Shown here piece after piece: positions 1-64,000 of a stretch of DNA of 64,000 nt. The position numbers were made by a program, and so were the translations under genes. This stretch comes from Halarcobacter bivalviorum (GTDB lineage Bacteria; Campylobacterota; Campylobacteria; Campylobacterales; Arcobacteraceae). Numbering within the stretch: position 1 is the stretch's first letter; each line of letters begins with the position of its first letter. The notes under the pieces were generated by a model. That model was given only the letters and a program-made list of their open reading frames with translations. It had not been told where the DNA came from and searched no databases. The stretch is taken from the NCBI RefSeq assembly GCF_003346815.1, contig NZ_CP031217.1:1426001-1490000 (forward strand), written 5' to 3'.

Positions 1-188
1 AAGGAACTGTGTATGCAACAAGACAGATTGGAGATGAAATAATTTGTGTAGTAGAACCATTTATGGGTTCTAATTTTAGAATTGCAATTTGTGATCTTAA
101 AACTAAAAATGTAAGATTAACTAAAACTCATTATAAAAATATTCCAAGTGTTGAAAGTGCCTTTGCAGGTTTTAGAGATAATATTTAA
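1..188 (+). CDS. C-terminal fragment of an unknown protein
   Basis: An open frame enters at the window edge and closes with TAA at 186-188, giving about 62 residues. The visible tail is mixed alpha/beta in character and ends in FRDNI. It has no recognisable motif, and the start and most of the gene lie outside the window. Base composition is like its neighbours. I do not recognise the family. Confidence 0.6.
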   Translation, partial: GTVYATRQIGDEIICVVEPFMGSNFRIAICDLKTKNVRLTKTHYKNIPSVESAFAGFRDNI

Positions 189-218
189 GTTTAACTAATT
201 TCTTCTATAAAAAAACCA

Positions 219-416
219 TTATGTTTTTATATCTTCAAGAAGTTTTGGCATTGCCTGACCTATCTCATGAAACTTATAATCTAAGCTTTTTACAACAACA
301 TCATATAGTTGATGTTTTTTATAAGTTTCATGCCATTTATTCTCTTTTTTTTCATAAGTATTAAAATACTCAAATCTTAATCTATAAGCTTCTTTTTCTA
401 AATTATCTTTCATCAT
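219..416 (-). CDS. small hypothetical protein, 65 aa
   Basis: A 65-residue charged, helical protein rich in Lys, Glu, Tyr and His, with no signal peptide or membrane segment. It starts at one of two adjacent ATG codons (MMKDN) preceded by a purine-rich stretch. It is convergent with the gene ending at 188 and divergent from the diguanylate cyclase at 585. No function can be given. It is probably a real gene because it fills the space between two genes with a start and spacing that make sense, but it is short enough that chance cannot be excluded. Confidence 0.5.
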   Translation of the reverse strand: MMKDNLEKEAYRLRFEYFNTYEKKENKWHETYKKHQLYDVVVKSLDYKFHEIGQAMPKLLEDIKT

Positions 417-584
417 ACTTCTACTAAATCTATTTTTGTGATTATATAGTAACTTTTATTTTTATATTATTAGTAAAGCTAATAATTCTAAAAAAGCAAA
501 ATTACAGAAATTACTTTATAATTTAAATAATTATAAATATACTTTCGGTTATACTTTGCATTTTAATTAAAGGAAAATACTCTA

Positions 585-1685
585 GTGAATAAAAGTACTA
601 AAGAGATTATGAAAATTACATTGGATACAGTAAAAGAGAAAGAGCTACCATTATTAGCTGGATGTGATAATATTTTTCAAACAAATTTACAATATTTTGT
701 TGAAAATTTATCAGAAATAATTATGCCTTCAATTGATTTTAATAATGATGATAAAATAAATAGTTTTATTGAAATGATTTCAAAAAATCCAGTTGATTTA
801 TTAAAAAAAGATTCAATTGATCAGTTAATAACTATTACAAAAAATAGAGTAAATGCTGATAGACAAGTTCTTAAAAATAAAACAGATGATATTATTAAAC
901 TTAGTACTTTAATGGAAAAATATTTTGATAAAACTATTTTAGAGAGTTCTAATGCTAGTGAAAAAATAGAAAATATTAAAAATGAACTTCAAGAATTAAA
1001 TATTTCAAACTCTTCACAAAGAGAACTGGGACAACTTCAATCTAAACTTATTGATACTATTTATAGTATAGAAAACTCAATGCAAGATAATAGAATTATC
1101 CTAGGGGAAAGTAAACAAAAGTTCAATAGTTTAAATGAAAAGATAGATAACCTTCAAAAAGAGCTTGCCATTGTAAAAAAAGAGAAATCTATAGATTTTC
1201 TAACTTCTTTATTAAATAGAAGAGCTTATGAAGAAGAAGTTAAAAAAATAGAAAAAAAACATGAAATATTCAACTCAAAATATGCCATAGTTTTTTATGA
1301 TATAGACCATTTCAAACAAATAAACGATACCTATGGACACTCATTTGGAGATACTGTTTTAAAAACTTTTGGAAGCATTTTAAAAAGCTTAACAAGAAAA
1401 GAAGATACAGTAGCTAGATATGGTGGAGAAGAGTTTATTGCTTTAATTAATTATGAAGAAGAAAAAGAGCTTTATAAATATATTAAAAGAGTGAAAACTC
1501 TTATTGATTCTACAAAATTTAAATATAGAGATATAAGTATTAATATTGAGTTTAGTGCGGGAGTTAGCTTTAGATATAAATATGAAAGCTATCTTGAAAC
1601 TAAGAAAAAAGCAGATACTTTACTTTATCAAGCAAAAAAAGAAGGAAGAGATAGAGTTATTTTTGATAATAACTATATTATTTAA
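585..1685 (+). CDS. GGDEF diguanylate cyclase
   Basis: 366 aa, GTG start with AAGGAA about 10 bases upstream. The N-terminal 200 residues are soluble and helical with coiled-coil character. The GGDEF domain occupies about 200-360: the entry motif DFLTSLLNRR is at about 204-213, a metal-site segment FYDIDHFK follows, and the signature GGEEF is at 280-284, so the catalytic loop is intact. An RKED tetrad at 271-274 sits five residues before GGEEF, the position of the RxxD inhibitory I-site, so product feedback is expected. The protein should make cyclic di-GMP in the cytoplasm. No membrane segment is seen, and the sensory input of the N-terminal part is unknown. The stop overlaps that of the convergent gene at 1682. 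Confidence 0.9.
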   Translation: MNKSTKEIMKITLDTVKEKELPLLAGCDNIFQTNLQYFVENLSEIIMPSIDFNNDDKINSFIEMISKNPVDLLKKDSIDQLITITKNRVNADRQVLKNKTDDIIKLSTLMEKYFDKTILESSNASEKIENIKNELQELNISNSSQRELGQLQSKLIDTIYSIENSMQDNRIILGESKQKFNSLNEKIDNLQKELAIVKKEKSIDFLTSLLNRRAYEEEVKKIEKKHEIFNSKYAIVFYDIDHFKQINDTYGHSFGDTVLKTFGSILKSLTRKEDTVARYGGEEFIALINYEEEKELYKYIKRVKTLIDSTKFKYRDISINIEFSAGVSFRYKYESYLETKKKADTLLYQAKKEGRDRVIFDNNYII

Positions 1686-1909
1686 TTCTCTTTATTCTCA
1701 ACTTCTACTGATTTAATAGCTTTTTTACTTTTTGAATCATAAAGAAAAGTATGCCATAAAGCAAAACCACAAAATGCAGAACCCGCAATTATATGTGCTT
1801 TTTTTGCTGCACTATTTTTCATAAATAAAGATGTTACTACTGTTACACCTAGAGTTGCTGTCATACCTATTTTTGCAGCTTCTCGTTGAAGTTCTTTATC
1901 AAATTTCAT
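1682..1909 (-). CDS. small membrane protein, 75 aa, iron-locus neighbour
   Basis: Two hydrophobic helices (about 15-30 and 39-58) and a charged C-terminal tail. Histidines 39 and 53 lie 14 residues apart in the second helix, a spacing that would suit a haem b or metal site; that is inference only. The gene overlaps by 11 bp a 39-aa membrane-protein gene upstream (1899-2018) and is probably co-transcribed with it, divergently from the feo operon and behind Fur-type boxes. Its stop overlaps the convergent diguanylate cyclase by 4 bp. I do not recognise the family. Confidence 0.7.
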   Translation of the reverse strand: MKFDKELQREAAKIGMTATLGVTVVTSLFMKNSAAKKAHIIAGSAFCGFALWHTFLYDSKSKKAIKSVEVENKEN

Positions 1910-2018
1910 TTTTTGTTTTCCTTGCTTTTCTTTTACTGATTTTTTTAGATGTTTTATCTAATGTTTTAACAGTAATTGCTGCTGTAAGTATTGTAGCTAA
2001 AGGTAATAAAAAAGGCAA
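1899..2018 (-). CDS. tiny membrane protein, 39 aa
   Basis: On the minus strand AAGGAG stands 6 bases before a TTG codon (2016-2018) that opens a 39-codon frame ending in TGA at 1899-1901. The product begins MPFLLPLATILTAAITV, a single membrane helix, followed by a very basic tail rich in Lys and Arg. It overlaps the start of the 75-aa gene by 11 bp (an ATGAAATTTGA arrangement), which argues for translational coupling. A TATAAT -10 lies at 2047-2052 and a Fur-type box at 2076-2090 overlaps the expected -35 region. The role is unknown; position suggests iron-responsive expression. Confidence 0.6.
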   Translation of the reverse strand: MPFLLPLATILTAAITVKTLDKTSKKISKRKARKTKNEI

Positions 2019-2029
2019 ATTAAACTCCT

Positions 2030-2044
2030 TGATAATAATTCTCA
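2030..2044. promoter_or_regulatory. Fur-type 7-1-7 box A
   Basis: The 15-mer TGATAATAATTCTCA matches the 7-1-7 Fur consensus TGATAATnATTATCA at 13 of 14 defined positions. It covers the predicted transcription start (about 2040) of the leftward small-membrane-protein operon, so binding would block that promoter. The assignment to Fur is from motif similarity and the neighbouring iron genes. Confidence 0.6.
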
Positions 2045-2046
2045 TA

Positions 2047-2052
2047 ATTATA
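2047..2052 (-). promoter_or_regulatory. -10 element of the leftward two-gene operon
   Basis: Minus-strand TATAAT, perfect -10 hexamer, 29 bases before the TTG start at 2018, giving a predicted start of transcription near 2040. Fur-type boxes flank it on both sides (2030-2044 and 2076-2090). Confidence 0.5.
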
Positions 2053-2075
2053 GCTTTTCTATCTTTAAACAAAAC

Positions 2076-2090
2076 TGATAATTGTTATCA
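2076..2090. promoter_or_regulatory. Fur-type 7-1-7 box B
   Basis: TGATAATTGTTATCA matches TGATAATnATTATCA at 13 of 14 positions and is close to a perfect palindrome. It lies about 36-50 bases upstream of the predicted leftward start, over the -35 region. Confidence 0.65.
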
Positions 2091-2192
2091 AATATTAATT
2101 ATTAATAAGTTTTTTGATTTTTTATTATCATGAATAATTCAATTTTAAGTATATGTAAAGTTTATTAATATTACTATTTCTTTTTAATTTAT

Positions 2193-2207
2193 TGATAGTA
2201 ATTATCA
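2193..2207. promoter_or_regulatory. Fur-type 7-1-7 box C, feo promoter
   Basis: TGATAGTAATTATCA matches the 7-1-7 consensus at 13 of 14 positions. It is 25 bases before the TTG start of the first feo-operon gene (2232), and so overlaps the likely rightward promoter. Ferrous-iron transport genes are classical Fur targets, which supports the call. Confidence 0.7.
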
Positions 2208-2231
2208 TAATTATACCTATAAAGGACTCTC

Positions 2232-2351
2232 TTGGAAAATCTAATCATTATAATCATTGCTCTACTTGCAGCTTTTTACTTATTTAATAAAATATTTAAA
2301 AACAATGGTTGCAATTGTGGTAGCAAAAATTGTGGAACAAAAAAGAAATGA
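2232..2351 (+). CDS. FeoB-associated Cys-rich membrane protein
   Basis: 39 aa, TTG start at 2232 with AAAGGA 8 bases upstream. One hydrophobic helix (about 4-18) is followed by a short cysteine cluster, GCNCGSKNCG, and a lysine-rich end. Length, architecture and position directly before feoA match the FeoB-associated Cys-rich membrane protein family. The cysteines may handle ferrous iron at the transporter; that is inference. Its TGA stop overlaps the feoA ATG in an ATGA arrangement at 2348-2351, so translation is probably coupled. Confidence 0.8.
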   Translation: MENLIIIIIALLAAFYLFNKIFKNNGCNCGSKNCGTKKK

Positions 2352-2602
2352 CTAAAACTATGCAAAGTGATATTAAAAGTTTAGCTCTTTTAAAAAATGG
2401 ACAGAAAGCAAAAATAAAAAAACTTCATACTAAAGGAAAGCTTTTACACAAACTTCTTGATATGGGTTTTATAAATAATGTTGAAGTTGAAATAATCAGA
2501 GAAGCACCACTTTTTGACCCTATGCAACTAAAACTTCATAATTATCATCTAAGTATAAGAAGAAGTGAAGCAAAACTTATTGAGATAGAGGAAGTAGTTT
2601 AA
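2348..2602 (+). CDS. feoA: FeoA, ferrous iron transport accessory protein
   Basis: 84 aa with an SH3-like FeoA domain: the segment LLHKLLDMGFINNVEVEI at about 35-52 is typical, followed by PLFDPMQLKL and the closing beta strands ending in EAKLIEIE. The start is the ATG at 2348, which overlaps the preceding stop; an upstream in-frame TTG at 2330 would extend the protein into the Cys-rich gene and lacks a ribosome site. FeoA acts in the cytoplasm with FeoB. The stop overlaps the feoB ATG (TAATG), so the operon is tightly coupled. Confidence 0.9.
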   Translation: MTKTMQSDIKSLALLKNGQKAKIKKLHTKGKLLHKLLDMGFINNVEVEIIREAPLFDPMQLKLHNYHLSIRRSEAKLIEIEEVV

Positions 2603-5079
2603 TGAAAAAAATCAAAGTAGCTCTTGCTGGTCAACCCAATTGTGGAAAATCAACTATCTTTAACTTAGTAAGTGGAATAGAACAACATATAGCAAATTAT
2701 CCAGGAGTAACTGTAGATAAAAAGACTGGATATTTTACTTATGATAAACACCGAATTGAGATGGTTGATTTACCAGGTACTTACTCTTTTAGCTCTTACT
2801 CTTTAGAAGAGAGAGTTGCAAAAGATTTTATTTTAGATGAAAATCCTGATGTAATAGTGAATGTTATTGATGCTTCAAATATTAAAAGAAATTTGTATTT
2901 AACTTTCCAACTACTTGAGATTGGTAAACCTGTAGTAGTTATTTTAAATATGATGGATGTTGCTACAAGAAGAGGCATAAAAATCAACTCAAAGAAAATA
3001 TCTGAGATGCTAAATTGCCCTGTTGTAGAAGCAAGTGGAGCAAAGGGTCTTGGTGCTGAAGATATTATGAAATGTATTGTAGAGACTTCTAAAAATGAAA
3101 ACAACTATAATGAATTTAAAATAAATTATGATGAGTTTGAACACCATATAAAGAATGTTGAATCTAAAATTTCTAAAACTAATGCACTTCAAAATAGAAG
3201 ATGGTTAGCTATCAAAGCTTTAGAAAATGATAAAACTATTGTAGATAGATTAAAAGAAGATGTTATAGATATTGAAGAGCTTATTAAAAAAGAAGAAAAC
3301 TCTTTTCATAATAATTATGATAAAGATCCAGCCTCTTTTCTAGCTTCTTATAGATATGAAGCAGCCGATATTATTTTTCATAAAACAATACAAGAGACAA
3401 ATAAAGGTAAAGAGACCCTTACAGATAAAGCTGATAAAATCATATTAAATAGATACCTTGCTATTCCTATTCTAATCTTTTTTATGTTTATGGTTTATCA
3501 AATTTCTATTGTATGGGGATATAAACTTACAGATTATACTTGGCCTATTTTAGCTTCATTTAAAAACTTTGTAATTGATATTTTACCTGAGGCTAATTTT
3601 ACTGATGTTCCTATGATTACAGATTTTGGTATTTGGATGGTAAATAGTGCAAATGCTCTTATGAACTATCTTCCTATCTTTTTTATACTTTTTGCACTTA
3701 TTGCAATTATGGAAGATGTAGGATATATGCCTAGAATGGCTTTTATTTTAGATAGAGTTTTTAGAAGATTTGGGCTTCATGGGCAATCTACTCTTCCTTT
3801 AGTTTTAGGTGGAGCTATGGTTGGAGGTTGTGCTGTGCCAGGGGTAATGTCCACAAAAGGGATTGCTGATGAAAGAGCAAGAATGGCTACAATATTCTCT
3901 GTTCCATATATGAATTGCCTTGCAAAAGTACCATTTTATACCCTTCTTTTAGGAGCCTTTTTTAAACCTGATATGGCAATAATGATGTTTTTTATCTCTA
4001 CTATTACACTATTTATTGCAATGATTGTTGCAAAATTTATTACTAGTACGATTTTAAAAACAAGAGAGACTGCTCCTTTTTTAATGGAATTACCTCCTTA
4101 TCATCTACCTACTTTTAAAGGTGTGATAATTAGAGCTAGTCAAAGAGTATGGATATATATTAAAAAAGTTGTGACTATTGTTCTTGCTGTAGCTATTATA
4201 CTTTTTGCCATGCTTCAATTTCCAGGCTTAAAAGAGGAATCAAAAATTGAGTTTGAAAATAAATCTATCCTTGCTCTAAATAATTTTGATAAGAAAGTTA
4301 AAGATTCTATCTATTATGAAGAGATTAATACAAAAGAAGAAGTAATAGCCTTATTAAACTATTATGATAACTATAGAGCAAAAAGAATGACAATCTCTTC
4401 AAATGAAGCTGCAAAAGCTCTTGATGGAAAATTCTTAATAAAAAATGAACCTTTCTTTAAATATATAAAACCAAAAAGGGATAAAGAAGCAAAAAAAATA
4501 AATAAAGCACTTAGAGATCTCTCTTCAAAAAGAAAAGCTATTTTAAGAGAGATGAAAAATGAAAAAGTAGAGAACTCTTTACTTGGTATGACAGGTCGTG
4601 CCATTGAACCATTTTCTCAATTTGCTGGATTTGACTGGAAGATAAATGTTGCCTTTTTAAGCTCTTTCGCAGCAAGAGAGAGTGCAGTAGCAACTCTTGG
4701 TTCTTTATATGAAAACAATAAAGCAGATAATATGAGAGCAGAAGAAGCTATGGCTTTAAATAGTGGATATACTCCTCTTCATGCTACTGCAATTATAATT
4801 TTCATGATTTTAACTCCACCTTGTATTGCAACTATGATTGTTGTAAAAATGCAAACTAATAGTTACAAGTGGATGTTATTTGCTATTTTCTTTCCAATCT
4901 TTTTAGGAATAACTCTTGCTTCACTAATATTTACTTTAGGGAATACTTTTGATTGGAGTGGTTTTGAGGCAATGAGTTATTTTTATATAAGTGTAGTCTT
5001 AACTACAATAATAATTGCCCTATTCCCACAAAAAAATCAAAATTGGAATGGTGGCTTAAAAATTAAAAACAAAGGATAA
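2602..5079 (+). CDS. feoB: FeoB, ferrous iron transporter
   Basis: 825 aa inner-membrane Fe(II) importer. The N-terminal G domain shows G1 GQPNCGKS (10-17), G3 DLPG (56-59) and G4 NMMD (116-119). The polytopic membrane part begins at about 290, with two Gate regions, the conserved GCAVPG segment and a C-terminal FAARESAVATLGS segment. Relative to the roughly 770-aa E. coli protein it carries a highly charged stretch of about 120 residues (about 543-665) between membrane helices. It is the third gene of the Fur-box-preceded operon and is followed after 3 bp by a small secreted-protein gene. Confidence 0.96.
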   Translation: MKKIKVALAGQPNCGKSTIFNLVSGIEQHIANYPGVTVDKKTGYFTYDKHRIEMVDLPGTYSFSSYSLEERVAKDFILDENPDVIVNVIDASNIKRNLYLTFQLLEIGKPVVVILNMMDVATRRGIKINSKKISEMLNCPVVEASGAKGLGAEDIMKCIVETSKNENNYNEFKINYDEFEHHIKNVESKISKTNALQNRRWLAIKALENDKTIVDRLKEDVIDIEELIKKEENSFHNNYDKDPASFLASYRYEAADIIFHKTIQETNKGKETLTDKADKIILNRYLAIPILIFFMFMVYQISIVWGYKLTDYTWPILASFKNFVIDILPEANFTDVPMITDFGIWMVNSANALMNYLPIFFILFALIAIMEDVGYMPRMAFILDRVFRRFGLHGQSTLPLVLGGAMVGGCAVPGVMSTKGIADERARMATIFSVPYMNCLAKVPFYTLLLGAFFKPDMAIMMFFISTITLFIAMIVAKFITSTILKTRETAPFLMELPPYHLPTFKGVIIRASQRVWIYIKKVVTIVLAVAIILFAMLQFPGLKEESKIEFENKSILALNNFDKKVKDSIYYEEINTKEEVIALLNYYDNYRAKRMTISSNEAAKALDGKFLIKNEPFFKYIKPKRDKEAKKINKALRDLSSKRKAILREMKNEKVENSLLGMTGRAIEPFSQFAGFDWKINVAFLSSFAARESAVATLGSLYENNKADNMRAEEAMALNSGYTPLHATAIIIFMILTPPCIATMIVVKMQTNSYKWMLFAIFFPIFLGITLASLIFTLGNTFDWSGFEAMSYFYISVVLTTIIIALFPQKNQNWNGGLKIKNKG

Positions 5080-5082
5080 AAA

Positions 5083-5382
5083 ATGAAAAAAACATTAATA
5101 GGTTTGGCTTTATTAAGTAACTTCTTATTTGCACATAGTGCTTTAATGAGTTGCTTTAATAATGGAGATAATACTATCACTTGTGAGGGTGGTTTTAGTG
5201 ATGGAAGTAGTGCTAGTGGTGTAAACTTTTTTATATTACAAGGTGATAAAAAGATTTTAGAAACAAAAATGAATGAAAATAGTGAAATAACTTTTAATAT
5301 ACCAAAAGGTTCATATAGTGCAGTGTTTGATGCAGGAGAAGGACATCAAATTCATGTAAAAGGTGAAGATATTACAGAATAG
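5083..5382 (+). CDS. small exported protein, 99 aa, feo operon
   Basis: It starts with a signal peptide (MKKTLIGLALLSNFLFAHS) and should be periplasmic. The mature part, about 80 residues, has two cysteines in its first part (SCFNNGDNTITCEGG) and a beta-rich pattern ending in GEGHQIHVKGEDI, with two His near the end. It follows feoB by 3 bp and precedes a strong hairpin, so it is the last gene of the iron operon. A periplasmic iron-handling role is plausible from position but not shown. I do not recognise the family securely. Confidence 0.8.
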   Translation: MKKTLIGLALLSNFLFAHSALMSCFNNGDNTITCEGGFSDGSSASGVNFFILQGDKKILETKMNENSEITFNIPKGSYSAVFDAGEGHQIHVKGEDITE

Positions 5383-5412
5383 ATATTTATAGGGAACTTT
5401 CCCTATAAATAT
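5383..5412. terminator. bidirectional terminator hairpin after the feo operon
   Basis: Arms ATATTTATAGGGAA (5383-5396) and TTCCCTATAAATAT (5399-5412) are perfectly complementary. The hairpin sits exactly between the convergent stops of the 99-aa gene and the aldo/keto reductase, and AT-rich arms can give a U-rich tail in both directions. Confidence 0.75.
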
Positions 5413-6431
5413 TAACCCATTGGATATAAGATATCTTTTTGAATCTCTTCTATTTTTCCCATTAATTCATTATCAATTTTGAAATCAAATGCAGCAAAAG
5501 AGTCATCAAGTTGAGATAAAACTCTTGCTCCAATAATAGTTGAAGCAATAAAATCAAAATGCATAGAATAAGCCACTGCAAGTGTTACAGGAGATATTCC
5601 ATACTCATCTGCAAGATACATATATCTTTTTGTAGCTTCTAAAGTTTTATCATTTACAAATCTATTTGCCATAGCTTGTACTCTTGTACTTTTGTTTTTC
5701 ATATAAATACCAAATCTTGAATCTTCTGGATAAAAACCACCATTATATTTACCACTTAAAACTCCTCCACCTATTGGAGAGTATGGAAGTAGTGAAATAT
5801 TTTCTCTACGGCATACATTTGCTAACTCATCATGAAATCTTGGATTTAAAAGAGAAAAGTTATTTTGAATAGACTCAAATCTAGCTAAATTATTATATTT
5901 TGAAACTTCATTTGCTTTTGTTAGACCATAGGCACTATCATTTGAAGTTCCTAAATATCTTACTTTTCCTTCACGTACTAGCTCATCAAAAGCTTTCATA
6001 CTCTCTTCAACTGGTACAACTGTATCAGGCCAGTGCATTTGGTAAAGGTCAATATAATCTGTTTGAAGTTTTTTTAGACTCTTTTCAACTGCTCTTTTAA
6101 TATGAAATGAATCAATAGAAGTTAAGCCATGTCTAATTGGAGGTACAAACCATCCAGAAGCAGCTCCAGCTACTTTTGTAGCTAAAATAACTGATTCTCT
6201 AGGTTTTGTTTTTAACCACTCCCCTACTATCTCTTCTGTAATTCCTGCTGTATCTGCTTTTGGAGGTACGGGATAAAGTTCAGCAGTATCTAAAAAATTT
6301 ATTCCTCTATCATATGCTTTATCCATTATTTTAAAAGCTTCTTCTTTTGTTGTAGTAGAACCAAATGTCATTGTTCCTAAACAAATTGGAGTAACTCTTA
6401 AACCACTTCTTCCTATATATCTATATTTCAT
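5412..6431 (-). CDS. aldo/keto reductase
   Basis: 339 aa, NAD(P)H-dependent oxidoreductase with a TIM barrel of the Tas/YajO-like AKR group. The catalytic tetrad is visible: Asp and Tyr in NFLDTAELYP (about 45-54), Lys in ILATKVAG, and His in YQMHWPD. The C-terminal NADP-binding region contains STIIGARVLSQLDD. Length fits the family. Substrate is unknown. It runs convergent to the feo operon and lies 22 bp downstream of the TehA-like transporter gene, so the two may share a transcript. Confidence 0.9.
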   Translation of the reverse strand: MKYRYIGRSGLRVTPICLGTMTFGSTTTKEEAFKIMDKAYDRGINFLDTAELYPVPPKADTAGITEEIVGEWLKTKPRESVILATKVAGAASGWFVPPIRHGLTSIDSFHIKRAVEKSLKKLQTDYIDLYQMHWPDTVVPVEESMKAFDELVREGKVRYLGTSNDSAYGLTKANEVSKYNNLARFESIQNNFSLLNPRFHDELANVCRRENISLLPYSPIGGGVLSGKYNGGFYPEDSRFGIYMKNKSTRVQAMANRFVNDKTLEATKRYMYLADEYGISPVTLAVAYSMHFDFIASTIIGARVLSQLDDSFAAFDFKIDNELMGKIEEIQKDILYPMG

Positions 6432-6453
6432 TATTATCCTTTCTAAAAGAAGA

Positions 6454-7431
6454 TTACTCCATTATACATATCTCTTTTTTAAACATATGTTTAATAGTCT
6501 CTTTTGCAACTAAAAATACCACAAAAGTTGTAATAAAAGCTAAAATATAAGATAAAACAGCATAAAAACTATTAGAAGTTAAATCATACATCAACAAAGT
6601 CGCTAAAGTAACTGCTGCCATAGGGAAAGTAAAAGCCCACCATGAGATAAAGAATTTAATATTTATATAGTTTTTGTACATCACAAATACTAAGATAGTA
6701 AAAAATAGAGCCAAACTATAAAGAATATGTGCAAAAAAATCTAAAGAAGAAGTAAGTTTTATATATGAAATAAACCCTATTGCAGGAGGAGCAATAAGAA
6801 TAAATAGTGTTGGCATAAATTTTGCAGCAAATTGATTATGAAAGATAATTCTATTTAAAATAATAGCAAATAAAATTATCCAAAAGAAAATTCCTATTGA
6901 GAAATAAAAATATAAAATAGAATCATCAATAAAACCTTTTCCAGCAATTGGAACAATGATATTTCCAACTATTGGGATAAACCAAGCAGGATTTGAATGT
7001 TGTACTTCAAGATTATTATTTATCCAATATTTAATAGTATAAAAAGTAAAGAAAATATGAACTACTGCTCCAAAAATAAAAAAGCCAAAAGATAACTCTT
7101 GCCATAAATTTCTATATAAAAGTGACAATAAAAGCATAGAAATAGAAAAAGCAGCAAAAAAATTTACTCTTATAGGATGAGCTAATTCTTTTTTTACTTC
7201 CTCTTTATATTTAAAAAACTTCTTTCCATAAAGAAAAAAAATTATAAAAAAAAGTAGAGTTGAAACTATAGTAAAAACCAAAGAAATAAAATAAGAGAAA
7301 GATAAAATCTCTTCCATTTTTGAAAAAACTAATGAAAGTCCAGAAAATCCCATTACAACTGCAAACATCATAATTGGAAAAAATTGAAGTCTATTTGAAG
7401 GAATATGTTTGATAGTTTCAGATTGCTTCAT
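6454..7431 (-). CDS. SLAC1/TehA-type (TDT family) membrane transporter
   Basis: 325 aa, about ten predicted membrane helices with a short hydrophilic N-terminus and the family pattern FFPIMMFAVVMGFSGLSL near the start. SLAC1/TehA proteins are trimeric anion channels or dicarboxylate/tellurite-related carriers. The substrate here cannot be read from sequence. Start is ATG at 7431. No regulator sits beside it; the upstream neighbour is a divergent 67-aa gene at 7483. Confidence 0.8.
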   Translation of the reverse strand: MKQSETIKHIPSNRLQFFPIMMFAVVMGFSGLSLVFSKMEEILSFSYFISLVFTIVSTLLFFIIFFLYGKKFFKYKEEVKKELAHPIRVNFFAAFSISMLLLSLLYRNLWQELSFGFFIFGAVVHIFFTFYTIKYWINNNLEVQHSNPAWFIPIVGNIIVPIAGKGFIDDSILYFYFSIGIFFWIILFAIILNRIIFHNQFAAKFMPTLFILIAPPAIGFISYIKLTSSLDFFAHILYSLALFFTILVFVMYKNYINIKFFISWWAFTFPMAAVTLATLLMYDLTSNSFYAVLSYILAFITTFVVFLVAKETIKHMFKKEICIME

Positions 7432-7482
7432 GTAAAATACCTTTTAAAAAAATAGCTTATAATGGTTTGACGAAGGAGAAGG

Positions 7483-7686
7483 ATGGCTAAAAAACCACTT
7501 ATTGATTTAAACTCAATGAATATTGAATATGAGCAGGATAATAAAACAATAAAGTTAAAAACTTTCAATAAGAAGAGTATGACCGTTGATATATCAATCT
7601 GGGAAAACGGTCAATTTATAGAAAGCACTACCATTGTTTTTGCTCACTTACCAAAAAGTGTTAAATCAAAAATCAAACCATTATAA
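7483..7686 (+). CDS. small conserved-looking hypothetical protein, 67 aa
   Basis: An ATG start is preceded by a strong ribosome site, GAAGGAGAAGG. The product is soluble, beta-rich and slightly basic (ends LPKSVKSKIKPL), with no Cys and no signal sequence. It is a single-gene unit between the divergent transporter and the convergent end of the cobalamin operon. I do not recognise it. The good ribosome site and codon use argue that it is real. Confidence 0.7.
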   Translation: MAKKPLIDLNSMNIEYEQDNKTIKLKTFNKKSMTVDISIWENGQFIESTTIVFAHLPKSVKSKIKPL

Positions 7687-7702
7687 TGTTGAATTATATA
7701 TC

Positions 7703-7737
7703 AAATAAGTTAAAACTATTATTAATTAAACTTATTT
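7703..7737. terminator. AT-rich hairpin between convergent genes
   Basis: Arms AAATAAGTT (7703-7711) and AACTTATTT (7729-7737) with a 17-base loop lie between the ends of the 67-aa gene and the leftward cobalamin operon. The stem is weak, so this is a tentative shared terminator. Confidence 0.4.
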
Positions 7738-7755
7738 ATTAATTATAAGCTTAGA

Positions 7756-8283
7756 TTATATTTTAATCTCTAGGCTTTCCAAATATGAGATTGAATAACT
7801 ACTCTCTTCATATTTTATATTTGTTAAAAGAGAGTGAATTAGCTTAATTGTTCCTCCATGGGAACAAACTAAAATATCCTTATTTTTAGGAAGAGTAGCT
7901 AAAAAGTTTTTTACTCTTTGTTTGTACTTTTCAATTGATTCTAAAGCAATAAACTCATGCCAAACTTCAAAAGAAGATAAGTATCTTTCATCATAGATGG
8001 GCATCTTTGAAATCTCATCAAAGGATTTCCCTTCAAACTCATCTTTAAACTTTATTTCCCTTAATCTTTCATCTTTTATATAAAAAAGTTTTAGTAAATC
8101 TAGAGTTTGTGTACATCTTTTTAAATCAGAAGAGTAGACTAAATCATATTTTTGTTTTTGTAAACTTTCTATTTTTTTATAGTCTACAAGTGAAGTATCA
8201 ATTTCTAAATCAATATGTCCATTGTAACACTTTTGATTTTTTAAAGCTAATGGTGCATGTCTTAGGAAAGTTATAATAGCCAT
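7756..8283 (-). CDS. cobC: alpha-ribazole phosphatase (histidine phosphatase family)
   Basis: 175 aa. The phosphohistidine motif FLRHAPL is at 6-12, and CSHGGTIKLIHSL near 140 supplies the second catalytic His. In cobalamin assembly CobC removes the 5' phosphate from alpha-ribazole phosphate or from adenosylcobalamin phosphate. It is the last gene of the nine-gene leftward operon, 10 bp after cobS, and this context decides the call over other members of the phosphoglycerate-mutase-like superfamily. It is somewhat shorter than the roughly 200-aa Salmonella enzyme. Confidence 0.85.
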   Translation of the reverse strand: MAIITFLRHAPLALKNQKCYNGHIDLEIDTSLVDYKKIESLQKQKYDLVYSSDLKRCTQTLDLLKLFYIKDERLREIKFKDEFEGKSFDEISKMPIYDERYLSSFEVWHEFIALESIEKYKQRVKNFLATLPKNKDILVCSHGGTIKLIHSLLTNIKYEESSYSISYLESLEIKI

Positions 8284-8293
8284 TGATTTTCTT

Positions 8294-9049
8294 TTAATTT
8301 AGCCAAAATAAGCAAACTGTTATAAAAAGAACTATCTCAACAAATTCCAAATTAAAACCTAAAGTATCCCCATTTAGAAAACCAAGATTCTTTTCTAAAA
8401 ATAGTGAGAATAAAAAAGTAAAAACTAAAGCTATAAAAAATAGTGTAAAGGCTTTAAAACCAATAAGAACTAAACATACTATAAAATAAAGAGCAAAGGC
8501 TATTTTAAAGCTTGTAAATGAGCTTTTCATTAAGCCTACAAAAGAGGATTTAAACTCATTTGTTTTTGTCATAAACTGTACTGATACTCTACTTATAATA
8601 GCAATTGCAATTATTTCTAAATACATTTGATTTAAAAAAAGCATCACTAAGGCTGCTACTTTAATACAAACAAAGCCTAAAGCATATAAAAAGCCCATAG
8701 CTCCAATTGTAGGCTCTTTTATGACTTTATAGGCATCTTTACCACTATGTTTAGCGTATAAAGCATCTACCACATCTAAAATAGCTTCAGTATGAATAAA
8801 ACCATAAAACATCATATATAAAAAAGCACAAATAATTGCTCCAAGATAAGATAAATCTTCTAGAAGATAAAAAGCAAGACAAGCCCCAAGAGATAAAACA
8901 GCACCCACAAGAGGAAGAAAAAACATTAAATAGTTGATAATCTCTTTTTTTGATAAGTCTACATTATTATCAAACTTTATTGGTATTATTGAAAAGTAAC
9001 TAAAGGCAAATTTTAGTCCTAATATCAAATCTTTATTCACTAATTTCAT
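8294..9049 (-). CDS. cobS: adenosylcobinamide-GDP ribazoletransferase
   Basis: 251 aa integral membrane protein with six or more hydrophobic segments. The acidic metal-binding motif characteristic of CobS is seen in GFIHTEAILDVVDALYAKHSGKDA (split here as TEAILDVVDALYAKHSG, about 87-103). It joins GDP-activated cobinamide to alpha-ribazole, the last ring-assembly step. It overlaps the end of cbiP by 17 bp on one side and is 10 bp from cobC on the other, as expected for one transcript. Confidence 0.92.
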   Translation of the reverse strand: MKLVNKDLILGLKFAFSYFSIIPIKFDNNVDLSKKEIINYLMFFLPLVGAVLSLGACLAFYLLEDLSYLGAIICAFLYMMFYGFIHTEAILDVVDALYAKHSGKDAYKVIKEPTIGAMGFLYALGFVCIKVAALVMLFLNQMYLEIIAIAIISRVSVQFMTKTNEFKSSFVGLMKSSFTSFKIAFALYFIVCLVLIGFKAFTLFFIALVFTFLFSLFLEKNLGFLNGDTLGFNLEFVEIVLFITVCLFWLN

Positions 9050-10427
9050 TTATTATTCTTTTTATATCTAATCTCTTTTCTAAAGAACAAATAAAACTAT
9101 CTATATGCTCTTTTTTATAGGCTTTAAAATCAAACTCTTTATACTCTTGATGTAAATCTTTAAAAAGATAAGTTCTAAATTCATCTGAATCAAAAACTCC
9201 ATGTACAAAAGTTCCATAGATATTTCTGTTTTGATAAAAAAGTGGATATTTTTTACTCTTCCCGTGATGTATTTCAAAACCTTCAAGCTCTACACCAAAG
9301 ATTTCATAACTTCCTTTTTCTAGTGTTTTCTCTTTTTCAAAAACTATTTCATCATCTATGAAACTAAACCCCTCTTCTTTTGTAGGCTTATCATTTTCTA
9401 AAGCATAACAATCATTAAGAGTTTCAAACATCATCTCATAACCACCACAGATACCTAAAAGTTTGCCTTGATATGCTTTTATTCTATCAAATAAGCCATT
9501 TTCTTTTAGCCATTTTAAATCTTTGATTACAAGTTTAGAACCAGGCATTATTACCATATCAAATTTATCTAATGAAATATTTGTCTCTACAAACTCTAAA
9601 TTGATTTGCTCATGGGCTATTAAAGGCTCAAAATCATTATAGTTACTCATATACGGATAAAAAATAACTGCTATATTTAAAATTGCATTTCTACTATTTT
9701 GAGCGTAGTTTTTCAAGCTTTGAGAATCTTCAAAACCTAAATTAAAAGGAGTATAAGGTAATACCCCTAAAACAGGTATTTTAAAATCCTCTTCTATTAT
9801 TCTAACACCTTCATCAAAAAGAGTTAAATCTCCTCTAAACTTGTTTACTATTACACCAATTACATTCTTACGAAGTTTTTCGGGCAATAAATGGTAAACT
9901 CCATAAATAGAAGCAAAAACTCCGCCTTTTTCAATATCTGCAACAAGTATAATTTTTGTATCAAACTCATCAGCCATATAAATATTTGAAAGGTCTTTAT
10001 CCATAAGATTAAGCTCTACTGGACTTCCTGCACCTTCGCAAACTATACAATCATACTTTTCATTAAGATAGTTAAAACATCTATTTACAGCTGGTTTAAG
10101 TAAATCTAAGTCTCGGTAATACTCTCTTACATCTTTATTTGTAACAACTTTACCTTCAACTATAAGAGAAGCAGAACTTCCTCGTCCTGATTTTAAAAGT
10201 ACTGGATTTAGATGATAAGAGGTTTCAACTCCTAAAACTTTTGCTTGAAAGTATTGAGCTACTGCTATTTCACTACCATCATCACAAACAAAAGCATTGT
10301 TTGAAACATTTTGAGCTTTAAAAGGAGCTACACTATAACCCATCTTTTGTAGAATTTTTGCTATTACAAAAGTGATTGTAGATTTACCAGCATCACTACT
10401 TGTACCAAAGATTGATATATTTTTCAT
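9033..10427 (-). CDS. cbiP: cobyric acid synthase (amidotransferase)
   Basis: 464 aa. The N-terminal ATP-binding domain has the P-loop-like GTSSDAGKST (8-17). The C-terminal glutamine amidotransferase domain has the nucleophile Cys in LLGICGGYEMMF and the conserved HGVFDSDEFR segment near the end. It amidates four side chains of adenosylcobyrinic acid a,c-diamide. The name cobQ is used for the same enzyme in the aerobic pathway. It overlaps cobS by 17 bp and follows cobU by 4 bp. Confidence 0.95.
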   Translation of the reverse strand: MKNISIFGTSSDAGKSTITFVIAKILQKMGYSVAPFKAQNVSNNAFVCDDGSEIAVAQYFQAKVLGVETSYHLNPVLLKSGRGSSASLIVEGKVVTNKDVREYYRDLDLLKPAVNRCFNYLNEKYDCIVCEGAGSPVELNLMDKDLSNIYMADEFDTKIILVADIEKGGVFASIYGVYHLLPEKLRKNVIGVIVNKFRGDLTLFDEGVRIIEEDFKIPVLGVLPYTPFNLGFEDSQSLKNYAQNSRNAILNIAVIFYPYMSNYNDFEPLIAHEQINLEFVETNISLDKFDMVIMPGSKLVIKDLKWLKENGLFDRIKAYQGKLLGICGGYEMMFETLNDCYALENDKPTKEEGFSFIDDEIVFEKEKTLEKGSYEIFGVELEGFEIHHGKSKKYPLFYQNRNIYGTFVHGVFDSDEFRTYLFKDLHQEYKEFDFKAYKKEHIDSFICSLEKRLDIKRIINEISE

Positions 10428-10431
10428 TTCT

Positions 10432-10935
10432 TTACTTTAATCTACTTGCTAAGCCAAGCTTCACTTCATAAACTTCATCACAAATCTGTGCTAATTTTTG
10501 TCCAACAATTCCTGTCATATCTACAAACTTTCTACTTTCACTATCAAAGGGAATGATTCCAGAGTTTACATCATTTAAAACAAAAACAATATTTGCATCA
10601 AGCTTTGAAATCTCTTCTAATTGAGTTATTAAATACTCTTCATCTTCTTGAATATTGTTAAATAACCACATAGACATACAATCCACTAAAAAAGTTTCCT
10701 CAGCCTTTAAATTTTTTGGTAAAACCTTTAGTAAATCTTTTGGTTCTTCTATTGTAAGGAATTCATCTTTTCTTTGAAGCTTATGCTTATCAATTCTTTT
10801 ATGCATCTCTTTATCATTAAAACTATTATCATAGGTTGCTAGATAATATGGTTTCTTAGAACTTAGACTTAAAGCCTTTTTTTCTGCTAGATTTGATTTA
10901 CCAGATTTTTGACCACCAAAATATAGTATTTTCAT
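10432..10935 (-). CDS. cobU: adenosylcobinamide kinase / GTP transferase
   Basis: 167 aa, typical length. Walker A is FGGQKSGKS (6-14), and the His that is guanylylated in the family lies in RIDKHKLQR. It phosphorylates adenosylcobinamide and then transfers GMP to it. Only 2 bp separate it from cobT and 4 bp from cbiP. Confidence 0.93.
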   Translation of the reverse strand: MKILYFGGQKSGKSNLAEKKALSLSSKKPYYLATYDNSFNDKEMHKRIDKHKLQRKDEFLTIEEPKDLLKVLPKNLKAEETFLVDCMSMWLFNNIQEDEEYLITQLEEISKLDANIVFVLNDVNSGIIPFDSESRKFVDMTGIVGQKLAQICDEVYEVKLGLASRLK

Positions 10936-10937
10936 TT

Positions 10938-11996
10938 TTAACCTAAAAAACTTTCTACTTTTTGAGTAAGCTCTTCTTTTGAAATTCCATTTAATAAAGC
11001 ATAAGTTAATGCACCACCTGCTCCAACTCCCTCTTTTGCTTCCCCTTCATCATAAAGCTTTAAAGCAGGATGTTCTGATAATGAAAAGTCAAAGTCAGCA
11101 TAATAAGCACTTACTTTTAAATCATTTAATTCTAAAAGTGCTTTTATATCACTCTTTTCATCTTCATAAACCCATTTTGTAGTACAAAGAGCAAGATTTG
11201 AAGTCTCTAAATGTCCTTCCATCTGTTTTAAAACTGAATTTACAATCAATAAAGCACAAGCCATTTGAGTACCACCAGCTAAAATTACTTTTGTTTGATT
11301 ATTTAAACCTAAAAGAAATCCTGCTACAAAGATAAGCATATTATCTGATACCTTTGAAAGTCTGGCAAAAATATCATCACTCTCTTTTATATTTGAAAGT
11401 GCCTTTTCAATTGTTTCATTTCTTATATCATTTGGTACATTTTTAAAACTACTACTAAACATCTCTTTACACTCATAACCTAAAGCAAGAGCAGTTGTTG
11501 CGGCTGTTGTTGTACCACTTGGAACAGATTCAGCAAGAATAATATAATCATCTTTACACTCAAACTCTTGTCCAAAATCTAAACCCTTTTTAAATACATC
11601 CATTGCATCAATATTTGCACCTGTTGAAATATCTTCAGAAGGAGCAATACTGAAATCATGTGTTTTAAAATAATCTATCTTAGGTAATACTTGTACTCCT
11701 AAGTTTAAAACTTCAATATTTGAAAAAGGTTTTAAAAGATGAGTAGCCCTTGTAAGCAGTGCCGGAGTTGGTACGCCTTTAGGAGTTTCTGCAATAGATT
11801 CTAAACTTCTAACTTCTCCACATGTTAAAAACTCACTATCTAATGTAGGAGTTAGATATATTTTCCCTGGTATTCCAGCTTGTGTAATTCCTTCAATATC
11901 AGCAGTTTTTGTATTACTTATTGCTAATAAAAAAGTTGCTCTTTTACCTCTTAAAAACTCTATTAAATCATTTGTACCAAGAATATTTTTTATCAT
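10938..11996 (-). CDS. cobT: nicotinate-nucleotide phosphoribosyltransferase, archaeal-type CobT
   Basis: 352 aa. The sequence (ISNTKTADIEGITQAGIPG near 27, AESVPSGTTTAATTALALG near 155) corresponds to the CobT branch described as TIGR00303, common in archaea, cyanobacteria and Campylobacterota, rather than the enterobacterial one. It makes alpha-ribazole phosphate by transferring phosphoribose from nicotinate mononucleotide to the lower-ligand base. It lies 8 bp after bluB, which makes that base. The glycine-rich end (GVGAGGALTYAL) fits a phosphate-binding loop. Confidence 0.88.
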   Translation of the reverse strand: MIKNILGTNDLIEFLRGKRATFLLAISNTKTADIEGITQAGIPGKIYLTPTLDSEFLTCGEVRSLESIAETPKGVPTPALLTRATHLLKPFSNIEVLNLGVQVLPKIDYFKTHDFSIAPSEDISTGANIDAMDVFKKGLDFGQEFECKDDYIILAESVPSGTTTAATTALALGYECKEMFSSSFKNVPNDIRNETIEKALSNIKESDDIFARLSKVSDNMLIFVAGFLLGLNNQTKVILAGGTQMACALLIVNSVLKQMEGHLETSNLALCTTKWVYEDEKSDIKALLELNDLKVSAYYADFDFSLSEHPALKLYDEGEAKEGVGAGGALTYALLNGISKEELTQKVESFLG

Positions 11997-12004
11997 AACT
12001 TTTC

Positions 12005-12628
12005 CTATAACTTTGTAATTTCTTCAAGAGTTTTTTTCTTTTCCCAACCAATTTTTTTAAGTTCTGGTTCATCTATAAACTCTTTTACATATCCAACTGT
12101 TAAATATGCAATCAATTTATAATCTTCATTTATATCTAATATTTTCTTAATCTTTTTTGGTTTTAAAATACTAACCCAACCTACTCCAATACCATAAGCT
12201 CTAGCCATAAGCCAAAAATTTTGAATAGCACAAACAACGCTATATTCTCCGACTTTTTTTTGAGTAGTTTGACCTAAGACATCTTTTTTAGGTTTTTTAT
12301 ATAAAACGGCAATATTTAAATAAGACTCTTTTATACCTTCAAGTTTTAAGTTTGGATAGATTTCATTTGTTTTAAAAATCTTTTTTGCTTTTTTATTCTC
12401 TTTTTGAAAGTTTTTGTAGACTTTTTCTCTTTGTTTATTATCTTTAATTATTATAAATTTCCAAGGTTGAGAAAAACCTACTGAAGGAGCATTATTAGCA
12501 GCTTCTAATAATTCATTTAAAATAGTATCATCAATCTTTTTATTTAAAAATCTATTCCCTCTTATGTCTCTTCTTGATGATATTATATCTTTTAATGAGG
12601 AAATAGCCTTTTTATTAAATTTGTTCAT
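12005..12628 (-). CDS. bluB: 5,6-dimethylbenzimidazole synthase
   Basis: About 207 aa, nitroreductase fold. Two BluB hallmarks are present: SSRRDIRGNRF (about 17-27) and NAPSVGFSQPWKF (about 46-58). BluB cleaves reduced FMN with molecular oxygen to yield 5,6-dimethylbenzimidazole, the lower ligand of cobalamin. I chose ATG at 12628; a TTG at 12646 would add six residues. Either start lies inside the end of cbiL, so translation is probably coupled. Its presence means the organism can make true cobalamin when oxygen is available. Confidence 0.88.
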   Translation of the reverse strand: MNKFNKKAISSLKDIISSRRDIRGNRFLNKKIDDTILNELLEAANNAPSVGFSQPWKFIIIKDNKQREKVYKNFQKENKKAKKIFKTNEIYPNLKLEGIKESYLNIAVLYKKPKKDVLGQTTQKKVGEYSVVCAIQNFWLMARAYGIGVGWVSILKPKKIKKILDINEDYKLIAYLTVGYVKEFIDEPELKKIGWEKKKTLEEITKL

Positions 12629-13292
12629 TTCTATTATGAAAATCAATAAATAGAGTCATATATTTATCAACCTTCTCTTTTTTATGTTCCAAAATCGTCT
12701 CACCTTTGTAGTTTAGATTTTCAAAGGTATATATATCATTTTTTTCTTTTATTTTATCTGTAGTCATTCCAATTTTTGGTCTCATATAAACAGTTGTAAA
12801 AGGAACTTTTCTTTTATGTAAAGGTCTTATAATAAAACTACTATCACCTACACAAAGTGGTTTTTTAACCTTTGCAGAAGCATGAGAAAAAGAAGTAACT
12901 CCAGGAATAACTTCACTATTTTCATAAACTTCTTTATGTTGTTCTTTTATAATATCCAGTAAATAGTATACAGTACTATAAACAGCACTATCTCCTAAGG
13001 TTACAAAAGACAAGCTATCATATTTTTTAAAAGAGTCTTCGATTATATCAACTTGCCTTTGCCAATCATCAGTTTTAAACTTCATTGGAGTATACATTGG
13101 AATAATATCTTTTTCAAAACCATACTCATCCATAAGTTTTTTAACTATTTTATAAGTCATTGACCTAGTAAAACTATTATCTGCACTTTTTGTAGGAATA
13201 CAGATTGCATCACATGTTTGTAAAGCTTTTAAGGCCTTTAAAGTGATTAGTTCATAATCACCAGGGCCTAAAGATACCATATATAACTTCAT
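12615..13292 (-). CDS. cbiL: cobalt-factor II C20-methyltransferase
   Basis: 225 aa tetrapyrrole methylase. SAM-binding motifs: MVSLGPGDYELITLKAL (5-21), TLGDSAVYST in the middle, VIPGVTSFSHASA near 130. The glycine-rich first loop and the LGDS motif place it in the CbiL/CobI group. It methylates C20 in the cobalt-early pathway, directly after cobalt insertion by CbiK, whose gene lies 8 bp upstream. Its end overlaps bluB. Confidence 0.9.
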   Translation of the reverse strand: MKLYMVSLGPGDYELITLKALKALQTCDAICIPTKSADNSFTRSMTYKIVKKLMDEYGFEKDIIPMYTPMKFKTDDWQRQVDIIEDSFKKYDSLSFVTLGDSAVYSTVYYLLDIIKEQHKEVYENSEVIPGVTSFSHASAKVKKPLCVGDSSFIIRPLHKRKVPFTTVYMRPKIGMTTDKIKEKNDIYTFENLNYKGETILEHKKEKVDKYMTLFIDFHNRNEQI

Positions 13293-13300
13293 ATATTTTC

Positions 13301-14143
13301 CTAATATGTCATTGTTTTATGACTAATACCAAGCATCTTAAATGACTCTTTGATATTCTTTATAAAAATCTCTTGTGTTTGAGGTAACTCTAAAAGATTA
13401 AAGTTCTCACTTTGTGTTAAAGAAGGTGCAATAAAAGACTCAAATTCATCACTTAAATCATCTTTTATTTCAAACATATCTTTTATATAATGATTTCCAC
13501 TAACTAAAAGTAAAGGAACAACTTGAACCTTTTTAAAGCCTTTTGATTTAATCTTCTGTTTTATTGCATCATTAATTGCAAAATATGGGAAAGCTCCTTC
13601 TAAAGAACAGGCAAAATTTCTTTCGTCAATCATCTCAAGCAAATCACTTGTATAAGAAATAGAATCAATTCCAACTGTATTTAATTTTGGTGTTCCATGA
13701 ATAATATATAAGTTTGCAGTATCCTCTTTACTTACTTGCTCATTTAAATTTTTTAAATACGATGTTGTATCTTTTGTAGTTGTTAATAAAGCATTAGTAA
13801 TACCAAGATTTGCCAAAGAAAAGTGTTTAAAACCATCAACAATTTTCTTTAAAAACTCATGTTCATCAGTAGGATAGATATTTACAGAAACTACCACCAC
13901 ATGTTTGTATCCTTGCATATCTACATCTGCAAGAGTTTGTGGAAGATTTTTATAAATCTCTTTTTTCTTTTTCTTTAAAAGTTTAATTACCATTCTTGAA
14001 GAAAAAGAGGTAAACACCTCACAATCTGGGTATTCCTCTTTTACTTTAGCTTCTAAGTCCAAATATTTTTGTTGTTCAATAACTGAACCAAAACAAGCTA
14101 ATACAATAGCTCTTTTTCTATTGTAATGTCTAAATCTTTTCAT
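13301..14143 (-). CDS. cbiK: sirohydrochlorin cobaltochelatase
   Basis: 280 aa, class II chelatase of the CbiK type. Metal-binding His residues are expected in IIHGTPKLN (about 145) and in VSGNHYIKDM (about 205), the counterpart of the GDHxxxDM segment of CbiK. The N-terminus IVLACFGS is typical. Commitment to CbiK rather than CobNST shows the cobalt-early, oxygen-independent ring route. Its ATG overlaps the cbiM stop (TAATG), pairing the chelatase with a cobalt importer. Confidence 0.9.
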   Translation of the reverse strand: MKRFRHYNRKRAIVLACFGSVIEQQKYLDLEAKVKEEYPDCEVFTSFSSRMVIKLLKKKKKEIYKNLPQTLADVDMQGYKHVVVVSVNIYPTDEHEFLKKIVDGFKHFSLANLGITNALLTTTKDTTSYLKNLNEQVSKEDTANLYIIHGTPKLNTVGIDSISYTSDLLEMIDERNFACSLEGAFPYFAINDAIKQKIKSKGFKKVQVVPLLLVSGNHYIKDMFEIKDDLSDEFESFIAPSLTQSENFNLLELPQTQEIFIKNIKESFKMLGISHKTMTY

Positions 14144-14823
14144 TATTTTGCGCTATTATATAATCTTGCCTCAACATAAGGACTTGATTTGAAACTACTT
14201 AATGCTTTTGCACCTGCAAGAACTGCTAAATCAATAAATGGTTCTAAAATAACAACACTCATATATGCAGAACTAAATGCTAATACGGCATTTAAATTTT
14301 CAACACCAAAACCTTGTCCATATAGAGCCCAAAAAGCAACCCAAGTAACAATACCACCTTGATACATTAAAGATAGTTTTAAAGCATCTTTATATTTAAT
14401 ATCTTTGTAAGCCATATTTTTAGGAATAATTCTATTTGCTACATACATCATTGCAAATAAAGGCATTAAAAGAGTAGTAACATTAATCGCATATTGTGGT
14501 AAATCAAAAGGTGCGAAAAATAGACCTTGAACTAATAAACCTGCTGCTAAACCAAATGCTGTAGGAGCAGCTCCTAAAATTAAAAATAGCGTTGAACCTA
14601 AAATAAAGTGTACCTCAGATACCCCAACTGGATGATGAGGAAACACCTCAAAAAACATAAATACTAAAATAGTAGCAACTAATGTTTTAACTATTGTAGG
14701 TAAAAACCCACTGTTTTTGATTGTCTCAACTGCTAATTTTGTAGCAATACCAAATGAAACGGCAGCCGTCCCATAACTTAAAGCCATTTTTGCGCCATGC
14801 ACAACACCTGCTTCTATATGCAT
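14143..14823 (-). CDS. cbiM: CbiM-type cobalt transport membrane protein
   Basis: 226 aa with about six to seven membrane helices. The N-terminus MHIEAG keeps the Met1-His2 pair that binds the metal in CbiM/NikM. It is the substrate-specificity component of an ECF-type transporter. No cbiN, cbiQ or cbiO gene is in the operon or window, so it may work with components encoded elsewhere or alone. It is the first gene of the leftward cobalamin operon, with AAAGGA 8 bases before the ATG, and is coupled to cbiK. Nickel specificity cannot be excluded from sequence alone. Confidence 0.85.
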   Translation of the reverse strand: MHIEAGVVHGAKMALSYGTAAVSFGIATKLAVETIKNSGFLPTIVKTLVATILVFMFFEVFPHHPVGVSEVHFILGSTLFLILGAAPTAFGLAAGLLVQGLFFAPFDLPQYAINVTTLLMPLFAMMYVANRIIPKNMAYKDIKYKDALKLSLMYQGGIVTWVAFWALYGQGFGVENLNAVLAFSSAYMSVVILEPFIDLAVLAGAKALSSFKSSPYVEARLYNSAK

Positions 14824-15108
14824 AGGTAGTCCTTTATTAAAAAATTAAAATGTAAAGTAAAATTTGTAATCTAAAATTGATTATTTTGTTAATGTTAGTA
14901 AAATTTGAGAATTTTCTGGGGGATCTAAAGAATTTATTTCGTTTTCATAAGCTCTTTTGTGGTATAAGTTGTTATTAGTTTCTACACTACATAACTTATT
15001 TATTGTCGAAAACATCGCAATTGTTGACAATTTAAAGTAACGTTTATTATACCCTCTAAGATTTTTCATGGCTGAAGTATAGCTAAAAAAAATTATATAG
15101 AGGTAAAA
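14824..15108. promoter_or_regulatory. divergent cobalamin promoter region and long cbiM leader
   Basis: 285 bp between cbiM and cbiA. On the minus strand a -10 (TATAAT, 15046-15051, preceded by GGG) predicts a start near 15039 and a cbiM leader of about 215 nt. Immediately downstream lies an inverted repeat TTGTC/GACAA (15003-15007 and 15026-15030) that can also fold in RNA with an inner AACA/TGTT stem. No B12-box of a cobalamin riboswitch is visible on either strand. A 62-codon minus-strand frame (14881-15069) has no ribosome site and covers the -10, so I do not count it as a gene. Confidence 0.5.
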
Positions 15109-16386
15109 GTGAACTCAATTCTTATTTCTGCTGTTTCATCAAATCAGGGAAAAACTATTCTTTCTACTGCATTACTATACTATTTTAAAAAGAGTGTAAG
15201 ACCTTTTAAAATTGGTCCAGACTATATTGATCCACAATTTCATGAAATAGTTTGCAACACAAAATCAATAAATCTTGATACCTTTATAATGAATGAGCCT
15301 CAAGTAAAATGGCTTTTTAATAAATACTCAAATAAAGAAGTTTCTATCTTAGAAGGAGTAATGGGCTTTTATGATGGTATGGATAAAGGTTGTTCAGCTT
15401 ATGATATAGGAAAATTATTAAATATTCCAACTATTTTACTTCTTGATGCTAGCGGTTCATATATAACTATTAGTGCTGTATTAAAAGGTCTTAAAACCTA
15501 TAAAGAAGATAACACTATAAAAGCTATTGTTTTAAATAAAGTCTCTTCAAAAATGCACTTTGAATTAATCAAAAAACAAATAGAACAAGACTTCCAAGGT
15601 AAAAATGAGATAAAAGTACTTGGCTGGATAAAAAAAGATTTACCAAGTTTAAGAGATACTCACTTAGGACTTGATTTAAAAGATGCAAAAAAAGAGGTCT
15701 TAGAAAATATCTCTAAAGAGGTTTTAGAGAATATTGATTTAGAAACTTTAAAAGAGATATCTTTATATGAAAAAGAATCTATATCAAACTATCCCTTTGA
15801 AGAGATAAAAAAGATAAACAAAAAAGCTACTGTTGTTTATGATAAAAACTTCTCCTTCTTATATCATGATAACTTAGAAACTTTAAAAGAGTTATTTAAT
15901 GAAGTAGAAGTTATTAGTTCAACTAAAGATGAAAAAATTAGCTCTAATAGTGACTTTGTATTTATACCAGGAGGTTATGTAGAAACAAAAGAAGCCTATG
16001 AAAGAGTTAAAAATTCACAAAACTTCAAAGCATCATTAATTGAACATATAAATAAAAACAAACATATCTATGCAGAGTGTGCAGGGCTTTTATATTTAAG
16101 TAAGGGTGTAGATAAAAAAGAGATGGCAAAAATCTTAGAAGTAAGCTTTTCACTTACCAATAAGAGAGTACGTCTTGGCTATTACTATAGTCAAAGTGGT
16201 TTAAAAGGTCATGCTTTTCACTATACAAAACCCCTTGATACTTCTTTGGGCTGTGATATTTTAAGTAAAAAGATTAACTCAAAAGGTGAAGTAGGAGCTT
16301 GGAAGAAAAAAAATGTATATGGAACTTATCTACATACAATGTTTAGAAATAATATAAATATATTAAAGGATTACTTTGGAATTTAA
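15109..16386 (+). CDS. cbiA: cobyrinic acid a,c-diamide synthase
   Basis: 425 aa, GTG start with GAGGT 6 bases upstream. The N-terminal ATPase part has SSNQGKTILST (10-20), and IGPDYIDPQFHE follows. The C-terminal amidotransferase part has VFIPGGYVE and the nucleophile in YAECAGLLYLS, with Ala where many homologues have Gly after Cys. It amidates carboxylates a and c of cob(II)yrinate. First gene of the rightward operon; the stop region overlaps cbiC by 11 bp. Also called cobB in aerobic-pathway naming. Confidence 0.94.
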   Translation: MNSILISAVSSNQGKTILSTALLYYFKKSVRPFKIGPDYIDPQFHEIVCNTKSINLDTFIMNEPQVKWLFNKYSNKEVSILEGVMGFYDGMDKGCSAYDIGKLLNIPTILLLDASGSYITISAVLKGLKTYKEDNTIKAIVLNKVSSKMHFELIKKQIEQDFQGKNEIKVLGWIKKDLPSLRDTHLGLDLKDAKKEVLENISKEVLENIDLETLKEISLYEKESISNYPFEEIKKINKKATVVYDKNFSFLYHDNLETLKELFNEVEVISSTKDEKISSNSDFVFIPGGYVETKEAYERVKNSQNFKASLIEHINKNKHIYAECAGLLYLSKGVDKKEMAKILEVSFSLTNKRVRLGYYYSQSGLKGHAFHYTKPLDTSLGCDILSKKINSKGEVGAWKKKNVYGTYLHTMFRNNINILKDYFGI

Positions 16387-17086
16387 ACTAGAACAACCAC
16401 CAATAAATATTGGTGCTGATATTTCAAATAAATCATTTGAAATGATTAGTGAAGAATTAAAAGATTATAAAAAAATAAATGAGTTTGATGAAGCACAACA
16501 AGAGGTAATAAGTAGACTTATTCATACTACTACTTGTTTTGATGAAGTATTAAACAATATCTACTTTTCAAAAGATGCAATTAAAAAGGTGCAAAAACTA
16601 CTATTAAACAAAGCAAAGATAATAGTTGATGTAAATATGATAAAAGTTGGACTTAGTGACTTTTATTTAAAGCAGTATGAAAATGAAGTTGTATGTTATA
16701 TCAACGAACCATTTACATATGAAATGGCAGAAAAAAACAAAACAACAAGAAGTTATGCAGCTGTAGTTGAGGCTATTAAAAAACATAAAGATGAGCCTTT
16801 AGTACTTGCATGTGGAAATGCCCCTACTTTTATCTATGCTGCAATTAATACGTTAATAGAGCAAAAAGTAGATTTAAACAATGTTGCTTTACTACTATTT
16901 CCAGTTGGCTTTGTAAATGTTGTTGAATCAAAAGCTTATGGTAGAAAGTTCTGTGACCATTTTGATGTAGCAGGGATTATTATGGAAGGAAGATTTGGAA
17001 GTTCTACTATGACAGTAGCAACTCTTCATGCCATCTATAAGCTAATCAAAGATTATGATAAAGATGAGAAATATAATGGAAAATAA
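16376..17086 (+). CDS. cbiC: cobalt-precorrin-8 methylmutase
   Basis: 236 aa. The catalytic His is in SRLIHTTTCFD (about 46-56); the core VVDVNMIKVGLS and GNAPTFIYAAI and the end GRFGSSTMTVATLHAIYKL are family features. It moves the C11 methyl to C12 to give cobyrinate. Start is TTG at 16376, chosen because AAAGGA lies 5 bases upstream; the gene begins inside cbiA. An ATG-started version would lose the conserved N-terminus. Confidence 0.92.
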   Translation: MEFKLEQPPINIGADISNKSFEMISEELKDYKKINEFDEAQQEVISRLIHTTTCFDEVLNNIYFSKDAIKKVQKLLLNKAKIIVDVNMIKVGLSDFYLKQYENEVVCYINEPFTYEMAEKNKTTRSYAAVVEAIKKHKDEPLVLACGNAPTFIYAAINTLIEQKVDLNNVALLLFPVGFVNVVESKAYGRKFCDHFDVAGIIMEGRFGSSTMTVATLHAIYKLIKDYDKDEKYNGK

Positions 17087-17546
17087 AAAAGAAGTACTTT
17101 ACAACACAATGGGTAGTGTTGTAGCAGATGGTTTTACTTGTAAACCAAAACAGTTTGATGCAAATAAACCTATTATGCACTTTAAAACTCAACTTTTTTT
17201 ATGTGATGATGAAAGATGTTCAAAGGCTCACAAAGGAAAAGATGTTGCAGCTACTTTAAGAGAAGTTATAAAAGAGTTAAATCTATCAAAGGGTGAAGAG
17301 AGAATCAAAGTTGTAAGAACTGGTTGTTTTGGAGCTTGTAGATTTAGATCTGTTGCTAATATTTATGAAAATACACAAAGAAATGGATATTTGGAAAATA
17401 ATGCTATTTGGCTTAAAAATGTTCATCAGTATGATAAAGAAAAGTGGGTAAAATTATTTAAAGCATTAAGCAATAATGAAAAACTTGACATGGCTGAATT
17501 TAAAATAGTTCCTATGTCAGAAATGGACACATACAAAAATGATTAA
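17076..17546 (+). CDS. thioredoxin-like [2Fe-2S] ferredoxin in the cobalamin operon
   Basis: About 156 aa. Four cysteines are arranged as in thioredoxin-fold [2Fe-2S] proteins: two in FLCDDERCSKAHKGKD and two in RTGCFGACRFRS. The start is taken as ATG 17076 (MENKKEV), which overlaps the cbiC stop; in-frame ATGs at 17055 and 17064 are alternatives. Its end overlaps cobA by 8 bp. It may feed electrons to a reductive or deoxygenation-free step of corrin ring synthesis, or to corrin adenosylation; this is inferred from position only. Related CbiW/CbiX Fe-S proteins occur in some anaerobic clusters. Confidence 0.75.
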   Translation: MENKKEVLYNTMGSVVADGFTCKPKQFDANKPIMHFKTQLFLCDDERCSKAHKGKDVAATLREVIKELNLSKGEERIKVVRTGCFGACRFRSVANIYENTQRNGYLENNAIWLKNVHQYDKEKWVKLFKALSNNEKLDMAEFKIVPMSEMDTYKND

Positions 17547-18273
17547 AAAAATATATTTAGTTGGTGCAGGACCTGGAGAGTTAGATTTACTTACTCTAAA
17601 AGCTGTAAAGATAATAGAACAAGCAGATGTAATTTTATATGATGCCTTAGTAAATGAAGAGGTTTTCCAGTTCTGTAAAGAAGATTGTCTAAAAGTTAAT
17701 GTAGGAAAAAGAAAAGGTAAACACCTAAAACAACAAGAAGAGATAAATGAGCTTTTAGTTGAGTATGCAAAAACCCATGAAGTTGTTGTAAGACTAAAAG
17801 GTGGAACTCCTTTTGTTTTTGGTCGTGGATATGAAGAAGTTAGAGCTATAAAAGAAGCTGGCTTTGATGTAGAGATAGTATCAGGAGTAAGTTCAACAAC
17901 TTCTGTACCAGAAAGCTTTATGCTACCACTTGTAGATAGAAAATTCAATGACTCATATAGAACTATTACAGGACATGATATTGATGTTTTTAAAAGCATT
18001 GTTAAATCATACCATGATAGAGAAAACCTAATTATTACAATGGGTGTTCACAATATTAAAAATATCGTTGAGTATCTTCTAAGTATTGATTTTCCAAAAG
18101 ACTTACCAATAGCAGTATTAAGTAAGGGAACAACAAATGATTCTTCACAAAAAATATTTACCCTTGATGAGGTAAACAAGCAAAATGAAGAGTTTTTTGA
18201 AGAGTTAAAAAAACTTACTCCAGCGATACTATTTATTGGAAGAACAATTCACGCAATGAAAGAGATTCAATAA
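17539..18273 (+). CDS. cobA: uroporphyrinogen-III C-methyltransferase
   Basis: 244 aa tetrapyrrole methylase. VGAGPGELDLLTLKA (8-22) and VVRLKGGTPFVFGRG (about 85-99) are the SUMT signatures, and RTITGHD follows in the middle. Many SUMTs read GGDPFVFGRG; here Asp is Thr, and the later AGIPLTHR-like segment is strongly changed (SFMLPLVDRKF). It should make precorrin-2 for corrin (and perhaps sirohaem) synthesis. It overlaps the ferredoxin gene and is followed after 6 bp by cbiD. Confidence 0.85.
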   Translation: MIKKIYLVGAGPGELDLLTLKAVKIIEQADVILYDALVNEEVFQFCKEDCLKVNVGKRKGKHLKQQEEINELLVEYAKTHEVVVRLKGGTPFVFGRGYEEVRAIKEAGFDVEIVSGVSSTTSVPESFMLPLVDRKFNDSYRTITGHDIDVFKSIVKSYHDRENLIITMGVHNIKNIVEYLLSIDFPKDLPIAVLSKGTTNDSSQKIFTLDEVNKQNEEFFEELKKLTPAILFIGRTIHAMKEIQ

Positions 18274-18279
18274 TAGCTT

Positions 18280-19305
18280 ATGTCTGAAAAAAAAGTTTTA
18301 AGAAAAGGTTATACAACAGGAACTCACACAGTTGCTGCATTTAGGTCTTGTTTAGATACATTTTTAGTTACAAATTCTCAAACAACAACTAAAACAAATA
18401 AAATAGACAATGATGATTTAGATGTAACAAAAGGGTGTGAAATAGTTGTATGCCTAGATTTTGATATAGAAAACTTTTTATTAAATCCAACTTTTCAAAA
18501 ACCTCAAATTTTTTCTTGTGGAACAAATAGTTTAGAAATATATGCTGGTCTTGGTGTGGGAGTAGTAACAAAAAAGGGACTAAAAATACAAGCCCCCTAT
18601 CCTGCTATAAACCCTGCTCCATTAGAAGCTATGCAAGAGTATTTTGAAATAAAAACAAAAAATAAAGAAGATTTACATTTAAAATGTTGTGTAAGCGTTA
18701 CAAATGGTCAAGAAATAGCCAAACAAACAGCAAACTCAAAAGTTGGAGTACTTGAAGGTATCTCAATACTTGGAACAACAGGAATTGTAAAACCTGTATC
18801 AAGTTCAGCGTATATAGACTCAGTAAAAACTGAAATAGAATTTGCTATACAAAATAACTATGAAACCATCTATTTTACCCTTGGAAACTCTGCTTTTAAA
18901 GTAGCTTGTTCTAAAGCAGATGAAGAGGCAATCATAGAAATAGGAAATTTTGTTTATGATTCAGTTGAACTTGCAACAAAACAAAATGCAAAAGAAGTAA
19001 TCTTTTTGTGTGGAATAGGAAAGATGACAAAGGTTTATCAAGGCTTTAAAAATACCCACAATAGATTTGGAGTAATTGACTTTACAAAACTTCAATTAGA
19101 CATAAAAGAGAACCTAGGCTATGAAGTTGATATTGAAGCAACTTTAACAGTAAAAGGTATATCCCAAGAGCTTGAAAAAGTGGGATTACTTGATGCTTTT
19201 TATGAAATGATTACAAAAAAAGCAAACAAACAAATAAAACAATGGTTTAAAACATCAAATGTAAAAGCCATAATATTAGAACAAAAAGAGGTGTTAGGAT
19301 GGTAA
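18280..19305 (+). CDS. cbiD: cobalt-precorrin-5B C1-methyltransferase
   Basis: 341 aa. The N-terminal LRKGYTTGTHTVAAFRS is the CbiD entry motif, followed by SVTNGQEIAKQTANSKVGV and GILGTTGIVKPVS-like segments. CbiD is unique to the anaerobic route and methylates C1 after the acetaldehyde-releasing step of CbiG. It is 6 bp after cobA and 4 bp before cbiET. Confidence 0.93.
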   Translation: MSEKKVLRKGYTTGTHTVAAFRSCLDTFLVTNSQTTTKTNKIDNDDLDVTKGCEIVVCLDFDIENFLLNPTFQKPQIFSCGTNSLEIYAGLGVGVVTKKGLKIQAPYPAINPAPLEAMQEYFEIKTKNKEDLHLKCCVSVTNGQEIAKQTANSKVGVLEGISILGTTGIVKPVSSSAYIDSVKTEIEFAIQNNYETIYFTLGNSAFKVACSKADEEAIIEIGNFVYDSVELATKQNAKEVIFLCGIGKMTKVYQGFKNTHNRFGVIDFTKLQLDIKENLGYEVDIEATLTVKGISQELEKVGLLDAFYEMITKKANKQIKQWFKTSNVKAIILEQKEVLGW

Positions 19306-19309
19306 AAAC

Positions 19310-20485
19310 ATGGTAACAATAGCTGGTAATGGTATGGGAGATTATACCTTTACAAATTTAGACTTTGATATTAGCAGGTTTGATAAGATTATCTGTGATT
19401 CAAACTTCAAAGAAGAGGCTTCAAATATTCTAAAACTAAAATATAAAGAAGCAAAAGAGTATCTTTTAGAAAACTATGACAAAGAAGAGATTTTATATGT
19501 AGTTACTGGTTCGCCTCTATTTTTTTCGGCTGGAACAATTATTGCTAAAAACTTGCCAAAAGACAGAGTGAAAATCGTAAATAACACATCTTCTAAGACT
19601 TATATGTGCGAGAAACTTTTTATTAGTGAAACTGAAATTGATGTAGTTTCTTTACATGGAAGAGTTGATTTTGATTTACAAAACTTTTTACAAAATAAAT
19701 ACACATTTGTACTTTGTGATAAGTTTACAATAGCAAGATTAAAATCTGCCCTTTCTTTTTTCAAAGCTAAAAGTATAACTACAACTATAGGTTATAAGCT
19801 AGGATTTGTAGATGAAAAAATAGAAGAGATAAATTTACTTCAGTTTGATGAAAAATCTCTTGATTTATCTCAACCTTTTGTATTACTTATTAAAAAAGAG
19901 TTCGAATCTAAAAATATCATTAGTGAAGATGTAGAGTTTGAAACTGAGCGAGGTATGATTACAAAAAAGTATAAAAGACAACTTACTTTACAAAACCTTG
20001 ATTTAGAACCAAACAATCTTTTATGGGATATTGGTGCAGGAAGTGGTTCTTGTGCAATAGAAGCATACAAAAGATACAAGGTTAAAACAACACTTTTTGA
20101 AAAAAATGAAACAAGAGTAGAGTTTATAAAACATAATCTAACAAATCATTATGTAGTAAATACAAAACTACTAGTTGGTGAAGCTCAAGAACACTTTAAC
20201 AGCTTAGAAGAAATACCACAAAGAATATTTGTAGGTGGTGGTGGAGTTGAAGTTATAAAACAACTTCCAAAGCTTTATGAAAAGTTGGACAAAAAAGGAA
20301 TTATGCTTATAAATGCAATTACTTTAAAACATCTAAACCTAATGTTAACTGTATTAAATGAAGCAAGTATAGAGTATGAAATTCACTCAATCTCCCTTAC
20401 AACTTATAAAGGAAAACTTGATTTAGTAGAACCTGAGAGACAACTATTTCAAATAAAAATAAAAAAACAAGAAGAGGAAAACTGA
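19310..20485 (+). CDS. cbiET: fused precorrin-6B C5,15-methyltransferase/decarboxylase CbiET
   Basis: 391 aa. The N-terminal half (about 1-195) is the tetrapyrrole methylase CbiE (MVTIAGNGMGD, then VVTGSPLFFSAGT). The C-terminal half (about 200-390) is the Rossmann methyltransferase/decarboxylase CbiT with the SAM loop LLWDIGAGSGSCAIEAY. The fusion matches CobL architecture. It adds methyls at C5 and C15 and decarboxylates the C12 acetate. The TGA overlaps the cbiF ATG. Confidence 0.93.
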   Translation: MVTIAGNGMGDYTFTNLDFDISRFDKIICDSNFKEEASNILKLKYKEAKEYLLENYDKEEILYVVTGSPLFFSAGTIIAKNLPKDRVKIVNNTSSKTYMCEKLFISETEIDVVSLHGRVDFDLQNFLQNKYTFVLCDKFTIARLKSALSFFKAKSITTTIGYKLGFVDEKIEEINLLQFDEKSLDLSQPFVLLIKKEFESKNIISEDVEFETERGMITKKYKRQLTLQNLDLEPNNLLWDIGAGSGSCAIEAYKRYKVKTTLFEKNETRVEFIKHNLTNHYVVNTKLLVGEAQEHFNSLEEIPQRIFVGGGGVEVIKQLPKLYEKLDKKGIMLINAITLKHLNLMLTVLNEASIEYEIHSISLTTYKGKLDLVEPERQLFQIKIKKQEEEN

Positions 20486-21228
20486 TGGTATATTTTATAG
20501 GTGCTGGTCCAGGTGACCCAGACTTAGTAACAGTAAAAGCACAAAAGATACTTCAAAAAGCTGATGTAGTTTTATATACAGGTTCACTTGTACCCAAAGA
20601 AGTTCTTTCTTGGTGTAAAGATGAGGCTATCATAGAAGACTCTCAAGGAATGAAATATCCAGAGATATTTGCTTTTTTAGAAAAATACAAAGATAAAGTA
20701 ATAGCAAGAGTTCATACAGGGGACCCATCTATTTATTCGACTATTGCAAAGCAAATAGAATTCTTACAAGAGCAAAATATAAAATATGAAGTTATACCAG
20801 GTATCACGGCAGCTTTTGGTGCTGCTGCTAGTCTTGGGATAGAATACACTATTCCAGGAGTTTCTCAAACAATTATTTTATCTCGTGTTGAAGGAAAAAC
20901 TCCAAACCCTGAAAAATTAGAGAATATACTTGCTTGTAAAAACTCATCTTTAGTATTTTATCTATCAATTTTACTTCTTAAAAAATTAAAGAAAAAAGCT
21001 CTTGAAATGGGATATTCACCAGATACTCCTTGTTGGGTAGTTGAAAAAGCCACTTGGAAAGAAGAACAAATTTTCAAAGGAACAATTTCTGATATTGAAA
21101 ATCAAGTTTCACATATAAATGGTGTAGCTTTAATTCTATTTGGAGACTTTCTAAAGCAAGAAGAGACAGAGGAATCACATCTTTATGTTAAACCACTTGT
21201 AAAAGAGTTAAAGGGAAAAAATGAGTAA
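20485..21228 (+). CDS. cbiF: cobalt-precorrin-4 C11-methyltransferase
   Basis: 247 aa. FIGAGPGDPDLVTVKAQ (4-20), VLYTGSLVP, RVHTGDPSIYSTI and VIPGITAAFGAAASLG are the CbiF/CobM motifs. All expected SAM and substrate loops are intact. It methylates C11. It overlaps cbiET by one base and cbiG by 8 bases. Confidence 0.94.
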   Translation: MVYFIGAGPGDPDLVTVKAQKILQKADVVLYTGSLVPKEVLSWCKDEAIIEDSQGMKYPEIFAFLEKYKDKVIARVHTGDPSIYSTIAKQIEFLQEQNIKYEVIPGITAAFGAAASLGIEYTIPGVSQTIILSRVEGKTPNPEKLENILACKNSSLVFYLSILLLKKLKKKALEMGYSPDTPCWVVEKATWKEEQIFKGTISDIENQVSHINGVALILFGDFLKQEETEESHLYVKPLVKELKGKNE

Positions 21229-22237
21229 ATTAAAAATAGCTCTTGTCTCTATAAATCAACCAAGCCTTGACTCAGCTTCAAGATTAGTAGACTATTTAAA
21301 AGATTATGAAGTAGTAATTTATGGAAAAAAAGATTTAGAACACTCTTTAAACAACTTTAAAACTTATGAAAAAATAGATACTGTTTTAGAAGATGGTTGG
21401 AAAAAATATGATGCAATAATTTGTATCTTAGCTATGGGAATTGTTGTTAGAAAGATTGCACCTCTACTTGAAAGCAAAGCAACAGACCCAGCTATTATAG
21501 TTATGAGTATGGATTTAACAAAAATCATTCCACTTCTAAGTGGGCATATTGGTGGAGCAAATGAATTAAGTGAAATTATTGCTTCAAGATTACCAAACTG
21601 CATGAACTTTGTATCAACAGCAACAGACCAAACAAATACTTTTGCTTTTGATATGTTTGCAAAGAAAAACAGTTTTGAAATAGAAAACCTAAAATGTTTA
21701 GCAAAAATCTCAAACTCCCTTCTAAACAAAAAAGAAGTAGAAGTTAAAACTTATGAGAGTATTTTTGAAACAATTTCTAATAAAACAAATCTAAAAAGAG
21801 TAGATGAATCATCAAATGAGCTTTGCGTAAATATAACTCCATTTTCAGATGAGAATTTAACCTTAAAACCTAAAGTATATTTAGGTATTGGTTGTAATAG
21901 AGGAACTTCTTTTGAAGATATTGAAGAAGCTTTTTTTTGGTTTTTAAAAAAGTATGCTCTAAAGAAAGAGCAAATAGAAAACATAGCTTCCTTTGAAGCA
22001 AAAGCAGATGAAAAAGGACTTTTAGAGTTTGCAAAAAAATACAGTTTTGATATTAAATTTTATAATGAAAAAGAGATAAATTCCCTTGAAAAAGAGTTTA
22101 GTCCTTCACAAGCTACAAAGTTTTTTGGACTAAAAGGAGTGGCAGAGCCCTCTTCTATTTTGATTTCAAAATATAAAGAGTTAATAATTAAAAAAGAAGT
22201 TATCTTCAAAAAAATCACAATTGCAGCAGCAGTATAA
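21221..22237 (+). CDS. cbiG: cobalt-precorrin-5A hydrolase
   Basis: 338 aa with the three CbiG parts: an N-terminal domain with ILAMGIVVRKIAPLL, a central domain with PLLSGHIGGANELSE, and a C-terminal domain with LGIGCNRGTSFEDIEEAF. CbiG opens the delta-lactone of cobalt-precorrin-5A and releases acetaldehyde, a step found only in the anaerobic pathway. It starts inside the end of cbiF. Confidence 0.93.
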   Translation: MSKLKIALVSINQPSLDSASRLVDYLKDYEVVIYGKKDLEHSLNNFKTYEKIDTVLEDGWKKYDAIICILAMGIVVRKIAPLLESKATDPAIIVMSMDLTKIIPLLSGHIGGANELSEIIASRLPNCMNFVSTATDQTNTFAFDMFAKKNSFEIENLKCLAKISNSLLNKKEVEVKTYESIFETISNKTNLKRVDESSNELCVNITPFSDENLTLKPKVYLGIGCNRGTSFEDIEEAFFWFLKKYALKKEQIENIASFEAKADEKGLLEFAKKYSFDIKFYNEKEINSLEKEFSPSQATKFFGLKGVAEPSSILISKYKELIIKKEVIFKKITIAAAV

Positions 22238-22251
22238 AAAAGGAAAATAAA

Positions 22252-23043
22252 ATGGCAAAAAAATTATATATAGTTAGTTCAGGAGCTGGTGGAACATCAT
22301 ATATCACACCAGAAGCAAGAAAAGCTTTAGAAACTTGCGAAGTTGTAGTTTCATATAGTAAATATGCAAGAGAATTAAAAGAGTTAATTGAAGGAAAAGA
22401 GCTATTTACATCTGGAATGACACATGAAATAGAGAGATGTAACCAAGCAATTCAATATGCAAGTGAAGGAAAAACAACTTGTATTGTTTCAAATGGAGAT
22501 GCAAATGTTTATGGAATGGCTACTTTAATTGTAGAAATTATAGATGAAAAAAACCTATGGGATGAAATCGAACTTATCTCACTTCCTGGAGTTACTTCAT
22601 TCTTGGCAGCAGCAGCTAAAGTTGGTGCTCCTGTATCACAAGATTTTTCTATTATCTCTTTATCAGATAGGCTTACAGATATAGATTTAATTGATAAAAG
22701 AGTAAAAGCAGCACTTGATTGTGACTTTGTTTTAGGTATCTATAATCCAAAATCTAAAAAGAGAATTCTTCCTTATCAAAATTTCTTAAGAGCTTTAGAA
22801 AATGGATATCAAGATAGAATAGCAATTATTGCTTCACATGTAGGGAGAGATGAAAAAGAGAAAATCACTATAACTACTGCTCAAGATTTAATAGACCAAG
22901 ATATTGAGCATCCAGCTGTTTCTATGTCAACACTTATTATAATTTGCAATTCTAATTCAAAACTAACTAAAAATGGAAAAGTTTTAACACCAAGAGGGTA
23001 TTTAAATAAATATGAACTTGATGGCGAACTAAAAAATAAATAA
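22252..23043 (+). CDS. cbiH: cobalt-precorrin-3 C17-methyltransferase
   Basis: 263 aa tetrapyrrole methylase. YIVSSGAGGTSYITPEARKA near the start is a variant of the usual VGxGPG loop; TCIVSNGDANVYGMA and SLPGVTSFLAAAAKVGAP and FVLGIYNPKSKKR are typical of CbiH/CobJ. It methylates C17 with ring contraction. A ribosome site (AAGGAAAA) precedes the ATG, 14 bp after cbiG. Confidence 0.92.
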   Translation: MAKKLYIVSSGAGGTSYITPEARKALETCEVVVSYSKYARELKELIEGKELFTSGMTHEIERCNQAIQYASEGKTTCIVSNGDANVYGMATLIVEIIDEKNLWDEIELISLPGVTSFLAAAAKVGAPVSQDFSIISLSDRLTDIDLIDKRVKAALDCDFVLGIYNPKSKKRILPYQNFLRALENGYQDRIAIIASHVGRDEKEKITITTAQDLIDQDIEHPAVSMSTLIIICNSNSKLTKNGKVLTPRGYLNKYELDGELKNK

Positions 23044-23060
23044 GTTAAAAGAGGCAATAA

Positions 23061-23810
23061 ATGCAAATAGCGATTTTATCTGATATTCATTCAAATATTT
23101 ATGCTTTACAAGAAGTTATAAAAGATATTAAAAATAGAGATATTGAAGTAGTTTTAAATCTTGGAGATATGTTTTATGGACCAATAGAACCAAAAGCTAC
23201 ATATGAAATAATAAGAGAAAACAAATTTATAAATATTTGTGGAAATCAGGATAGAGAAATCCTTGAAGCAAGTTTAGATCAACTAGAAAAAAACCCTACT
23301 TTACGATATACCTATGAAAACTTAGGAGAAGAGGTTTTATATTGGATTCAAGACTTACAATTTGAAAAAATCATTGGTGGAACATATTATATGATTCATG
23401 GAACTTACTTTGATGATAGCCAATATCTATTAGAAGATATTTCAAATGGCGAAGTAACGTTAAGAAGAGATGAAGAGATTATAAAACTAACAGATAATAT
23501 TGAAACACCTTTTATCTTTTGTGGGCACTCTCATTTGCCTAGAGTTCATAAGTTAAACACTGGACAAATAGTTATTAATCCAGGTTCTGTAGGACTTCAA
23601 GCATATGAGGATGAGTTTCCCATAAAACACAAGATGCAAAACCATACTCCAGATGCTGCATATACCATTTTAACAGTTGAAGAGAATCAATATAGTATTG
23701 AACAAGTAAGAGTTGCTTATGATTATGAAAAAGCAGCAAAAAAAGCAGAAGATAATAGAAGACCTGATTGGGCATATGCCTTAAGAACTGGTAAGGTTTT
23801 AGAAAAGTAA
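23061..23810 (+). CDS. calcineurin-like metallophosphoesterase in the cobalamin operon
   Basis: 249 aa. The dinuclear-metal motifs are complete: DIHSN (8-12), GDMF, GNQD, and FCGHSHLPRVH (about 155-165). It belongs with the YfcE/MJ0936-like phosphodiesterases. It lies between cbiH (17 bp) and cobD (1-bp overlap), so it is an operon member. A dedicated phosphatase CobC is already encoded at 7756, so its substrate is unclear; a nucleotide-loop phosphate intermediate is one possibility. Confidence 0.85.
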   Translation: MQIAILSDIHSNIYALQEVIKDIKNRDIEVVLNLGDMFYGPIEPKATYEIIRENKFINICGNQDREILEASLDQLEKNPTLRYTYENLGEEVLYWIQDLQFEKIIGGTYYMIHGTYFDDSQYLLEDISNGEVTLRRDEEIIKLTDNIETPFIFCGHSHLPRVHKLNTGQIVINPGSVGLQAYEDEFPIKHKMQNHTPDAAYTILTVEENQYSIEQVRVAYDYEKAAKKAEDNRRPDWAYALRTGKVLEK

Positions 23811-24832
23811 TGAAAGAATTTCAGCATGGTGGAGATGTAAAAAGTTTTGCCCGTAAAGCAAAATGTCAAGTTAAAGAGGTAATTGATTTATCTTCAAATA
23901 TAAACTTTTTAAAACCAAAACTTGATATTGATTTTAATAGTTTGGATATATCTTCATATCCAAATTATGACAAACTTTATAAAGCTATTTCAAAACATTA
24001 CAACGTAATGAAATCACAAATTGAACTATACAATGGTGGTAGTTCTGCTATTTTTAAACTTTTTGAAAATCTAAAACTAAAACATTGTACTATTTACTCT
24101 CCTGCATACCTAGAATACAAGAAAGCTGCACAAAATTTTGGATATGAAATTGAATTAATTAATAGATTTAAAGATATGAAAAAAGAGGTAAAAAAAGGTT
24201 CTTTTGTAATATTTGTAAACCCTTCAACCCCTGATGCAAAATGTTATAACATAAATGAACTACTAAATTTTTGGATAAAAAAAGAGTGTACTATTTTAAT
24301 AGATGAAAGCTTTTTAGAGTTTACAGATTATGAATCAACTACAAAATATTTAGGAAAGTATGACAAACTTTATATTCTAAAATCTATGACAAAGTTTTAT
24401 TCATCTGCTGGGATTAGAGTTGGTACTATTATCTCATCAAAAGAGAATATCATAAAATTAAGAGAAAAAGAACCTATGTGGAAAATCTCTACTTTCGATA
24501 TGAACTATTTAATAGAGGTTTTAAAGTATAAAAAGTTCTACAAAAAAGCAAAAAAAAGAAATAAAGAGAATTTAAAACTACTATGCTCTACTCTTGAAAA
24601 ACATTCCTTTATCAAAATGATACATCAAAGTGAAGCTAACTATATTTTAGTAAAACTAAAAGATATAAAAGCAAAAGAACTTCAAGAAAAATTATTACCT
24701 TATAAAATTATGATAAGAGATTGTTCTAACTTTGATTTTTTAGGAAAGAAGCATATAAGAATTGCTGTAAAAAGTAAAAAAAGTATTGAACTTCTAAATA
24801 AAGCCTTTGAAGATATAGCAAAATGTATTTAG
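23810..24832 (+). CDS. cobD: L-threonine-O-3-phosphate decarboxylase
   Basis: 340 aa, fold-type I PLP enzyme of the histidinol-phosphate aminotransferase-like group. The PLP lysine is in LKSMTKFYSSAGIRVG (about 190-205); LYNGGSSAIFKLF and VNPSTPDAKCY mark the cofactor site. N-terminal HGGDV is typical of CobD. It yields aminopropanol phosphate, the linker between ring and nucleotide loop. Its start overlaps the phosphoesterase and its end overlaps cbiB by 10 bp, the enzyme that uses its product. Confidence 0.9.
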   Translation: MKEFQHGGDVKSFARKAKCQVKEVIDLSSNINFLKPKLDIDFNSLDISSYPNYDKLYKAISKHYNVMKSQIELYNGGSSAIFKLFENLKLKHCTIYSPAYLEYKKAAQNFGYEIELINRFKDMKKEVKKGSFVIFVNPSTPDAKCYNINELLNFWIKKECTILIDESFLEFTDYESTTKYLGKYDKLYILKSMTKFYSSAGIRVGTIISSKENIIKLREKEPMWKISTFDMNYLIEVLKYKKFYKKAKKRNKENLKLLCSTLEKHSFIKMIHQSEANYILVKLKDIKAKELQEKLLPYKIMIRDCSNFDFLGKKHIRIAVKSKKSIELLNKAFEDIAKCI

Positions 24833-25701
24833 AACTATTATTTTTTGCATATCTAATTGATTTTATCTTTGGAGAGTTTCATCTAATCAAAACTCTTTAC
24901 CATCCAATTATTCTTTTAGGGAATTACATAAAATGGTTTGAAAAAAAGTTTTATAAAGATACCATTTTTAGAGGATTCTTATTGACTATTTCTTTATTGT
25001 CTCTTGTTTTTATAGTTACTTTTTTATTAAGTAAAATTGATAATATATATTTTCAAGCCCTACTTTGCTCTTTTACTATCTCTTCTAAAATGTTATATGA
25101 TAGTGTAAAAGAAGTAATAAGCTCAGATAATCCCAAATATGCTATTTCTATGCTTGTTAGTCGAGATACCAAGGAAATGAGCGAGAGTGATATAAATAAA
25201 GCTGCTATTGAAACTTATGCTGAAAACCTAAGTGATGGGGTTATAGCTCCAATGTTTTATTTAGCTTTCTTTGGTATTGTTGGAGCTTTTATTTATAAAG
25301 CAATTAATACCTTAGATTCAATGGTTGGATATAGAAATGAAAAATATGAAAACTTTGGTAAGTTTGCAGCAAAACTTGATGATGTAGCAAACTATATTCC
25401 CGCAAGAATAACTGCTCTTTTAATTTCACTTCTATTTTTTAGTAAAACTGCTTTTCAAAAGTTTTATACCTATGGAAAAAAACACGAAAGTCCAAATGCA
25501 GGTCATCCAATTTCAGCTATGGCATTAGCTTTAAATATCTCTTTAGGAGGACCTACGTCTTATTTTGGAAAAGTTAAAGAAAAGCCTTATTTTGGAGAAG
25601 GAAAAAAAGAGATAAAAAAAGAGGATGTAAAAAAAGCAATTTCAATAAAATTAAAAATGGATATTTTAATACTTGCTTCTTTACTTTTGCTAATAGTATA
25701 A
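24823..25701 (+). CDS. cbiB: adenosylcobinamide-phosphate synthase
   Basis: 292 aa membrane protein. HPIILLGNYIKWFEK near 26, ETYAENLSDGVIAPMFYLA near 130, NTLDSMVGYRNEKYENFG and SPNAGHPISAMALAL are CbiB signatures. It attaches aminopropanol phosphate to cobyric acid. Last gene of the rightward operon, convergent with the methyltransferase gene, with a hairpin on the shared end. Confidence 0.94.
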   Translation: MYLELLFFAYLIDFIFGEFHLIKTLYHPIILLGNYIKWFEKKFYKDTIFRGFLLTISLLSLVFIVTFLLSKIDNIYFQALLCSFTISSKMLYDSVKEVISSDNPKYAISMLVSRDTKEMSESDINKAAIETYAENLSDGVIAPMFYLAFFGIVGAFIYKAINTLDSMVGYRNEKYENFGKFAAKLDDVANYIPARITALLISLLFFSKTAFQKFYTYGKKHESPNAGHPISAMALALNISLGGPTSYFGKVKEKPYFGEGKKEIKKEDVKKAISIKLKMDILILASLLLLIV

Positions 25702-25722
25702 TTATTTACAAATAATTATACT
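25695..25722. terminator. bidirectional hairpin ending the cbiB and methyltransferase genes
   Basis: Arms AGTATAATTATTT (25695-25707) and AAATAATTATACT (25710-25722) are perfectly complementary and overlap both stop codons. A T-containing tail follows on each strand. It probably ends both convergent units. Confidence 0.65.
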
Positions 25723-26769
25723 TTGACAAATCCCTATATTATGTATCTCTTTTTCTATTTGTAAACCAGCTTTATTAATATACTCTTGTAAATCTTCATA
25801 ATTAAACATTTTACTATAACCATTTGCCATTGCTGTAAAATATGGAGAAGTATTAATAATACAATATGCTGATGTCTCAAATCTTTGTTTATCCCAAAGA
25901 GGTTCCATAATATAAAGTCTACTATCTTCACCCATAGACTCTTTTACTCTTTTTAGTAGTTTTATAATATTTTCTTCATCAAAACAATCTAAAAATTGAC
26001 TAAGCCAAATAATATCAAAACCACTTGGAATAGCCTTTGAATGGTCTAAGATATTTTGTTCTATAAAACTGATTCGTTCTTGATACTTTTCAGCTAAAGT
26101 ATTCTCTTTCGCAAGGGCTACTTGTTGTGGTAAATCAACAATAGTTACCTTTGTATCAGTAGAATTGTCAATAACTGCTTTTGAAAACTTTCCCGTGTTT
26201 CCACCTATATCTAAAATAGTTTTAGGACTATTTTGAAGTACAATCTTTATAGCATGAGGAAAACCATTATCTGAATAGAAATGATCAAATTCAAACCAAC
26301 TCTTCTTTATCTTTTGAGGAAGTGTTGATAAAGCTGGATAGATAGTCTCATTGTTTTCATCTATTCTTTTTAATCCTTCTGCTTTATTATTTTTTAAAGC
26401 TTCATCTAAATCATAAAGCCCTAAATAGTTAACATAATGATTGTAGTTCATATTAACTTTTGTCATCTCATCTTTTAATAAAAACTGACCTGTTTTAGTT
26501 ATAAAATATTTTTCATCTTCTATTTTTATAATATCAGCACTAAGTGAAGTCTCTAACAAAACTTGAATACTATATTTTGAAAGTTCTATTTTTGAAGTTA
26601 ATTCTTCTAAAGTTAAGCCTGTTTTATTTTTATATAAAGCCTCTAAAACTCCTAAATCTCTCATTGACCTTGCAACTTGAAAAATTATAGGAGCAAAAGC
26701 TATCTTTTGAGCTTCATATTGTGCTTCTAAAGCAGATTTTGTATCATTATTTTTAAAAAATTTATTCAT
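25702..26769 (-). CDS. class I SAM-dependent methyltransferase, O-methyltransferase-like
   Basis: 355 aa. The N-terminal part (about 20-110) is a winged-helix dimerisation domain like those of plant-type/polyketide O-methyltransferases; the SAM loop is in TILDIGGNTGKFSKAV (about 184-199), and VTIVDLPQQVALAKEN supplies the ribose-binding acid. Substrate unknown. It lies 71 bp downstream of btuC in the same direction with no terminator seen, so it may belong to the corrinoid-uptake transcript. Nothing in the sequence ties it to corrinoids directly. Confidence 0.85.
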   Translation of the reverse strand: MNKFFKNNDTKSALEAQYEAQKIAFAPIIFQVARSMRDLGVLEALYKNKTGLTLEELTSKIELSKYSIQVLLETSLSADIIKIEDEKYFITKTGQFLLKDEMTKVNMNYNHYVNYLGLYDLDEALKNNKAEGLKRIDENNETIYPALSTLPQKIKKSWFEFDHFYSDNGFPHAIKIVLQNSPKTILDIGGNTGKFSKAVIDNSTDTKVTIVDLPQQVALAKENTLAEKYQERISFIEQNILDHSKAIPSGFDIIWLSQFLDCFDEENIIKLLKRVKESMGEDSRLYIMEPLWDKQRFETSAYCIINTSPYFTAMANGYSKMFNYEDLQEYINKAGLQIEKEIHNIGICQSIIICK

Positions 26770-26839
26770 TTATTATTCTTTATTAGTTTCTATGTGCGAA
26801 TTATAGGTAATATTTATTAAATAACAGATAAAAATTATT

Positions 26840-27802
26840 TTATTGAGTTTTTCTATTTCTTCTAATTAGTAAATATACAAAAAATGGAGCTCCAATAAAA
26901 GAAGTAACAACTCCAATAGGTAAAGCAGAAGCAGTACTTATAACTCTTGAAATCAAGTCAGAAAGCACTAAAAAAACTCCTCCATAAAAGAATACAGGCA
27001 AAATAAGTTTATCTGCACTTTGTTTATAAATAAGCCTTAAAATATGTGGTATAATAAGCCCAACAAAACCAATAGGTCCTACAAAACTAATACTAACTCC
27101 AACGGCTAAAGAGATTGTAAGAAGAAGTATTAAATTCACTCTATTTACATTTAAGCCCTTTAAAAAAGCTATATCATTTGAAAGAAGTAGCAGTTTTATA
27201 TTTTTTTTATGAAAAAGACTAATAAAAAGAAGAAATATTGCAACAACAAATACAGCTAAAGAACTATTATAACCTACTACATCAAGGCTTCCAAGAGTAA
27301 ATCTAACTATTGAATAATTCTCTTGTAAAGTACTTAAAAAGAACACCAACATTAAAGCTGAAGAGTAAAAAAATGAAAGGGCTATTCCTATTAAAAGTAT
27401 TGAGTTTGTTGAAGCAAAAGTGGAGTTCTTATTTATCTGCTTTGAAATAAAATATAAAATAAAAATTGTTAGAAAAGAGCCAAAAATACCTGAAATATAA
27501 AGAGCAAGCATAGGGAAAAAAACAATTGAAATTGCAGTAAAAAGTGTAGTTCCACTGGCTATTCCTAAAGTATATGGTGTTATTAGAATATTTTTAAAAA
27601 TAGTTTGAAAAATAAGTCCACTAAGACTTAAAACTGCTCCTACAAAAAAGGCTAATATAATCCTAGGAACTCTAAGCTCCCAAAAAATCATATATGAAGT
27701 AGTAGAACTATCAAAAATTTCATTTAATAAAATTGTTGTTTCACCTATAAAACATGAAACTACAATAAGTAAAAAACATAAAATATAAATAAGATATTTC
27801 AT
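26840..27802 (-). CDS. btuC: corrinoid ABC transporter permease
   Basis: 320 aa FecCD-family permease with about ten membrane helices. LRVPRIILAFFVGAVLSLSG near 47 and FVGPIGFVGLIIPHILRLI near 240 are the family signatures; the second is the coupling segment for the ATPase. It overlaps btuD by 4 bp. The B12 assignment comes from the operon with BtuB-like receptor and the cobalamin genes; siderophore or haem transport by the same family is the alternative. Confidence 0.85.
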   Translation of the reverse strand: MKYLIYILCFLLIVVSCFIGETTILLNEIFDSSTTSYMIFWELRVPRIILAFFVGAVLSLSGLIFQTIFKNILITPYTLGIASGTTLFTAISIVFFPMLALYISGIFGSFLTIFILYFISKQINKNSTFASTNSILLIGIALSFFYSSALMLVFFLSTLQENYSIVRFTLGSLDVVGYNSSLAVFVVAIFLLFISLFHKKNIKLLLLSNDIAFLKGLNVNRVNLILLLTISLAVGVSISFVGPIGFVGLIIPHILRLIYKQSADKLILPVFFYGGVFLVLSDLISRVISTASALPIGVVTSFIGAPFFVYLLIRRNRKTQ

Positions 27803-28497
27803 AGTTTTACCACCAAATGTCCATCAACAACTTTTAAACAGTTTTGATAAAATTTAGATAAAATCTCTTTTGAAAAAAACTCTTTACTCTGCCCAAAAAA
27901 CTTAACTTCACCCTCTTCTAAATAAAGAATTTTATATTTTAAATGAAAGGCAAGGTCTAAATTATGAGTGATGATTATCTTTTGTTGTAAATATTTAGAG
28001 TTAAATATCAAAAAAGCCTCTTGAACTCTTGTAATATCCATATTTGCAGTAAGTTCATCAAAAATTGTGATTTTGGCATTATGAATAATACTTGAAGCTA
28101 ATAATAAAAGTTGTTTCTCTCCTGAACTTAAATCATTACAAGCCCTATTTTTAATCTTTTCAAGCTTTAATAAAGAGATAATCTCTTCTAATTTTTTTCT
28201 ATTAATTTTCTCTATAAATGAAAGTTCTAAAAACTCATATAAAGTTATATATTCATCAAAGATTTCTAGTTTAGGAGGAATATAATTAATAAATCTTGCT
28301 CTTTTTTCATCACTTAAAGAGTTTACCTCTTCATTAAATAGTTTTACTTTGTCATTTGAAATAAGTGTAGATAAAACTTTTGCAAGAGTTGATTTACCTG
28401 CACCATTTGCACCAAGAATTATTAGATGTTCCTCCTCTTTCAAAGAGAAACTTATATCTTTTAAAATATGATTTGTAAACTTATTTATCTCTAACAT
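27799..28497 (-). CDS. btuD: corrinoid ABC transporter ATPase
   Basis: 232 aa. Walker A GANGAGKST (about 33-41), signature LSSGEKQLLLLA, Walker B ITIFDELTANMD (canonical acidic pair DE). H-loop His is in IIITHNLDLAF. Cytoplasmic partner of BtuC; overlaps btuC by 4 bp and btuF by 17 bp. Slightly shorter than typical FepC-type proteins. Confidence 0.87.
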   Translation of the reverse strand: MLEINKFTNHILKDISFSLKEEEHLIILGANGAGKSTLAKVLSTLISNDKVKLFNEEVNSLSDEKRARFINYIPPKLEIFDEYITLYEFLELSFIEKINRKKLEEIISLLKLEKIKNRACNDLSSGEKQLLLLASSIIHNAKITIFDELTANMDITRVQEAFLIFNSKYLQQKIIITHNLDLAFHLKYKILYLEEGEVKFFGQSKEFFSKEILSKFYQNCLKVVDGHLVVKL

Positions 28498-29317
28498 TTT
28501 CTAATATATTTTTAAAATCTTCCATAAAATAAACTACCCTATGGCTAGGAATACCAGCATATTCTTTATCTATAATATAGATATTATCACTTTTTGAAGC
28601 TATTGTTGGAAGTTTTCTCCAAGGCTCTTTTAGCTCATCAAAACTAATATTATTTTCGTGAATATAAGGGGCTAATAAAATTATAATATCTGGATTCATT
28701 TTAATAATTTTTTCTACATTTACCATAGGTTGAGCTAAACTTTTAGATTTATAAGCATTTTGATTTCCAGAAGCTTTAATTATATCATTAAAATATAGAT
28801 TATTTCCTGTCACATAAATTGTTTTATTTAAATCAGTTCTAGGACTAATCACTATTAAAATATTTTTATTTATAACAATATTTTTTAATTTTTCTAAACT
28901 ATTGTCAATATTTGCTACTAACTCTTCTGCTTTTTCCTCTTTATTAAGAAGTTTAGAGAGATTTATTATTGTACTTTTTATAGAAGTTAGATTATCTGTC
29001 TTAAAAGAGTGATAATTTAAATTTAATTTTTTTAAATTTAAAAGAAGTTCTTCATCATAGTTTTGAGCAAATACTAAAGTAGGTTTTGCTAAAAGCATTT
29101 TTTCTAAAGATATTGAAGAGTATCCCCCTACTTTAGGTATATTTTTAGACTCTGATGGATAATTGCAATATTGCGTGTTTGCAACTATATTTTTACCACT
29201 TCCAAGGGCAAACACTATCTCATTTAATGAAGGAGATAGTGTTATAATTCTTTGCTCGCCTTGATTATTAGCAAAGAGATTAACAATAAAAAGAAAAGCT
29301 ATTAAATATTTTTTCAT
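28481..29317 (-). CDS. btuF: periplasmic corrinoid-binding protein
   Basis: 278 aa with a signal peptide (MKKYLIAFLFIVNLFANN). The class III binding-protein fold is seen in RIITLSPSLNEIVFALGSG and in MVNVEKIIKMNPDIIILLAP. BtuF-type proteins deliver B12 to BtuCD. No lipobox, so it should be soluble. It overlaps btuD by 17 bp and follows btuB by 20 bp. Confidence 0.85.
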   Translation of the reverse strand: MKKYLIAFLFIVNLFANNQGEQRIITLSPSLNEIVFALGSGKNIVANTQYCNYPSESKNIPKVGGYSSISLEKMLLAKPTLVFAQNYDEELLLNLKKLNLNYHSFKTDNLTSIKSTIINLSKLLNKEEKAEELVANIDNSLEKLKNIVINKNILIVISPRTDLNKTIYVTGNNLYFNDIIKASGNQNAYKSKSLAQPMVNVEKIIKMNPDIIILLAPYIHENNISFDELKEPWRKLPTIASKSDNIYIIDKEYAGIPSHRVVYFMEDFKNILENVRDK

Positions 29318-29337
29318 AATCTTTTTGTCATTTTATT

Positions 29338-31251
29338 TTAAAATTTGTATTTTATTCCTGCATAATATGTTCTTTCAAAATTAACAGGATAAATTCTATC
29401 ATCTGAAATCCATAAACCATTATCTTCATCAAATAGATTTTGTACTTTTGCAAAAACTTCTATATTATTAAAGTTATATGAAACACTTAAGTCTGTTGAC
29501 TTATATGCTTCTTGCTTTTGATCAAAATTATTCTCAAAATCATTAGCAGCATATGCATTACTTCTATAAGTGTATGACAGAATTGTATTTAATCTTTTGT
29601 AAGTATATCCTAAATTTAATGTAAGATTGTGTTTAGACACCCCAGGTAAATCTTTACCATCATAAGCTCCATTTCCTTCATCTTCTCTATCAATTTTTGA
29701 AATAATATAAGAGTAATTGATTGATGCATATAGATTTTCGTTAATTAAATATTTATCAAAAACTTCTAAACCATATTTATGCGACTTATCAATATTTGTA
29801 TTTACATAATTAATTGGTTCTAAATAAATTTCATTAGTTAAATCACTTCTAAAAAGTGAGATTTTAAGTTTATTGTTTTTTTGAATATTGGTATATCCAA
29901 CTGTATAATTTTTTACTTTCATAGGTTTTATTAAACCATTAAATGAAGTTATCCCTGTCATCCAATCAGTTTTAAAGAACCTATCAATATCTGGTGCTTG
30001 GTAAGATCTATTATAGTTAGCAAAAATAGATGAAGAATTAGATAAAGAATAATTAACACCAATATCATAAGCATTTAAATACTCATCATTACTTAAACTA
30101 TCTCCTGCTGTTGGCTTATATTCATACTCTACTTTTTCTCTTCTAAGTCCTGCTGAAACTTTTAAATCGTTTAAAACTTGATAATCAGCAGATACAAATA
30201 GTGCTTTATTTGTTTTGTTTGTAATATCTGCAGAACTTATTCTATCTCCATCAAAACTATCTACTCCTACAACAACAGAATAATCATTTTGTTTTATATT
30301 AAGTGAAGCATTAAATGATTCATACTCATAGTTTGATTGCCATCCTGAAGAAAATCTACTTAATTTATCTTCATCACTATAATTAATATCTAAAGAGTAG
30401 TTATCATTAAAGTTATATGTTGAACCAAGTGTAGTAACATAGTTATTTAGATATTGTTCATTTAAATTAGATGAATGATTTGGATTATCTTTATATTCAT
30501 CTTTTGTTAAAGGACCTGCATACTTTAAACGCATATCTGAAAGCACTCTTCCTGCTCTTAATTCTAACTTTTCAGTTGGGAAATAAATTACTTCAAATTT
30601 TCTATTTCTATTATGGTTTGAATCTTTATTATTTAAACTATCTTCTCTTGTACCATTTGTAGAACTATAATCTACAAGAGCATTTATAATTAAGTCCTGA
30701 TTATTAAAACCTAAACTTAAAGTACCACCTTTAGTATCATCATTTCCTATATGAGCCATGATATAGTTCTCATTTTTACCATTTGTTATAATATTAATAA
30801 CTCCAGCATTTGCTCCATCTCCATATTGAACAGAACCACTACCTTTAATGATTTCTATTTTTTCAATACTTGAAATAGGAATTGCTGATAATAACTGTGA
30901 TTGCATATCTACATTATTAAGTTTTCTTCCATTAACTGTTACAACAACATTTTGATATCCACTACCAATCCCATATCCTCGTAAATCAATCATTTGAGTA
31001 AAAGTATTACCATAATTAGGAGCGATATTAATTGATGTTTGAGAATTTAAAAAATCATAAACATCTTTTGATTTTGATTTTTCTATTTCATCTTTAGTAT
31101 AAATTTCAGTTGAGAAAGTTGCTGTTTTTTCATTTGAATTCAAATAAGAAGATGTAACTTTGATAGTTGATAATTGTTCTGTCTGAGAGTATAGATTTGT
31201 TGCTAAAAAAAGCGAAGCAACTACGCTTAAACATGCTTTTTGTTTTTGCAT
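29338..31251 (-). CDS. btuB: TonB-dependent receptor, BtuB-like
   Basis: 637 aa. Signal peptide at 1-22; plug domain at about 40-150 with DLRGYGIGSGYQNVVVTVNG-like and IEIIKGSGSVQYGDGANAGV segments; the remaining 480 residues form a beta barrel closing with an aromatic C-terminus (YYAGIKYKF). The operon with btuFDC suggests a cobalamin receptor. The ATG overlaps the stop of a 67-aa gene upstream (TAATG). No cobalamin riboswitch fits in front of it. Confidence 0.85.
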   Translation of the reverse strand: MQKQKACLSVVASLFLATNLYSQTEQLSTIKVTSSYLNSNEKTATFSTEIYTKDEIEKSKSKDVYDFLNSQTSINIAPNYGNTFTQMIDLRGYGIGSGYQNVVVTVNGRKLNNVDMQSQLLSAIPISSIEKIEIIKGSGSVQYGDGANAGVINIITNGKNENYIMAHIGNDDTKGGTLSLGFNNQDLIINALVDYSSTNGTREDSLNNKDSNHNRNRKFEVIYFPTEKLELRAGRVLSDMRLKYAGPLTKDEYKDNPNHSSNLNEQYLNNYVTTLGSTYNFNDNYSLDINYSDEDKLSRFSSGWQSNYEYESFNASLNIKQNDYSVVVGVDSFDGDRISSADITNKTNKALFVSADYQVLNDLKVSAGLRREKVEYEYKPTAGDSLSNDEYLNAYDIGVNYSLSNSSSIFANYNRSYQAPDIDRFFKTDWMTGITSFNGLIKPMKVKNYTVGYTNIQKNNKLKISLFRSDLTNEIYLEPINYVNTNIDKSHKYGLEVFDKYLINENLYASINYSYIISKIDREDEGNGAYDGKDLPGVSKHNLTLNLGYTYKRLNTILSYTYRSNAYAANDFENNFDQKQEAYKSTDLSVSYNFNNIEVFAKVQNLFDEDNGLWISDDRIYPVNFERTYYAGIKYKF

Positions 31252-31454
31252 TAATTTTTTCCTTGTGTGTTATATTTATTAGTAGAATAAAGTTTGATTG
31301 GTTTTAAAGATGAGATATGAAGTTTATTCATAATTTTTGGAATACTAACATCTATAAGATGATGTAAGCTAGTTAATAAAGAACTTATTTTTAAACTAAC
31401 CGTTGCAATTAATATTCCAAAAAATGAGAAGTATTTTTTAAAACTTTTTGCCAT
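31251..31454 (-). CDS. small membrane-associated protein coupled to btuB, 67 aa
   Basis: The strong ribosome site AAGGAGGT lies 9 bases before ATG. The product has a basic N-terminus, a hydrophobic segment at about 10-28 (FFGILIATVSLKISSLL) and a basic tail rich in Lys, Asn and Tyr. Its TAA overlaps the btuB ATG, so translation is probably coupled and the gene heads the uptake operon. It may be a small membrane subunit, or a leader peptide that sets btuB translation. I do not recognise a family. Confidence 0.65.
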   Translation of the reverse strand: MAKSFKKYFSFFGILIATVSLKISSLLTSLHHLIDVSIPKIMNKLHISSLKPIKLYSTNKYNTQGKN

Positions 31455-31526
31455 ACTTTATTACCTCCTTATAAATTTTTGAGGAATTTTAATGCACTAA
31501 AATAAAAAGTGTTTATAAATTAAGAC

Positions 31527-32237
31527 TTAATCTATAGAATTAAGAATAACTTTATCTTGCCCTTTCATAAAGTTATAACCATTATACATAGTATAAAGTC
31601 CAAATAAAATCACTAAAATTGAAGCAAGCGTTATAAATAGATTTCTAAGTGCTAATTGTTTAAAGATTCCTACAAAAAAACCTAAAGAAAACATTGCAGG
31701 GATTGTACTAAGTCCAAAAACAAGCATTACAAATGCTCCCCACATAGGATTTGCAGTACTTGCAGCTGTAATTGCGAAAACATATACAAAACCACAAGGT
31801 AATAAACCATTTAACATTCCAAGAAAATAGAAACTAAATAAAGAGTTTGAACTTAAAAGCCTTCTAAAGCTTTTTTGATAAAGTTCAGACTTTGAAACTG
31901 AGTGTTCAATTGAAGTTAAAAATTTTAGCTTTCCACTTAAAGATAGACCAACTAAAACCATTAAAATTCCAGTTACAATTAAAAGTATTCCACCTGCTGT
32001 ATTATTAAAAGTAATAACTGAGCCAATAAGTCCAAAAAAAGCACCTAAAATCACATATGTAGTAATTCTTCCAAAAGAGTATAAAATATGAGAGCTTGCT
32101 TGTTTTCTTTTATTCCAAGTACTATTTACCTTTGTACTTGAATAAGCTACAACTATTCCTCCGCACATACCGATACAGTGTCCGAAAGATCCTAAAAATG
32201 CTATTGTGATTATTGTTAGAATACTAATACTTTCCAT
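31527..32237 (-). CDS. DsbD_2 / SafE-type membrane protein
   Basis: 236 aa, six or more membrane helices. GHCIGMCGGI (19-28) and LNGLLPCGFVYVF carry the paired-cysteine and Pro-Cys motifs of the DsbD_2-type 'sulfite exporter TauE/SafE' family, whose members act in thiol or metal handling, often cytochrome oxidase biogenesis. The specific role is not readable. It lies upstream of the btu unit in the same direction, 72 bp away, but probably has its own promoter. Confidence 0.8.
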   Translation of the reverse strand: MESISILTIITIAFLGSFGHCIGMCGGIVVAYSSTKVNSTWNKRKQASSHILYSFGRITTYVILGAFFGLIGSVITFNNTAGGILLIVTGILMVLVGLSLSGKLKFLTSIEHSVSKSELYQKSFRRLLSSNSLFSFYFLGMLNGLLPCGFVYVFAITAASTANPMWGAFVMLVFGLSTIPAMFSLGFFVGIFKQLALRNLFITLASILVILFGLYTMYNGYNFMKGQDKVILNSID

Positions 32238-32292
32238 TATTTACCTAAAAAATTTTGATAATAATATATTAACTTGGATTAAATCTACGAAA

Positions 32293-32401
32293 ATAAAAAA
32301 AGCTCTGCTAATTTTAACAGAGCTATATTCAAATATATTCAATTTATGCTGACGAAAATTAAAATTATTGGTAGTAGGAGGTTTTAATTTTCTTATGATG
32401 T
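32293..32401 (-). ncRNA. candidate small RNA with CCUCC loop
   Basis: On the minus strand a -10 (TATATT, 32408-32413) precedes about 108 nt with two hairpins. The first has perfect 11-bp arms (32354-32364 and 32382-32392) and a 17-nt loop containing ACCUCCUACUACC. The second is an intrinsic terminator, AGCTCTG/CAGAGCT, followed by six T. No reading frame of note is present and the flanking genes do not explain a leftward terminator here. A single-stranded anti-Shine-Dalgarno loop is typical of regulatory RNAs such as RepG of Helicobacter. Expression is not shown. Confidence 0.55.
32294..32324 (-). terminator. intrinsic terminator of the candidate small RNA
   Basis: Minus-strand stem AGCTCTG (complement of 32318-32324) with CAGAGCT (complement of 32301-32307), 10-nt loop, then TTTTTT (32295-32300). 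The T tract is on the minus strand only, so it ends leftward transcripts starting in 32325-32410, where there is no protein gene. Confidence 0.75.
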
Positions 32402-32493
32402 AAGTTTAATATAAAAATGTTAATTGAGTGTTAATTATCTTAATTAATTAATTTTTTTATATTATAATTGCATTTCTTATAAAAGGAGAAAGA

Positions 32494-33117
32494 ATGAAAA
32501 TAATCTTAAATGCAATAATATCGATATTTTTAGGACTTTTTATAACAGCTTGCAGTGTAAAAAATGAAAAGATATCAAATAAAAATATAGTTACTGAAAA
32601 TAAAGAAATTGAAACTATTTATATACAAAAAATTGAAAATGATACATTAAACTTAAATGAATATCTAAAAGAAGAACTTTTAAATTTAAAAAAAGAGTTA
32701 ACTTTAAATAAAAATAGTAGTGATGCTGTAATTAAAACTAGAATTCTAAGTTCAAAAATGGATTTTGAACACTTTTATAAACAAACAAATACAACTAAAT
32801 GTTTAAATTATAGAATTACTAAAAATTCAAGAATTTGTATAGAATATGGCAAAGTTAAAATACCTTGTAGTAAAAAAACTTTTTACTTAGAGACAAAAAT
32901 TGATGTATTAAAACAAAATAAAGAACTATTATTTTCAAAAATCTATAAAAAAACTTTTATTTCAAGCTCTTGCACAAAAATAAAAGACTCTTTTAAACCA
33001 AGTTACATACTAGTTAAAAATAGAGATTATCAAATCAAAAAACATAATTCAGAACTTGCAAAAATCATTGCGAAAGAGTCTATAGCTGAGATTAGTAAAC
33101 ACCTATCTACTAGTTAA
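32494..33117 (+). CDS. hypothetical lipoprotein, 207 aa
   Basis: Signal sequence with lipobox FITAC (Cys20), AAAGGAG ribosome site 6 bases before ATG. The mature part is Lys- and Asn-rich, with four more Cys at about 110, 118, 130 and 164. It probably sits in a membrane facing the periplasm. No domain is recognised. It stands alone between the candidate small RNA and the glutamate mutase operon. Confidence 0.8.
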   Translation: MKIILNAIISIFLGLFITACSVKNEKISNKNIVTENKEIETIYIQKIENDTLNLNEYLKEELLNLKKELTLNKNSSDAVIKTRILSSKMDFEHFYKQTNTTKCLNYRITKNSRICIEYGKVKIPCSKKTFYLETKIDVLKQNKELLFSKIYKKTFISSSCTKIKDSFKPSYILVKNRDYQIKKHNSELAKIIAKESIAEISKHLSTS

Positions 33118-33267
33118 GCAATTAATTTAAAACTTTCTTATAATTTTTAGAAAACTATTTTAAAGAGATTGTTTTCTTGGTAGCTACCATAACTTTTTCT
33201 AATAAATTTATAACCACTAATTAGATATAATATTTGCCTTTTAATAATAAACAAAATAGGTAATCAT
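33118..33267 (+). promoter_or_regulatory. promoter region of the glutamate mutase operon
   Basis: A TATAAT -10 lies at 33226-33231, predicting a start near 33238. A perfect 12-bp palindrome TGGTAGCTACCA (33178-33189) lies about 50-60 bases upstream of that start, in an activator or repressor position. A weak hairpin AGAAAAC/GTTTTCT (33149-33177) may end the lipoprotein transcript. No B12 riboswitch is seen. Confidence 0.5.
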
Positions 33268-33681
33268 ATGAAAGTAGTAACAGGTGTAGTTGGAAACGAC
33301 ATCCACGTTGTAGCAAACAGACTTATAGAACTTTCACTGCAAGCAAGAGGCTTTGAGGTATTTAACTTAGGTGTTAATACTTACTTAGAAGAGTTTGTTG
33401 ATGCAGTGATTGAAACAAATGCTGACATTCTTTTAATCTCTTCATTAAATGGAGAAGCAGAAGGTTGGTGTAGAGAAGTGAAAATTTTAAAAGCAAAATA
33501 CGGAAATCTTCTTGATAATGTAGTTTTTATGATAGGTGGAAACTTAGTTGTAGGAACAGGAAGTGCAGAAGATATTGTTCCAAGATTTAAAAATTATGGA
33601 TTTGACTTAGTATTTCATCAGGTTGATTTAAATACAGGCTTAGATGAATTAGAAAAATTCATGAAGGAAAGAGATAAATGA
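33268..33681 (+). CDS. glmS: glutamate mutase small subunit (B12-binding)
   Basis: 137 aa, cobalamin-binding flavodoxin-like fold. The base-off/His-on motif is present with D11 and H13 in GNDIHVVANR, but the family Gly three residues after His is Ala. SSLNGEAEG and VFMIGGNLVVGTG are the other corrin-binding loops. With GlmE it converts L-glutamate to (2S,3S)-3-methylaspartate using adenosylcobalamin. It overlaps glmE by 4 bp. Also named mutS in Clostridium. Confidence 0.92.
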   Translation: MKVVTGVVGNDIHVVANRLIELSLQARGFEVFNLGVNTYLEEFVDAVIETNADILLISSLNGEAEGWCREVKILKAKYGNLLDNVVFMIGGNLVVGTGSAEDIVPRFKNYGFDLVFHQVDLNTGLDELEKFMKERDK

Positions 33682-35042
33682 GTTTATTACAAGAAGAAAG
33701 AAATATCATCTTAAACAATGAATATGTTGATAATTTTGATTTCGCTGAAGTTGAAGAGTTTGTAAAAAATGCTTCAAAAGATCTTTTTATCTCTTATAAT
33801 TTTAAAACAAAAGATAAAATGCTGGTTCAACCAAGAGGTGGTTTCCCAACATACGATAAAATGTTTGCTCTTTATGAGTTCTTTGATAAAGCAAATGTAG
33901 ATGTTTTACCTTGTACTATTGACTCAAATACAAGACTTAATGATTATGCAACTGCAAAAAAGATGTTAAGACTTAGTGAAGAGAACGAAGTTGATATGTT
34001 AAATGGTTATCCTTTAATTAACCATGGATATAGAACATCAAGAAAAATGATGACACATTTTAATAAACCTATTTCATTAAGACATGGTACTCCTGATGCA
34101 AGACTACTTATTGAAACAGCAATTGCTTCTGGTATCTTTGAAATTGAAGGTGGACCAATTACATATTTACTACCTTATTCTAAAAACTTTCCTTTAGATA
34201 AAGCTTTCCTTTACTGGAAGTATGTAGAGAGAGTTTGTGCTGAATACTCAAAACTAAATGAACCAATCAATAGAGAATCATTTGGTCCACTAACAGCAAC
34301 ACTTGTTCCTCCTTGTATTACTATTGTAATCCAACTTTTAGAGATGTTATTATCACTTGAAGAAGGTGTTAAATCATTCTCTGTATCATTTTCTCAAACT
34401 GGTTCAATGAATCAAGATATTGTAATGGGAGCAGTACTTAGAAAATTAGCAAAACACTATTCAGAAGAGATTGGTGTTACTGATGCTGATATTCACTTAG
34501 TTTATCACCAATGGATGGGTGCATTCCCTATGGATCAAAACTATGCTTCTCAACTTATAAATATGAGTACAGTAATTGCTGCTATGGTTGGTGCAAATAA
34601 AATTATTACAAAAACAAAACAAGAAGCTTCTGGAATTCCTACAAAAGAGGCAAATGCAGAAACAGTTGCAAATACACAATATACTCTTAGAATTTTAAAT
34701 GGATTACCAAATATTGTTGATAAAGAAGAAGAGGAAATTTTAACAGCTGAAGTTATGGCTATTATGGAAGCTGTATTTAATGACCCCGCTGATACTCTTT
34801 GGAGAAAAGTATTTAACTCAATTAAAAATGGAACAATTGATGTACCTTTCTCTCCTCATATTATAAATAACAATGAGATGATTACAGTAAGAGATAGAAA
34901 TAAGAATATTAGAATCATAAAAAGAGGGAAAGTTCCAATTCCAGATAGATGTTTTGAATATGAAAAAAATCAATGTGATTTAAATAAAGATACAACATCT
35001 ATTGTAAATGATATTATCCATGATATAGGAATTATGCAATGA
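33678..35042 (+). CDS. glmE: glutamate mutase catalytic subunit
   Basis: 454 aa, slightly shorter than the 483-aa Clostridium protein. TIM-barrel signatures: RGGFPTYDKMFAL near 52, DSNTRLNDYATAKK near 95, NGYPLINHGYRTSR near 118, LRHGTPDARLL near 142 (Arg for substrate carboxylate), INRESFGPLTATLVPP near 200. It is the radical-carrying subunit. Translationally coupled to glmS and glmL by 4-bp overlaps. No methylaspartate ammonia-lyase or mesaconase follows. Confidence 0.93.
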   Translation: MSLLQEERNIILNNEYVDNFDFAEVEEFVKNASKDLFISYNFKTKDKMLVQPRGGFPTYDKMFALYEFFDKANVDVLPCTIDSNTRLNDYATAKKMLRLSEENEVDMLNGYPLINHGYRTSRKMMTHFNKPISLRHGTPDARLLIETAIASGIFEIEGGPITYLLPYSKNFPLDKAFLYWKYVERVCAEYSKLNEPINRESFGPLTATLVPPCITIVIQLLEMLLSLEEGVKSFSVSFSQTGSMNQDIVMGAVLRKLAKHYSEEIGVTDADIHLVYHQWMGAFPMDQNYASQLINMSTVIAAMVGANKIITKTKQEASGIPTKEANAETVANTQYTLRILNGLPNIVDKEEEEILTAEVMAIMEAVFNDPADTLWRKVFNSIKNGTIDVPFSPHIINNNEMITVRDRNKNIRIIKRGKVPIPDRCFEYEKNQCDLNKDTTSIVNDIIHDIGIMQ

Positions 35043-36229
35043 GTAAATTAGAAAACAAACTATTAATTGATGTAGGAAGTACATATTTTAAATTATGTAC
35101 AAAAGATAGTGTACAACAACACTTTAGAGATTTTAACAAAGATATTTATGATGATTTAACTTATAAATGTGGTGAAATTATCAAAAACTATGAAAAAGAA
35201 AATATTCATATTTGTTCATCAGCAAATGGAGGATTAAGTACTCTTATTATTGGTATTTCTAACTCTTTTTCTTTAAAATATGCAACAAATATCGCTTTTA
35301 ATTCTGGTATTAATATTATTGATACAGTCTTATACAAAGATATTGAGACAACTTCTATTCCAAGTGATTTAATTGATGTTGTAATAGTTGTAGGAGGAAT
35401 TGACTCTGTTTCAAATATCTTTGATGAGAAACTATTTAAATTTTTAAAAGAGTTAAACTACTCAAATATTGTTTATGTAGGAAGTAAAAAAGATGCTCCT
35501 TATTTACAAAAAAATATTGAAAACTTAGTTATCTTACCAAATATAATCAATGATAAACTTCATGTGGAAGAAGAGAATCTAAAAGAGTATTTAACAAATC
35601 TTTATCAAGCTGATATTATGGGGAAAGAAGATATTAAACACCTGTATGATATTACCTCAAATCAAATATTTTCAACTCCATATATAGTAAATAAAACTCT
35701 ACCTATGATTGACTCAAAATTTAAAGTTGCAGATCCATATATCTTAATTGATATCGGTGGAGCAACTACAGATATTCACTACTCAAAAGATTTAGTTGAT
35801 GAGAATATGGTAACCCAAAATGAGTATGATAGACTTGTATTTAAAAAACTTGGTGTTTATAAATCAAAAGAGTCTTTAATCTTTGCTGCAAAAAACAATG
35901 AGTTTGTATATGAACTATTAGCTCACTTAAAAGTTACAGAAAATATTTTTGATGAATCAAGTGAAAAATCAACAAGAGTTTTAATGCAACTTGCTATCTT
36001 CTTAGTACTTTGTAAAGTATCAGCATATAGACAAGCCTATGTAAATTTAAAACTTCTTGCACTTAACTCAGTAGTTTTTACTGGTGGTATAACAAAAGTA
36101 TTAAAACAAGAAGAAATAGAAGATATAGTAACATTCTTCTATAAAAAAATATTAAATTCAAGCCATAATCCTACAATTGTAATGGATAATAATTATGATG
36201 TATGGACACTTGGAATGTTAGAAAAATAA
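35039..36229 (+). CDS. glmL: GlmL/MutL glutamate mutase accessory ATPase
   Basis: 396 aa ASKHA-fold protein. Phosphate loops IDVGSTYFKLC (about 10-20) and ILIDIGGATTDIHYSK (about 232-247), VFTGGITKVL near 345. MutL proteins accompany B12 mutases and are thought to protect or reactivate them. The standard gene order S-L-E is changed here to S-E-L. It ends 13 bp before the ligase gene, which has its own ribosome site (AAAAAGGAG). Confidence 0.88.
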   Translation: MSKLENKLLIDVGSTYFKLCTKDSVQQHFRDFNKDIYDDLTYKCGEIIKNYEKENIHICSSANGGLSTLIIGISNSFSLKYATNIAFNSGINIIDTVLYKDIETTSIPSDLIDVVIVVGGIDSVSNIFDEKLFKFLKELNYSNIVYVGSKKDAPYLQKNIENLVILPNIINDKLHVEEENLKEYLTNLYQADIMGKEDIKHLYDITSNQIFSTPYIVNKTLPMIDSKFKVADPYILIDIGGATTDIHYSKDLVDENMVTQNEYDRLVFKKLGVYKSKESLIFAAKNNEFVYELLAHLKVTENIFDESSEKSTRVLMQLAIFLVLCKVSAYRQAYVNLKLLALNSVVFTGGITKVLKQEEIEDIVTFFYKKILNSSHNPTIVMDNNYDVWTLGMLEK

Positions 36230-36242
36230 AAAAGGAGCTACT

Positions 36243-37817
36243 ATGTCTATTAACTGTATTAGAACACTTATTGAAGATGCAAATGTTTCTCATCCAGAAA
36301 AAATTGCAATAAAGTTCAATGAAAAAGAGATAAATTATAAAGACCTACTAAAAAAAGTTAATCAAATAGCCTTTTACCTTAGTGAACTTAATTTACCAAA
36401 AGGTAGTAGAATTGGTATCTACTCAACAAAAAGTATAGAACAAGTAATTGCTATTTTAGGTATTTTATCAACGGATTATGTATTAGTTCCTCTTACAAGA
36501 CTACTTAAACCAGAGCAAGTAGAGTATATAATTAAAGATTGTGATATTAAATGTATTATTACAGATAGATTAAAACTAGAATCAATTGAAGAGATTAATT
36601 TTGATGGACAAATTATTTCTTATGAAACTACACATAAAGATATTGCTTCATTTGAAGAGATTTTTAAATATTATAATAAACCTTACTCTTGTACAATAAA
36701 TGGACATGATAATGCTGTAATTACATATTCATTTGGATTAACAGGAACACCTAAAGGTATTGTAATTTCACATAGAAATCTTATTGATTCAGCAAGGGTA
36801 GTATCTTCATATTTAGATTTAAAAGAAGATGATGTTATCTCAGGGACACTTATTTTTAATCTTGATTATGGATTAAATCAAATTTTTTGTTCTTTATATA
36901 AAAGAGCAACTTTAGCTTTACATAGATTTATTCTTGCTGGTGATTTCTTTAACCATTTAATAAATGATGAAGTTACAGTAGTACCTTTAATGCCTATTAA
37001 TATCTCTTCAATGTTTGATGAAGATGAACACAAACTTCCTAGTGCTGACCTTTTAGCAAAGGTTAGAGTTCTTACTTCTTCAGGTGGTAATGTAACTCAT
37101 AAAATGTTAAATGATCTAGATAAGTACTTCCCTGATGCAAAATTTTATTCAATGCATGGATTAACAGAAGCTTTTAGGTCTACATATTTAGAACCATCAC
37201 AAATTTGGATAAGACCAGACTCAATTGGTAAGCCTATTCCAGATGTTGAACTTTATGTTCTTAATGAAGAAGGTAAAGAGTGTAAACCAAGAGAAATTGG
37301 TGAATTAATTCATAGAGGTGGATATATCTATAAAGGATATTGGAATGCTCCTGTTGAAACAAGTGAGCGATTTAAATCTATTCAAATCTTGAAAGATGTA
37401 ATTAACCTAGAGGGACAACTAACAGATGAAATAGTTGTAGCAACAGGGGATTATGTTTATAAAGATGAAGAGGGTTACTTCTATTTTGTTTCAAGACATG
37501 ATGATATGATCAAAACAAGAGGTTTTAGAGTAAGTCCTTTTGAGATTGAATCTGTAGTAGCTAAGAACTTTCCTATGGTTGAACAATGTGCTATTTTCTC
37601 AATTGCAAATGAAGAGATTGAAGAAGAGATTGTAATGGTTTATAGTGCAAGAAGTGAAATAGCTTCAAAAGAGATTGTTTTTGAGTTAAAAAAACATTTA
37701 GCTTCATATATGATTCCAAATAAAATAATTTATAAAAAATCTTTACCTTTAGTTCCTAGTGATAAAAGTAAAATAAACAAAGAAGAGCTTAAACAAGAGC
37801 TTTTAAAAGATAACTAA
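36243..37817 (+). CDS. AMP-forming acyl/aminoacyl ligase of the glutamate mutase operon
   Basis: 524 aa ANL-family enzyme. P-loop-like TYSFGLTGTPKG (161-172, Lys171 kept, usual first Ser-Gly changed to Phe-Gly), A5 motif HGLTEAFRSTYLEP (305-318), hinge segment ATGDYVYKDEEGYFYF (400-415) with Asp403, SRHDDMIKTRGFRVSPFE, and a C-terminal catalytic Lys in PSDKSKINKEEL (Lys510). The A5 segment resembles ligases reported with exosortase-A systems, from memory. It should adenylate a carboxylate; position suggests 3-methylaspartate or a derivative. No carrier protein is encoded nearby, so CoA or direct transfer are both open. Confidence 0.85.
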   Translation: MSINCIRTLIEDANVSHPEKIAIKFNEKEINYKDLLKKVNQIAFYLSELNLPKGSRIGIYSTKSIEQVIAILGILSTDYVLVPLTRLLKPEQVEYIIKDCDIKCIITDRLKLESIEEINFDGQIISYETTHKDIASFEEIFKYYNKPYSCTINGHDNAVITYSFGLTGTPKGIVISHRNLIDSARVVSSYLDLKEDDVISGTLIFNLDYGLNQIFCSLYKRATLALHRFILAGDFFNHLINDEVTVVPLMPINISSMFDEDEHKLPSADLLAKVRVLTSSGGNVTHKMLNDLDKYFPDAKFYSMHGLTEAFRSTYLEPSQIWIRPDSIGKPIPDVELYVLNEEGKECKPREIGELIHRGGYIYKGYWNAPVETSERFKSIQILKDVINLEGQLTDEIVVATGDYVYKDEEGYFYFVSRHDDMIKTRGFRVSPFEIESVVAKNFPMVEQCAIFSIANEEIEEEIVMVYSARSEIASKEIVFELKKHLASYMIPNKIIYKKSLPLVPSDKSKINKEELKQELLKDN

Positions 37818-37839
37818 TATAGTTTAACTATATTAGTTA
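37811..37839 (+). terminator. terminator hairpin of the glutamate mutase operon
   Basis: TAACTAATATAG (37811-37822) and CTATATTAGTTA (37828-37839) are perfectly complementary with a 5-base loop; the stop codon of the ligase gene lies in the first arm, and a pyrimidine-rich tail follows. Confidence 0.65.
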
Positions 37840-37935
37840 TTACTCCTCTATTTTCTCCACAATTTCTACACAATGAGTTCATAAAATTAGCGATAAAAAT
37901 AAGGATTTTAATTATCAAACTTAAAGTTAGTTTAT

Positions 37936-37953
37936 CTTTGATATAAATCAAAG
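37936..37953. promoter_or_regulatory. FNR-type operator before cytochrome c gene
   Basis: CTTTGAT-ATAA-ATCAAAG is a perfect inverted repeat containing the full FNR/CRP-family consensus TTGATnnnnATCAA. Its centre (37944.5) is about 40 bases before a likely start downstream of TTAAAAT near 37974, an activating class II position. The binding protein in this organism may be any FNR-like regulator. Confidence 0.7.
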
Positions 37954-38010
37954 CAAAATTAAGTTTATTAGGTTAAAATTCTAAGAATTAATTAAAAAAA
38001 AGGATTTCAA

Positions 38011-38286
38011 ATGAAAAAAGTTTTACTTTTAACTTCTGTTCTTGCATGTGTAGCATTCGCTAACCCATATGCTAAATGTGTTGCTTGTCACGGTGCAAAT
38101 GGAGAAAAAGTTGCTTTAGGTAAGTCTAAAGTTATCAAAGATATGACTAAGGCTGAATTCATTGCTGCAATGAAAGGTTACCAAGATGATTCTTATGGAG
38201 GACCTATGAAAGGTTTAATGAAAGCTCAAGTAGCTGGTCTTTCTGAAGCTGATATTGAAGCAATTGCTAATCAAATTGCTAAATAA
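38011..38286 (+). CDS. class I cytochrome c (c553-like)
   Basis: 91 aa. Signal peptide to about residue 18 (LACVAFA), then the haem motif CVACHG. The axial Met is most likely in GGPMKGLMK. The mature protein, about 73 residues, is a soluble periplasmic electron carrier. It has its own promoter with a perfect FNR-type site and a strong terminator, so it is a single-gene unit. It is clearly a paralogue of the cytochrome at 53873. Confidence 0.9.
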   Translation: MKKVLLLTSVLACVAFANPYAKCVACHGANGEKVALGKSKVIKDMTKAEFIAAMKGYQDDSYGGPMKGLMKAQVAGLSEADIEAIANQIAK

Positions 38287-38289
38287 TTA

Positions 38290-38313
38290 AAACTAGGAAT
38301 TTTCCTAGTTTTT
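38290..38313. terminator. bidirectional terminator after cytochrome c
   Basis: Arms AAACTAGGAA (38290-38299) and TTCCTAGTTT (38302-38311) with T residues following. It lies between the convergent stops of the cytochrome gene and the diguanylate cyclase. Confidence 0.75.
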
Positions 38314-39166
38314 AAACTAACACAATAGAATCTCTTCCCTGCTCTTTTGCTTTATATACTGCATTATCAGCTTTTTTAAGTAATTCTTCTTTTGTTTTAC
38401 AATCTTTAAAAAAAGAGACACCCATACTAACAGTTAAAGTAATATCTTGTTTAGGATGATAAATTTTTTGATTTTTTATCTCTTCTTTTAATTCCAATAA
38501 TTTTGGTTTAAGTTCATATTGAGGAAGAAAACAAAGAATTAAAAACTCTTCACCTCCATATCTATAGACTTCCCCATTTAAAAAATTTGAATACTCTTGT
38601 AGCTTTTTTGCTAAATATACTAAAGCTTTATCTCCAGTATCATGTCCAAAATTATCATTGATTCCTTTAAATCTATCTGCATCAATAAAAACAGCGGTTA
38701 AAAGGTCTTTATTATTTTGGTGTATAAACATAGCTAAATCATTTTCCATTTTACGTCTATTATAAACTCCTGTTAAATGATCCCTATTCATACTATCTTC
38801 TAATAATGCTCTTTCTCTAAGAAGCTCTTGAATTAAACTATCTTTATAGTTTTCATCTAAATTAGAATTTTTTTGTTCAATAATTCTTCCTAAGTGAAAC
38901 TCAAAAAGATCTTTTTTAAAAGAGTAGTCAACCTTAATACACTCAATAATCATTTGAGGTTTTTCTTCTCCCAAACCATTAGTTATTTTAATTTTATCAA
39001 TCTGTTTTATACTATATTTTATTTTATCATTTATAATTTTGGGTTCAAGTAATTCTCGCTTCCAATAAGAGGAAGTACTCTTTTCTAGAATTTTTAATTT
39101 TTTTAATTGAATATCATTAAATAGTTCTTTACTTACAGAAATTTTATACATTAGATATCTTATCAA
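38312..39166 (-). CDS. GGDEF diguanylate cyclase
   Basis: 284 aa, soluble. The N-terminal 120 residues are of unknown fold. GGDEF domain from about 122: DHLTGVYNRRK, VFIDADRFKGINDNFGH, and the active signature GGEEF at 204-208. The I-site position is FLNG instead of RxxD, so product inhibition through that site is unlikely, unlike the cyclase at 585. It should make cyclic di-GMP. Transcribed alone, convergent with the cytochrome gene. Confidence 0.9.
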   Translation of the reverse strand: MIRYLMYKISVSKELFNDIQLKKLKILEKSTSSYWKRELLEPKIINDKIKYSIKQIDKIKITNGLGEEKPQMIIECIKVDYSFKKDLFEFHLGRIIEQKNSNLDENYKDSLIQELLRERALLEDSMNRDHLTGVYNRRKMENDLAMFIHQNNKDLLTAVFIDADRFKGINDNFGHDTGDKALVYLAKKLQEYSNFLNGEVYRYGGEEFLILCFLPQYELKPKLLELKEEIKNQKIYHPKQDITLTVSMGVSFFKDCKTKEELLKKADNAVYKAKEQGRDSIVLV

Positions 39167-39291
39167 GTAAGAACTTAATATAAAGTAGCGTAATTTTTAA
39201 ACTATAAGTAAATATTATAATAAACTAATAATATTTTAAACAAAAAATGAGTATATTTTCATCATTTTATATCATATTAAAAAGGATTTTT

Positions 39292-40455
39292 ATGACTCTT
39301 AGAGAAAAATTTAACCCTATGTGCTTTTTAGCATCACTAGGTGCTGGTGGACTTTCTGTCTCATTTTTTATGTATTTAATGTTTTTAGTACCGCACAAAG
39401 ATACACCGATGGCAACTTTTAATCATATATTTCCTGAGCTTATAAAAGGAACTTGGCTTTCTTTTATTATTGCTTTAGCTTTATTTGGAATAATATTATT
39501 TTCTTTTTTTCATTTTAAATTACTAATTTGGAATACAAAACAATTTAATCTTTATAAAAAAAGTGAAAACTATAAAACTTTAATAACATCAAATGCAGAA
39601 ATTACTTTAATGACTATTCCTTTAACATATGCAATGACTATAAATGTATGTTTTGTTTTAGGAGCAGTTTTTGTACCAAATCTTTGGTCTATTGTGGAAT
39701 ATATGTTTCCCTTTGCTCTACTTGGATTTGTAATTGCTGGATATTATGCTTTAAAAATTGTTTTTACATATTTTTCAAGACTTTTAGTAACAGGTGACTT
39801 TGATTTTACAAAAAACAATAACCTTTCTCAGATGATTTCAATTTTTGCTTTAGCTATGGTTTCAGTTGGATTTGCAGCACCAGGAGCTATGAGTCATAAT
39901 ATTGTAATAAATGCTCTAGGAATTTTTGGTGCTATCTTTTTTGGTTCTTTTGCTATTTTATTACTAATTATTAAAATAACAATGGGGTTTAAAAATATGT
40001 TTGAACAAGGTATCTCTTTAGAAGCAAGTCCTTCTTTATGGATTATTTTACCAATTCTTACACTTTTAGGAATTATGATGATAAGAGTATCTTTTGGACT
40101 TGACCATAACTTTGATTCAAATATGAGTAAATCTTCTTTATTTACTCTAACTTCTACAATTCTTTCAATTCAAATTATTTTTGGAATATTAGGATATAAA
40201 GTAATGAAGATGAATCGATATTTTGAAACTTATGTAGAAGAAGAGAAAACAAGATCTTCTGTCTCTTTTGCACTTATTTGTCCAGGGGTTGCTTTTTTTG
40301 TTTTTGGAATGTTTTTTATTAACTTTGGACTTACATTTAATGAAGTTATTGCTAAATATTCACTTGCATATTTTCTATTAATGATTCCTTTTATTTTTAT
40401 ACAATATAAAACTATAATTTACTTCTTTAAATTAAAAAGAAAATTCAACTTTTAA
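39292..40455 (+). CDS. polytopic membrane protein, possibly TsoY-like
   Basis: 387 aa, about ten hydrophobic helices. I start it at ATG 39292 (MTLREKF), which has AAAAGGA 5 bases upstream; an upstream in-frame ATG at 39247 has none. The segment FLASLGAGGLSVSFFMYLMF near 10 recalls the TsoY family of (seleno)proteins found in Campylobacterota, from memory and with low certainty. No in-frame TGA or selenocysteine site is needed to read it. Function unknown; the NlpC/P60 gene follows after 48 bp with no terminator between. Confidence 0.7.
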   Translation: MTLREKFNPMCFLASLGAGGLSVSFFMYLMFLVPHKDTPMATFNHIFPELIKGTWLSFIIALALFGIILFSFFHFKLLIWNTKQFNLYKKSENYKTLITSNAEITLMTIPLTYAMTINVCFVLGAVFVPNLWSIVEYMFPFALLGFVIAGYYALKIVFTYFSRLLVTGDFDFTKNNNLSQMISIFALAMVSVGFAAPGAMSHNIVINALGIFGAIFFGSFAILLLIIKITMGFKNMFEQGISLEASPSLWIILPILTLLGIMMIRVSFGLDHNFDSNMSKSSLFTLTSTILSIQIIFGILGYKVMKMNRYFETYVEEEKTRSSVSFALICPGVAFFVFGMFFINFGLTFNEVIAKYSLAYFLLMIPFIFIQYKTIIYFFKLKRKFNF

Positions 40456-40469
40456 AAACTCTACTTATG

Positions 40470-40500
40470 ATACAATCTCCAAAAAATAAGGAGGTTGTAT
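40470..40500 (+). promoter_or_regulatory. hairpin that can mask the Shine-Dalgarno of the NlpC/P60 gene
   Basis: ATACAATCTCC (40470-40480) pairs with GGAGGTTGTAT (40490-40500) over 11 positions, ten Watson-Crick and one G-U, with a 9-base A-rich loop. The second arm contains the whole GGAGG that serves the ATG at 40504. On transcripts reading through from the upstream gene the ribosome site would be hidden. If transcription starts at a TATGAT/TACAAT -10 inside the first arm, the repeat would act only as DNA. Confidence 0.6.
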
Positions 40501-40503
40501 TAA

Positions 40504-41805
40504 ATGCTTTTATCTAAATTAATAAAATCAAGCTTTTTAATATCCATAACAATATTATTTACCTCTTGTGCTAATAAAAATGTTGAAATTGAAGATATTA
40601 AAAAGTATCCACAAGAAGCAAAATTCTATTTAAATAAAAATTTAGAATTTAAAGAACAAGAAAAATATAATGATAAATTCTTTGAAATATATTTTAGAGT
40701 ATGGGATAATCCAATAATAAAAATCTCTAAAAAAGAAGCAAATTGGGCAGTAAAATTTAAAAATGAAAATATCTATTTACAAAACTATTCAAAAGCCTCT
40801 AAATCATGGTTTGAAAAACATTTTGAGAATTCAAATTTTGAAGAGTTTAAAACAGAATTGATAAGAGCAATTACTATAAAAAATAGTAATGTTAGAGTTT
40901 TACCTACAAAAGAAATGATGTTTTACAATCCTTATAATGCAGGGCAAGGTTTTCCTTTTGATTATAATCAAAACTCTCATATAAAAATAAATACACCTGT
41001 ATTGATTTCTCATTTTTCTAAAGATAAAGCCTGGGCTTATATTAAAACACCCTCTTTCTTTGGTTGGATTAATACTAACGATTTAGCTTTTGTTGATGAA
41101 AAGTTTATAAAAGAATTTAAAACAAATAGCTATGCCATAACAATCAAAGATAAACTAAATATTTATGATGAGTTCTTCATAGAAAAGACTCAACTAGGTA
41201 CTATTTTTCCTATCTCAAAAAATAGTAAATATCTTCTTGCAAAAAAAGATGATAAACATAATGCCTATTTAAAAGAAATAGAAATTGAAGATGAAAATAT
41301 TACTACAAAACCTTTAGTTTTTAATAATGAAAATATTGAAAAAATAGCAAATGAATTAATTGCTGAACAATATGGTTGGGGAGGAATCTTTGGATTTAGA
41401 GACTGCTCTAGCTTTACTCAAGATTTTTATACTACTTTTGGTATTTATCTTGGTAGAAACTCTAGACAACAAACCTTTAGTGGAAAATATTTCAATATTA
41501 AAGAGCTTTCAAATAAAGAAAAAAAAGAGTTTATTGTAAAAAATGCAAAACCTTTTAAAACCCTTATTTATTTAAAAGGACATATTATGCTTTATATTGG
41601 AGCTAGTAAAAATGAACCTCTTGTAATGCATAATGTTTGGGGAGTAAAAACAAAAGTTTATCTAAATAAAAAAGGAAGAAATATTATAGGTAAAAATGTA
41701 ATTACTACTTTAGAATTTGGAAAAGAATTACTTAACTATGATGATTCAAATACTGTTATTGATAAGTTACAAGGCTTTGTTATTTTAGATGAAGAAAAAA
41801 ACTAA
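40504..41805 (+). CDS. NlpC/P60 (C40) peptidase lipoprotein with SH3-like domains
   Basis: 433 aa. Signal peptide with lipobox TSC (Cys22). The middle (about 120-270) looks like tandem bacterial SH3 domains (NVRVLPTKE, then WINTNDLAFV). C-terminal C40 peptidase: catalytic Cys301 in FRDCSSFTQD, His360 in LKGHIMLYIG, His376 in MHNVWG. It should cut cell-wall peptides, probably at the gamma-D-Glu-meso-Dap bond. Its GGAGG ribosome site lies in a hairpin. Confidence 0.85.
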   Translation: MLLSKLIKSSFLISITILFTSCANKNVEIEDIKKYPQEAKFYLNKNLEFKEQEKYNDKFFEIYFRVWDNPIIKISKKEANWAVKFKNENIYLQNYSKASKSWFEKHFENSNFEEFKTELIRAITIKNSNVRVLPTKEMMFYNPYNAGQGFPFDYNQNSHIKINTPVLISHFSKDKAWAYIKTPSFFGWINTNDLAFVDEKFIKEFKTNSYAITIKDKLNIYDEFFIEKTQLGTIFPISKNSKYLLAKKDDKHNAYLKEIEIEDENITTKPLVFNNENIEKIANELIAEQYGWGGIFGFRDCSSFTQDFYTTFGIYLGRNSRQQTFSGKYFNIKELSNKEKKEFIVKNAKPFKTLIYLKGHIMLYIGASKNEPLVMHNVWGVKTKVYLNKKGRNIIGKNVITTLEFGKELLNYDDSNTVIDKLQGFVILDEEKN

Positions 41806-41856
41806 GAAAAGATATTTTTAAAGCTTGCTATAATAGAAAAAAAGAAAGGATATATC

Positions 41857-43284
41857 ATGAAAGTTCTACTTACTGGTTCTACAGGATATATCGGTAGAAG
41901 ATTAAAACAAAGACTGCTAAAAAACAAAAATATTCAACTACGACTTTATGTAAGAAATAAAAAAACTCTCTCTTCAAATCTACCTGCAAATATAGAAGTA
42001 TTTGAAGGAGATACTTTTAATAAAGATAACTTAGAAAAAGCACTTAAAGATGTTGATGTAGCCTACTATTTAATACACTCTCTTTCAAGAAGTGATTATA
42101 AGAATCTGGATAAACAATCTGCACAAAACTTTGTTGAAATAGCTCAAAAATGTGGAGTTAAAAAAATTATATATCTTGGTGGGCTTGGAGTAAAAAATGA
42201 ACAAACAAGTGAACATCTACTAAGTAGAATAGAAACAGGAGAAATCTTAAGTTCAAACAAAAATATACAAACACTTTGGTTTAGAGCTGGAGTAATTATT
42301 GGCTCAGGAAGTACAAGTTTTGAGATAATAAGAAACCTAACAGAAAAACTTCCTATTATGACTACACCTAAATGGGTAAATACAAAAGCTCAACCTATTG
42401 CCGTTGATGATGTATTAAACTATTTAGAAGAGGCTTTAGTTTTAAAAGAGAAACAAAATCTTATTATAGATATAGGAAGTGAACAATTAACCTACAAAGA
42501 GATGATGCTTCAAACAGCAAAAGCTTTAGGTTTAAAAAGAGTGTTAATCCCTCTTCCTTTTTTATCAATTACACTCTCATCTTATTGGTTAAATCTTTTT
42601 ACTCCTGTTCAATTTAAAGTTGCAAAAGCTTTAATAGAAGGTTTAAAATCAGAAGTTATTATTCAAAATAATCATGCAAAAAAGTATTTCCCAAATATTA
42701 AAACAATCTCTTATCTTGAAGCTGTAAAAAAAGCTGTAAAAGAGATAGAGACAAATCAAGTTATAAGTCGTTGGTCAGATACCGACTATTCTGGTAAAAT
42801 TTGGGACAAAGACCATGATAAAGAGATTGCTGATGCTATTTTTCTAGATAGAAAAGAGTTAAGTTTTAATAACTTATCAAAAGAGCAAGTATTCAAAAGT
42901 TTTACAAGTATTGGAGGGAAAGATGGTTGGTTTGCCTATGATTCTTTATGGGAAATACGAGGTTTCATAGATAAATTACTTGGAGGAGTAGGTCTTCATA
43001 GAGGAAGAAAAAACCAATATAAATTAAGTGTAGGTGAAAGCTTAGATTTTTGGAAAGTTGTTGAAATAAAAGAGAATGAAAGATTACTTCTTTATGCTCA
43101 AATGAAAGTTCCAGGAACAGCATGGCTTGAGTTTAAAATAGTTGAAAACCGACTTATTCAATCTGCATATTTTTATCCAAAGGGAGTATTGGGAAGATTA
43201 TATTGGTACTCTTTAATCCCTCTACACTATTTGGTTTTTAATAATATGATTAACTCTATTATAAAAAAAGCAGAAAAGTTTTAA
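41857..43284 (+). CDS. SDR-family NAD(P)-binding protein with DUF2867 domain
   Basis: 475 aa. N-terminal Rossmann domain with GSTGYIGRRLKQRLL (7-21), an atypical extended SDR of the YbjT type; VAYYLIHSLSRSDYKNLDKQ keeps a family-typical Tyr/His segment. C-terminal part from about 320 (WFAYDSLWEIRGFIDKLLGG) corresponds to DUF2867. Substrate unknown. The gene has its own ribosome site (AAAGGA) 51 bp after the peptidase gene and ends in a shared hairpin. Confidence 0.87.
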   Translation: MKVLLTGSTGYIGRRLKQRLLKNKNIQLRLYVRNKKTLSSNLPANIEVFEGDTFNKDNLEKALKDVDVAYYLIHSLSRSDYKNLDKQSAQNFVEIAQKCGVKKIIYLGGLGVKNEQTSEHLLSRIETGEILSSNKNIQTLWFRAGVIIGSGSTSFEIIRNLTEKLPIMTTPKWVNTKAQPIAVDDVLNYLEEALVLKEKQNLIIDIGSEQLTYKEMMLQTAKALGLKRVLIPLPFLSITLSSYWLNLFTPVQFKVAKALIEGLKSEVIIQNNHAKKYFPNIKTISYLEAVKKAVKEIETNQVISRWSDTDYSGKIWDKDHDKEIADAIFLDRKELSFNNLSKEQVFKSFTSIGGKDGWFAYDSLWEIRGFIDKLLGGVGLHRGRKNQYKLSVGESLDFWKVVEIKENERLLLYAQMKVPGTAWLEFKIVENRLIQSAYFYPKGVLGRLYWYSLIPLHYLVFNNMINSIIKKAEKF

Positions 43285-43297
43285 CTATTCTGCTTTT
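43266..43297. terminator. bidirectional terminator between SDR and RND genes
   Basis: Arms AAAAGCAGAA (43266-43275) and TTCTGCTTTT (43288-43297), 12-base loop, covering the stop codons of both convergent genes. Confidence 0.7.
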
Positions 43298-46200
43298 CTT
43301 AAATATACAATTCTATATACCATGGGTACATAATATAGATTTAAAATTGTAGCCCATAAAATACCAAAACCTAAAGCTACTGCCATTGGCTGAAGAATCA
43401 AAGCTTGTCCTGAAGCAAAGAACATTAATGTTGATAAACCTAAAATTGTAGTAATTGAAGTTAAAAGAATTGGTCTAAGTCTCATAAGTGCATACTCTTG
43501 CATCTCTTCTAAATTTTTAGCTTTTTTAATAAAGTCCATCATAATAATTCCATCATTTACAATAACACCTGCAAGTCCAACCATACCAATTAAACTTGGC
43601 ATAGTAATATGTAAACCTAAAATTAAGTGCCCTACTAAAACACCTAAAATTGATAAAGGTATAGTTGAAATAATAATTAAAGGTTTAACCAAAGAATCAA
43701 ACATCCAAATTAAAGCTAAGAAAATCAGAATTATAGCTATTAAAGCTGCCTGAGCCATCTCTTTTTGAACTTTTTCATTCTCTTCTTGCTCTCCTTTTAT
43801 ATCAATAGAAACAAATTTTTTCTGCTCTTCTAAAATAGGATTTAATTGTTCAAAAACCTCAGAAGAAGTTACTTTATCAATACTTGCTGTAATAGAAACT
43901 ATTCTTTTTGAATTCTCTTTAAAAATTTGAGATTGAGCATTTTTTCTTACAATCTCTACTACCTCTTTTAAAAGAACTTTCTGCTCTGTTCCAGGTATTA
44001 AAACTTCAAATCTATTTATAGAGTCTAATTCATCTTTATTCTTACTTTGAAAAACTACCTCTACAATTCCCTTATCATCAAACATTTTAGAGTAAGCACC
44101 TTTAAAATAGAAAGGTCGAACTTCTGAAACAATATAGTTTTCTGTAAACCCAAGTTTTTGTCCATACTCATTTACTTTGAATTTTAACTCTATATTTCCA
44201 ACTAAAATATCATCTGCAACATTTGAAACACCAGTAATTGAGTTTAACTTCTCTTTGATAACTTTAACTGCCTTATTAATATCTTGCTGATTTGAACCCG
44301 AAATTGCTAACTCTAAATCATTTTTTACAATACCTGCACCAGGAACATAAAGTTTAAACTCTTCATAATCTTTACTACTACTTAAAGGTTTAAGTAAAAC
44401 CTTTAATTCCTCTTCAATCTCTTGTGCTGATTTTTGTCTAATCATATCTCTATCATCATATTTTGGAGATAAATAAGGATTAACATATTTATCAAAAATA
44501 TTTTGTGGTGCTCGTTCATATAGATTTATAAAAATTTGAAAATAAAACTCTTCATTTTGAGGTAGATTTTTTCCATCTAATTTCATTCCAATTACGGAAG
44601 AGACTGAATCAATATTATTTGCAAAATCATATTCATCTATAATTTTTCTCTCTATCTTTTCAACTAAAGCCTCTGTTTGCTCAATTTTTTTACCAACTCC
44701 AACTGAACCATTTAAATATATTTGGGTAGAATCAAAATCTGGCAAAAATTGAAATCTTGATTGAGAAGAGATAAATATAGTTGCTAAAATTATAGAAAAA
44801 ACCATTATAAATAAAGAGATATACTTTTTCTTTAATAAAAACTCTAAAACTGTTTTATAGATTTTTTTATTTACTTCCCAAATTCTATCAGACCTTTTCT
44901 CTTTTTTATGAACATCAAAAATCTCTTTTGCATGTAAAGGTAAAAAGAAAAAAGCCTCTACTAAAGATGATATTAGAAGTATTGTAATCATAATTGGTAA
45001 GATTTTCATAAACTTACCAACCTCTCCTGTCATAAGTAAAATCGGTAAAAAAGCAAAAATTGTAGTAGCAGTTGCAGTTAAAACAGCAGGATAAACCTCA
45101 ATTGCTCCATCAAGAGCAGCTTGAAATCTATTTTTTCCCATCTCCATATGTCTATATATATTCTCTCCCACAACAATAGCTTCATCAACTAACATTCCTA
45201 AAGCAATTAAAGCTCCAAGAAGAGATAACATATTAAGACTATATCCCATCGCTTCAGCTGCAATAAGACCTATCATAAATGAAGTTGGAATTCCTATTGC
45301 AATTACAACAGCAATTCTTACATTAATAAAATAAAAAAGTGCCATAAAAAGAAGACAAAGACCAAAAAGAATATTTGAAACTACAGTATTAAGTCTATTT
45401 TTAATCCAAACAGAAGTATCAGTATGAGTATCAAACTCTAAAGTAGGATAATCTTGTTTTGCTTTTATTAAAATATTTTTAATATCTTGTACAAGCTCAA
45501 TTGCATCTCCTGTGTCACTTTTGTTTATTCCAATAGAGACATCAGGTTTTCCATTAAAGTGAGAGATATTATCTACATCTGCAAGTTTAAACTCCACTTT
45601 TGCAATATCTTTTAATAAAACTCTTTGATTTGCAACTTTAATTATAGTGTTATTGATTTTATTAATATCTTTTTCGCCATTAAAAGTACTTAAATAATAG
45701 TGTCTTGTACTATCTTTTATAATCCCTGCTGGAAATATTGAACTAATATTTTGTACAGAATTAATAACATCTTGTAGATTTAACCCATATGCAACTATTT
45801 TATTTTCATCAAATTTAATTAATAACTCTTTATCAGAGTCTCCCCAAATAGAGATAGAACTTAAATCTTTTAAAGTTGAAATCCTTGATTTTAAATCATC
45901 AGCTACTTCAAGTAACCTCTCTTTCGTTTCATCTCCATAAACAACAACTGTAATTAGAGGAATCTCACCTATAACCTCTTTTACAATTGGTTCATCCATA
46001 TCTGAAGGAAAATTAACTTTTGTTTTTGTTACAATATCTTTTACATCATCAATAACATCTTGAGCTTCATATCCACCTTTTAGTTTAATATTAATTGAGA
46101 AAAAGCCATTTTTTACAATAGAAGTAATATCACTTGCTTCTTCTAAAGAGACTAATTCATCTTCTAAATCTTCAACAGCCATCTTATCAAGTAAATCAGA

Positions 46201-46371
46201 ACTAGCACCTGCATATACTCCTGTAATAGAAACCGCATCTAAAGAAGCAGGAGGAAAAATCTCTTTAGGAATTTTAAAATAAGCAAGTATTGACAGGACT
46301 AATAAAAAGAAAAGTAAGAAATGATTAAGAATAGGTTTTTTAAGTGCAAAATTAATTATTGTTTTTATCAT
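43285..46371 (-). CDS. RND efflux transporter permease
   Basis: 1028 aa with the RND layout: one helix at about 12-30, a large periplasmic loop to about 330, six helices, a second large loop, and six helices at the end. In helix 4 the proton-relay motif reads VDEAIVVGEN (AcrB has VDDAIV), and in helix 10 VNDGIIMMDF has Asn where AcrB has Lys940. No membrane-fusion or outer-membrane gene is adjacent. The gene starts 20 bp inside the ftsL-like gene, so it belongs to the rsmH transcript. Substrate unknown. Confidence 0.9.
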   Translation of the reverse strand: MIKTIINFALKKPILNHFLLFFLLVLSILAYFKIPKEIFPPASLDAVSITGVYAGASSDLLDKMAVEDLEDELVSLEEASDITSIVKNGFFSINIKLKGGYEAQDVIDDVKDIVTKTKVNFPSDMDEPIVKEVIGEIPLITVVVYGDETKERLLEVADDLKSRISTLKDLSSISIWGDSDKELLIKFDENKIVAYGLNLQDVINSVQNISSIFPAGIIKDSTRHYYLSTFNGEKDINKINNTIIKVANQRVLLKDIAKVEFKLADVDNISHFNGKPDVSIGINKSDTGDAIELVQDIKNILIKAKQDYPTLEFDTHTDTSVWIKNRLNTVVSNILFGLCLLFMALFYFINVRIAVVIAIGIPTSFMIGLIAAEAMGYSLNMLSLLGALIALGMLVDEAIVVGENIYRHMEMGKNRFQAALDGAIEVYPAVLTATATTIFAFLPILLMTGEVGKFMKILPIMITILLISSLVEAFFFLPLHAKEIFDVHKKEKRSDRIWEVNKKIYKTVLEFLLKKKYISLFIMVFSIILATIFISSQSRFQFLPDFDSTQIYLNGSVGVGKKIEQTEALVEKIERKIIDEYDFANNIDSVSSVIGMKLDGKNLPQNEEFYFQIFINLYERAPQNIFDKYVNPYLSPKYDDRDMIRQKSAQEIEEELKVLLKPLSSSKDYEEFKLYVPGAGIVKNDLELAISGSNQQDINKAVKVIKEKLNSITGVSNVADDILVGNIELKFKVNEYGQKLGFTENYIVSEVRPFYFKGAYSKMFDDKGIVEVVFQSKNKDELDSINRFEVLIPGTEQKVLLKEVVEIVRKNAQSQIFKENSKRIVSITASIDKVTSSEVFEQLNPILEEQKKFVSIDIKGEQEENEKVQKEMAQAALIAIILIFLALIWMFDSLVKPLIIISTIPLSILGVLVGHLILGLHITMPSLIGMVGLAGVIVNDGIIMMDFIKKAKNLEEMQEYALMRLRPILLTSITTILGLSTLMFFASGQALILQPMAVALGFGILWATILNLYYVPMVYRIVYLRKAE

Positions 46372-46621
46372 AAGCTTCTTCTATTGAATAGATTATTATT
46401 GAATCTTCTATCTGATTTTTAAACTTCATATCTTCTAATTGTTGTGCTAAGAATTTATTCTCTTCTTTTAATGAAATATAGTGTCCATAAAGTTTATTAA
46501 TATCTTTACTTACATAGTATATATTATTTGCTAAATAAATTTTTGGAAAAAATAAAATTAATGCTAAAATTAAAGCACCAAGTACAAACAATAAAGAATT
46601 TTTAGAGTTTAGTTTAATCAA
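46352..46621 (-). CDS. ftsL: FtsL-like bitopic division protein
   Basis: 89 aa: short basic N-terminus, one membrane helix (about 10-31), then a coiled coil (about 38-68). Low sequence conservation prevents certainty, but the position directly after rsmH (8-bp overlap) and the architecture are those of FtsL, a periplasmic-facing division protein that pairs with FtsB. The end overlaps the RND gene by 20 bp. Confidence 0.7.
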   Translation of the reverse strand: MIKLNSKNSLLFVLGALILALILFFPKIYLANNIYYVSKDINKLYGHYISLKEENKFLAQQLEDMKFKNQIEDSIIIYSIEEAYDKNNN

Positions 46622-47516
46622 ATTTAAAAATCCTTAACTTAGAACTTCTACTTCTAGGGTTTTGTTTTATCTCTTCTTTTGTAGGAATAATAGGTTTTCT
46701 TGTGATAACTTTCCCTAAAGCATGGTTATTTCCACAAGTACATCTAAAAGCATCACTAGGACAAATACAAGATTTACTCCATTTTTTGAAATAGTTTTTT
46801 ACAATTCTATCTTCTAAAGAGTGAAAAGAGATAATAGCTATAATACAATCTTTTAATTTTGCATTTTCCAGCGAATCAAAAAGTCTCTCTAAAACACCTA
46901 ATTCATCATTTACTTCAATTCTAATTCCTTGAAAAGGAAGTGTTGCAGGATGGATTTTACCCTTATGCATTTTTTTTGCTAATAAAGATGATAACTCTTT
47001 AGCAGAAGAGAAAGGTCTATTATTTACAATTAAAGAAGCAACTTTTTTATACTCTCTTACTTCTCCATACTCTTTTAATACTCTTTCTAACTCATGTTGA
47101 GAATAAGTATTTACAACTATTGCAGCATCTAAAGATTGATTTTGATTCATTCTCATATCTAAAACAGGACTTTCAAAACCAAAACCTCTCTCTTCTTTAT
47201 CTAATTGTAAAGAAGATACTCCAATATCAGCTAAAACACCTTTAATATTCTCAGCTTTAAATTTTTCAATTACATGTTCAAAGTTCCCTTTATTAAAAGT
47301 TACTCTATTTTCATAATCTTTTAATCTCTGTTTTGAAAAGTTTAAAGCTTCATCATCTTGGTCATTACATATTAAAGATATATTTGGATATTTTTTTAAT
47401 AAACCTTCACTATGTCCTCCATATCCTGTTGTACAGTCAATTATATAGCCATCATTTATATTCTCAAAAGCAGCTATTGTCTCTTGAAAAAGTACTGGAA
47501 TATGGGGAATTTGCAT
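46614..47516 (-). CDS. rsmH: 16S rRNA (cytosine1402-N4)-methyltransferase
   Basis: 300 aa. DCTTGYGGHSEGLLKKYP (27-44) is the SAM site, with DIGVSSLQLDKEERGFGF, RIEVNDELGVLE and ISFHSLEDRIVKNYF as strong RsmH signatures. A CxC/C cluster (SKSCICPSDAFRCTCGN) lies near the end. It methylates the ribosomal decoding centre. First gene of the rsmH-ftsL-RND unit, divergent from the aldolase-like gene. Confidence 0.96.
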   Translation of the reverse strand: MQIPHIPVLFQETIAAFENINDGYIIDCTTGYGGHSEGLLKKYPNISLICNDQDDEALNFSKQRLKDYENRVTFNKGNFEHVIEKFKAENIKGVLADIGVSSLQLDKEERGFGFESPVLDMRMNQNQSLDAAIVVNTYSQHELERVLKEYGEVREYKKVASLIVNNRPFSSAKELSSLLAKKMHKGKIHPATLPFQGIRIEVNDELGVLERLFDSLENAKLKDCIIAIISFHSLEDRIVKNYFKKWSKSCICPSDAFRCTCGNNHALGKVITRKPIIPTKEEIKQNPRSRSSKLRIFKFD

Positions 47517-47577
47517 TAAAAGTGTCCTTAGTAATTTTTATGTATAATACCCAAAAAATTATTTAAGGTTTTTTAAA

Positions 47578-48156
47578 ATGATAGACCCAAATACAGTGAA
47601 GCTACTTAGTGACTTATCTTTAACAATGTTTAGAAAAAATTTCTTTGGTATCTATCATGGTGCTATATCTTCAAAGGTTGACCATAATACATTTATAATT
47701 AATACTTCTGATGCAATTTTTGATGAAATGACAGAAAAGTCATTTTGTAAATTAAATATGAATAAAAGAGATTATAGATGGAATGTAGCAAGTATTGAAT
47801 CAGAGATTCACTCTACTATATATAATAATATCCATGAAGCAAAATATATTGCTTTTGGAATGCCTATTTATACAACTGCTTATACTTTTGAGCATGATGA
47901 GATTATATTTGATGATTATTTTGGAAAAACAGAGTTTTCTAAAATAAAAGTTTATGATCCAGGAGATTTCAATTCATGGTACGATAGAAACTCTTTAGAG
48001 ATAACAAAGTATCTAAAAGAGTCTGAAGAACATGTGATGGTAATCAAAGGTGTAGGTACATATGTATACGATAGAGACATCAATAATTTAGTAAAGAGAA
48101 TCGCTATTCTAGAGAATTCTTGTCGACTTTTAAGCATAAAATCGACATATAAATAA
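47578..48156 (+). CDS. class II aldolase/adducin-like protein
   Basis: 192 aa. The fold is indicated by GIYHGAISSKVDHNTFIINTS near 24, SIESEIHSTIYNNIHEAKYI near 82 and KGVGTYVYDRDINNLVKR near 157. The zinc His pair (HxH) and third His of true aldolases are replaced (PIYTTAY; GVGTYVY), so it may be non-catalytic or use other residues. It is a single gene after the divergent rsmH unit. Confidence 0.75.
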   Translation: MIDPNTVKLLSDLSLTMFRKNFFGIYHGAISSKVDHNTFIINTSDAIFDEMTEKSFCKLNMNKRDYRWNVASIESEIHSTIYNNIHEAKYIAFGMPIYTTAYTFEHDEIIFDDYFGKTEFSKIKVYDPGDFNSWYDRNSLEITKYLKESEEHVMVIKGVGTYVYDRDINNLVKRIAILENSCRLLSIKSTYK

Positions 48157-48270
48157 TAAATAGTTAAATTTTATAGTAAATTAACCCCAACATATCAGGT
48201 TTTTTAGCTATTTTAAAGGTTAGTTACTATAAAGTTTATTAAATTTTTATCTTACACAAGGAGTTCGTCT

Positions 48271-48546
48271 ATGAACAAAGCTGAATTTATTGATGCAGTT
48301 GCTGCAAAAGCTGGTCTTTCTAAAAAAGATGCAAAGGGTGCTGTTGATGCAGTATTAGAGACAATTACTGAAACTTTAGTAAAAAAAGAATCTGTTAGTT
48401 TCATTGGGTTTGGAACATTTACTACAGCTGATAGAGCTGAAAGAACTGCAAAAGTTCCTGGAACTGATAAAACTGTTAAAGTACCAGCAACAACTGTAGC
48501 AAAATTCAAAGTTGGAAAAGCTTTAAAAGAAGCTGTAGCTAAGTAA
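48271..48546 (+). CDS. hup: HU-family DNA-binding protein
   Basis: 91 aa. MNKAEFIDAVAAKAGLSKKD is a classic HU start, and GFGTFTTADRAERT leads into the DNA-grasping arm (65-75). It is a dimeric nucleoid protein. AAGGAG lies 9 bases before ATG. A strong terminator follows, so it is expressed alone. An antisense frame at 48252-48509 is a shadow of it. Confidence 0.96.
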   Translation: MNKAEFIDAVAAKAGLSKKDAKGAVDAVLETITETLVKKESVSFIGFGTFTTADRAERTAKVPGTDKTVKVPATTVAKFKVGKALKEAVAK

Positions 48547-48572
48547 TCTTTTTTTAGATTATTACAACTTAT

Positions 48573-48604
48573 AAAGGATTCATCTTCGGATGGATCCTTT
48601 TTTT
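48573..48604 (+). terminator. strong intrinsic terminator of the HU gene
   Basis: AAAGGATTCATC (48573-48584) and GATGGATCCTTT (48589-48600) form a 12-bp stem with one G-U pair and a UUCG tetraloop, followed by a run of T to 48604. Confidence 0.9.
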
Positions 48605-48669
48605 ATGCCTAATTTTTAATCCTTCAATTTTTTAATTTTACTTCAAAGATTTAATTTTTTCTATTTTTC

Positions 48670-48735
48670 ATAGTTTCAATATAGTTTAATAATAGTTATA
48701 TTATAGTTTTAATATAGATATATAATAGTTAAAGG
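48670..48735 (+). repeat. six 11-bp direct repeats, ATAGTT core
   Basis: The hexamer ATAGTT (one copy ATAGAT) starts at 48670, 48681, 48692, 48703, 48714 and 48725, exactly 11 bp apart. A TATAAT -10 (48721-48726) lies in the last two units, and the ATG of the 311-aa gene is at 48742. One helical face is therefore marked six times over the promoter. This looks like an operator or iteron array; periodic AT-rich promoter DNA of Campylobacterota is the alternative. Confidence 0.65.
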
Positions 48736-48741
48736 CTTAAA

Positions 48742-49677
48742 ATGTCCCTAAAAGAAAAAATATTTAATGATTTAATCTCTTCAAGTAATTTAGATGAAGA
48801 AATAGAATGTAAGAAAGATATCTTTCTAAATAATTTAAATCAAGTAAAATTACTTCTTAAAAGTGGCCTATCAACAAAAAAACAAATTGAAAGATATAGT
48901 AAAGATATAGATTTAATCTCTCGTTCATCATATGAAAAATATTGTAAAGAGTTTTTGAAAAAAGAGTATGAAGAAGGATTACTATTTACTCTATTTTTTA
49001 GGAATATAAAAACTATTGCTTTTTATATTTCAGAAGAAAAAAATCCTTCGTCAAAAGAGTTATATCTAAAACTCTTAGAGGCAGGTTCTTTAAAAAAAGC
49101 AAGAAATGATAAAAACTCTTCATTAGATTACCCTACTTTTTCAAATCTTCTAAAAAAATTTTTAAAAGAAAAAAATTATGAAGATATTATATTTTATGAT
49201 GAAATTGAAAAAATTGATAATAAAAGAGATATAAAAGAAGAAAATATTATAAAAACAGAAAAAAAGAATGAAAAAATAAAAATAGAACTAGTAGACAACA
49301 ATATTGAATCTTGTGATTTTGAATTTATTAAATCAAATTTTATTGAATATGAAAATAGTTATATTGATAATAATATAAAAGAAAAAAATGTATATTATAT
49401 AGAAGCACGATATATAGATAAAGAGTATAGCTTTAAAAAATTTAAAGAACTAATTTTAAATGAAAAATATCTTGAAAACTACTCTATTATTATTCATAAT
49501 AATTCAGCTATTGATACAAAACTTTATATTTATAGATTAATTGATAACAAACTATTTCTTATTAAAGAGCTTGACGCTATATCTTGTGTCTTTGAACTTG
49601 ATGAATTAATAAGAAGAGCAAGAAAAAATTTCTTTGAAAAATTCGAAAGTCACATAGAGTACCTAACTAGAGATTAA
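48742..49677 (+). CDS. unknown 311-aa protein behind an 11-bp repeat array
   Basis: AAAGG lies 7 bases before ATG. The protein is soluble and very rich in Lys, Glu, Ile and Asn. The N-terminal third is helical (LLKSGLSTKKQIERYSKD near 35-52 could be a helix-turn-helix region); a charged low-complexity linker spans about 155-185; the C-terminal part (about 215-310) is a compact alpha/beta domain with YIEARYIDKEYSFKKFKEL. No family recognised. The repeat array over its promoter suggests it may bind DNA and control itself, which is inference. Confidence 0.75.
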   Translation: MSLKEKIFNDLISSSNLDEEIECKKDIFLNNLNQVKLLLKSGLSTKKQIERYSKDIDLISRSSYEKYCKEFLKKEYEEGLLFTLFFRNIKTIAFYISEEKNPSSKELYLKLLEAGSLKKARNDKNSSLDYPTFSNLLKKFLKEKNYEDIIFYDEIEKIDNKRDIKEENIIKTEKKNEKIKIELVDNNIESCDFEFIKSNFIEYENSYIDNNIKEKNVYYIEARYIDKEYSFKKFKELILNEKYLENYSIIIHNNSAIDTKLYIYRLIDNKLFLIKELDAISCVFELDELIRRARKNFFEKFESHIEYLTRD

Positions 49678-49808
49678 AATACGTGACATATGTTAAACCC
49701 TACTTTATAATCCTTTTTAGTATAAAAAAATAATCTTATTTTTACTTAAAATCTATTGCTTTAAGTATTATTAAATGTTATTATTTGTTATTAACACAGG
49801 AGTAGATT

Positions 49809-51929
49809 ATGTCTTATTTAATCTCTGTAAGAAAAAATACCTTACTTTTTTTAATCACAATTGGAATAATAAATACCCTTCTTGCAATAATTGTTTTTAT
49901 ATATTTTAATAATCAACAAAAAGAACTATTATATTACTCAAAACAGAATATTGCCAAAACAGAATTTAAAGAGACATATAAGAAACTACAATCTGAAATT
50001 AATCATTATAAACTAATATTAAAAGCACTAAAAGAGAATAAAGATTTAAATCGTTTTATAAATAATGAAAAAAATATATTTCCATATTTAGTTGAAGACT
50101 TTATTGATTTTACAAAAGCTAATGAAAATATTTTTCAACTTCGATTTCTAGATAAAGATGGAAATGAAATAATAAGAATTGATAAAAACAATGAAGAGAT
50201 AAATATAGCAAAAAACTTACAAAATAAAAGTGATAGATACTATTTTATAAAAACGAAATCATTAAAAGATGGCGAAGTTTATATATCTGACTTTGATTTA
50301 AATGTAGAAAATAAAAGAATTGAATTACCTTTTAAACCTACAATTAGAGTTTCTACTCCTATTTATAAAAATGATAAATTAGAAGGAATTTTAATAATTA
50401 ACTTTTTAGCAAGTGATTTATTGAAAATGATAAAAGATAAAGATATTTTCAATGTTTATTTTATGGATAAATATGGTAACTTCTTACTTCATCCAGATGA
50501 GAATAAAAACTGGAGTACTCAAAGAAAAACTTATTATAAAGTAGAAGATGAAATTAAAAATATTAATACTTTAATTAATAAAGAAAAATCAGAAAAAGGC
50601 TCTTTTGATAAAAACCTAATTTTTTATTTAAATAAAATAGATTTAACAGATAACAGTTTTTATATTATCTATTCAATAAAAAAAGAGATTTATGATACAT
50701 ATATGAAAGAAACGACAGAAAAAGTTGCTTTTTTCTTTATTGTTTTATTTGTACTTTCAATTCCTTTTGTTTTATTAGGAGCATATCTTCAATCAATTAG
50801 AATGAAAATACTAGATAGCCTTATTAATAATATTCCTTTTCCTATTTGCTTAAAAGATAATAAAGGTCTATTTTTATTAGTAAATGATTCTCTTGTAAAA
50901 CTTTATGGATTTACCTCTAAAGAGCAACTTATTGGAAAGAAATCTTATGATTTCATAGATAAACACTTACCCCACACTTCAAAACAAAGAGACATCGATG
51001 TTTTAAAAAAACAAAAAGTTAAATTTGTAGATACAATTGTTTTAAAAAACAATAAGAAATTATATTATGATACAAGAATTATAAAGCTCTCTTTTTTAGG
51101 TCTATTCAACAAAACATATATTTTAAGTATTGCTATTGACATAACTGCCATGAAAACTTTAAATCAAAAACTAGAAGAGAAAGTTAGTGAAGAGTTAGAT
51201 AAAAGAATAAGAACAGAAAAATTACTGACAGAAAAAGCTAAACTTGCAGAAATGGGTAATATGATAGATAATATTATTCATCAATGGAAACAACCTCTAA
51301 GCATTATAAAAGTAACTTCTCAAGCATTAGAGCTAAACTTAGAGATGCATAATTTAACAGAAGAGCAAAGAAAAAACTATATTCTAACTATCTCAGAGAA
51401 TGTTGATTTTATGAGTGAAACAGCAACTGATTTTAGAAACTTTTTATCACCAGATAAAATAAAAAGTGAATTTGTAATTCATGACTGCATTAATAAAATT
51501 CTAAAGATACTTTTCTTTAGATTTAAAAAGAACTCAGTAGAACTAAAGAATAATGTTCCTAAAGAATTGAGAGTATACGGATATAAAAGTGAACTTTGTC
51601 AAGTTATTCTAAATATATTAAATAATGCCTTAGACCAATTTTTAGTAAATAAAGAGATATCTGAAAACAAAGAGATAATAATAGAAGCAATACTAGAAGA
51701 AAAGTATATTTTATTAGAAATTTCTGATAATGCAGGTGGAATTGAAAAAGAGGATTTATCTAAAGTTTTTGATGATAGATTTACTACAAAAAAAGATAAA
51801 GGAACAGGAATTGGATTAACCATTTCAAAAAGAATTATTCAAGAGAGTTTTGATGGGGATATAACTGTCAAAAATAAAGATAATGGTGCAAGTTTTATTA
51901 TTAAAATTGCAAAAGAAAGCACTATTTAA
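49809..51929 (+). CDS. membrane sensor histidine kinase (Cache-PAS-HisKA-HATPase)
   Basis: 706 aa. Helix at about 12-32, a periplasmic sensing region of the dCache type (about 35-300, with LRFLDKDGNEIIRID), second helix at about 305-325, PAS domain (about 335-450, LIGKKSYDFIDKHL), coiled coil, then the kinase: phospho-acceptor His491 in IIHQWKQPLSII, N box ILNNALDQ, G1 DNAGGIE, G2 GTGIGLTISKR. HQWKQPL-type kinases are common in Campylobacterota. No response regulator is adjacent, so the partner is elsewhere. Ligand unknown. Confidence 0.92.
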   Translation: MSYLISVRKNTLLFLITIGIINTLLAIIVFIYFNNQQKELLYYSKQNIAKTEFKETYKKLQSEINHYKLILKALKENKDLNRFINNEKNIFPYLVEDFIDFTKANENIFQLRFLDKDGNEIIRIDKNNEEINIAKNLQNKSDRYYFIKTKSLKDGEVYISDFDLNVENKRIELPFKPTIRVSTPIYKNDKLEGILIINFLASDLLKMIKDKDIFNVYFMDKYGNFLLHPDENKNWSTQRKTYYKVEDEIKNINTLINKEKSEKGSFDKNLIFYLNKIDLTDNSFYIIYSIKKEIYDTYMKETTEKVAFFFIVLFVLSIPFVLLGAYLQSIRMKILDSLINNIPFPICLKDNKGLFLLVNDSLVKLYGFTSKEQLIGKKSYDFIDKHLPHTSKQRDIDVLKKQKVKFVDTIVLKNNKKLYYDTRIIKLSFLGLFNKTYILSIAIDITAMKTLNQKLEEKVSEELDKRIRTEKLLTEKAKLAEMGNMIDNIIHQWKQPLSIIKVTSQALELNLEMHNLTEEQRKNYILTISENVDFMSETATDFRNFLSPDKIKSEFVIHDCINKILKILFFRFKKNSVELKNNVPKELRVYGYKSELCQVILNILNNALDQFLVNKEISENKEIIIEAILEEKYILLEISDNAGGIEKEDLSKVFDDRFTTKKDKGTGIGLTISKRIIQESFDGDITVKNKDNGASFIIKIAKESTI

Positions 51930-52264
51930 ACTAATAGATTCTTTTCCATTAAAAATGGATAAGCTCTATTAGCTTCACTACTTTTTATAAAACCAAACTT
52001 TTCATAAAAACAGATTAATTTTTCTAGATTTAAGCCATTTGTATCAAGAGGTAGAGGATTTAGATAAATTTTTTTATACTTTCTCTCTCTTTTTACAAAA
52101 GATAAAATTCCTAATAAAGTATTTGTAGCATAATTTAAATTTCTAAAAGCAGGTAGAGTTTTTATTATTTCTAAAAAAAGAACATCATTTTTTATACTTA
52201 CATTTCCAAATGAAATATCATTATTATTAAAAAACATTTTATCTTCTTTTTTTAGTACTTTCAT
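51926..52264 (-). CDS. GNAT-like acetyltransferase, small
   Basis: 112 aa. LEIIKTLPAFRNLNYATN (31-48) resembles a GNAT motif A without the usual Q/RxxGxG/A in clear form, and CFYEKFGFIKSSEA near the end is the typical motif B 'FYxxxGF'. The family transfers acetyl from acetyl-CoA; the substrate is unknown. It is short for a GNAT protein, about 150 residues being usual. Its stop overlaps the kinase stop by 4 bp on the opposite strand. Confidence 0.6.
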   Translation of the reverse strand: MKVLKKEDKMFFNNNDISFGNVSIKNDVLFLEIIKTLPAFRNLNYATNTLLGILSFVKRERKYKKIYLNPLPLDTNGLNLEKLICFYEKFGFIKSSEANRAYPFLMEKNLLV

Positions 52265-52272
52265 ATAACTCC

Positions 52273-52299
52273 TTGATAATAGTACTATAATAGTATCAA
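52273..52299. promoter_or_regulatory. inverted repeat before the GNAT-like gene
   Basis: TTGATA (52273-52278) and TATCAA (52294-52299) flank an internal ATAGTACTAT palindrome. It is 9 bases upstream of the leftward ATG at 52264 and may be an operator; the regulator is unknown. Confidence 0.35.
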
Positions 52300-52459
52300 T
52301 TTTTTAAATTTTCTTTTCTATTAATATTATTTTAAAACATTTTTTTAATATATATCTCAGCTTGTTATTAAATTATTTATAAAAAACTAATTACTATGCT
52401 TAATTTTTATTTAAAGTAAGAAGTCATACAATTTATTATATAACTGTAAGGAGTAAGTT

Positions 52460-53287
52460 ATGCAAATCAATAATGTACAACTGGATCAATCGCCTTATTT
52501 AAATTTAAATCAATCTTTAAATAGAATCTCCTCAGGGAAAGAGATAAATAGTGCTGCTGATAATGCTGCTTCTTTATCTATCTCAGATAAATTAAGAACC
52601 GAAGCAAGTGGATTAACTCAGTCAATTGACAATGTTAATAGTGCCCTTGCCTCTTTACAAATTGCAGATAAATCAATAAGTGAACAATCTAATATTTTAG
52701 ATAATGTAAAAGAGAAACTTCTTCAAGCATCAACAGATACAACTTCACAAGAAGGAAGAGAACAAATCTTAACAGAGATAAAAGATTTACTTAAAAACTT
52801 TGACAATATTGCTTCTAGTACAAAATATAATGATCAAACTTTATTACAAAAAGCAAGTGATGATCAAGCAGAAACAGTAGGACAACAATTTCAAGCAGGA
52901 ACTTCAACAGATGATATTATTGAAACTCAAACTGTACAATCAAATACAGTTGGTGTTGGATTAGAAAATTTATTAAATCAAGATCCTTCTTCTTTTGATG
53001 CAAGTACAGCAAGAGCTTACTTAGGAGATATTGATACTGCTCTTACAAGAGTAAATGATTATAGAGGAGAATTAGGTTCTACTCAAAATCAATTACAAAG
53101 TTCTGGAAGAAATCTATTTTCACAATATACATCAACAACTGCTGCAAACTCTACACTTTCTGATTTAGATTATTCAAAAGAGATTTCAAATTTTAATAAA
53201 CAAAATATTTTAGCTCAAATAGGAGCTTATGGGGCAGCACAATCTAGCAATATAAATCAAAATATTGTTACTAGATTACTTACTTAA
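52460..53287 (+). CDS. flagellin
   Basis: 275 aa. The conserved N-terminal D0/D1 region (LNQSLNRISSGKEINSAADN at about 17-36, then SLSISDKLRTEASGL) and the C-terminal D1/D0 region (about 185-275, ending IVTRLLT) are present, with a short variable centre of about 60 residues. It forms the flagellar filament after export. No sigma-28 or sigma-54 promoter is evident upstream. GGAG stands before ATG. It lies alone, with no other flagellar gene in the window, and ends in a strong hairpin. Confidence 0.9.
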   Translation: MQINNVQLDQSPYLNLNQSLNRISSGKEINSAADNAASLSISDKLRTEASGLTQSIDNVNSALASLQIADKSISEQSNILDNVKEKLLQASTDTTSQEGREQILTEIKDLLKNFDNIASSTKYNDQTLLQKASDDQAETVGQQFQAGTSTDDIIETQTVQSNTVGVGLENLLNQDPSSFDASTARAYLGDIDTALTRVNDYRGELGSTQNQLQSSGRNLFSQYTSTTAANSTLSDLDYSKEISNFNKQNILAQIGAYGAAQSSNINQNIVTRLLT

Positions 53288-53317
53288 AAGCTAAGGAATT
53301 ATTTCCTTAGCTTTTAA
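53284..53317. terminator. bidirectional terminator after flagellin
   Basis: Fifteen-base arms TTAAAAGCTAAGGAA (53284-53298) and TTCCTTAGCTTTTAA (53303-53317) are perfectly complementary with a TTAT loop, between convergent genes, with T tracts on both strands. Confidence 0.85.
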
Positions 53318-53835
53318 AAACTTATTGAGTGAGTTATTTTTATTCTATCTTTAGGTCTTTTAGTGATTTTATAGTGTTTTATACCTTTATATACAAAATG
53401 ATTTTTATATCCAGTTATAACTTTTCGTTCAACATTTTCATAAGTATCAAAACACTCTGTAGTATTTACATATCTATAGCTTTGGTTTGAGTTATAGTTG
53501 TTTCTAATTTCATGGGCAACTTTACCACCTAATAAACCACCAACGATTTGTGCAGCAACTCTACCATTACCTTTACCTACTTGACTACCTAAAACTGCTC
53601 CTGCTGCAACTCCAACAAGAGTATCAATTCCTAAGTTATCATTTCTTACATATGAATCATTATCATATGCTCTAACTTTTTTTCTTACTTCTGAACATTG
53701 AGTTTGAGGAACTTGTTCATAAACATATTCATAAATAGGTTCTGAATATTTCACTTTTACATAGTCATGAAATCTATCACCACCAGCAAAAAGAGAACTT
53801 ACTAAAAAAGTTGATACTATTAATAATTTTTTCAT
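53314..53835 (-). CDS. glycine-zipper 2TM exported protein
   Basis: 173 aa. Signal peptide MKKLLIVSTFLVSSLFAGG. A glycine-zipper segment (about 73-103: GVAAGAVLGSQVGKG, then IVGGLLGGKVAHE) is typical of 2TM outer-membrane-associated proteins. Two Cys at about 47 and 128 flank it and could form a disulphide. It may stabilise the envelope; specific role unknown. It follows the cytochrome c gene in the same direction, 37 bp apart, with a hairpin (53851-53874) in between. Confidence 0.8.
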   Translation of the reverse strand: MKKLLIVSTFLVSSLFAGGDRFHDYVKVKYSEPIYEYVYEQVPQTQCSEVRKKVRAYDNDSYVRNDNLGIDTLVGVAAGAVLGSQVGKGNGRVAAQIVGGLLGGKVAHEIRNNYNSNQSYRYVNTTECFDTYENVERKVITGYKNHFVYKGIKHYKITKRPKDRIKITHSISF

Positions 53836-53850
53836 AAGAAATCCTTTTAT

Positions 53851-53874
53851 AAGACCTAAATTAAATTAGGCCTT
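53851..53874 (-). terminator. weak intercistronic hairpin
   Basis: Minus-strand AAGGCCTAA and TTAGGTCTT pair over 9 bp with one G-U and a 6-base loop, at the stop of the cytochrome gene. No T tract follows and AAAGGA of the next gene comes directly after, so it may be an attenuator or stabiliser rather than a full terminator. Confidence 0.4.
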
Positions 53875-54175
53875 ATTTTAAAGTAGCAATATGCTCTGCT
53901 ACTGCTTTTATATCTTCATCAGAAAGTCTTGAAACTTGACCTTTCATAACACCTTTCATCTCTTTTCCATAAGAACCATCTTTATAACCTTTTAAAGCTG
54001 CTACTGTTTTTTCAACATTCCAACCTTTGATTATTTCAGATTTTCCTAAAGCTTTTTTTTCTGCATTTGCACCATGACATGCAGCACAAGAGTTATAAAG
54101 TTTTGCTCCATCACTTGCAAATAAAGATGTACCAGCTAAAATTGCTAATGTCATTAAGATTTTTGTAGTTTTCAT
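53873..54175 (-). CDS. class I cytochrome c (c553-like)
   Basis: 100 aa. Signal peptide to about residue 20, haem motif CAACHG, probable axial Met in GKEMKGVMK. It closely resembles the cytochrome at 38011 along the whole length (shared EKxALGKS and SYGxxMKG segments), so the two are paralogues. No FNR-type site was seen before this copy, which suggests different control. Periplasmic electron carrier. Confidence 0.9.
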   Translation of the reverse strand: MKTTKILMTLAILAGTSLFASDGAKLYNSCAACHGANAEKKALGKSEIIKGWNVEKTVAALKGYKDGSYGKEMKGVMKGQVSRLSDEDIKAVAEHIATLK

Positions 54176-54244
54176 TTCATACTCCTTAATTTTTATAAGA
54201 GAAGTATAAAAGTTAATCGTGAAGTGATTGTGAAAGTTTTTTTC

Positions 54245-54577
54245 TTATTTTAATTTTCCAAAAACTTTATATTTATCCCAATAAATATCTAAAGCTTTTT
54301 GTAGTTCTTCTTCTGTAAGTTTTGTTGTTTTTTTTACACCAAACCTTTTAATAAAAGCTTCCGGCATAATTGTTGTCTCTTTTGTAGGCTCTTTTAAATA
54401 AGTTTTCATTGCTTCTTTTACACTACGCTCACTACTATATTTTAAAAGATATCGATAAAAGTATTTATCTATTGATACTGGTAAGTTATTATGGCACTTT
54501 ACACAATTTTGTTCATATACATCATTTGAAGATAAAAAAAGTGTTGAAAGCAATAAAATTAAAATTAATTTACCCAT
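54245..54577 (-). CDS. small c-type cytochrome-like protein
   Basis: 110 aa. Signal peptide MGKLILILLLSTLFLSS, then one haem motif CVKCHN at about 25-30. A Met that could be the sixth ligand is in TIMPEAF near 70. The last 40 residues are Lys-rich and helical. It overlaps the sensor kinase gene by 13 bp and is probably the last gene of the DUF1104-regulator-kinase operon, so it may take part in sensing or be its output. Confidence 0.8.
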   Translation of the reverse strand: MGKLILILLLSTLFLSSNDVYEQNCVKCHNNLPVSIDKYFYRYLLKYSSERSVKEAMKTYLKEPTKETTIMPEAFIKRFGVKKTTKLTEEELQKALDIYWDKYKVFGKLK

Positions 54578-55758
54578 AAAATCTCCATCTTTGTACCTAC
54601 TTTTAGTTCTGATTTTACACTTATTTTAAAGTTATACTCTTTTGCAATCATAGAAACAATATTAAGCCCTATTCCAAAACCCCCTACACTCTTATCAAAT
54701 CTAGTATATCTTTGAAATAGTTGCTCAACTTGCACTTGGCTCATACCTTTCCCACTATCTTCTATAATTAATGAGTTCTCTTTTAGAGTAACTTTAATTA
54801 CGCCTTTTATCTTATTATATTTAATTGCATTTGATAAAAGATTATCAATTACTTTAGAGATTTTTTTATTATCACAAAAAATTGAGACTTCCTCTTTTAT
54901 TGAAGTTTCAAAACTAATTTTCTTTACATCTGCTAATGTTTTAAAATACTCAATTCTTTGTTTTACTATTTTTGATAAATTTAACTTTTCATCTTGAGAG
55001 ATAATCTTATTATTTAAAGTAAGATAAGTTAAATCCTCATAGATATTTGAAATAGTTTTTGCTCCTGTGTCTATTCTTTTTATCTTTTTTGCTAACTTCT
55101 CATCTAAAGAATCAATATCAATCATTTCAACATTTGAAATAACTGCAGCAACAGGAGTATTTAATTCATGGGTTGTATCTTTTATAAATCTATCAAGTAA
55201 ATGTAAAGCATCTCTCATTGGTTTTAAAAAAAGTCTTAATAAAAAATATCCTAGAAAAACCATAAAAATAAAAGCAAGTAAAATAAAAGAAGCTATCTCT
55301 TTTTTTAAATTTTCAAACCAAATAAGGTCATCATTTATTTCTAATACAACATATTTTGCACCTAAATAGTAAGATTCTGGTTGTTCTACAAAATGAAGTT
55401 TTGAATTACTTGTATAAACTTCACTATTAAAATCTATTTTTTTAGACTCTAAAGTAGAAAAAATCAGTTTTTTATCACTATCATATATTGCAGAATTAAA
55501 CTTCTCATCTCTTGGATAGAATTTATATTTATCAAAATTAATATGTAAGTCTTTTAGTCTAAAAATTAGTTCACTAGAGTAGTTTTGCATTAATACTCTT
55601 TTTTCTTGAAGCATTAAATTCTTCTGAAAAGAGTAATATAAAAAAGAGATAAATAGTAAAATAACTATTGTGAAAAAGGAATATAGAGTTAAAAAGCCTA
55701 AAAGGGTTTTTTTCTCACTTTGAGTTAAATCTATATCCAAGCTTTTTAAGACTAACAA
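54565..55758 (-). CDS. sensor histidine kinase of a two-component pair
   Basis: 397 aa. Two membrane helices (about 21-45 and 156-178) enclose a periplasmic domain of about 110 residues. HisKA: phospho-acceptor His197 in DTTHELNTPVAA. HATPase: N box NLLSNAIKYN, G1 IEDSGKGMS, G2 GGFGIGLNIVS. The start is uncertain: TTG at 55758, or TTG at 55740; both are inside the response-regulator gene. It should phosphorylate the regulator encoded upstream. Confidence 0.9.
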   Translation of the reverse strand: MLVLKSLDIDLTQSEKKTLLGFLTLYSFFTIVILLFISFLYYSFQKNLMLQEKRVLMQNYSSELIFRLKDLHINFDKYKFYPRDEKFNSAIYDSDKKLIFSTLESKKIDFNSEVYTSNSKLHFVEQPESYYLGAKYVVLEINDDLIWFENLKKEIASFILLAFIFMVFLGYFLLRLFLKPMRDALHLLDRFIKDTTHELNTPVAAVISNVEMIDIDSLDEKLAKKIKRIDTGAKTISNIYEDLTYLTLNNKIISQDEKLNLSKIVKQRIEYFKTLADVKKISFETSIKEEVSIFCDNKKISKVIDNLLSNAIKYNKIKGVIKVTLKENSLIIEDSGKGMSQVQVEQLFQRYTRFDKSVGGFGIGLNIVSMIAKEYNFKISVKSELKVGTKMEILWVN

Positions 55759-56383
55759 TTTTATCTTTCCCTAGGGCTTTTCTTAAGTTTTTGATATAAG
55801 TTCGAAGTGAATTATCACTTGGCTCTTCATCATAATCCCAAACATAATCGTATATTCTTTCATGAGATAAAAGCTCATCTGAATTTTGTAAAAAGAATTT
55901 TAAAAGTTTTAGCTCTTTAAAATTTAATAAAAGCACTTCATTATCTTTTATAAGCTCATTTGTTTTTGTATTAAATTTTATATTCTCAGAAATCTGAACA
56001 AAATCCTCTTTATTAGAATACTCCCTTTTTATAATTGTTTGAACTCTTAATAAAAGTTCTTTTAGCTCAAAAGGTTTTCTAATATAATCATCACAACCAC
56101 TTTCAAAGCCTTGCTCTAGTGAATCCATAGAATTTAATGAAGTTATAAAAATTGCAGGAGTTTTATTCCCCTCTTTTCTTACTTCTTTTAAAAGTTCAAA
56201 ACCATTTATTGAAGGAACATTCACATCAAATAAAAAAAGATCAAAGCTCTGTTCATATATTATTTCATTTGCTTCATCCCCATCATAAACAGCTACAACA
56301 TCAAAGCCTTGCTCTTCAAAATAATCAACTATTGTTTCACTTAATGTTAAATCATCTTCAAGAAGTAATAGTTTTGTTTTCAT
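55715..56383 (-). CDS. OmpR-family response regulator
   Basis: 222 aa. Receiver domain with acidic pocket LLEDDLTL (E9, D10, D11), phospho-acceptor Asp53 in LFDVNVPS and Lys in IRKPFELKELL; C-terminal winged helix ending in the typical VSLKKLGYRF. Its ATG overlaps the stop of the DUF1104 gene (TAATG), and its end overlaps the kinase gene. It probably controls its own operon and other targets, which cannot be named. Confidence 0.93.
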   Translation of the reverse strand: MKTKLLLLEDDLTLSETIVDYFEEQGFDVVAVYDGDEANEIIYEQSFDLFLFDVNVPSINGFELLKEVRKEGNKTPAIFITSLNSMDSLEQGFESGCDDYIRKPFELKELLLRVQTIIKREYSNKEDFVQISENIKFNTKTNELIKDNEVLLLNFKELKLLKFFLQNSDELLSHERIYDYVWDYDEEPSDNSLRTYIKNLRKALGKDKIVSLKKLGYRFNSK

Positions 56384-56604
56384 TATTTTTTCATCTTCTT
56401 TAAGTTATTTTGATACATAGTTTTCTCTTTTGGAGTCATTGTTGAAATTCTACTTTTTAATTCATTTTCAAATTTTGTTTGATTTTTTTTATCAACATAA
56501 CCCATAATAGAAATAAGTTCTTGAGTACTCATTTCAGAATAGTTTTCAGCATATGCAAATGTAGCAAAAAGTGCAAATATAAAAATAATTATTAATTTTT
56601 TCAT
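56383..56604 (-). CDS. DUF1104-type periplasmic protein
   Basis: 73 aa from ATG 56604; a longer frame from 56640 would put 12 residues before the signal peptide and lacks support. Signal peptide MKKLIIIFIFALFATFAYA, then a helical domain with MSTQELISIMGYVDKK, typical of DUF1104 proteins found in Campylobacter and Helicobacter. Small periplasmic proteins before a two-component pair often act as accessory sensors; here that is inference. Confidence 0.8.
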   Translation of the reverse strand: MKKLIIIFIFALFATFAYAENYSEMSTQELISIMGYVDKKNQTKFENELKSRISTMTPKEKTMYQNNLKKMKK

Positions 56605-56700
56605 TTTGTTTCTCTTAAATAATTTTTGATATGATAACATATTAATTGTAGAAAAATCGTAAAGAATACTATATATTCAAACTTCAAAGGAAAAACCTAT

Positions 56701-56988
56701 ATGAAAAAAACATTATTACTTTCTATTTTCGCTTCACTTCTTCTTTCAGGATGTTTTGGTGGACAACAAAAAGAAGAGACATGGACATCACTAATTTATC
56801 CAGATAAAGCAAATGAAAAGAGAAGTAAAAAACATGGAGTTTATAAAACATTACAAGAGTGTCAAGTTGAATCAAAAAAAGAGCTAGAAAATTTAGGTTT
56901 AACACAAAGAGGTACTTATCAGTGTGGATTAAACTGTACTTACCATGAAGGAATGAAATTAGATATTTGTGAACAACTAAGCAAATAA
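56701..56988 (+). CDS. small lipoprotein, 95 aa
   Basis: Signal peptide with lipobox LLSGC (Cys18). The mature part contains four further Cys (ECQ, QCGLNCTY, DICEQ) and a sequence TWTSLIYPDKAN after the linker. AAAGGAAA precedes the ATG. It is divergent from the DUF1104 operon by 96 bp and lies 9 bp before the ABC exporter gene, so the two are probably co-transcribed. Function unknown. Confidence 0.85.
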   Translation: MKKTLLLSIFASLLLSGCFGGQQKEETWTSLIYPDKANEKRSKKHGVYKTLQECQVESKKELENLGLTQRGTYQCGLNCTYHEGMKLDICEQLSK

Positions 56989-56997
56989 TTAATCTAA

Positions 56998-58764
56998 ATG
57001 GAACAAATAAATCTCAAGTATTTACTAAAATTACTACTTAAAAATAAAAAAGCCCTTATTTGGGGGCAAGTAGTAACTATTTTTGCGATATGCATTAGTG
57101 TACCAATACCTTTAATGTTACCTGCTTTAGTTGATGAAGTACTGTTAAATAAACCAGGTTTCTTTCTAAATACAATAAATAATAGTATTGGAATGGGAAA
57201 TGCTTTTTATTATATTCTAATAGTAACTATCGCTGTAATCTTTTTAAGATTTATTCACTTTGTTTTAAATGTAATTACAACAAAAATTTTTACAAAAATC
57301 TCTAAATATATCACTTTTGAAATAAGAAAAAAAGCTATTTTACATCTTGAAAAAGTATGTATGAATGAATATGAGAGTTTAGGAAGTGGTTCTATTGCTG
57401 CAAATTTAGTAACAGATGTAAATACTCTTGATGACTTTATAATAAAAGGTGCAAGTAAATTTGTTGCTTCTGTTTTAACCCTAATTGCCGTTTCTATAGT
57501 AATGATTGCAATTCATCCTCTTTTAGGATTAATGATTTTATTAATACAACCTATAATAATGTTAATATCAAAAAAAATCTCTAAAAAAGTAGGTACTTTA
57601 AAAAAAGAAGAGAATCAAGCAATTGAAGAGTTTCAAAATGATATTGGAGAAACACTTGAACTTTTTGGACAAATAAAAGCAAGTAACAAAGAGAATTACT
57701 TCTTTAAAAACTCAATTTCAAAAGCAAATAATATAAAAGAGACTTCAAATGAATATAACTACAAAAGTGTTGCTTATGAAAGATTCTCTTTCACTGTATT
57801 TCTGGCAGCTTTTGAGATATTAAGAGCTTCTGGTTTACTTATGGTTGCATATAGTGATTTAAGTATTGGTATGATGTTTGCAATGTTTGGTTATATTTGG
57901 TTTATTATGACTCCTGTTCAAGATATTCTTTCAATGCAATACTCTTATACTACTGCAAATGCAGCAATGAAAAGAATAAATAAAATCTTTACACTAAAAG
58001 AAGAGAACAGTGGAACTTTAGAATTAGAAAAAAAACAAGATATCTTTATTCAAATAAAAAACCTAAGTTTCTCATATAATAAAGATAAAAAAACTTTAGA
58101 AAATCTTTCATTTGAAATAAAACCTAAAGAAAAAATTGCCCTGATTGGAGCAAGTGGAAGTGGAAAAACTACATTAAGTCAAGTTATTGCAGGTTTTTAT
58201 GAAAAAGATTCGGGAGAGATTTTATACAATAATATCAGTATTCAAGATATAAATAAAAAATCATTAAGAGAATCAATTTTTCTTGTACTACAAATGCCTA
58301 TTTTATTTAATAATACTCTTAGATTTAATATCACAATGGGAAATGAAACTATAAATGATGAACAAATATATCAAGCTTTAGAGATAGCTCAATTAAAAGA
58401 GACTGTTTTAAATATGAAAGAGAAGCTAGATACAATAGTTGGAAGACATGGAATAAGGCTAAGTGGAGGACAAAGACAAAGATTATCTATTGCAAGAATG
58501 ATTATTTCAAATCCTAGTGTAGTAATCTTTGATGAATCAACTTCTGCTTTGGATGTACATACAGAAGCTAAATTATTTAATGCTCTTAAAGAGTTTTTAG
58601 AAGATAAAACAGTAATTACTATTGCACATAGATTAAGTACTGTAAAAAATGCACATAAAATCTATGTTTTAAATGAAGGTAAACTTGTCCAAAGTGGAAC
58701 TCATAATGAACTTGAAGAGGAAGAAGGTCATTATTTGGAATTTATTAAGAATCAACTTATATAA
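56998..58764 (+). CDS. ABC exporter, fused membrane and ATPase domains
   Basis: 588 aa half-transporter. Six helices (about 20-325) followed by an ATPase domain: Walker A GASGSGKTT, signature LSGGQRQRLSIARM, Walker B VVIFDESTSALD (acidic Glu kept), H loop in TIAHRLSTV. It resembles MsbA/multidrug exporters, which work as homodimers. Substrate unknown; a lipid or drug is most likely. ATG at 56998 follows the lipoprotein stop after 9 bp without a strong ribosome site. Confidence 0.92.
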   Translation: MEQINLKYLLKLLLKNKKALIWGQVVTIFAICISVPIPLMLPALVDEVLLNKPGFFLNTINNSIGMGNAFYYILIVTIAVIFLRFIHFVLNVITTKIFTKISKYITFEIRKKAILHLEKVCMNEYESLGSGSIAANLVTDVNTLDDFIIKGASKFVASVLTLIAVSIVMIAIHPLLGLMILLIQPIIMLISKKISKKVGTLKKEENQAIEEFQNDIGETLELFGQIKASNKENYFFKNSISKANNIKETSNEYNYKSVAYERFSFTVFLAAFEILRASGLLMVAYSDLSIGMMFAMFGYIWFIMTPVQDILSMQYSYTTANAAMKRINKIFTLKEENSGTLELEKKQDIFIQIKNLSFSYNKDKKTLENLSFEIKPKEKIALIGASGSGKTTLSQVIAGFYEKDSGEILYNNISIQDINKKSLRESIFLVLQMPILFNNTLRFNITMGNETINDEQIYQALEIAQLKETVLNMKEKLDTIVGRHGIRLSGGQRQRLSIARMIISNPSVVIFDESTSALDVHTEAKLFNALKEFLEDKTVITIAHRLSTVKNAHKIYVLNEGKLVQSGTHNELEEEEGHYLEFIKNQLI

Positions 58765-58787
58765 AAGGATAAGCTATTATTTACTAT

Positions 58788-59471
58788 TTGACACTAGAAG
58801 ATTTACAAGATGAAGAAATTTTAAATAATCATATCTATTCTAATATGAAAGAGAATTATTACTGGAGTGATGATTTATCTTGTGAATTTTATGTCGAAGC
58901 TGCAAAAAAAGGTTTTATAACAACCTCAATGTATCATAACAATCAATTTGTATTACTACCTGAAATTCAATTTGACTACGCTGTTTTAGACTTCAATGAT
59001 ATAAAAGTCTCTAAAAAAGTAAAAAAATTGATACAAGAAAATAACTATATTCTTGATATAAGTCAAAATTTTGAAAAAGTTTTAGAGCAAATAAACGCTT
59101 ATCATCCCAATTCATGGCTTACAGAAGAGTATTGCAATATATTAAATAACATTAAAATTAATTCTAGCTTATATCAAAATTTTAATTTAATAAGTATAGA
59201 ATTATACGAAAAAAATGACAAAAAACTCATTTCTGGAGAAATTGGCTACCAAATTGGCTCAATTTATACATCTTTATCAGGATTTACAACAAAAAATAAA
59301 AAATATAATAATTGGGGAAAATTACAATTAGTACTTTTAAATAATTATTTAAAAACAAATGGCTTTAAAATGTGGAATCTAGGGCATCCTCAGCTACAAT
59401 ACAAAGTTGATTTAGGTGCAAAAATCTATAATAGAAAAGAGTTTTTAGAGCTTTGGAATAAAAATAAATAA
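58788..59471 (+). CDS. leucyl/phenylalanyl-tRNA-protein transferase-like (Aat) protein
   Basis: About 227 aa. CEFYVEAAKKGFITTSM (about 28-44), LISGEIGYQIGSIYTSLSGF (about 148-167) and NLGHPQLQYKVDLGAKIYNRKEFLELW at the end (seen in parts LGHPQLQYKVDLGA and RKEFLELW) parallel the GELVGG...SMFS and H..SLGA..I.R..F segments of Aat. It may add Leu/Phe to N-end-rule substrates, although the central motif is diverged. TTG 58788 is the first conventional start; AAAAGGAT lies better for an ATT codon at 58776. Confidence 0.65.
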   Translation: MTLEDLQDEEILNNHIYSNMKENYYWSDDLSCEFYVEAAKKGFITTSMYHNNQFVLLPEIQFDYAVLDFNDIKVSKKVKKLIQENNYILDISQNFEKVLEQINAYHPNSWLTEEYCNILNNIKINSSLYQNFNLISIELYEKNDKKLISGEIGYQIGSIYTSLSGFTTKNKKYNNWGKLQLVLLNNYLKTNGFKMWNLGHPQLQYKVDLGAKIYNRKEFLELWNKNK

Positions 59472-59491
59472 TACACTTCCTTATCATTTTT

Positions 59492-59538
59492 GTCACAATT
59501 TTAAAAAATTGGCAAGAATTGTCTCACAAATGTCTCAA
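59492..59538 (+). repeat. TGTCTCA repeats before the winged-helix gene
   Basis: TGTCTCA occurs at 59521-59527 and 59532-59538, 11 bp apart, and a related TGTCACA at 59492-59498. They lie upstream of the likely promoter (TATAAT-like sequence near 59551-59577) of the regulator gene at 59598. They may be binding sites for it. Confidence 0.45.
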
Positions 59539-59597
59539 TTTTAAGTTTTTCTATAATTATATGTGTTATAATTAAAATAAAAATATGAGGTGTCATT

Positions 59598-60008
59598 ATG
59601 AGCAGCAATATTACAATAGATTTAACAAAAGAGATGGAAAGATTTTTAAAGAGTAAAGCTAGAGAATTTAACTTACCTCTAGAAGAGACTTTAAAAGAAA
59701 TCATTAGCCAACAAGTTGATAGTAGAATTGATCTTGGAAAAGGTTTTTACTATGATAAAGTTTTAAAGAAAGTATTTGATAGAAAAAATGTTGATGTTGG
59801 ACTTACTAAAACACAAATGAACATTTTTCATACTATTCTTAAAAGTCAAGGAACAATTGTTGATGTAGAAGCAATCAAAAAGAGTGCATGGAAAGATAAA
59901 AATACATCAATCTTTACACTTAGAAACATGATTAAACAAATAAGAGATAAAACTTATTATGGTTTAATTAAGAGTCACTCAAGTAGAGGATACTCAGCAG
60001 GTTTCTAA
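59598..60008 (+). CDS. small regulator: RHH-like N-terminus plus OmpR-type winged helix
   Basis: 136 aa. The first 45 residues (ITIDLTKEMERFLKSKARE, then LPLEETLKEII) look like a ribbon-helix-helix dimer unit. Residues about 65-136 (LTKTQMNIFHTILKSQG, then TLRNMIKQIRDKTYYGLIKS and SSRGYSAGF) look like the DNA-binding domain of OmpR-type regulators. There is no receiver domain. It should be a one-component transcription factor. Good ribosome site (GAGGTG) 8 bases before ATG; it is followed by a strong terminator. Confidence 0.7.
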   Translation: MSSNITIDLTKEMERFLKSKAREFNLPLEETLKEIISQQVDSRIDLGKGFYYDKVLKKVFDRKNVDVGLTKTQMNIFHTILKSQGTIVDVEAIKKSAWKDKNTSIFTLRNMIKQIRDKTYYGLIKSHSSRGYSAGF

Positions 60009-60038
60009 AATATTTAGACACTTTTGTGTCTAAATATT
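60009..60038. terminator. bidirectional terminator
   Basis: AATATTTAGACAC (60009-60021), loop TTTT, GTGTCTAAATATT (60026-60038); a 13-bp perfect stem right after the winged-helix gene stop and before the convergent endonuclease gene. Confidence 0.85.
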
Positions 60039-60049
60039 ATCTTCTTACT

Positions 60050-60802
60050 TTAATTTATAAAAGGGTTTTTATTGCCTTGTATTTTATAGATTAAATTATT
60101 TCTTTTTCTTTCCCAATCATCTACTGGATCAAGATTATTCCAAGCATTAAATAGTTTCTTATCTTTATTTGATATTTTCATACCATATTGCTTTTCAAAA
60201 TAAAAATATGTTCTAGCAATATTTCCTTTTATATTATCAGCAGGTTCTGCAATTCTATTTTTAAAATCTACTTCAAAATCAATATTTTGACCATAAAGTC
60301 TTTTCTCACCTTCAATAATTCCATATCTAAAATTAGATCTATCCGCATTTAGCTCTCCTATTGCAGGTACTAAATTATGCATATCTGCTTCCATAAATCT
60401 AAATTTTTCATCAACGAAAGAACAACATTTACGCCCTTTGTAAGTTTTTCCATTGTCTTTAACACAGGTACTATTTCCTTCTCTCCAACAAACGAATTGT
60501 CGACCAAAGTTTTCAGCAGGTATCACATGTTCCCACTCTATTCTAGTAGCTCTTTGATTTTTTTTACCCTTTTTTGTATATTCATTTCTAGGCTCATAAC
60601 CACAACTATCTCTTAAAATCATATTTGATTTATCTCTATAGTTATATTTACAATTTGAATAAAAAGTTACTTGATTTTCTTTATAAACTTTCTTCATCAA
60701 TTTTTTTGCCTTTGAAAAAGAATCAATCTTTTCATTTGCATTTAAATTTGTCAATAAAAAAAGAGATAAAAAAGGTATTACAATTTTTCTTTTTAAATTC
60801 AT
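60050..60802 (-). CDS. endA: endonuclease I (EndA-like)
   Basis: 250 aa. Signal peptide to about residue 23 (LLTNLNANE). beta-beta-alpha-metal nuclease core: RIEWEHVIPAENFGRQFVCW (about 88-107) with the catalytic His in EWEHVIPA, and EADMHNLVPAIGELNADRS with the metal-binding Asn. Multiple Cys (for example YNYR..SCGYE, FVCW, STCV, KCCS) suggest disulphides. A periplasmic or secreted non-specific nuclease. Confidence 0.92.
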   Translation of the reverse strand: MNLKRKIVIPFLSLFLLTNLNANEKIDSFSKAKKLMKKVYKENQVTFYSNCKYNYRDKSNMILRDSCGYEPRNEYTKKGKKNQRATRIEWEHVIPAENFGRQFVCWREGNSTCVKDNGKTYKGRKCCSFVDEKFRFMEADMHNLVPAIGELNADRSNFRYGIIEGEKRLYGQNIDFEVDFKNRIAEPADNIKGNIARTYFYFEKQYGMKISNKDKKLFNAWNNLDPVDDWERKRNNLIYKIQGNKNPFIN

Positions 60803-61068
60803 TAGTACTCCAATAAATAATGTAATAATAATGCGACTGGAATTTTACAAAAGAAAAATTAATATTTCTAAAAAGCTTATTTTATAGTAGTTTATAAAGA
60901 TATACAATAAGATTATTTTTAATTAAATAATATAAAAATAAGAAAAATATACAACTATAAATAGTATAAATATAGATTTAGGGAAAGACTTTGATTTATT
61001 TAGTAATATTGTAAAAATAAAAGATATTTAAAGCTTAGTAAAAGCCTAATAATATGTGCTTATAAGAA
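60803..61068. other. AT-rich spacer between endA and rnpB
   Basis: 266 bp of very AT-rich DNA with no frame longer than about 60 codons worth calling and no clear hairpin. It must hold the endA promoter on the minus strand and the 3' processing end of rnpB; a weak TTAG/CTAA element is the only visible structure. I see nothing else in it. Confidence 0.5.
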
Positions 61069-61394
61069 GAAGGTACAACTGTAAGCTGGATTTTGTATTT
61101 GACAATAATTTATCTTGTTGCTAAATTACTTAAGCAATCGTGCGAAGAACAATAGCGTGAAGCTTATTACCAAGCTCTTCTTGCTGCTGGTTGGGTTTAC
61201 ATAGCCACTAAAATTACTTAAAGTGCTGGTAGGCTCTTACCCTACCCTTTCACCCTTACCAAAATAAATTGGCGGTCTACTCTCTGTTGCACTGTCCCTT
61301 AGGTTACCCTAGCCATTCTTTAAATGGAACCATGCTTCACTGCAGCCCAGACTTTCCTCTTGAGAAACTCAAGCTATTGTCTGTTGTACCTTGG
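61069..61394 (-). ncRNA. rnpB: RNase P RNA
   Basis: Bacterial type A RNase P RNA on the minus strand. The P1 helix is formed by AAGGTACAAC (5' end, complement of 61383-61392) and GTTGTACCTT (3' end, complement of 61070-61079). Conserved regions: GAGGAAAGTCTGGGCT near the 5' end, ACAGTGCAACAGAGAGTAGA (CR II-III), GGGTGAAAGGGTAGGGTAAG, and near the 3' end a copy of the ACAAAATCCAGCTTA tail. It is the catalytic part of the enzyme that matures tRNA 5' ends. Ends are placed from P1 and may be off by a few bases. Confidence 0.95.
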
Positions 61395-61399
61395 GCGAA

Positions 61400-61405
61400 A
61401 TAGTA
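61400..61405 (-). promoter_or_regulatory. -10 element of rnpB
   Basis: Minus-strand TACTAT, 6-7 bases before the P1 helix start at 61392-61394, in the gap after lolA. Spacing predicts a primary transcript starting at about the mature 5' end. Confidence 0.5.
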
Positions 61406-61417
61406 GCTAAATATTCT

Positions 61418-61945
61418 TTATTTTTTTATAATATCATAGTTATCTGGTGGAATAAATCTAAAAAAGTCTGTAGGTATCTCCTCATTTTGTACAACATTAG
61501 TGAACTCTATAATAATAGTGTTATCTAATTCATCTTTATAAGATACTTGTTTTATCTCTTTATTATTTAATAAAATTTCATATTTTCTATTATAAAAAAA
61601 TGATTCATATTTATTTTTTGAGATTTTTTTAGACTCTTGTAAAATACTAAGAATATTTAATTCCTCTTTTAATTGTGTATAAATTACTTGTTCTAATTCA
61701 GGCTCATCAATTACAACAATATCATTTAATAAAAAAACATTTTTTTCGATTGGCTTTATATATTTCCATAAAACTCTATCGTTATTCTTAATAAAAACCT
61801 TACCTTCATATGAAATTGTTTTATTAGATTGATTACTAACTGTTTGAATAAAATCTGCTTGAAAAGTTTTTATATCTTTTAATTCATCTACTGCTAATAG
61901 ATTTGAAACTGTAATAATTGTCAATAGTAAAAGTTTATAAACCAT
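61418..61945 (-). CDS. lolA: LolA outer-membrane lipoprotein carrier
   Basis: 175 aa. Signal peptide to about residue 18 (LLAVDEL). The LolA signature TFQADFIQTVSNQSN (27-41) and YEGKVFIKNNDRVLWKYIKP (about 46-65) are clear; the end IPTDFFRFIPPDNYDII is typical. It shuttles lipoproteins from LolCDE to the outer membrane. It is divergent from secA and directly upstream of rnpB. Confidence 0.92.
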   Translation of the reverse strand: MVYKLLLLTIITVSNLLAVDELKDIKTFQADFIQTVSNQSNKTISYEGKVFIKNNDRVLWKYIKPIEKNVFLLNDIVVIDEPELEQVIYTQLKEELNILSILQESKKISKNKYESFFYNRKYEILLNNKEIKQVSYKDELDNTIIIEFTNVVQNEEIPTDFFRFIPPDNYDIIKK

Positions 61946-62041
61946 AGTTTAACCTTGTTTTTTATATAATCTTGCGATTATAACTAATACCAAATTAAAC
62001 TAAAAGTATGGCGAAGGATTTGGTTAAAAGGAATTTATTTT

Positions 62042-64000
62042 ATGATTAATGTTTTTTCAAAATTTTTTGGTACATCAAATGACAGAGAAGTAAAAAGATA
62101 TAGAAAAAGAGCTGATCAAATCACTGCTTTAGAGGCTAAATATCAAGCAATGAGTGATGAAGAGCTACAAACTACTTTCAACAACTTAAAAGAACAAGTT
62201 CAAAAAGAAGAATTAAAATTAGATGATGTTTTAAATGACTCTTTTGCAATCACAAGAGAAGCAAGTAGAAGAGTTTTAAAGATGAGACACCATGATGTTC
62301 AGCTAATTGGTGGGATGGTTCTAAATGACGGTAGAATCGCAGAGATGAAGACAGGAGAAGGAAAAACTTTAGTTGCTTCATTACCTGTTGTTCTAAATGC
62401 AATGACTGGAAAAGGAGTTCATGTTGTTACTGTAAATGATTACTTAGCAAGTAGAGATGCTTCTGAACTAGAACCTTTATACAACTTTTTAGGTTTTCAA
62501 GTAGGTGCAATTACTGGTGATTTAAAAGATGATACCCTTAGAAAAGAGCAATACAGTGCAGATATCACATATGGAACAAACAATGAGTTTGGATTTGATT
62601 ATTTAAGAGATAATATGCATTATGAACTTGAAGAAAAAGTTCAAAGAGAACACAATTTTGTTATTGTGGATGAAGTTGACTCAATTTTAATTGATGAAGC
62701 AAGAACACCTCTTATTATTTCTGGTCCAACAAATCATAAAAGTGCAGATTATGTAAAATCAAATCAAATAGCATTACAACTAGAAAAAGGTGAATTAATT
62801 GAGCCTAAAGATGCCTCTCAAAAGCCATACACTACTGGAGATTTTACAGTTGATGAAAAAAATAGATCTGTTTTATTAACAGAAGAAGGTATTGAAAAAG
62901 CAGAGAAATTATTTGAAGTAGATAACTTATACTCTTTAGAAAATGCAATGTTATCACATAATCTAGACCAAGCTTTAAAAGCAAACTATATTTTTGTAAA
63001 AGATGTTGATTATGTAGTAAAAGATAATGAAGTTATTATTGTAGATGAATTTACAGGAAGATTAAGTGAAGGAAGAAGATTCTCTGAAGGATTACATCAA
63101 GCTTTAGAAGCAAAAGAAGGTGTTTCTATTCAAGAAGAGTCTCAAACACTTGCAGATATTACTTTCCAAAACTATTTTAGAATGTATAACAAACTAGCAG
63201 GTATGACAGGTACAGCGCAAACAGAAGCAACTGAATTTGCAGAAATTTATAACTTAGATGTTGTATCTATTCCTACAAATGTACCTATTCAAAGAATTGA
63301 TAAAAATGACTTAATCTATAAAAGTGAAGTAGAAAAATTTGATGCAGTTGCAAAAAAGATTAAAGAGTATCATGAAAAAGGTCAACCAGTACTTGTAGGT
63401 ACAGCTTCTATTGAAAAATCAGAGCATCTACATAGTCTGTTATCTAAATTAAAAATTCCTCATACAGTATTAAATGCAAAACAACACGAAAAAGAAGGAA
63501 AAATTATTGCAGATGCTGGACAAAAAGGTGCTGTAACTATTGCTACAAATATGGCTGGGCGTGGAGTTGATATTAAGTTAAATGAAGAGACTTTAGCCTT
63601 AGGTGGTTTAGCTATTATTGGAACAGAAAGACATGAATCAAGAAGAATTGATAACCAATTAAGAGGAAGATCAGGAAGACAAGGTGATGTTGGTGAGTCT
63701 CAATTTTATCTTTCATTAGAAGATAATCTTCTTAGAATTTTTGGAAGTGATAAGATTAAAGGTATCATGGAAAGAATTGGTATTGAAGAAGGTGAGCATA
63801 TTGAATCAAAAATGGTTACAAGAGCTGTTGAAAATGCTCAGAAAAAAGTTGAGGCAATGCACTTCGAAAGTAGAAAACACCTACTTGAGTATGATGATGT
63901 AGCAAATGAGCAAAGAAAAGTAATCTACTCATTTAGAAATGATTTACTAAATCCTGACTATGATATAAACTCAAAATTAGATGAAAATAGAGCTGAATAT
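62042..64000 (+). CDS. secA: SecA preprotein translocase ATPase, N-terminal 653 residues
   Basis: Open from ATG 62042 (AAAAGGAATTT upstream) to the window edge in frame, 653 codons of an expected 860-870. NBD1 Walker A is [14 protein letters not shown] (about 102-115), Walker [20 protein letters not shown]2 segments [10 protein letters not shown] and [12 protein letters not shown], and [12 protein letters not shown]-like [14 protein letters not shown]. It drives protein export across the inner membrane with SecYEG. Divergent from lolA. The C-terminal domain and zinc motif lie outside the window. Confidence 0.96.

Follow-up and report, generated by a model that had tools for sequence, protein, structure and literature searches.

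Glutamate mutase is textbook chemistry. It is known from fermentation, from one carbon cycle, that of haloarchaea, and from the making of some antibiotics. In vicenistatin biosynthesis of Streptomyces, a glutamate mutase supplies an ANL enzyme, and the pocket of that enzyme recognizes 3-methylaspartate in the manner of a beta-amino acid (PMC11284099, PMC11253843). A further paper cites glutamate mutase as part of a known route to 2-ketobutyrate (PMC7476758), and our literature search found no gene set for it. Among described ligases, those of the exosortase-A set (TIGR03098, TIGR03099, PP-binding) occur in exopolysaccharide loci with a decarboxylase and a carrier. Here we compare these systems with a glutamate mutase locus of Halarcobacter bivalviorum, which lies in a 64,000-nucleotide stretch of contig NZ_CP031217.1 (positions 1,426,001 to 1,490,000; "the window").

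Operon structure and distribution

An earlier note on this DNA had claimed a tightly packed glmS-glmE-glmL-ligase operon at 33268-37817, with its own promoter and terminator. The packing is as claimed. Four open reading frames follow one another on the + strand: glmS (33268..33681) and glmE (33678..35042), which by family models, invariant motifs and active-site residues encode the B12-binding and catalytic subunits of glutamate mutase; glmL (35039..36229), which by family models and motifs encodes an ASKHA-type ATPase, presumed to be a mutase chaperone/reactivase; and a gene for an ANL-fold ligase-like protein (36243..37817) with a 3-methylaspartate-type pocket and altered ATP-using motifs. 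In the ORF list glmS/glmE and glmE/glmL overlap by 4 bp each, and 13 bp separate glmL from the ligase gene. The promoter and terminator are less well supported, as a sigma-70 scan listed none on the + strand for the 150 bp that precede glmS, and a hairpin that spans the ligase stop codon was seen by eye and not scored as a terminator.

The same four-gene set recurs across Campylobacterota and marine Gammaproteobacteria, and this conservation across phyla places the operon far beyond chance. Among 104 Arcobacteraceae genomes, the ligase (E <= 1e-60) is found in 57 of the 60 that have glmE and in 0 of the 44 others. The gene-neighbourhood comparison that the note had proposed for Campylobacterota likewise found the ligase conserved beside glmE, and in most loci its gene lies directly 3' of glmL. 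One genome, G053, keeps glmSEL and rraA and lacks the ligase. As far as our searches went, the note's phrase "not described in this lineage" stands, but the module is not specific to the lineage, being also marine gammaproteobacterial. Plasmid searches returned no close relative of the module's GlmE or ligase: the best of 30 GlmE records reached about 40% identity, and the best of 33 ligase records (E <= 1e-60) about 35%. In the ligase tree the 53 non-Campylobacterota sequences form one clade with support of only 0.46, and the tree leaves the direction of transfer unsettled. Neighbouring cobalamin biosynthesis genes (15109..25701, + strand; seven ORFs scanned) gave profile matches to CobB/CbiA, CbiD, CbiE-CbiT, CbiF, CbiG, CobD-type and CbiB proteins, some under cut-offs; they are a possible source of cofactor for the mutase, in a linkage seen in this genome only.

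A conserved mutase outside the fermentation routes

GlmS matches NF002612 at 157.7 bits (cut-off 110). In its B12 motif, DxHxxG-SxL-GG, the D, H, S, L and GG are invariant in 102/102 module GlmS proteins, and the G of DxHxxG is replaced by Ala in the same 102, a constant deviation. GlmE matches PF06368 at 393 bits and TIGR01503 at 379.2, just below the cut-off of 390.1, and seven of seven positions (R53, R86, R135, E157, Y163, Y167 and K312) are invariant in 109/109 proteins; we take these to be equivalents of the active site of the Clostridium cochlearium enzyme, with its arginine claw, Glu and Tyr/Lys. GlmL matches PF13941 at 98.7 bits and the NCBIfam GlmL model at only 81.2 (cut-off 475), and its motifs DxGST..K, DxGGxTTD and GG are invariant in 117/117. 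These residue counts cover GlmE of at least 430 aa, GlmS of at least 120 aa and GlmL of at least 370 aa (and, below, RraA-like proteins of at least 150 aa); one GlmE, of locus L095, was missed by the ORF picker and read separately. Because the active-site residues are invariant, GlmS-GlmE very likely convert glutamate to 3-methylaspartate.

The note's claim that no fermentation enzymes accompany the mutase agrees with our searches. Methylaspartate ammonia-lyase (PF07476) has no match in the window's genome and none over the cut-off in the 104 Arcobacteraceae genomes, where a single weak match was found (21.5 bits, G072). Mesaconate genes were likewise not noticed among the neighbours read, a set annotated in part. 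A methylaspartate fermentation or cycle with its remaining enzymes elsewhere in the genome could be argued from the mutase being the first enzyme of both, and from three of the four alphaproteobacterial plasmid loci opened, which carry glmS and glmE together with the ammonia-lyase, a CoA-transferase and a CoA-ester lyase. The fourth such locus is without them. The ammonia-lyase and mesaconate results bring the explanation close to refuted, and it would now call for an ammonia-lyase of an unrelated kind. The sequence comparison supports a use of the mutase outside the fermentation and mesaconate routes, and the module resembles a hitherto unknown side path of amino-acid metabolism and not a fermentation.

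An ANL-fold protein with a kept pocket and altered ATP motifs

The ligase of the window has the ANL fold (PF00501, 208.4 bits). Its best NCBIfam model is TIGR03098, "exosortase A system-associated", at 433 bits, under the cut-off of 592.35; an Aureimonas member of that family scores 741.9. The pocket motif DYGLNQ (36864..36881, + strand; codons 208-213) contains the equivalents of VinN D230 and F231. Across 118 ligases, D208, Y209, G210, N212 and Q213 are found in every protein and L211 in 117. VinN residues D230/F231/S299/R331 correspond to D208/Y209/S280/R312, invariant in 118/118, and VinN K330 is replaced by Phe in 117 ligases and by Leu in the remaining one. The short beta13-beta14 loop has the length of that in a VinN homologue, L097, and is also common to exosortase-A ligases. 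Judged by these residues, the pocket would fit 3-methylaspartate read as a beta-amino acid, as in VinN.

The ATP-using motifs are a different matter. The P-loop reads YSFGLTGTPKG (36726..36758, + strand; codons 162-172) in place of the canonical Y-T-S-G-[ST]-T-G-x-P-K-G; S164F is present in 117/118 ligases, and residue 166 is L, I, V or M in 103/118. The family thus departs from the ANL consensus [YF]-[TS]-S-G-[ST]-T-G-x-P-K-G, a consensus that draws in part on the reference sequences compared. The A10 loop, where the catalytic Lys is expected (37758..37781, + strand; codons 506-513), has Lys at position 510 in 60/118 ligases and Gln in 35, and 22/118 have no Lys at 506-511, so that the A10 Lys is not an invariant residue of the family; among Campylobacterota copies it is found in 46/65. 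A7 Asp403, A5 Glu309 and Arg418 are invariant in the 118 and hinge Lys424 is kept in 117/118. The alignment covers sequences longer than 480 aa, which leaves out those of L082 and L088, cut by contig ends. Adenylation across the family is doubtful, because the P-loop Ser is changed to Phe and the A10 Lys is not conserved. The window ligase keeps Lys508, Lys510 and the P-loop Lys, and so may still adenylate. An AlphaFold2 model built with 30 close homologues is of low confidence (mean pLDDT 65, pTM 0.47), and Foldseek with this model matched ANL structures at an rmsd of about 16-24 A.

The note had proposed an adenylating ligase beside the mutase that activates 3-methylaspartate for a carrier or a small molecule. 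A ligase-like protein is indeed conserved there with a pocket that fits 3-methylaspartate, but activation for a carrier or small molecule found no support: the P-loop is altered and the A10 Lys variable over the 118 ligases, although the window copy has this Lys, and no linked carrier or decarboxylase was seen. In the conserved clusters and proteins read (singleton neighbours are annotated only in part), no carrier gene adjoining the module was seen in 20 Arcobacteraceae regions, 20 wider Campylobacterota regions and the 81 loci compared. The window's genome has three carrier proteins over the cut-off, none near the operon; by its score the best match is taken for acpP; the other two adjoin ketosynthase-like genes. 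Two TIGR03099 matches were considered as VinO-type decarboxylases and rejected: a 402-aa ORF, which adjoins a chorismate mutase/prephenate dehydratase-like ORF and is read as lysA, and a 599-aa frame read as speA. No dedicated carrier or VinO-like decarboxylase was seen linked to the operon, the matches in the genome being read as lysA, speA, acpP and the two further carriers. In an alternative along the lines of the note, to which we give a low probability, the ligase would adenylate 3-methylaspartate by VinN-like chemistry and hand the product on to CoA, an amine or a carrier encoded elsewhere (AcpP or another), in the making of a small molecule or a surface modification. The invariant VinN-type pocket, the kept A7, A5, Arg418 and hinge residues, the A10 Lys of the window copy and of most Campylobacterota copies, and the decarboxylase and carrier adjoining relatives in the nearest known family all argue for it. 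The near-constant S164F, the A10 loops without Lys, the distance of all three carriers and the lysA and speA readings argue against it.

The same residue pattern bears on another explanation, in which the ANL protein would work with GlmL to protect or reactivate the mutase, binding the amino acid and an adenosine moiety (for example, 5'-deoxyadenosine) and not ATP. Positions that presumably contact adenosine and the amino acid are kept and those that presumably contact the triphosphate drift, and the position of the gene after glmL and its absence from the glmE-negative genomes among the 104 also fit. However, no reactivase is known to have an ANL fold, and G053 has the mutase and glmL without the ANL protein. 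We regard this explanation as improbable.

An RraA-like protein tracks glutamate mutase

What constantly accompanies the mutase is no carrier protein. It is an RraA-like protein with the fold of pyruvate aldolases and oxaloacetate decarboxylases. Of 397 Campylobacterota genomes drawn across the phylum, 57/57 with glmE and 3/340 without have it (Fisher p = 7e-66, a statistic that takes no account of phylogeny). Within Arcobacteraceae, ten genomes have the RraA-like protein without glmE; the family Fisher test counted G043 and G073, each with a single short glmE fragment, as glmE-negative. The rraA gene lies upstream of the mutase genes on the opposite strand in 60/81 loci, directly before them in 45, and is present but unlinked in several genomes, including that of the window, in which it occupies C1:1199845-1200321.

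An Arg-Asp (R-D) pair, the metal/catalytic pair, is found in 88/88 RraA-like proteins, and 85/88 have the spacing [E/D]-x20-R-D (Glu in 69, Asp in 16); the other three, with starts set too far upstream, escaped this spacing test. The aldolases carry Asp where those 69 members have Glu. At 138 and 141.8 bits the proteins pass NF006875, the model for RraA in general (cut-off 136), and they match the enterobacterial RraA model below its cut-off. They also match the HMG/CHA aldolase-oxaloacetate decarboxylase 3noj at 7.7e-7. One paper regards RraA-fold proteins that carry the metal motifs as probable pyruvate aldolases, and reports oxaloacetate decarboxylation by the Pseudomonas putida aldolase (PMC5065237).

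Of 20 rraA regions, nine from Arcobacteraceae have the gene clustered with ovoA; one of these comes from a glmE-negative genome, and seven of the nine also carry ChaC-like and TPR-like genes (OvoA was identified by model for L181 only and by similarity in the other regions). Ovothiol as the main tie was rejected because ovoA does not track glmE: it occurs in 79/104 Arcobacteraceae genomes, with and without glmE, and is missing from several glmE-positive ones. These ovoA regions and the passing of the general RraA model are the arguments for taking rraA as a hitch-hiker or RNA-processing regulator, in which case 3-methylaspartate itself would be the end of the module, kept bound to the ANL protein as, for example, an osmolyte or a signal. 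The nearly perfect co-occurrence with glmE, which holds when the genes are unlinked, the failure of ovoA itself to track glmE and the R-D pair kept in every member make this a rather improbable account.

A proposed route from glutamate

Sequence comparison shows a module whose mutase has a conserved active site, whose ANL protein has the pocket and changed ATP motifs, and which co-occurs with the RraA-like protein. Every reaction of a possible pathway, with its transamination, what the RraA-like protein acts on and what is finally made, is our inference. We tentatively propose, at well below even confidence, a five-gene B12 module that takes glutamate through 3-methylaspartate, transamination and decarboxylation to 2-oxobutyrate, with an ANL protein that binds and does not activate. 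GlmS-GlmE with adenosylcobalamin would interconvert glutamate and (2S,3S)-3-methylaspartate, and GlmL would keep the mutase working. The ANL protein, going by its pocket, would bind 3-methylaspartate, probably without adenylation in most members, as a subunit that binds, gates or otherwise assists. An aminotransferase of the aspartate type would then yield 3-methyloxaloacetate, which the RraA-like protein would decarboxylate to 2-oxobutyrate. Glutamate would in this way be turned, cheaply and with the help of B12, into a C4 oxo acid that could go to isoleucine or propionyl-CoA.

A candidate for the transamination is an AspC/TyrB-type aminotransferase (NF006719, 571 bits in the one member scanned), which is found in 21 loci, in 18 of which its gene immediately adjoins rraA. 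It is convergent with rraA and was seen only in gammaproteobacterial loci (21/51), which counts against the proposal. Threonine dehydratase (IlvA) has matches in 101/104 Arcobacteraceae genomes, including all 88 well-sequenced ones, so 2-oxobutyrate does not need the glutamate mutase route. The module as a needed isoleucine by-pass was rejected on this near-universal IlvA and a distribution that is not complementary, and citramalate synthase was rejected as an explanation, with CimA over the cut-off in 0/104 genomes. Also against the proposal, the RraA-like protein could act on another oxo acid, 69/88 members have Glu for Asp, the general RNase E regulator model is passed, the window ligase keeps its Lys, G053 is without the ligase, and ten Arcobacteraceae genomes have the RraA-like protein and no glmE. 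A more general form of the reading, in our view possible but doubtful, is an undescribed B12-dependent glutamate branch of Campylobacterota and marine Gammaproteobacteria, in which the ANL pocket would be VinN-like by convergence, adenylation lost, the protein a mutase partner that binds 3-methylaspartate and adenosine, and the RraA-like protein a downstream carbon-carbon lyase.

A widespread marine module would add B12 demand to ocean metabolism; most marine Gammaproteobacteria are reported to lack B12 synthesis (PMC12069332). Automatic names ("methylaspartate mutase", "acyl-CoA ligase", "ribonuclease E activity regulator RraA") hide the module. RraA-like proteins of glutamate mutase genomes gain a testable metabolic role, and the ANL-fold protein, which seems to keep its pocket and lose a catalytic residue in many members, offers a natural test of the fold without ATP activation.

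Comparison with known systems

The module resembles methylaspartate fermentation and the haloarchaeal cycle in its mutase subunits and conserved active site, and differs in having no ammonia-lyase over the cut-off. Like the glutamate mutase route to 2-ketobutyrate known from biochemistry, it would employ a mutase, an aminotransferase and a decarboxylase; it differs in that GlmL and an ANL-fold protein belong to the set, and the genomes have threonine dehydratase as well. The RraA-like partner, when compared with RraA and HMG-CHA aldolase (PF03737), is like RraA in fold and length (159 aa; 1q5x, 3c8o) and has the R-D pair. It differs from E. coli RraA, which has R-Q at this point; further differences are a Glu in place of Asp 21 positions ahead of the Arg in most members, and co-inheritance with glutamate mutase. 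The exosortase-A ligases (TIGR03098) have the same TEAFRSTYLDP loop and hinge as the module ligase, but their pocket reads D-A-G-L-S-Q where the module has D-Y-G-L-N-Q, and both exosortase-type ligases in the comparison show the canonical P-loop and the A10 Lys. Like VinH/VinI/VinN/VinL/VinO, the module pairs a mutase with an ANL enzyme whose pocket D, Y/F, S and R are the same or close substitutes. Unlike the Vin system, it showed no linked carrier, PLP decarboxylase or polyketide synthase, its P-loop and A10 Lys are altered, and it has GlmL and an RraA-like partner instead.

A conserved glutamate mutase operon

Four open reading frames occupy window positions 33268-37817 (+ strand) with the spacing that the earlier note had claimed, two 4-bp overlaps followed by a 13-bp gap, and family model matches identify them as GlmS, GlmE, GlmL and an ANL-fold ligase. 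Solved glutamate mutase chains, among them 1ccw and 6h9e, can be aligned with both GlmE and GlmS, and the 2.68-Mb single-contig genome, of which the window is bases 1426001-1490000, has one PF06368 match. The operon was also said to have its own promoter and terminator, a reading made by inspection of the sequence; scans found no sigma-70-like site in the + strand gap before glmS and no terminator downstream of the ligase.

Upstream of the operon in this genome are a cobalamin biosynthesis cluster (window 15109-25701), whose seven scanned ORFs match CobB/CbiA, CbiD, CbiE-CbiT, CbiF, CbiG, a CobD-type protein and CbiB, and a BtuC-like permease (189.5 bits; cut-off 334). The permease falls within window 25702-31251, where reading also identified an ABC ATPase and an ORF resembling a binding protein; a TonB receptor in the same interval scores higher with a siderophore model (131.1) than with a B12 model (98.1). 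The ORF that separates the cobalamin genes from this BtuC-like/TonB group is a "FlxJ family methyltransferase" of 355 aa (483.9 bits; cut-off 560). An Rfam scan of the window gave no cobalamin riboswitch over threshold; its sole match is a class A RNase P RNA at 61066-61392.

The ligase is conserved beside the mutase across the Campylobacterota. Among 104 Arcobacteraceae genomes, glmE is present in 60 and the ligase in 57 (E <= 1e-60), and there is no case of a ligase without glmE. The three genomes with glmE and no ligase are G043 and G073, each with one short glmE fragment, and G053, in which glmSEL is intact and a different gene takes the ligase position. In this small-genome relative (region L053), which also keeps rraA, an NAD(P)H-hydrate repair gene lies directly 3' of glmL, whereas the gene after glmL is the ligase in 18 of the 19 other fetched family regions. 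Of 397 genomes drawn across the phylum, 57 are glmE-positive, spread over six families, and 34 of these are outside the Arcobacteraceae. Regions fetched from 20 of the 34 all contain the ligase (two truncated at contig ends) in the usual gene order, except for an insertion in L088 and for L087, where the ligase is displaced and no glmL is seen. In a scan of named genomes we kept the best 80 of 199 ligase relatives, which by record titles are 27 from Campylobacterota and 53 from elsewhere: 51 gammaproteobacterial (including Colwellia, Thalassotalea, Neptuniibacter, Granulosicoccus, Reinekea, HTCC2143 and HTCC2148) and one MAG each of Rhodothermales and Desulfobulbaceae, both on short contigs. 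With the window this makes 81 loci. The glmS, glmE and glmL ORFs are immediately 5' of the ligase in 63 and glmS is also present in seven more; the remaining 11 show no glmS, and their available sequence starts inside the module or just ahead of it.

The mutase looks active. In GlmE, the seven positions that correspond to the known active site are invariant (109/109); the GlmL phosphate motifs are kept in 117/117 and the GlmS B12 motif in 102/102 save for a constant Gly-to-Ala change. This change, at the Gly of DxHxxG (GlmS, window 33268-33681), sets every one of the 102 module GlmS proteins apart from the Clostridium chain of solved structure. We are highly confident of a conserved module with an active mutase.

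A ligase-like protein with a conserved pocket

The ligase pocket suits 3-methylaspartate, as had been proposed. Two reviews (PMC11253843, PMC11284099) describe VinN, the ANL enzyme of vicenistatin biosynthesis, as activating 3-methylaspartate as a beta-amino acid, with D230 binding the amino group, F231 and S299 bulkier than in GrsA and facing the loop, and K330/R331 in that loop, which is shortened. We mapped these residues through a Streptomyces yangpuensis homologue whose locus also encodes a mutase, a polyketide synthase and a PLP enzyme. The equivalents D208, Y209, S280 and R312 are present in 118/118 module ligases; at the K330 equivalent all have Phe except for one Leu. Two exosortase-A-type ligases that we compared have Ala and Thr in place of Tyr209 and Ser280 and share the loop and Arg. 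The bulky Tyr and Ser therefore look gained in the module, apparently in convergence with VinN, and the loop does not.

The ATP side is less uniform. In the P-loop, 117/118 module ligases have Phe in place of the Ser, 103 have L, I, V or M where the next Ser/Thr would be, and 104 retain the Lys. At the A10 catalytic position (510), 60 ligases have Lys, 35 Gln, 10 Arg and 13 another residue, with Lys510 in 46/65 Campylobacterota copies versus 14/53 others; the stretch 506-511 lacks Lys altogether in 22 ligases, of which 20 come from named genomes. Asp403, Arg418 and Glu309, which we take to be the ribose, nucleotide and metal contacts, are invariant. A ranking of positions by conservation puts those of the pocket first and places 510 at the 85th percentile of variability. 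Such a pattern agrees with a protein that would still bind an amino acid, perhaps along with an adenosine moiety, but would no longer need to form an adenylate, and adenylation has probably been lost in most of the family. The window's own ligase may be an adenylating enzyme, because it has Lys at both 508 and 510.

A probable RraA-like partner and a proposed pathway

In 60 of the 81 loci an RraA-like (PF03737) gene is encoded upstream on the opposite strand; in 45 it immediately precedes the mutase genes, and in 58 it is within six genes. In the phylum draw (E <= 1e-30), it is found in 57/57 glmE-positive versus 3/340 glmE-negative genomes (Fisher p 7e-66, counting genomes as independent despite their relatedness), and in Arcobacteraceae (E < 1e-40) in 58/58 genomes whose glmE amounts to more than a short fragment versus 10/46 others. 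Several genomes carry it far from the operon, including the window's own (contig C1:1199845), where it heads a four-gene run with ChaC-like, TPR-like membrane and ovoA genes (C1 about 1199845-1205205; L181:8845-14205). Comparable rraA-ChaC-TPR-OvoA (ovothiol) runs occur in six other fetched regions; ovoA was rejected as a companion of glmE, whose distribution it does not follow. The RraA-like protein is very probably a true partner of the module. These proteins have an Arg-Asp pair in 88/88, where E. coli RraA has Arg-Gln, and in 85/88 the residue 21 positions ahead of the Arg is acidic, Glu in 69 and Asp in 16. RraA-fold homologues that carry the metal motifs are regarded as probable class II pyruvate aldolases, and a P. 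putida enzyme of this fold also decarboxylates oxaloacetate (PMC5065237). An aspartate/aromatic aminotransferase ORF is upstream in 21 loci, all gammaproteobacterial, and adjoins rraA in convergent orientation in 18.

We propose that the mutase would convert glutamate to 3-methylaspartate, an aminotransferase would yield 3-methyloxaloacetate, and the RraA-like, oxaloacetate-decarboxylase-like protein would release 2-oxobutyrate, with the probably non-adenylating ANL protein as a candidate gate, store or GlmL partner. The pathway as a whole is offered tentatively, as possible rather than probable. The glutamate mutase route is counted among nine known routes to 2-ketobutyrate (PMC7476758). IlvA is present in 101/104 Arcobacteraceae genomes, which counts against the mutase route as a needed supply; it could be a cheaper second source.

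Comparison with known systems

Among the listed titles and abstract openings from the open-licence PubMed Central literature, we found no description of the module under glutamate mutase with Arcobacter, Sulfurospirillum, Campylobacterota/exosortase or marine genera, nor any under glutamate mutase with isoleucine/2-oxobutyrate, RraA, ovothiol or AMP-dependent synthetase. Excerpts of two papers on marine or subsurface bacteria mention the enzyme alone (PMC12069332, PMC10378866).

Fermentation enzymes had been noted as missing, and methylaspartate ammonia-lyase is indeed over cut-off in 0/104 Arcobacteraceae relatives and is not reported in the window's genome. Unlike the module, three of four opened alphaproteobacterial plasmid loci combine glmS and glmE with ammonia-lyase, CoA-transferase and CoA-ester lyase, two of them also with glmL; in the fourth, from Roseibium, genes for an aromatic amino acid lyase and an adenylation-domain protein are close to the mutase. 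On Streptomyces plasmids (L075, L099), the genes beside glutamate mutase encode aspartate kinase and aspartate-semialdehyde dehydrogenase, which hints at a branch through methyl-aspartate-semialdehyde. On a Methylobacter plasmid (L072:8886-15604), the neighbors of a distant GlmE-like ORF (31% identity) encode a B12-binding protein, asparagine synthetase A, a PLP aminotransferase, an EamA transporter and a protein of 505 aa. The window's genome (G000) encodes two small carrier proteins next to ketosynthase-like genes at C1 about 205-219 kb (L005, L006), in a possible aryl-polyene-type cluster. Lastly, loci for exopolysaccharide in Aureimonas and on pSymB of Sinorhizobium meliloti (L073, L074) contain an exosortase-A-type ligase, a PLP decarboxylase and a carrier-protein gene. 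This is the same parts list as VinN-VinO-VinL, which suggests that an amino acid is loaded onto the carrier and decarboxylated.
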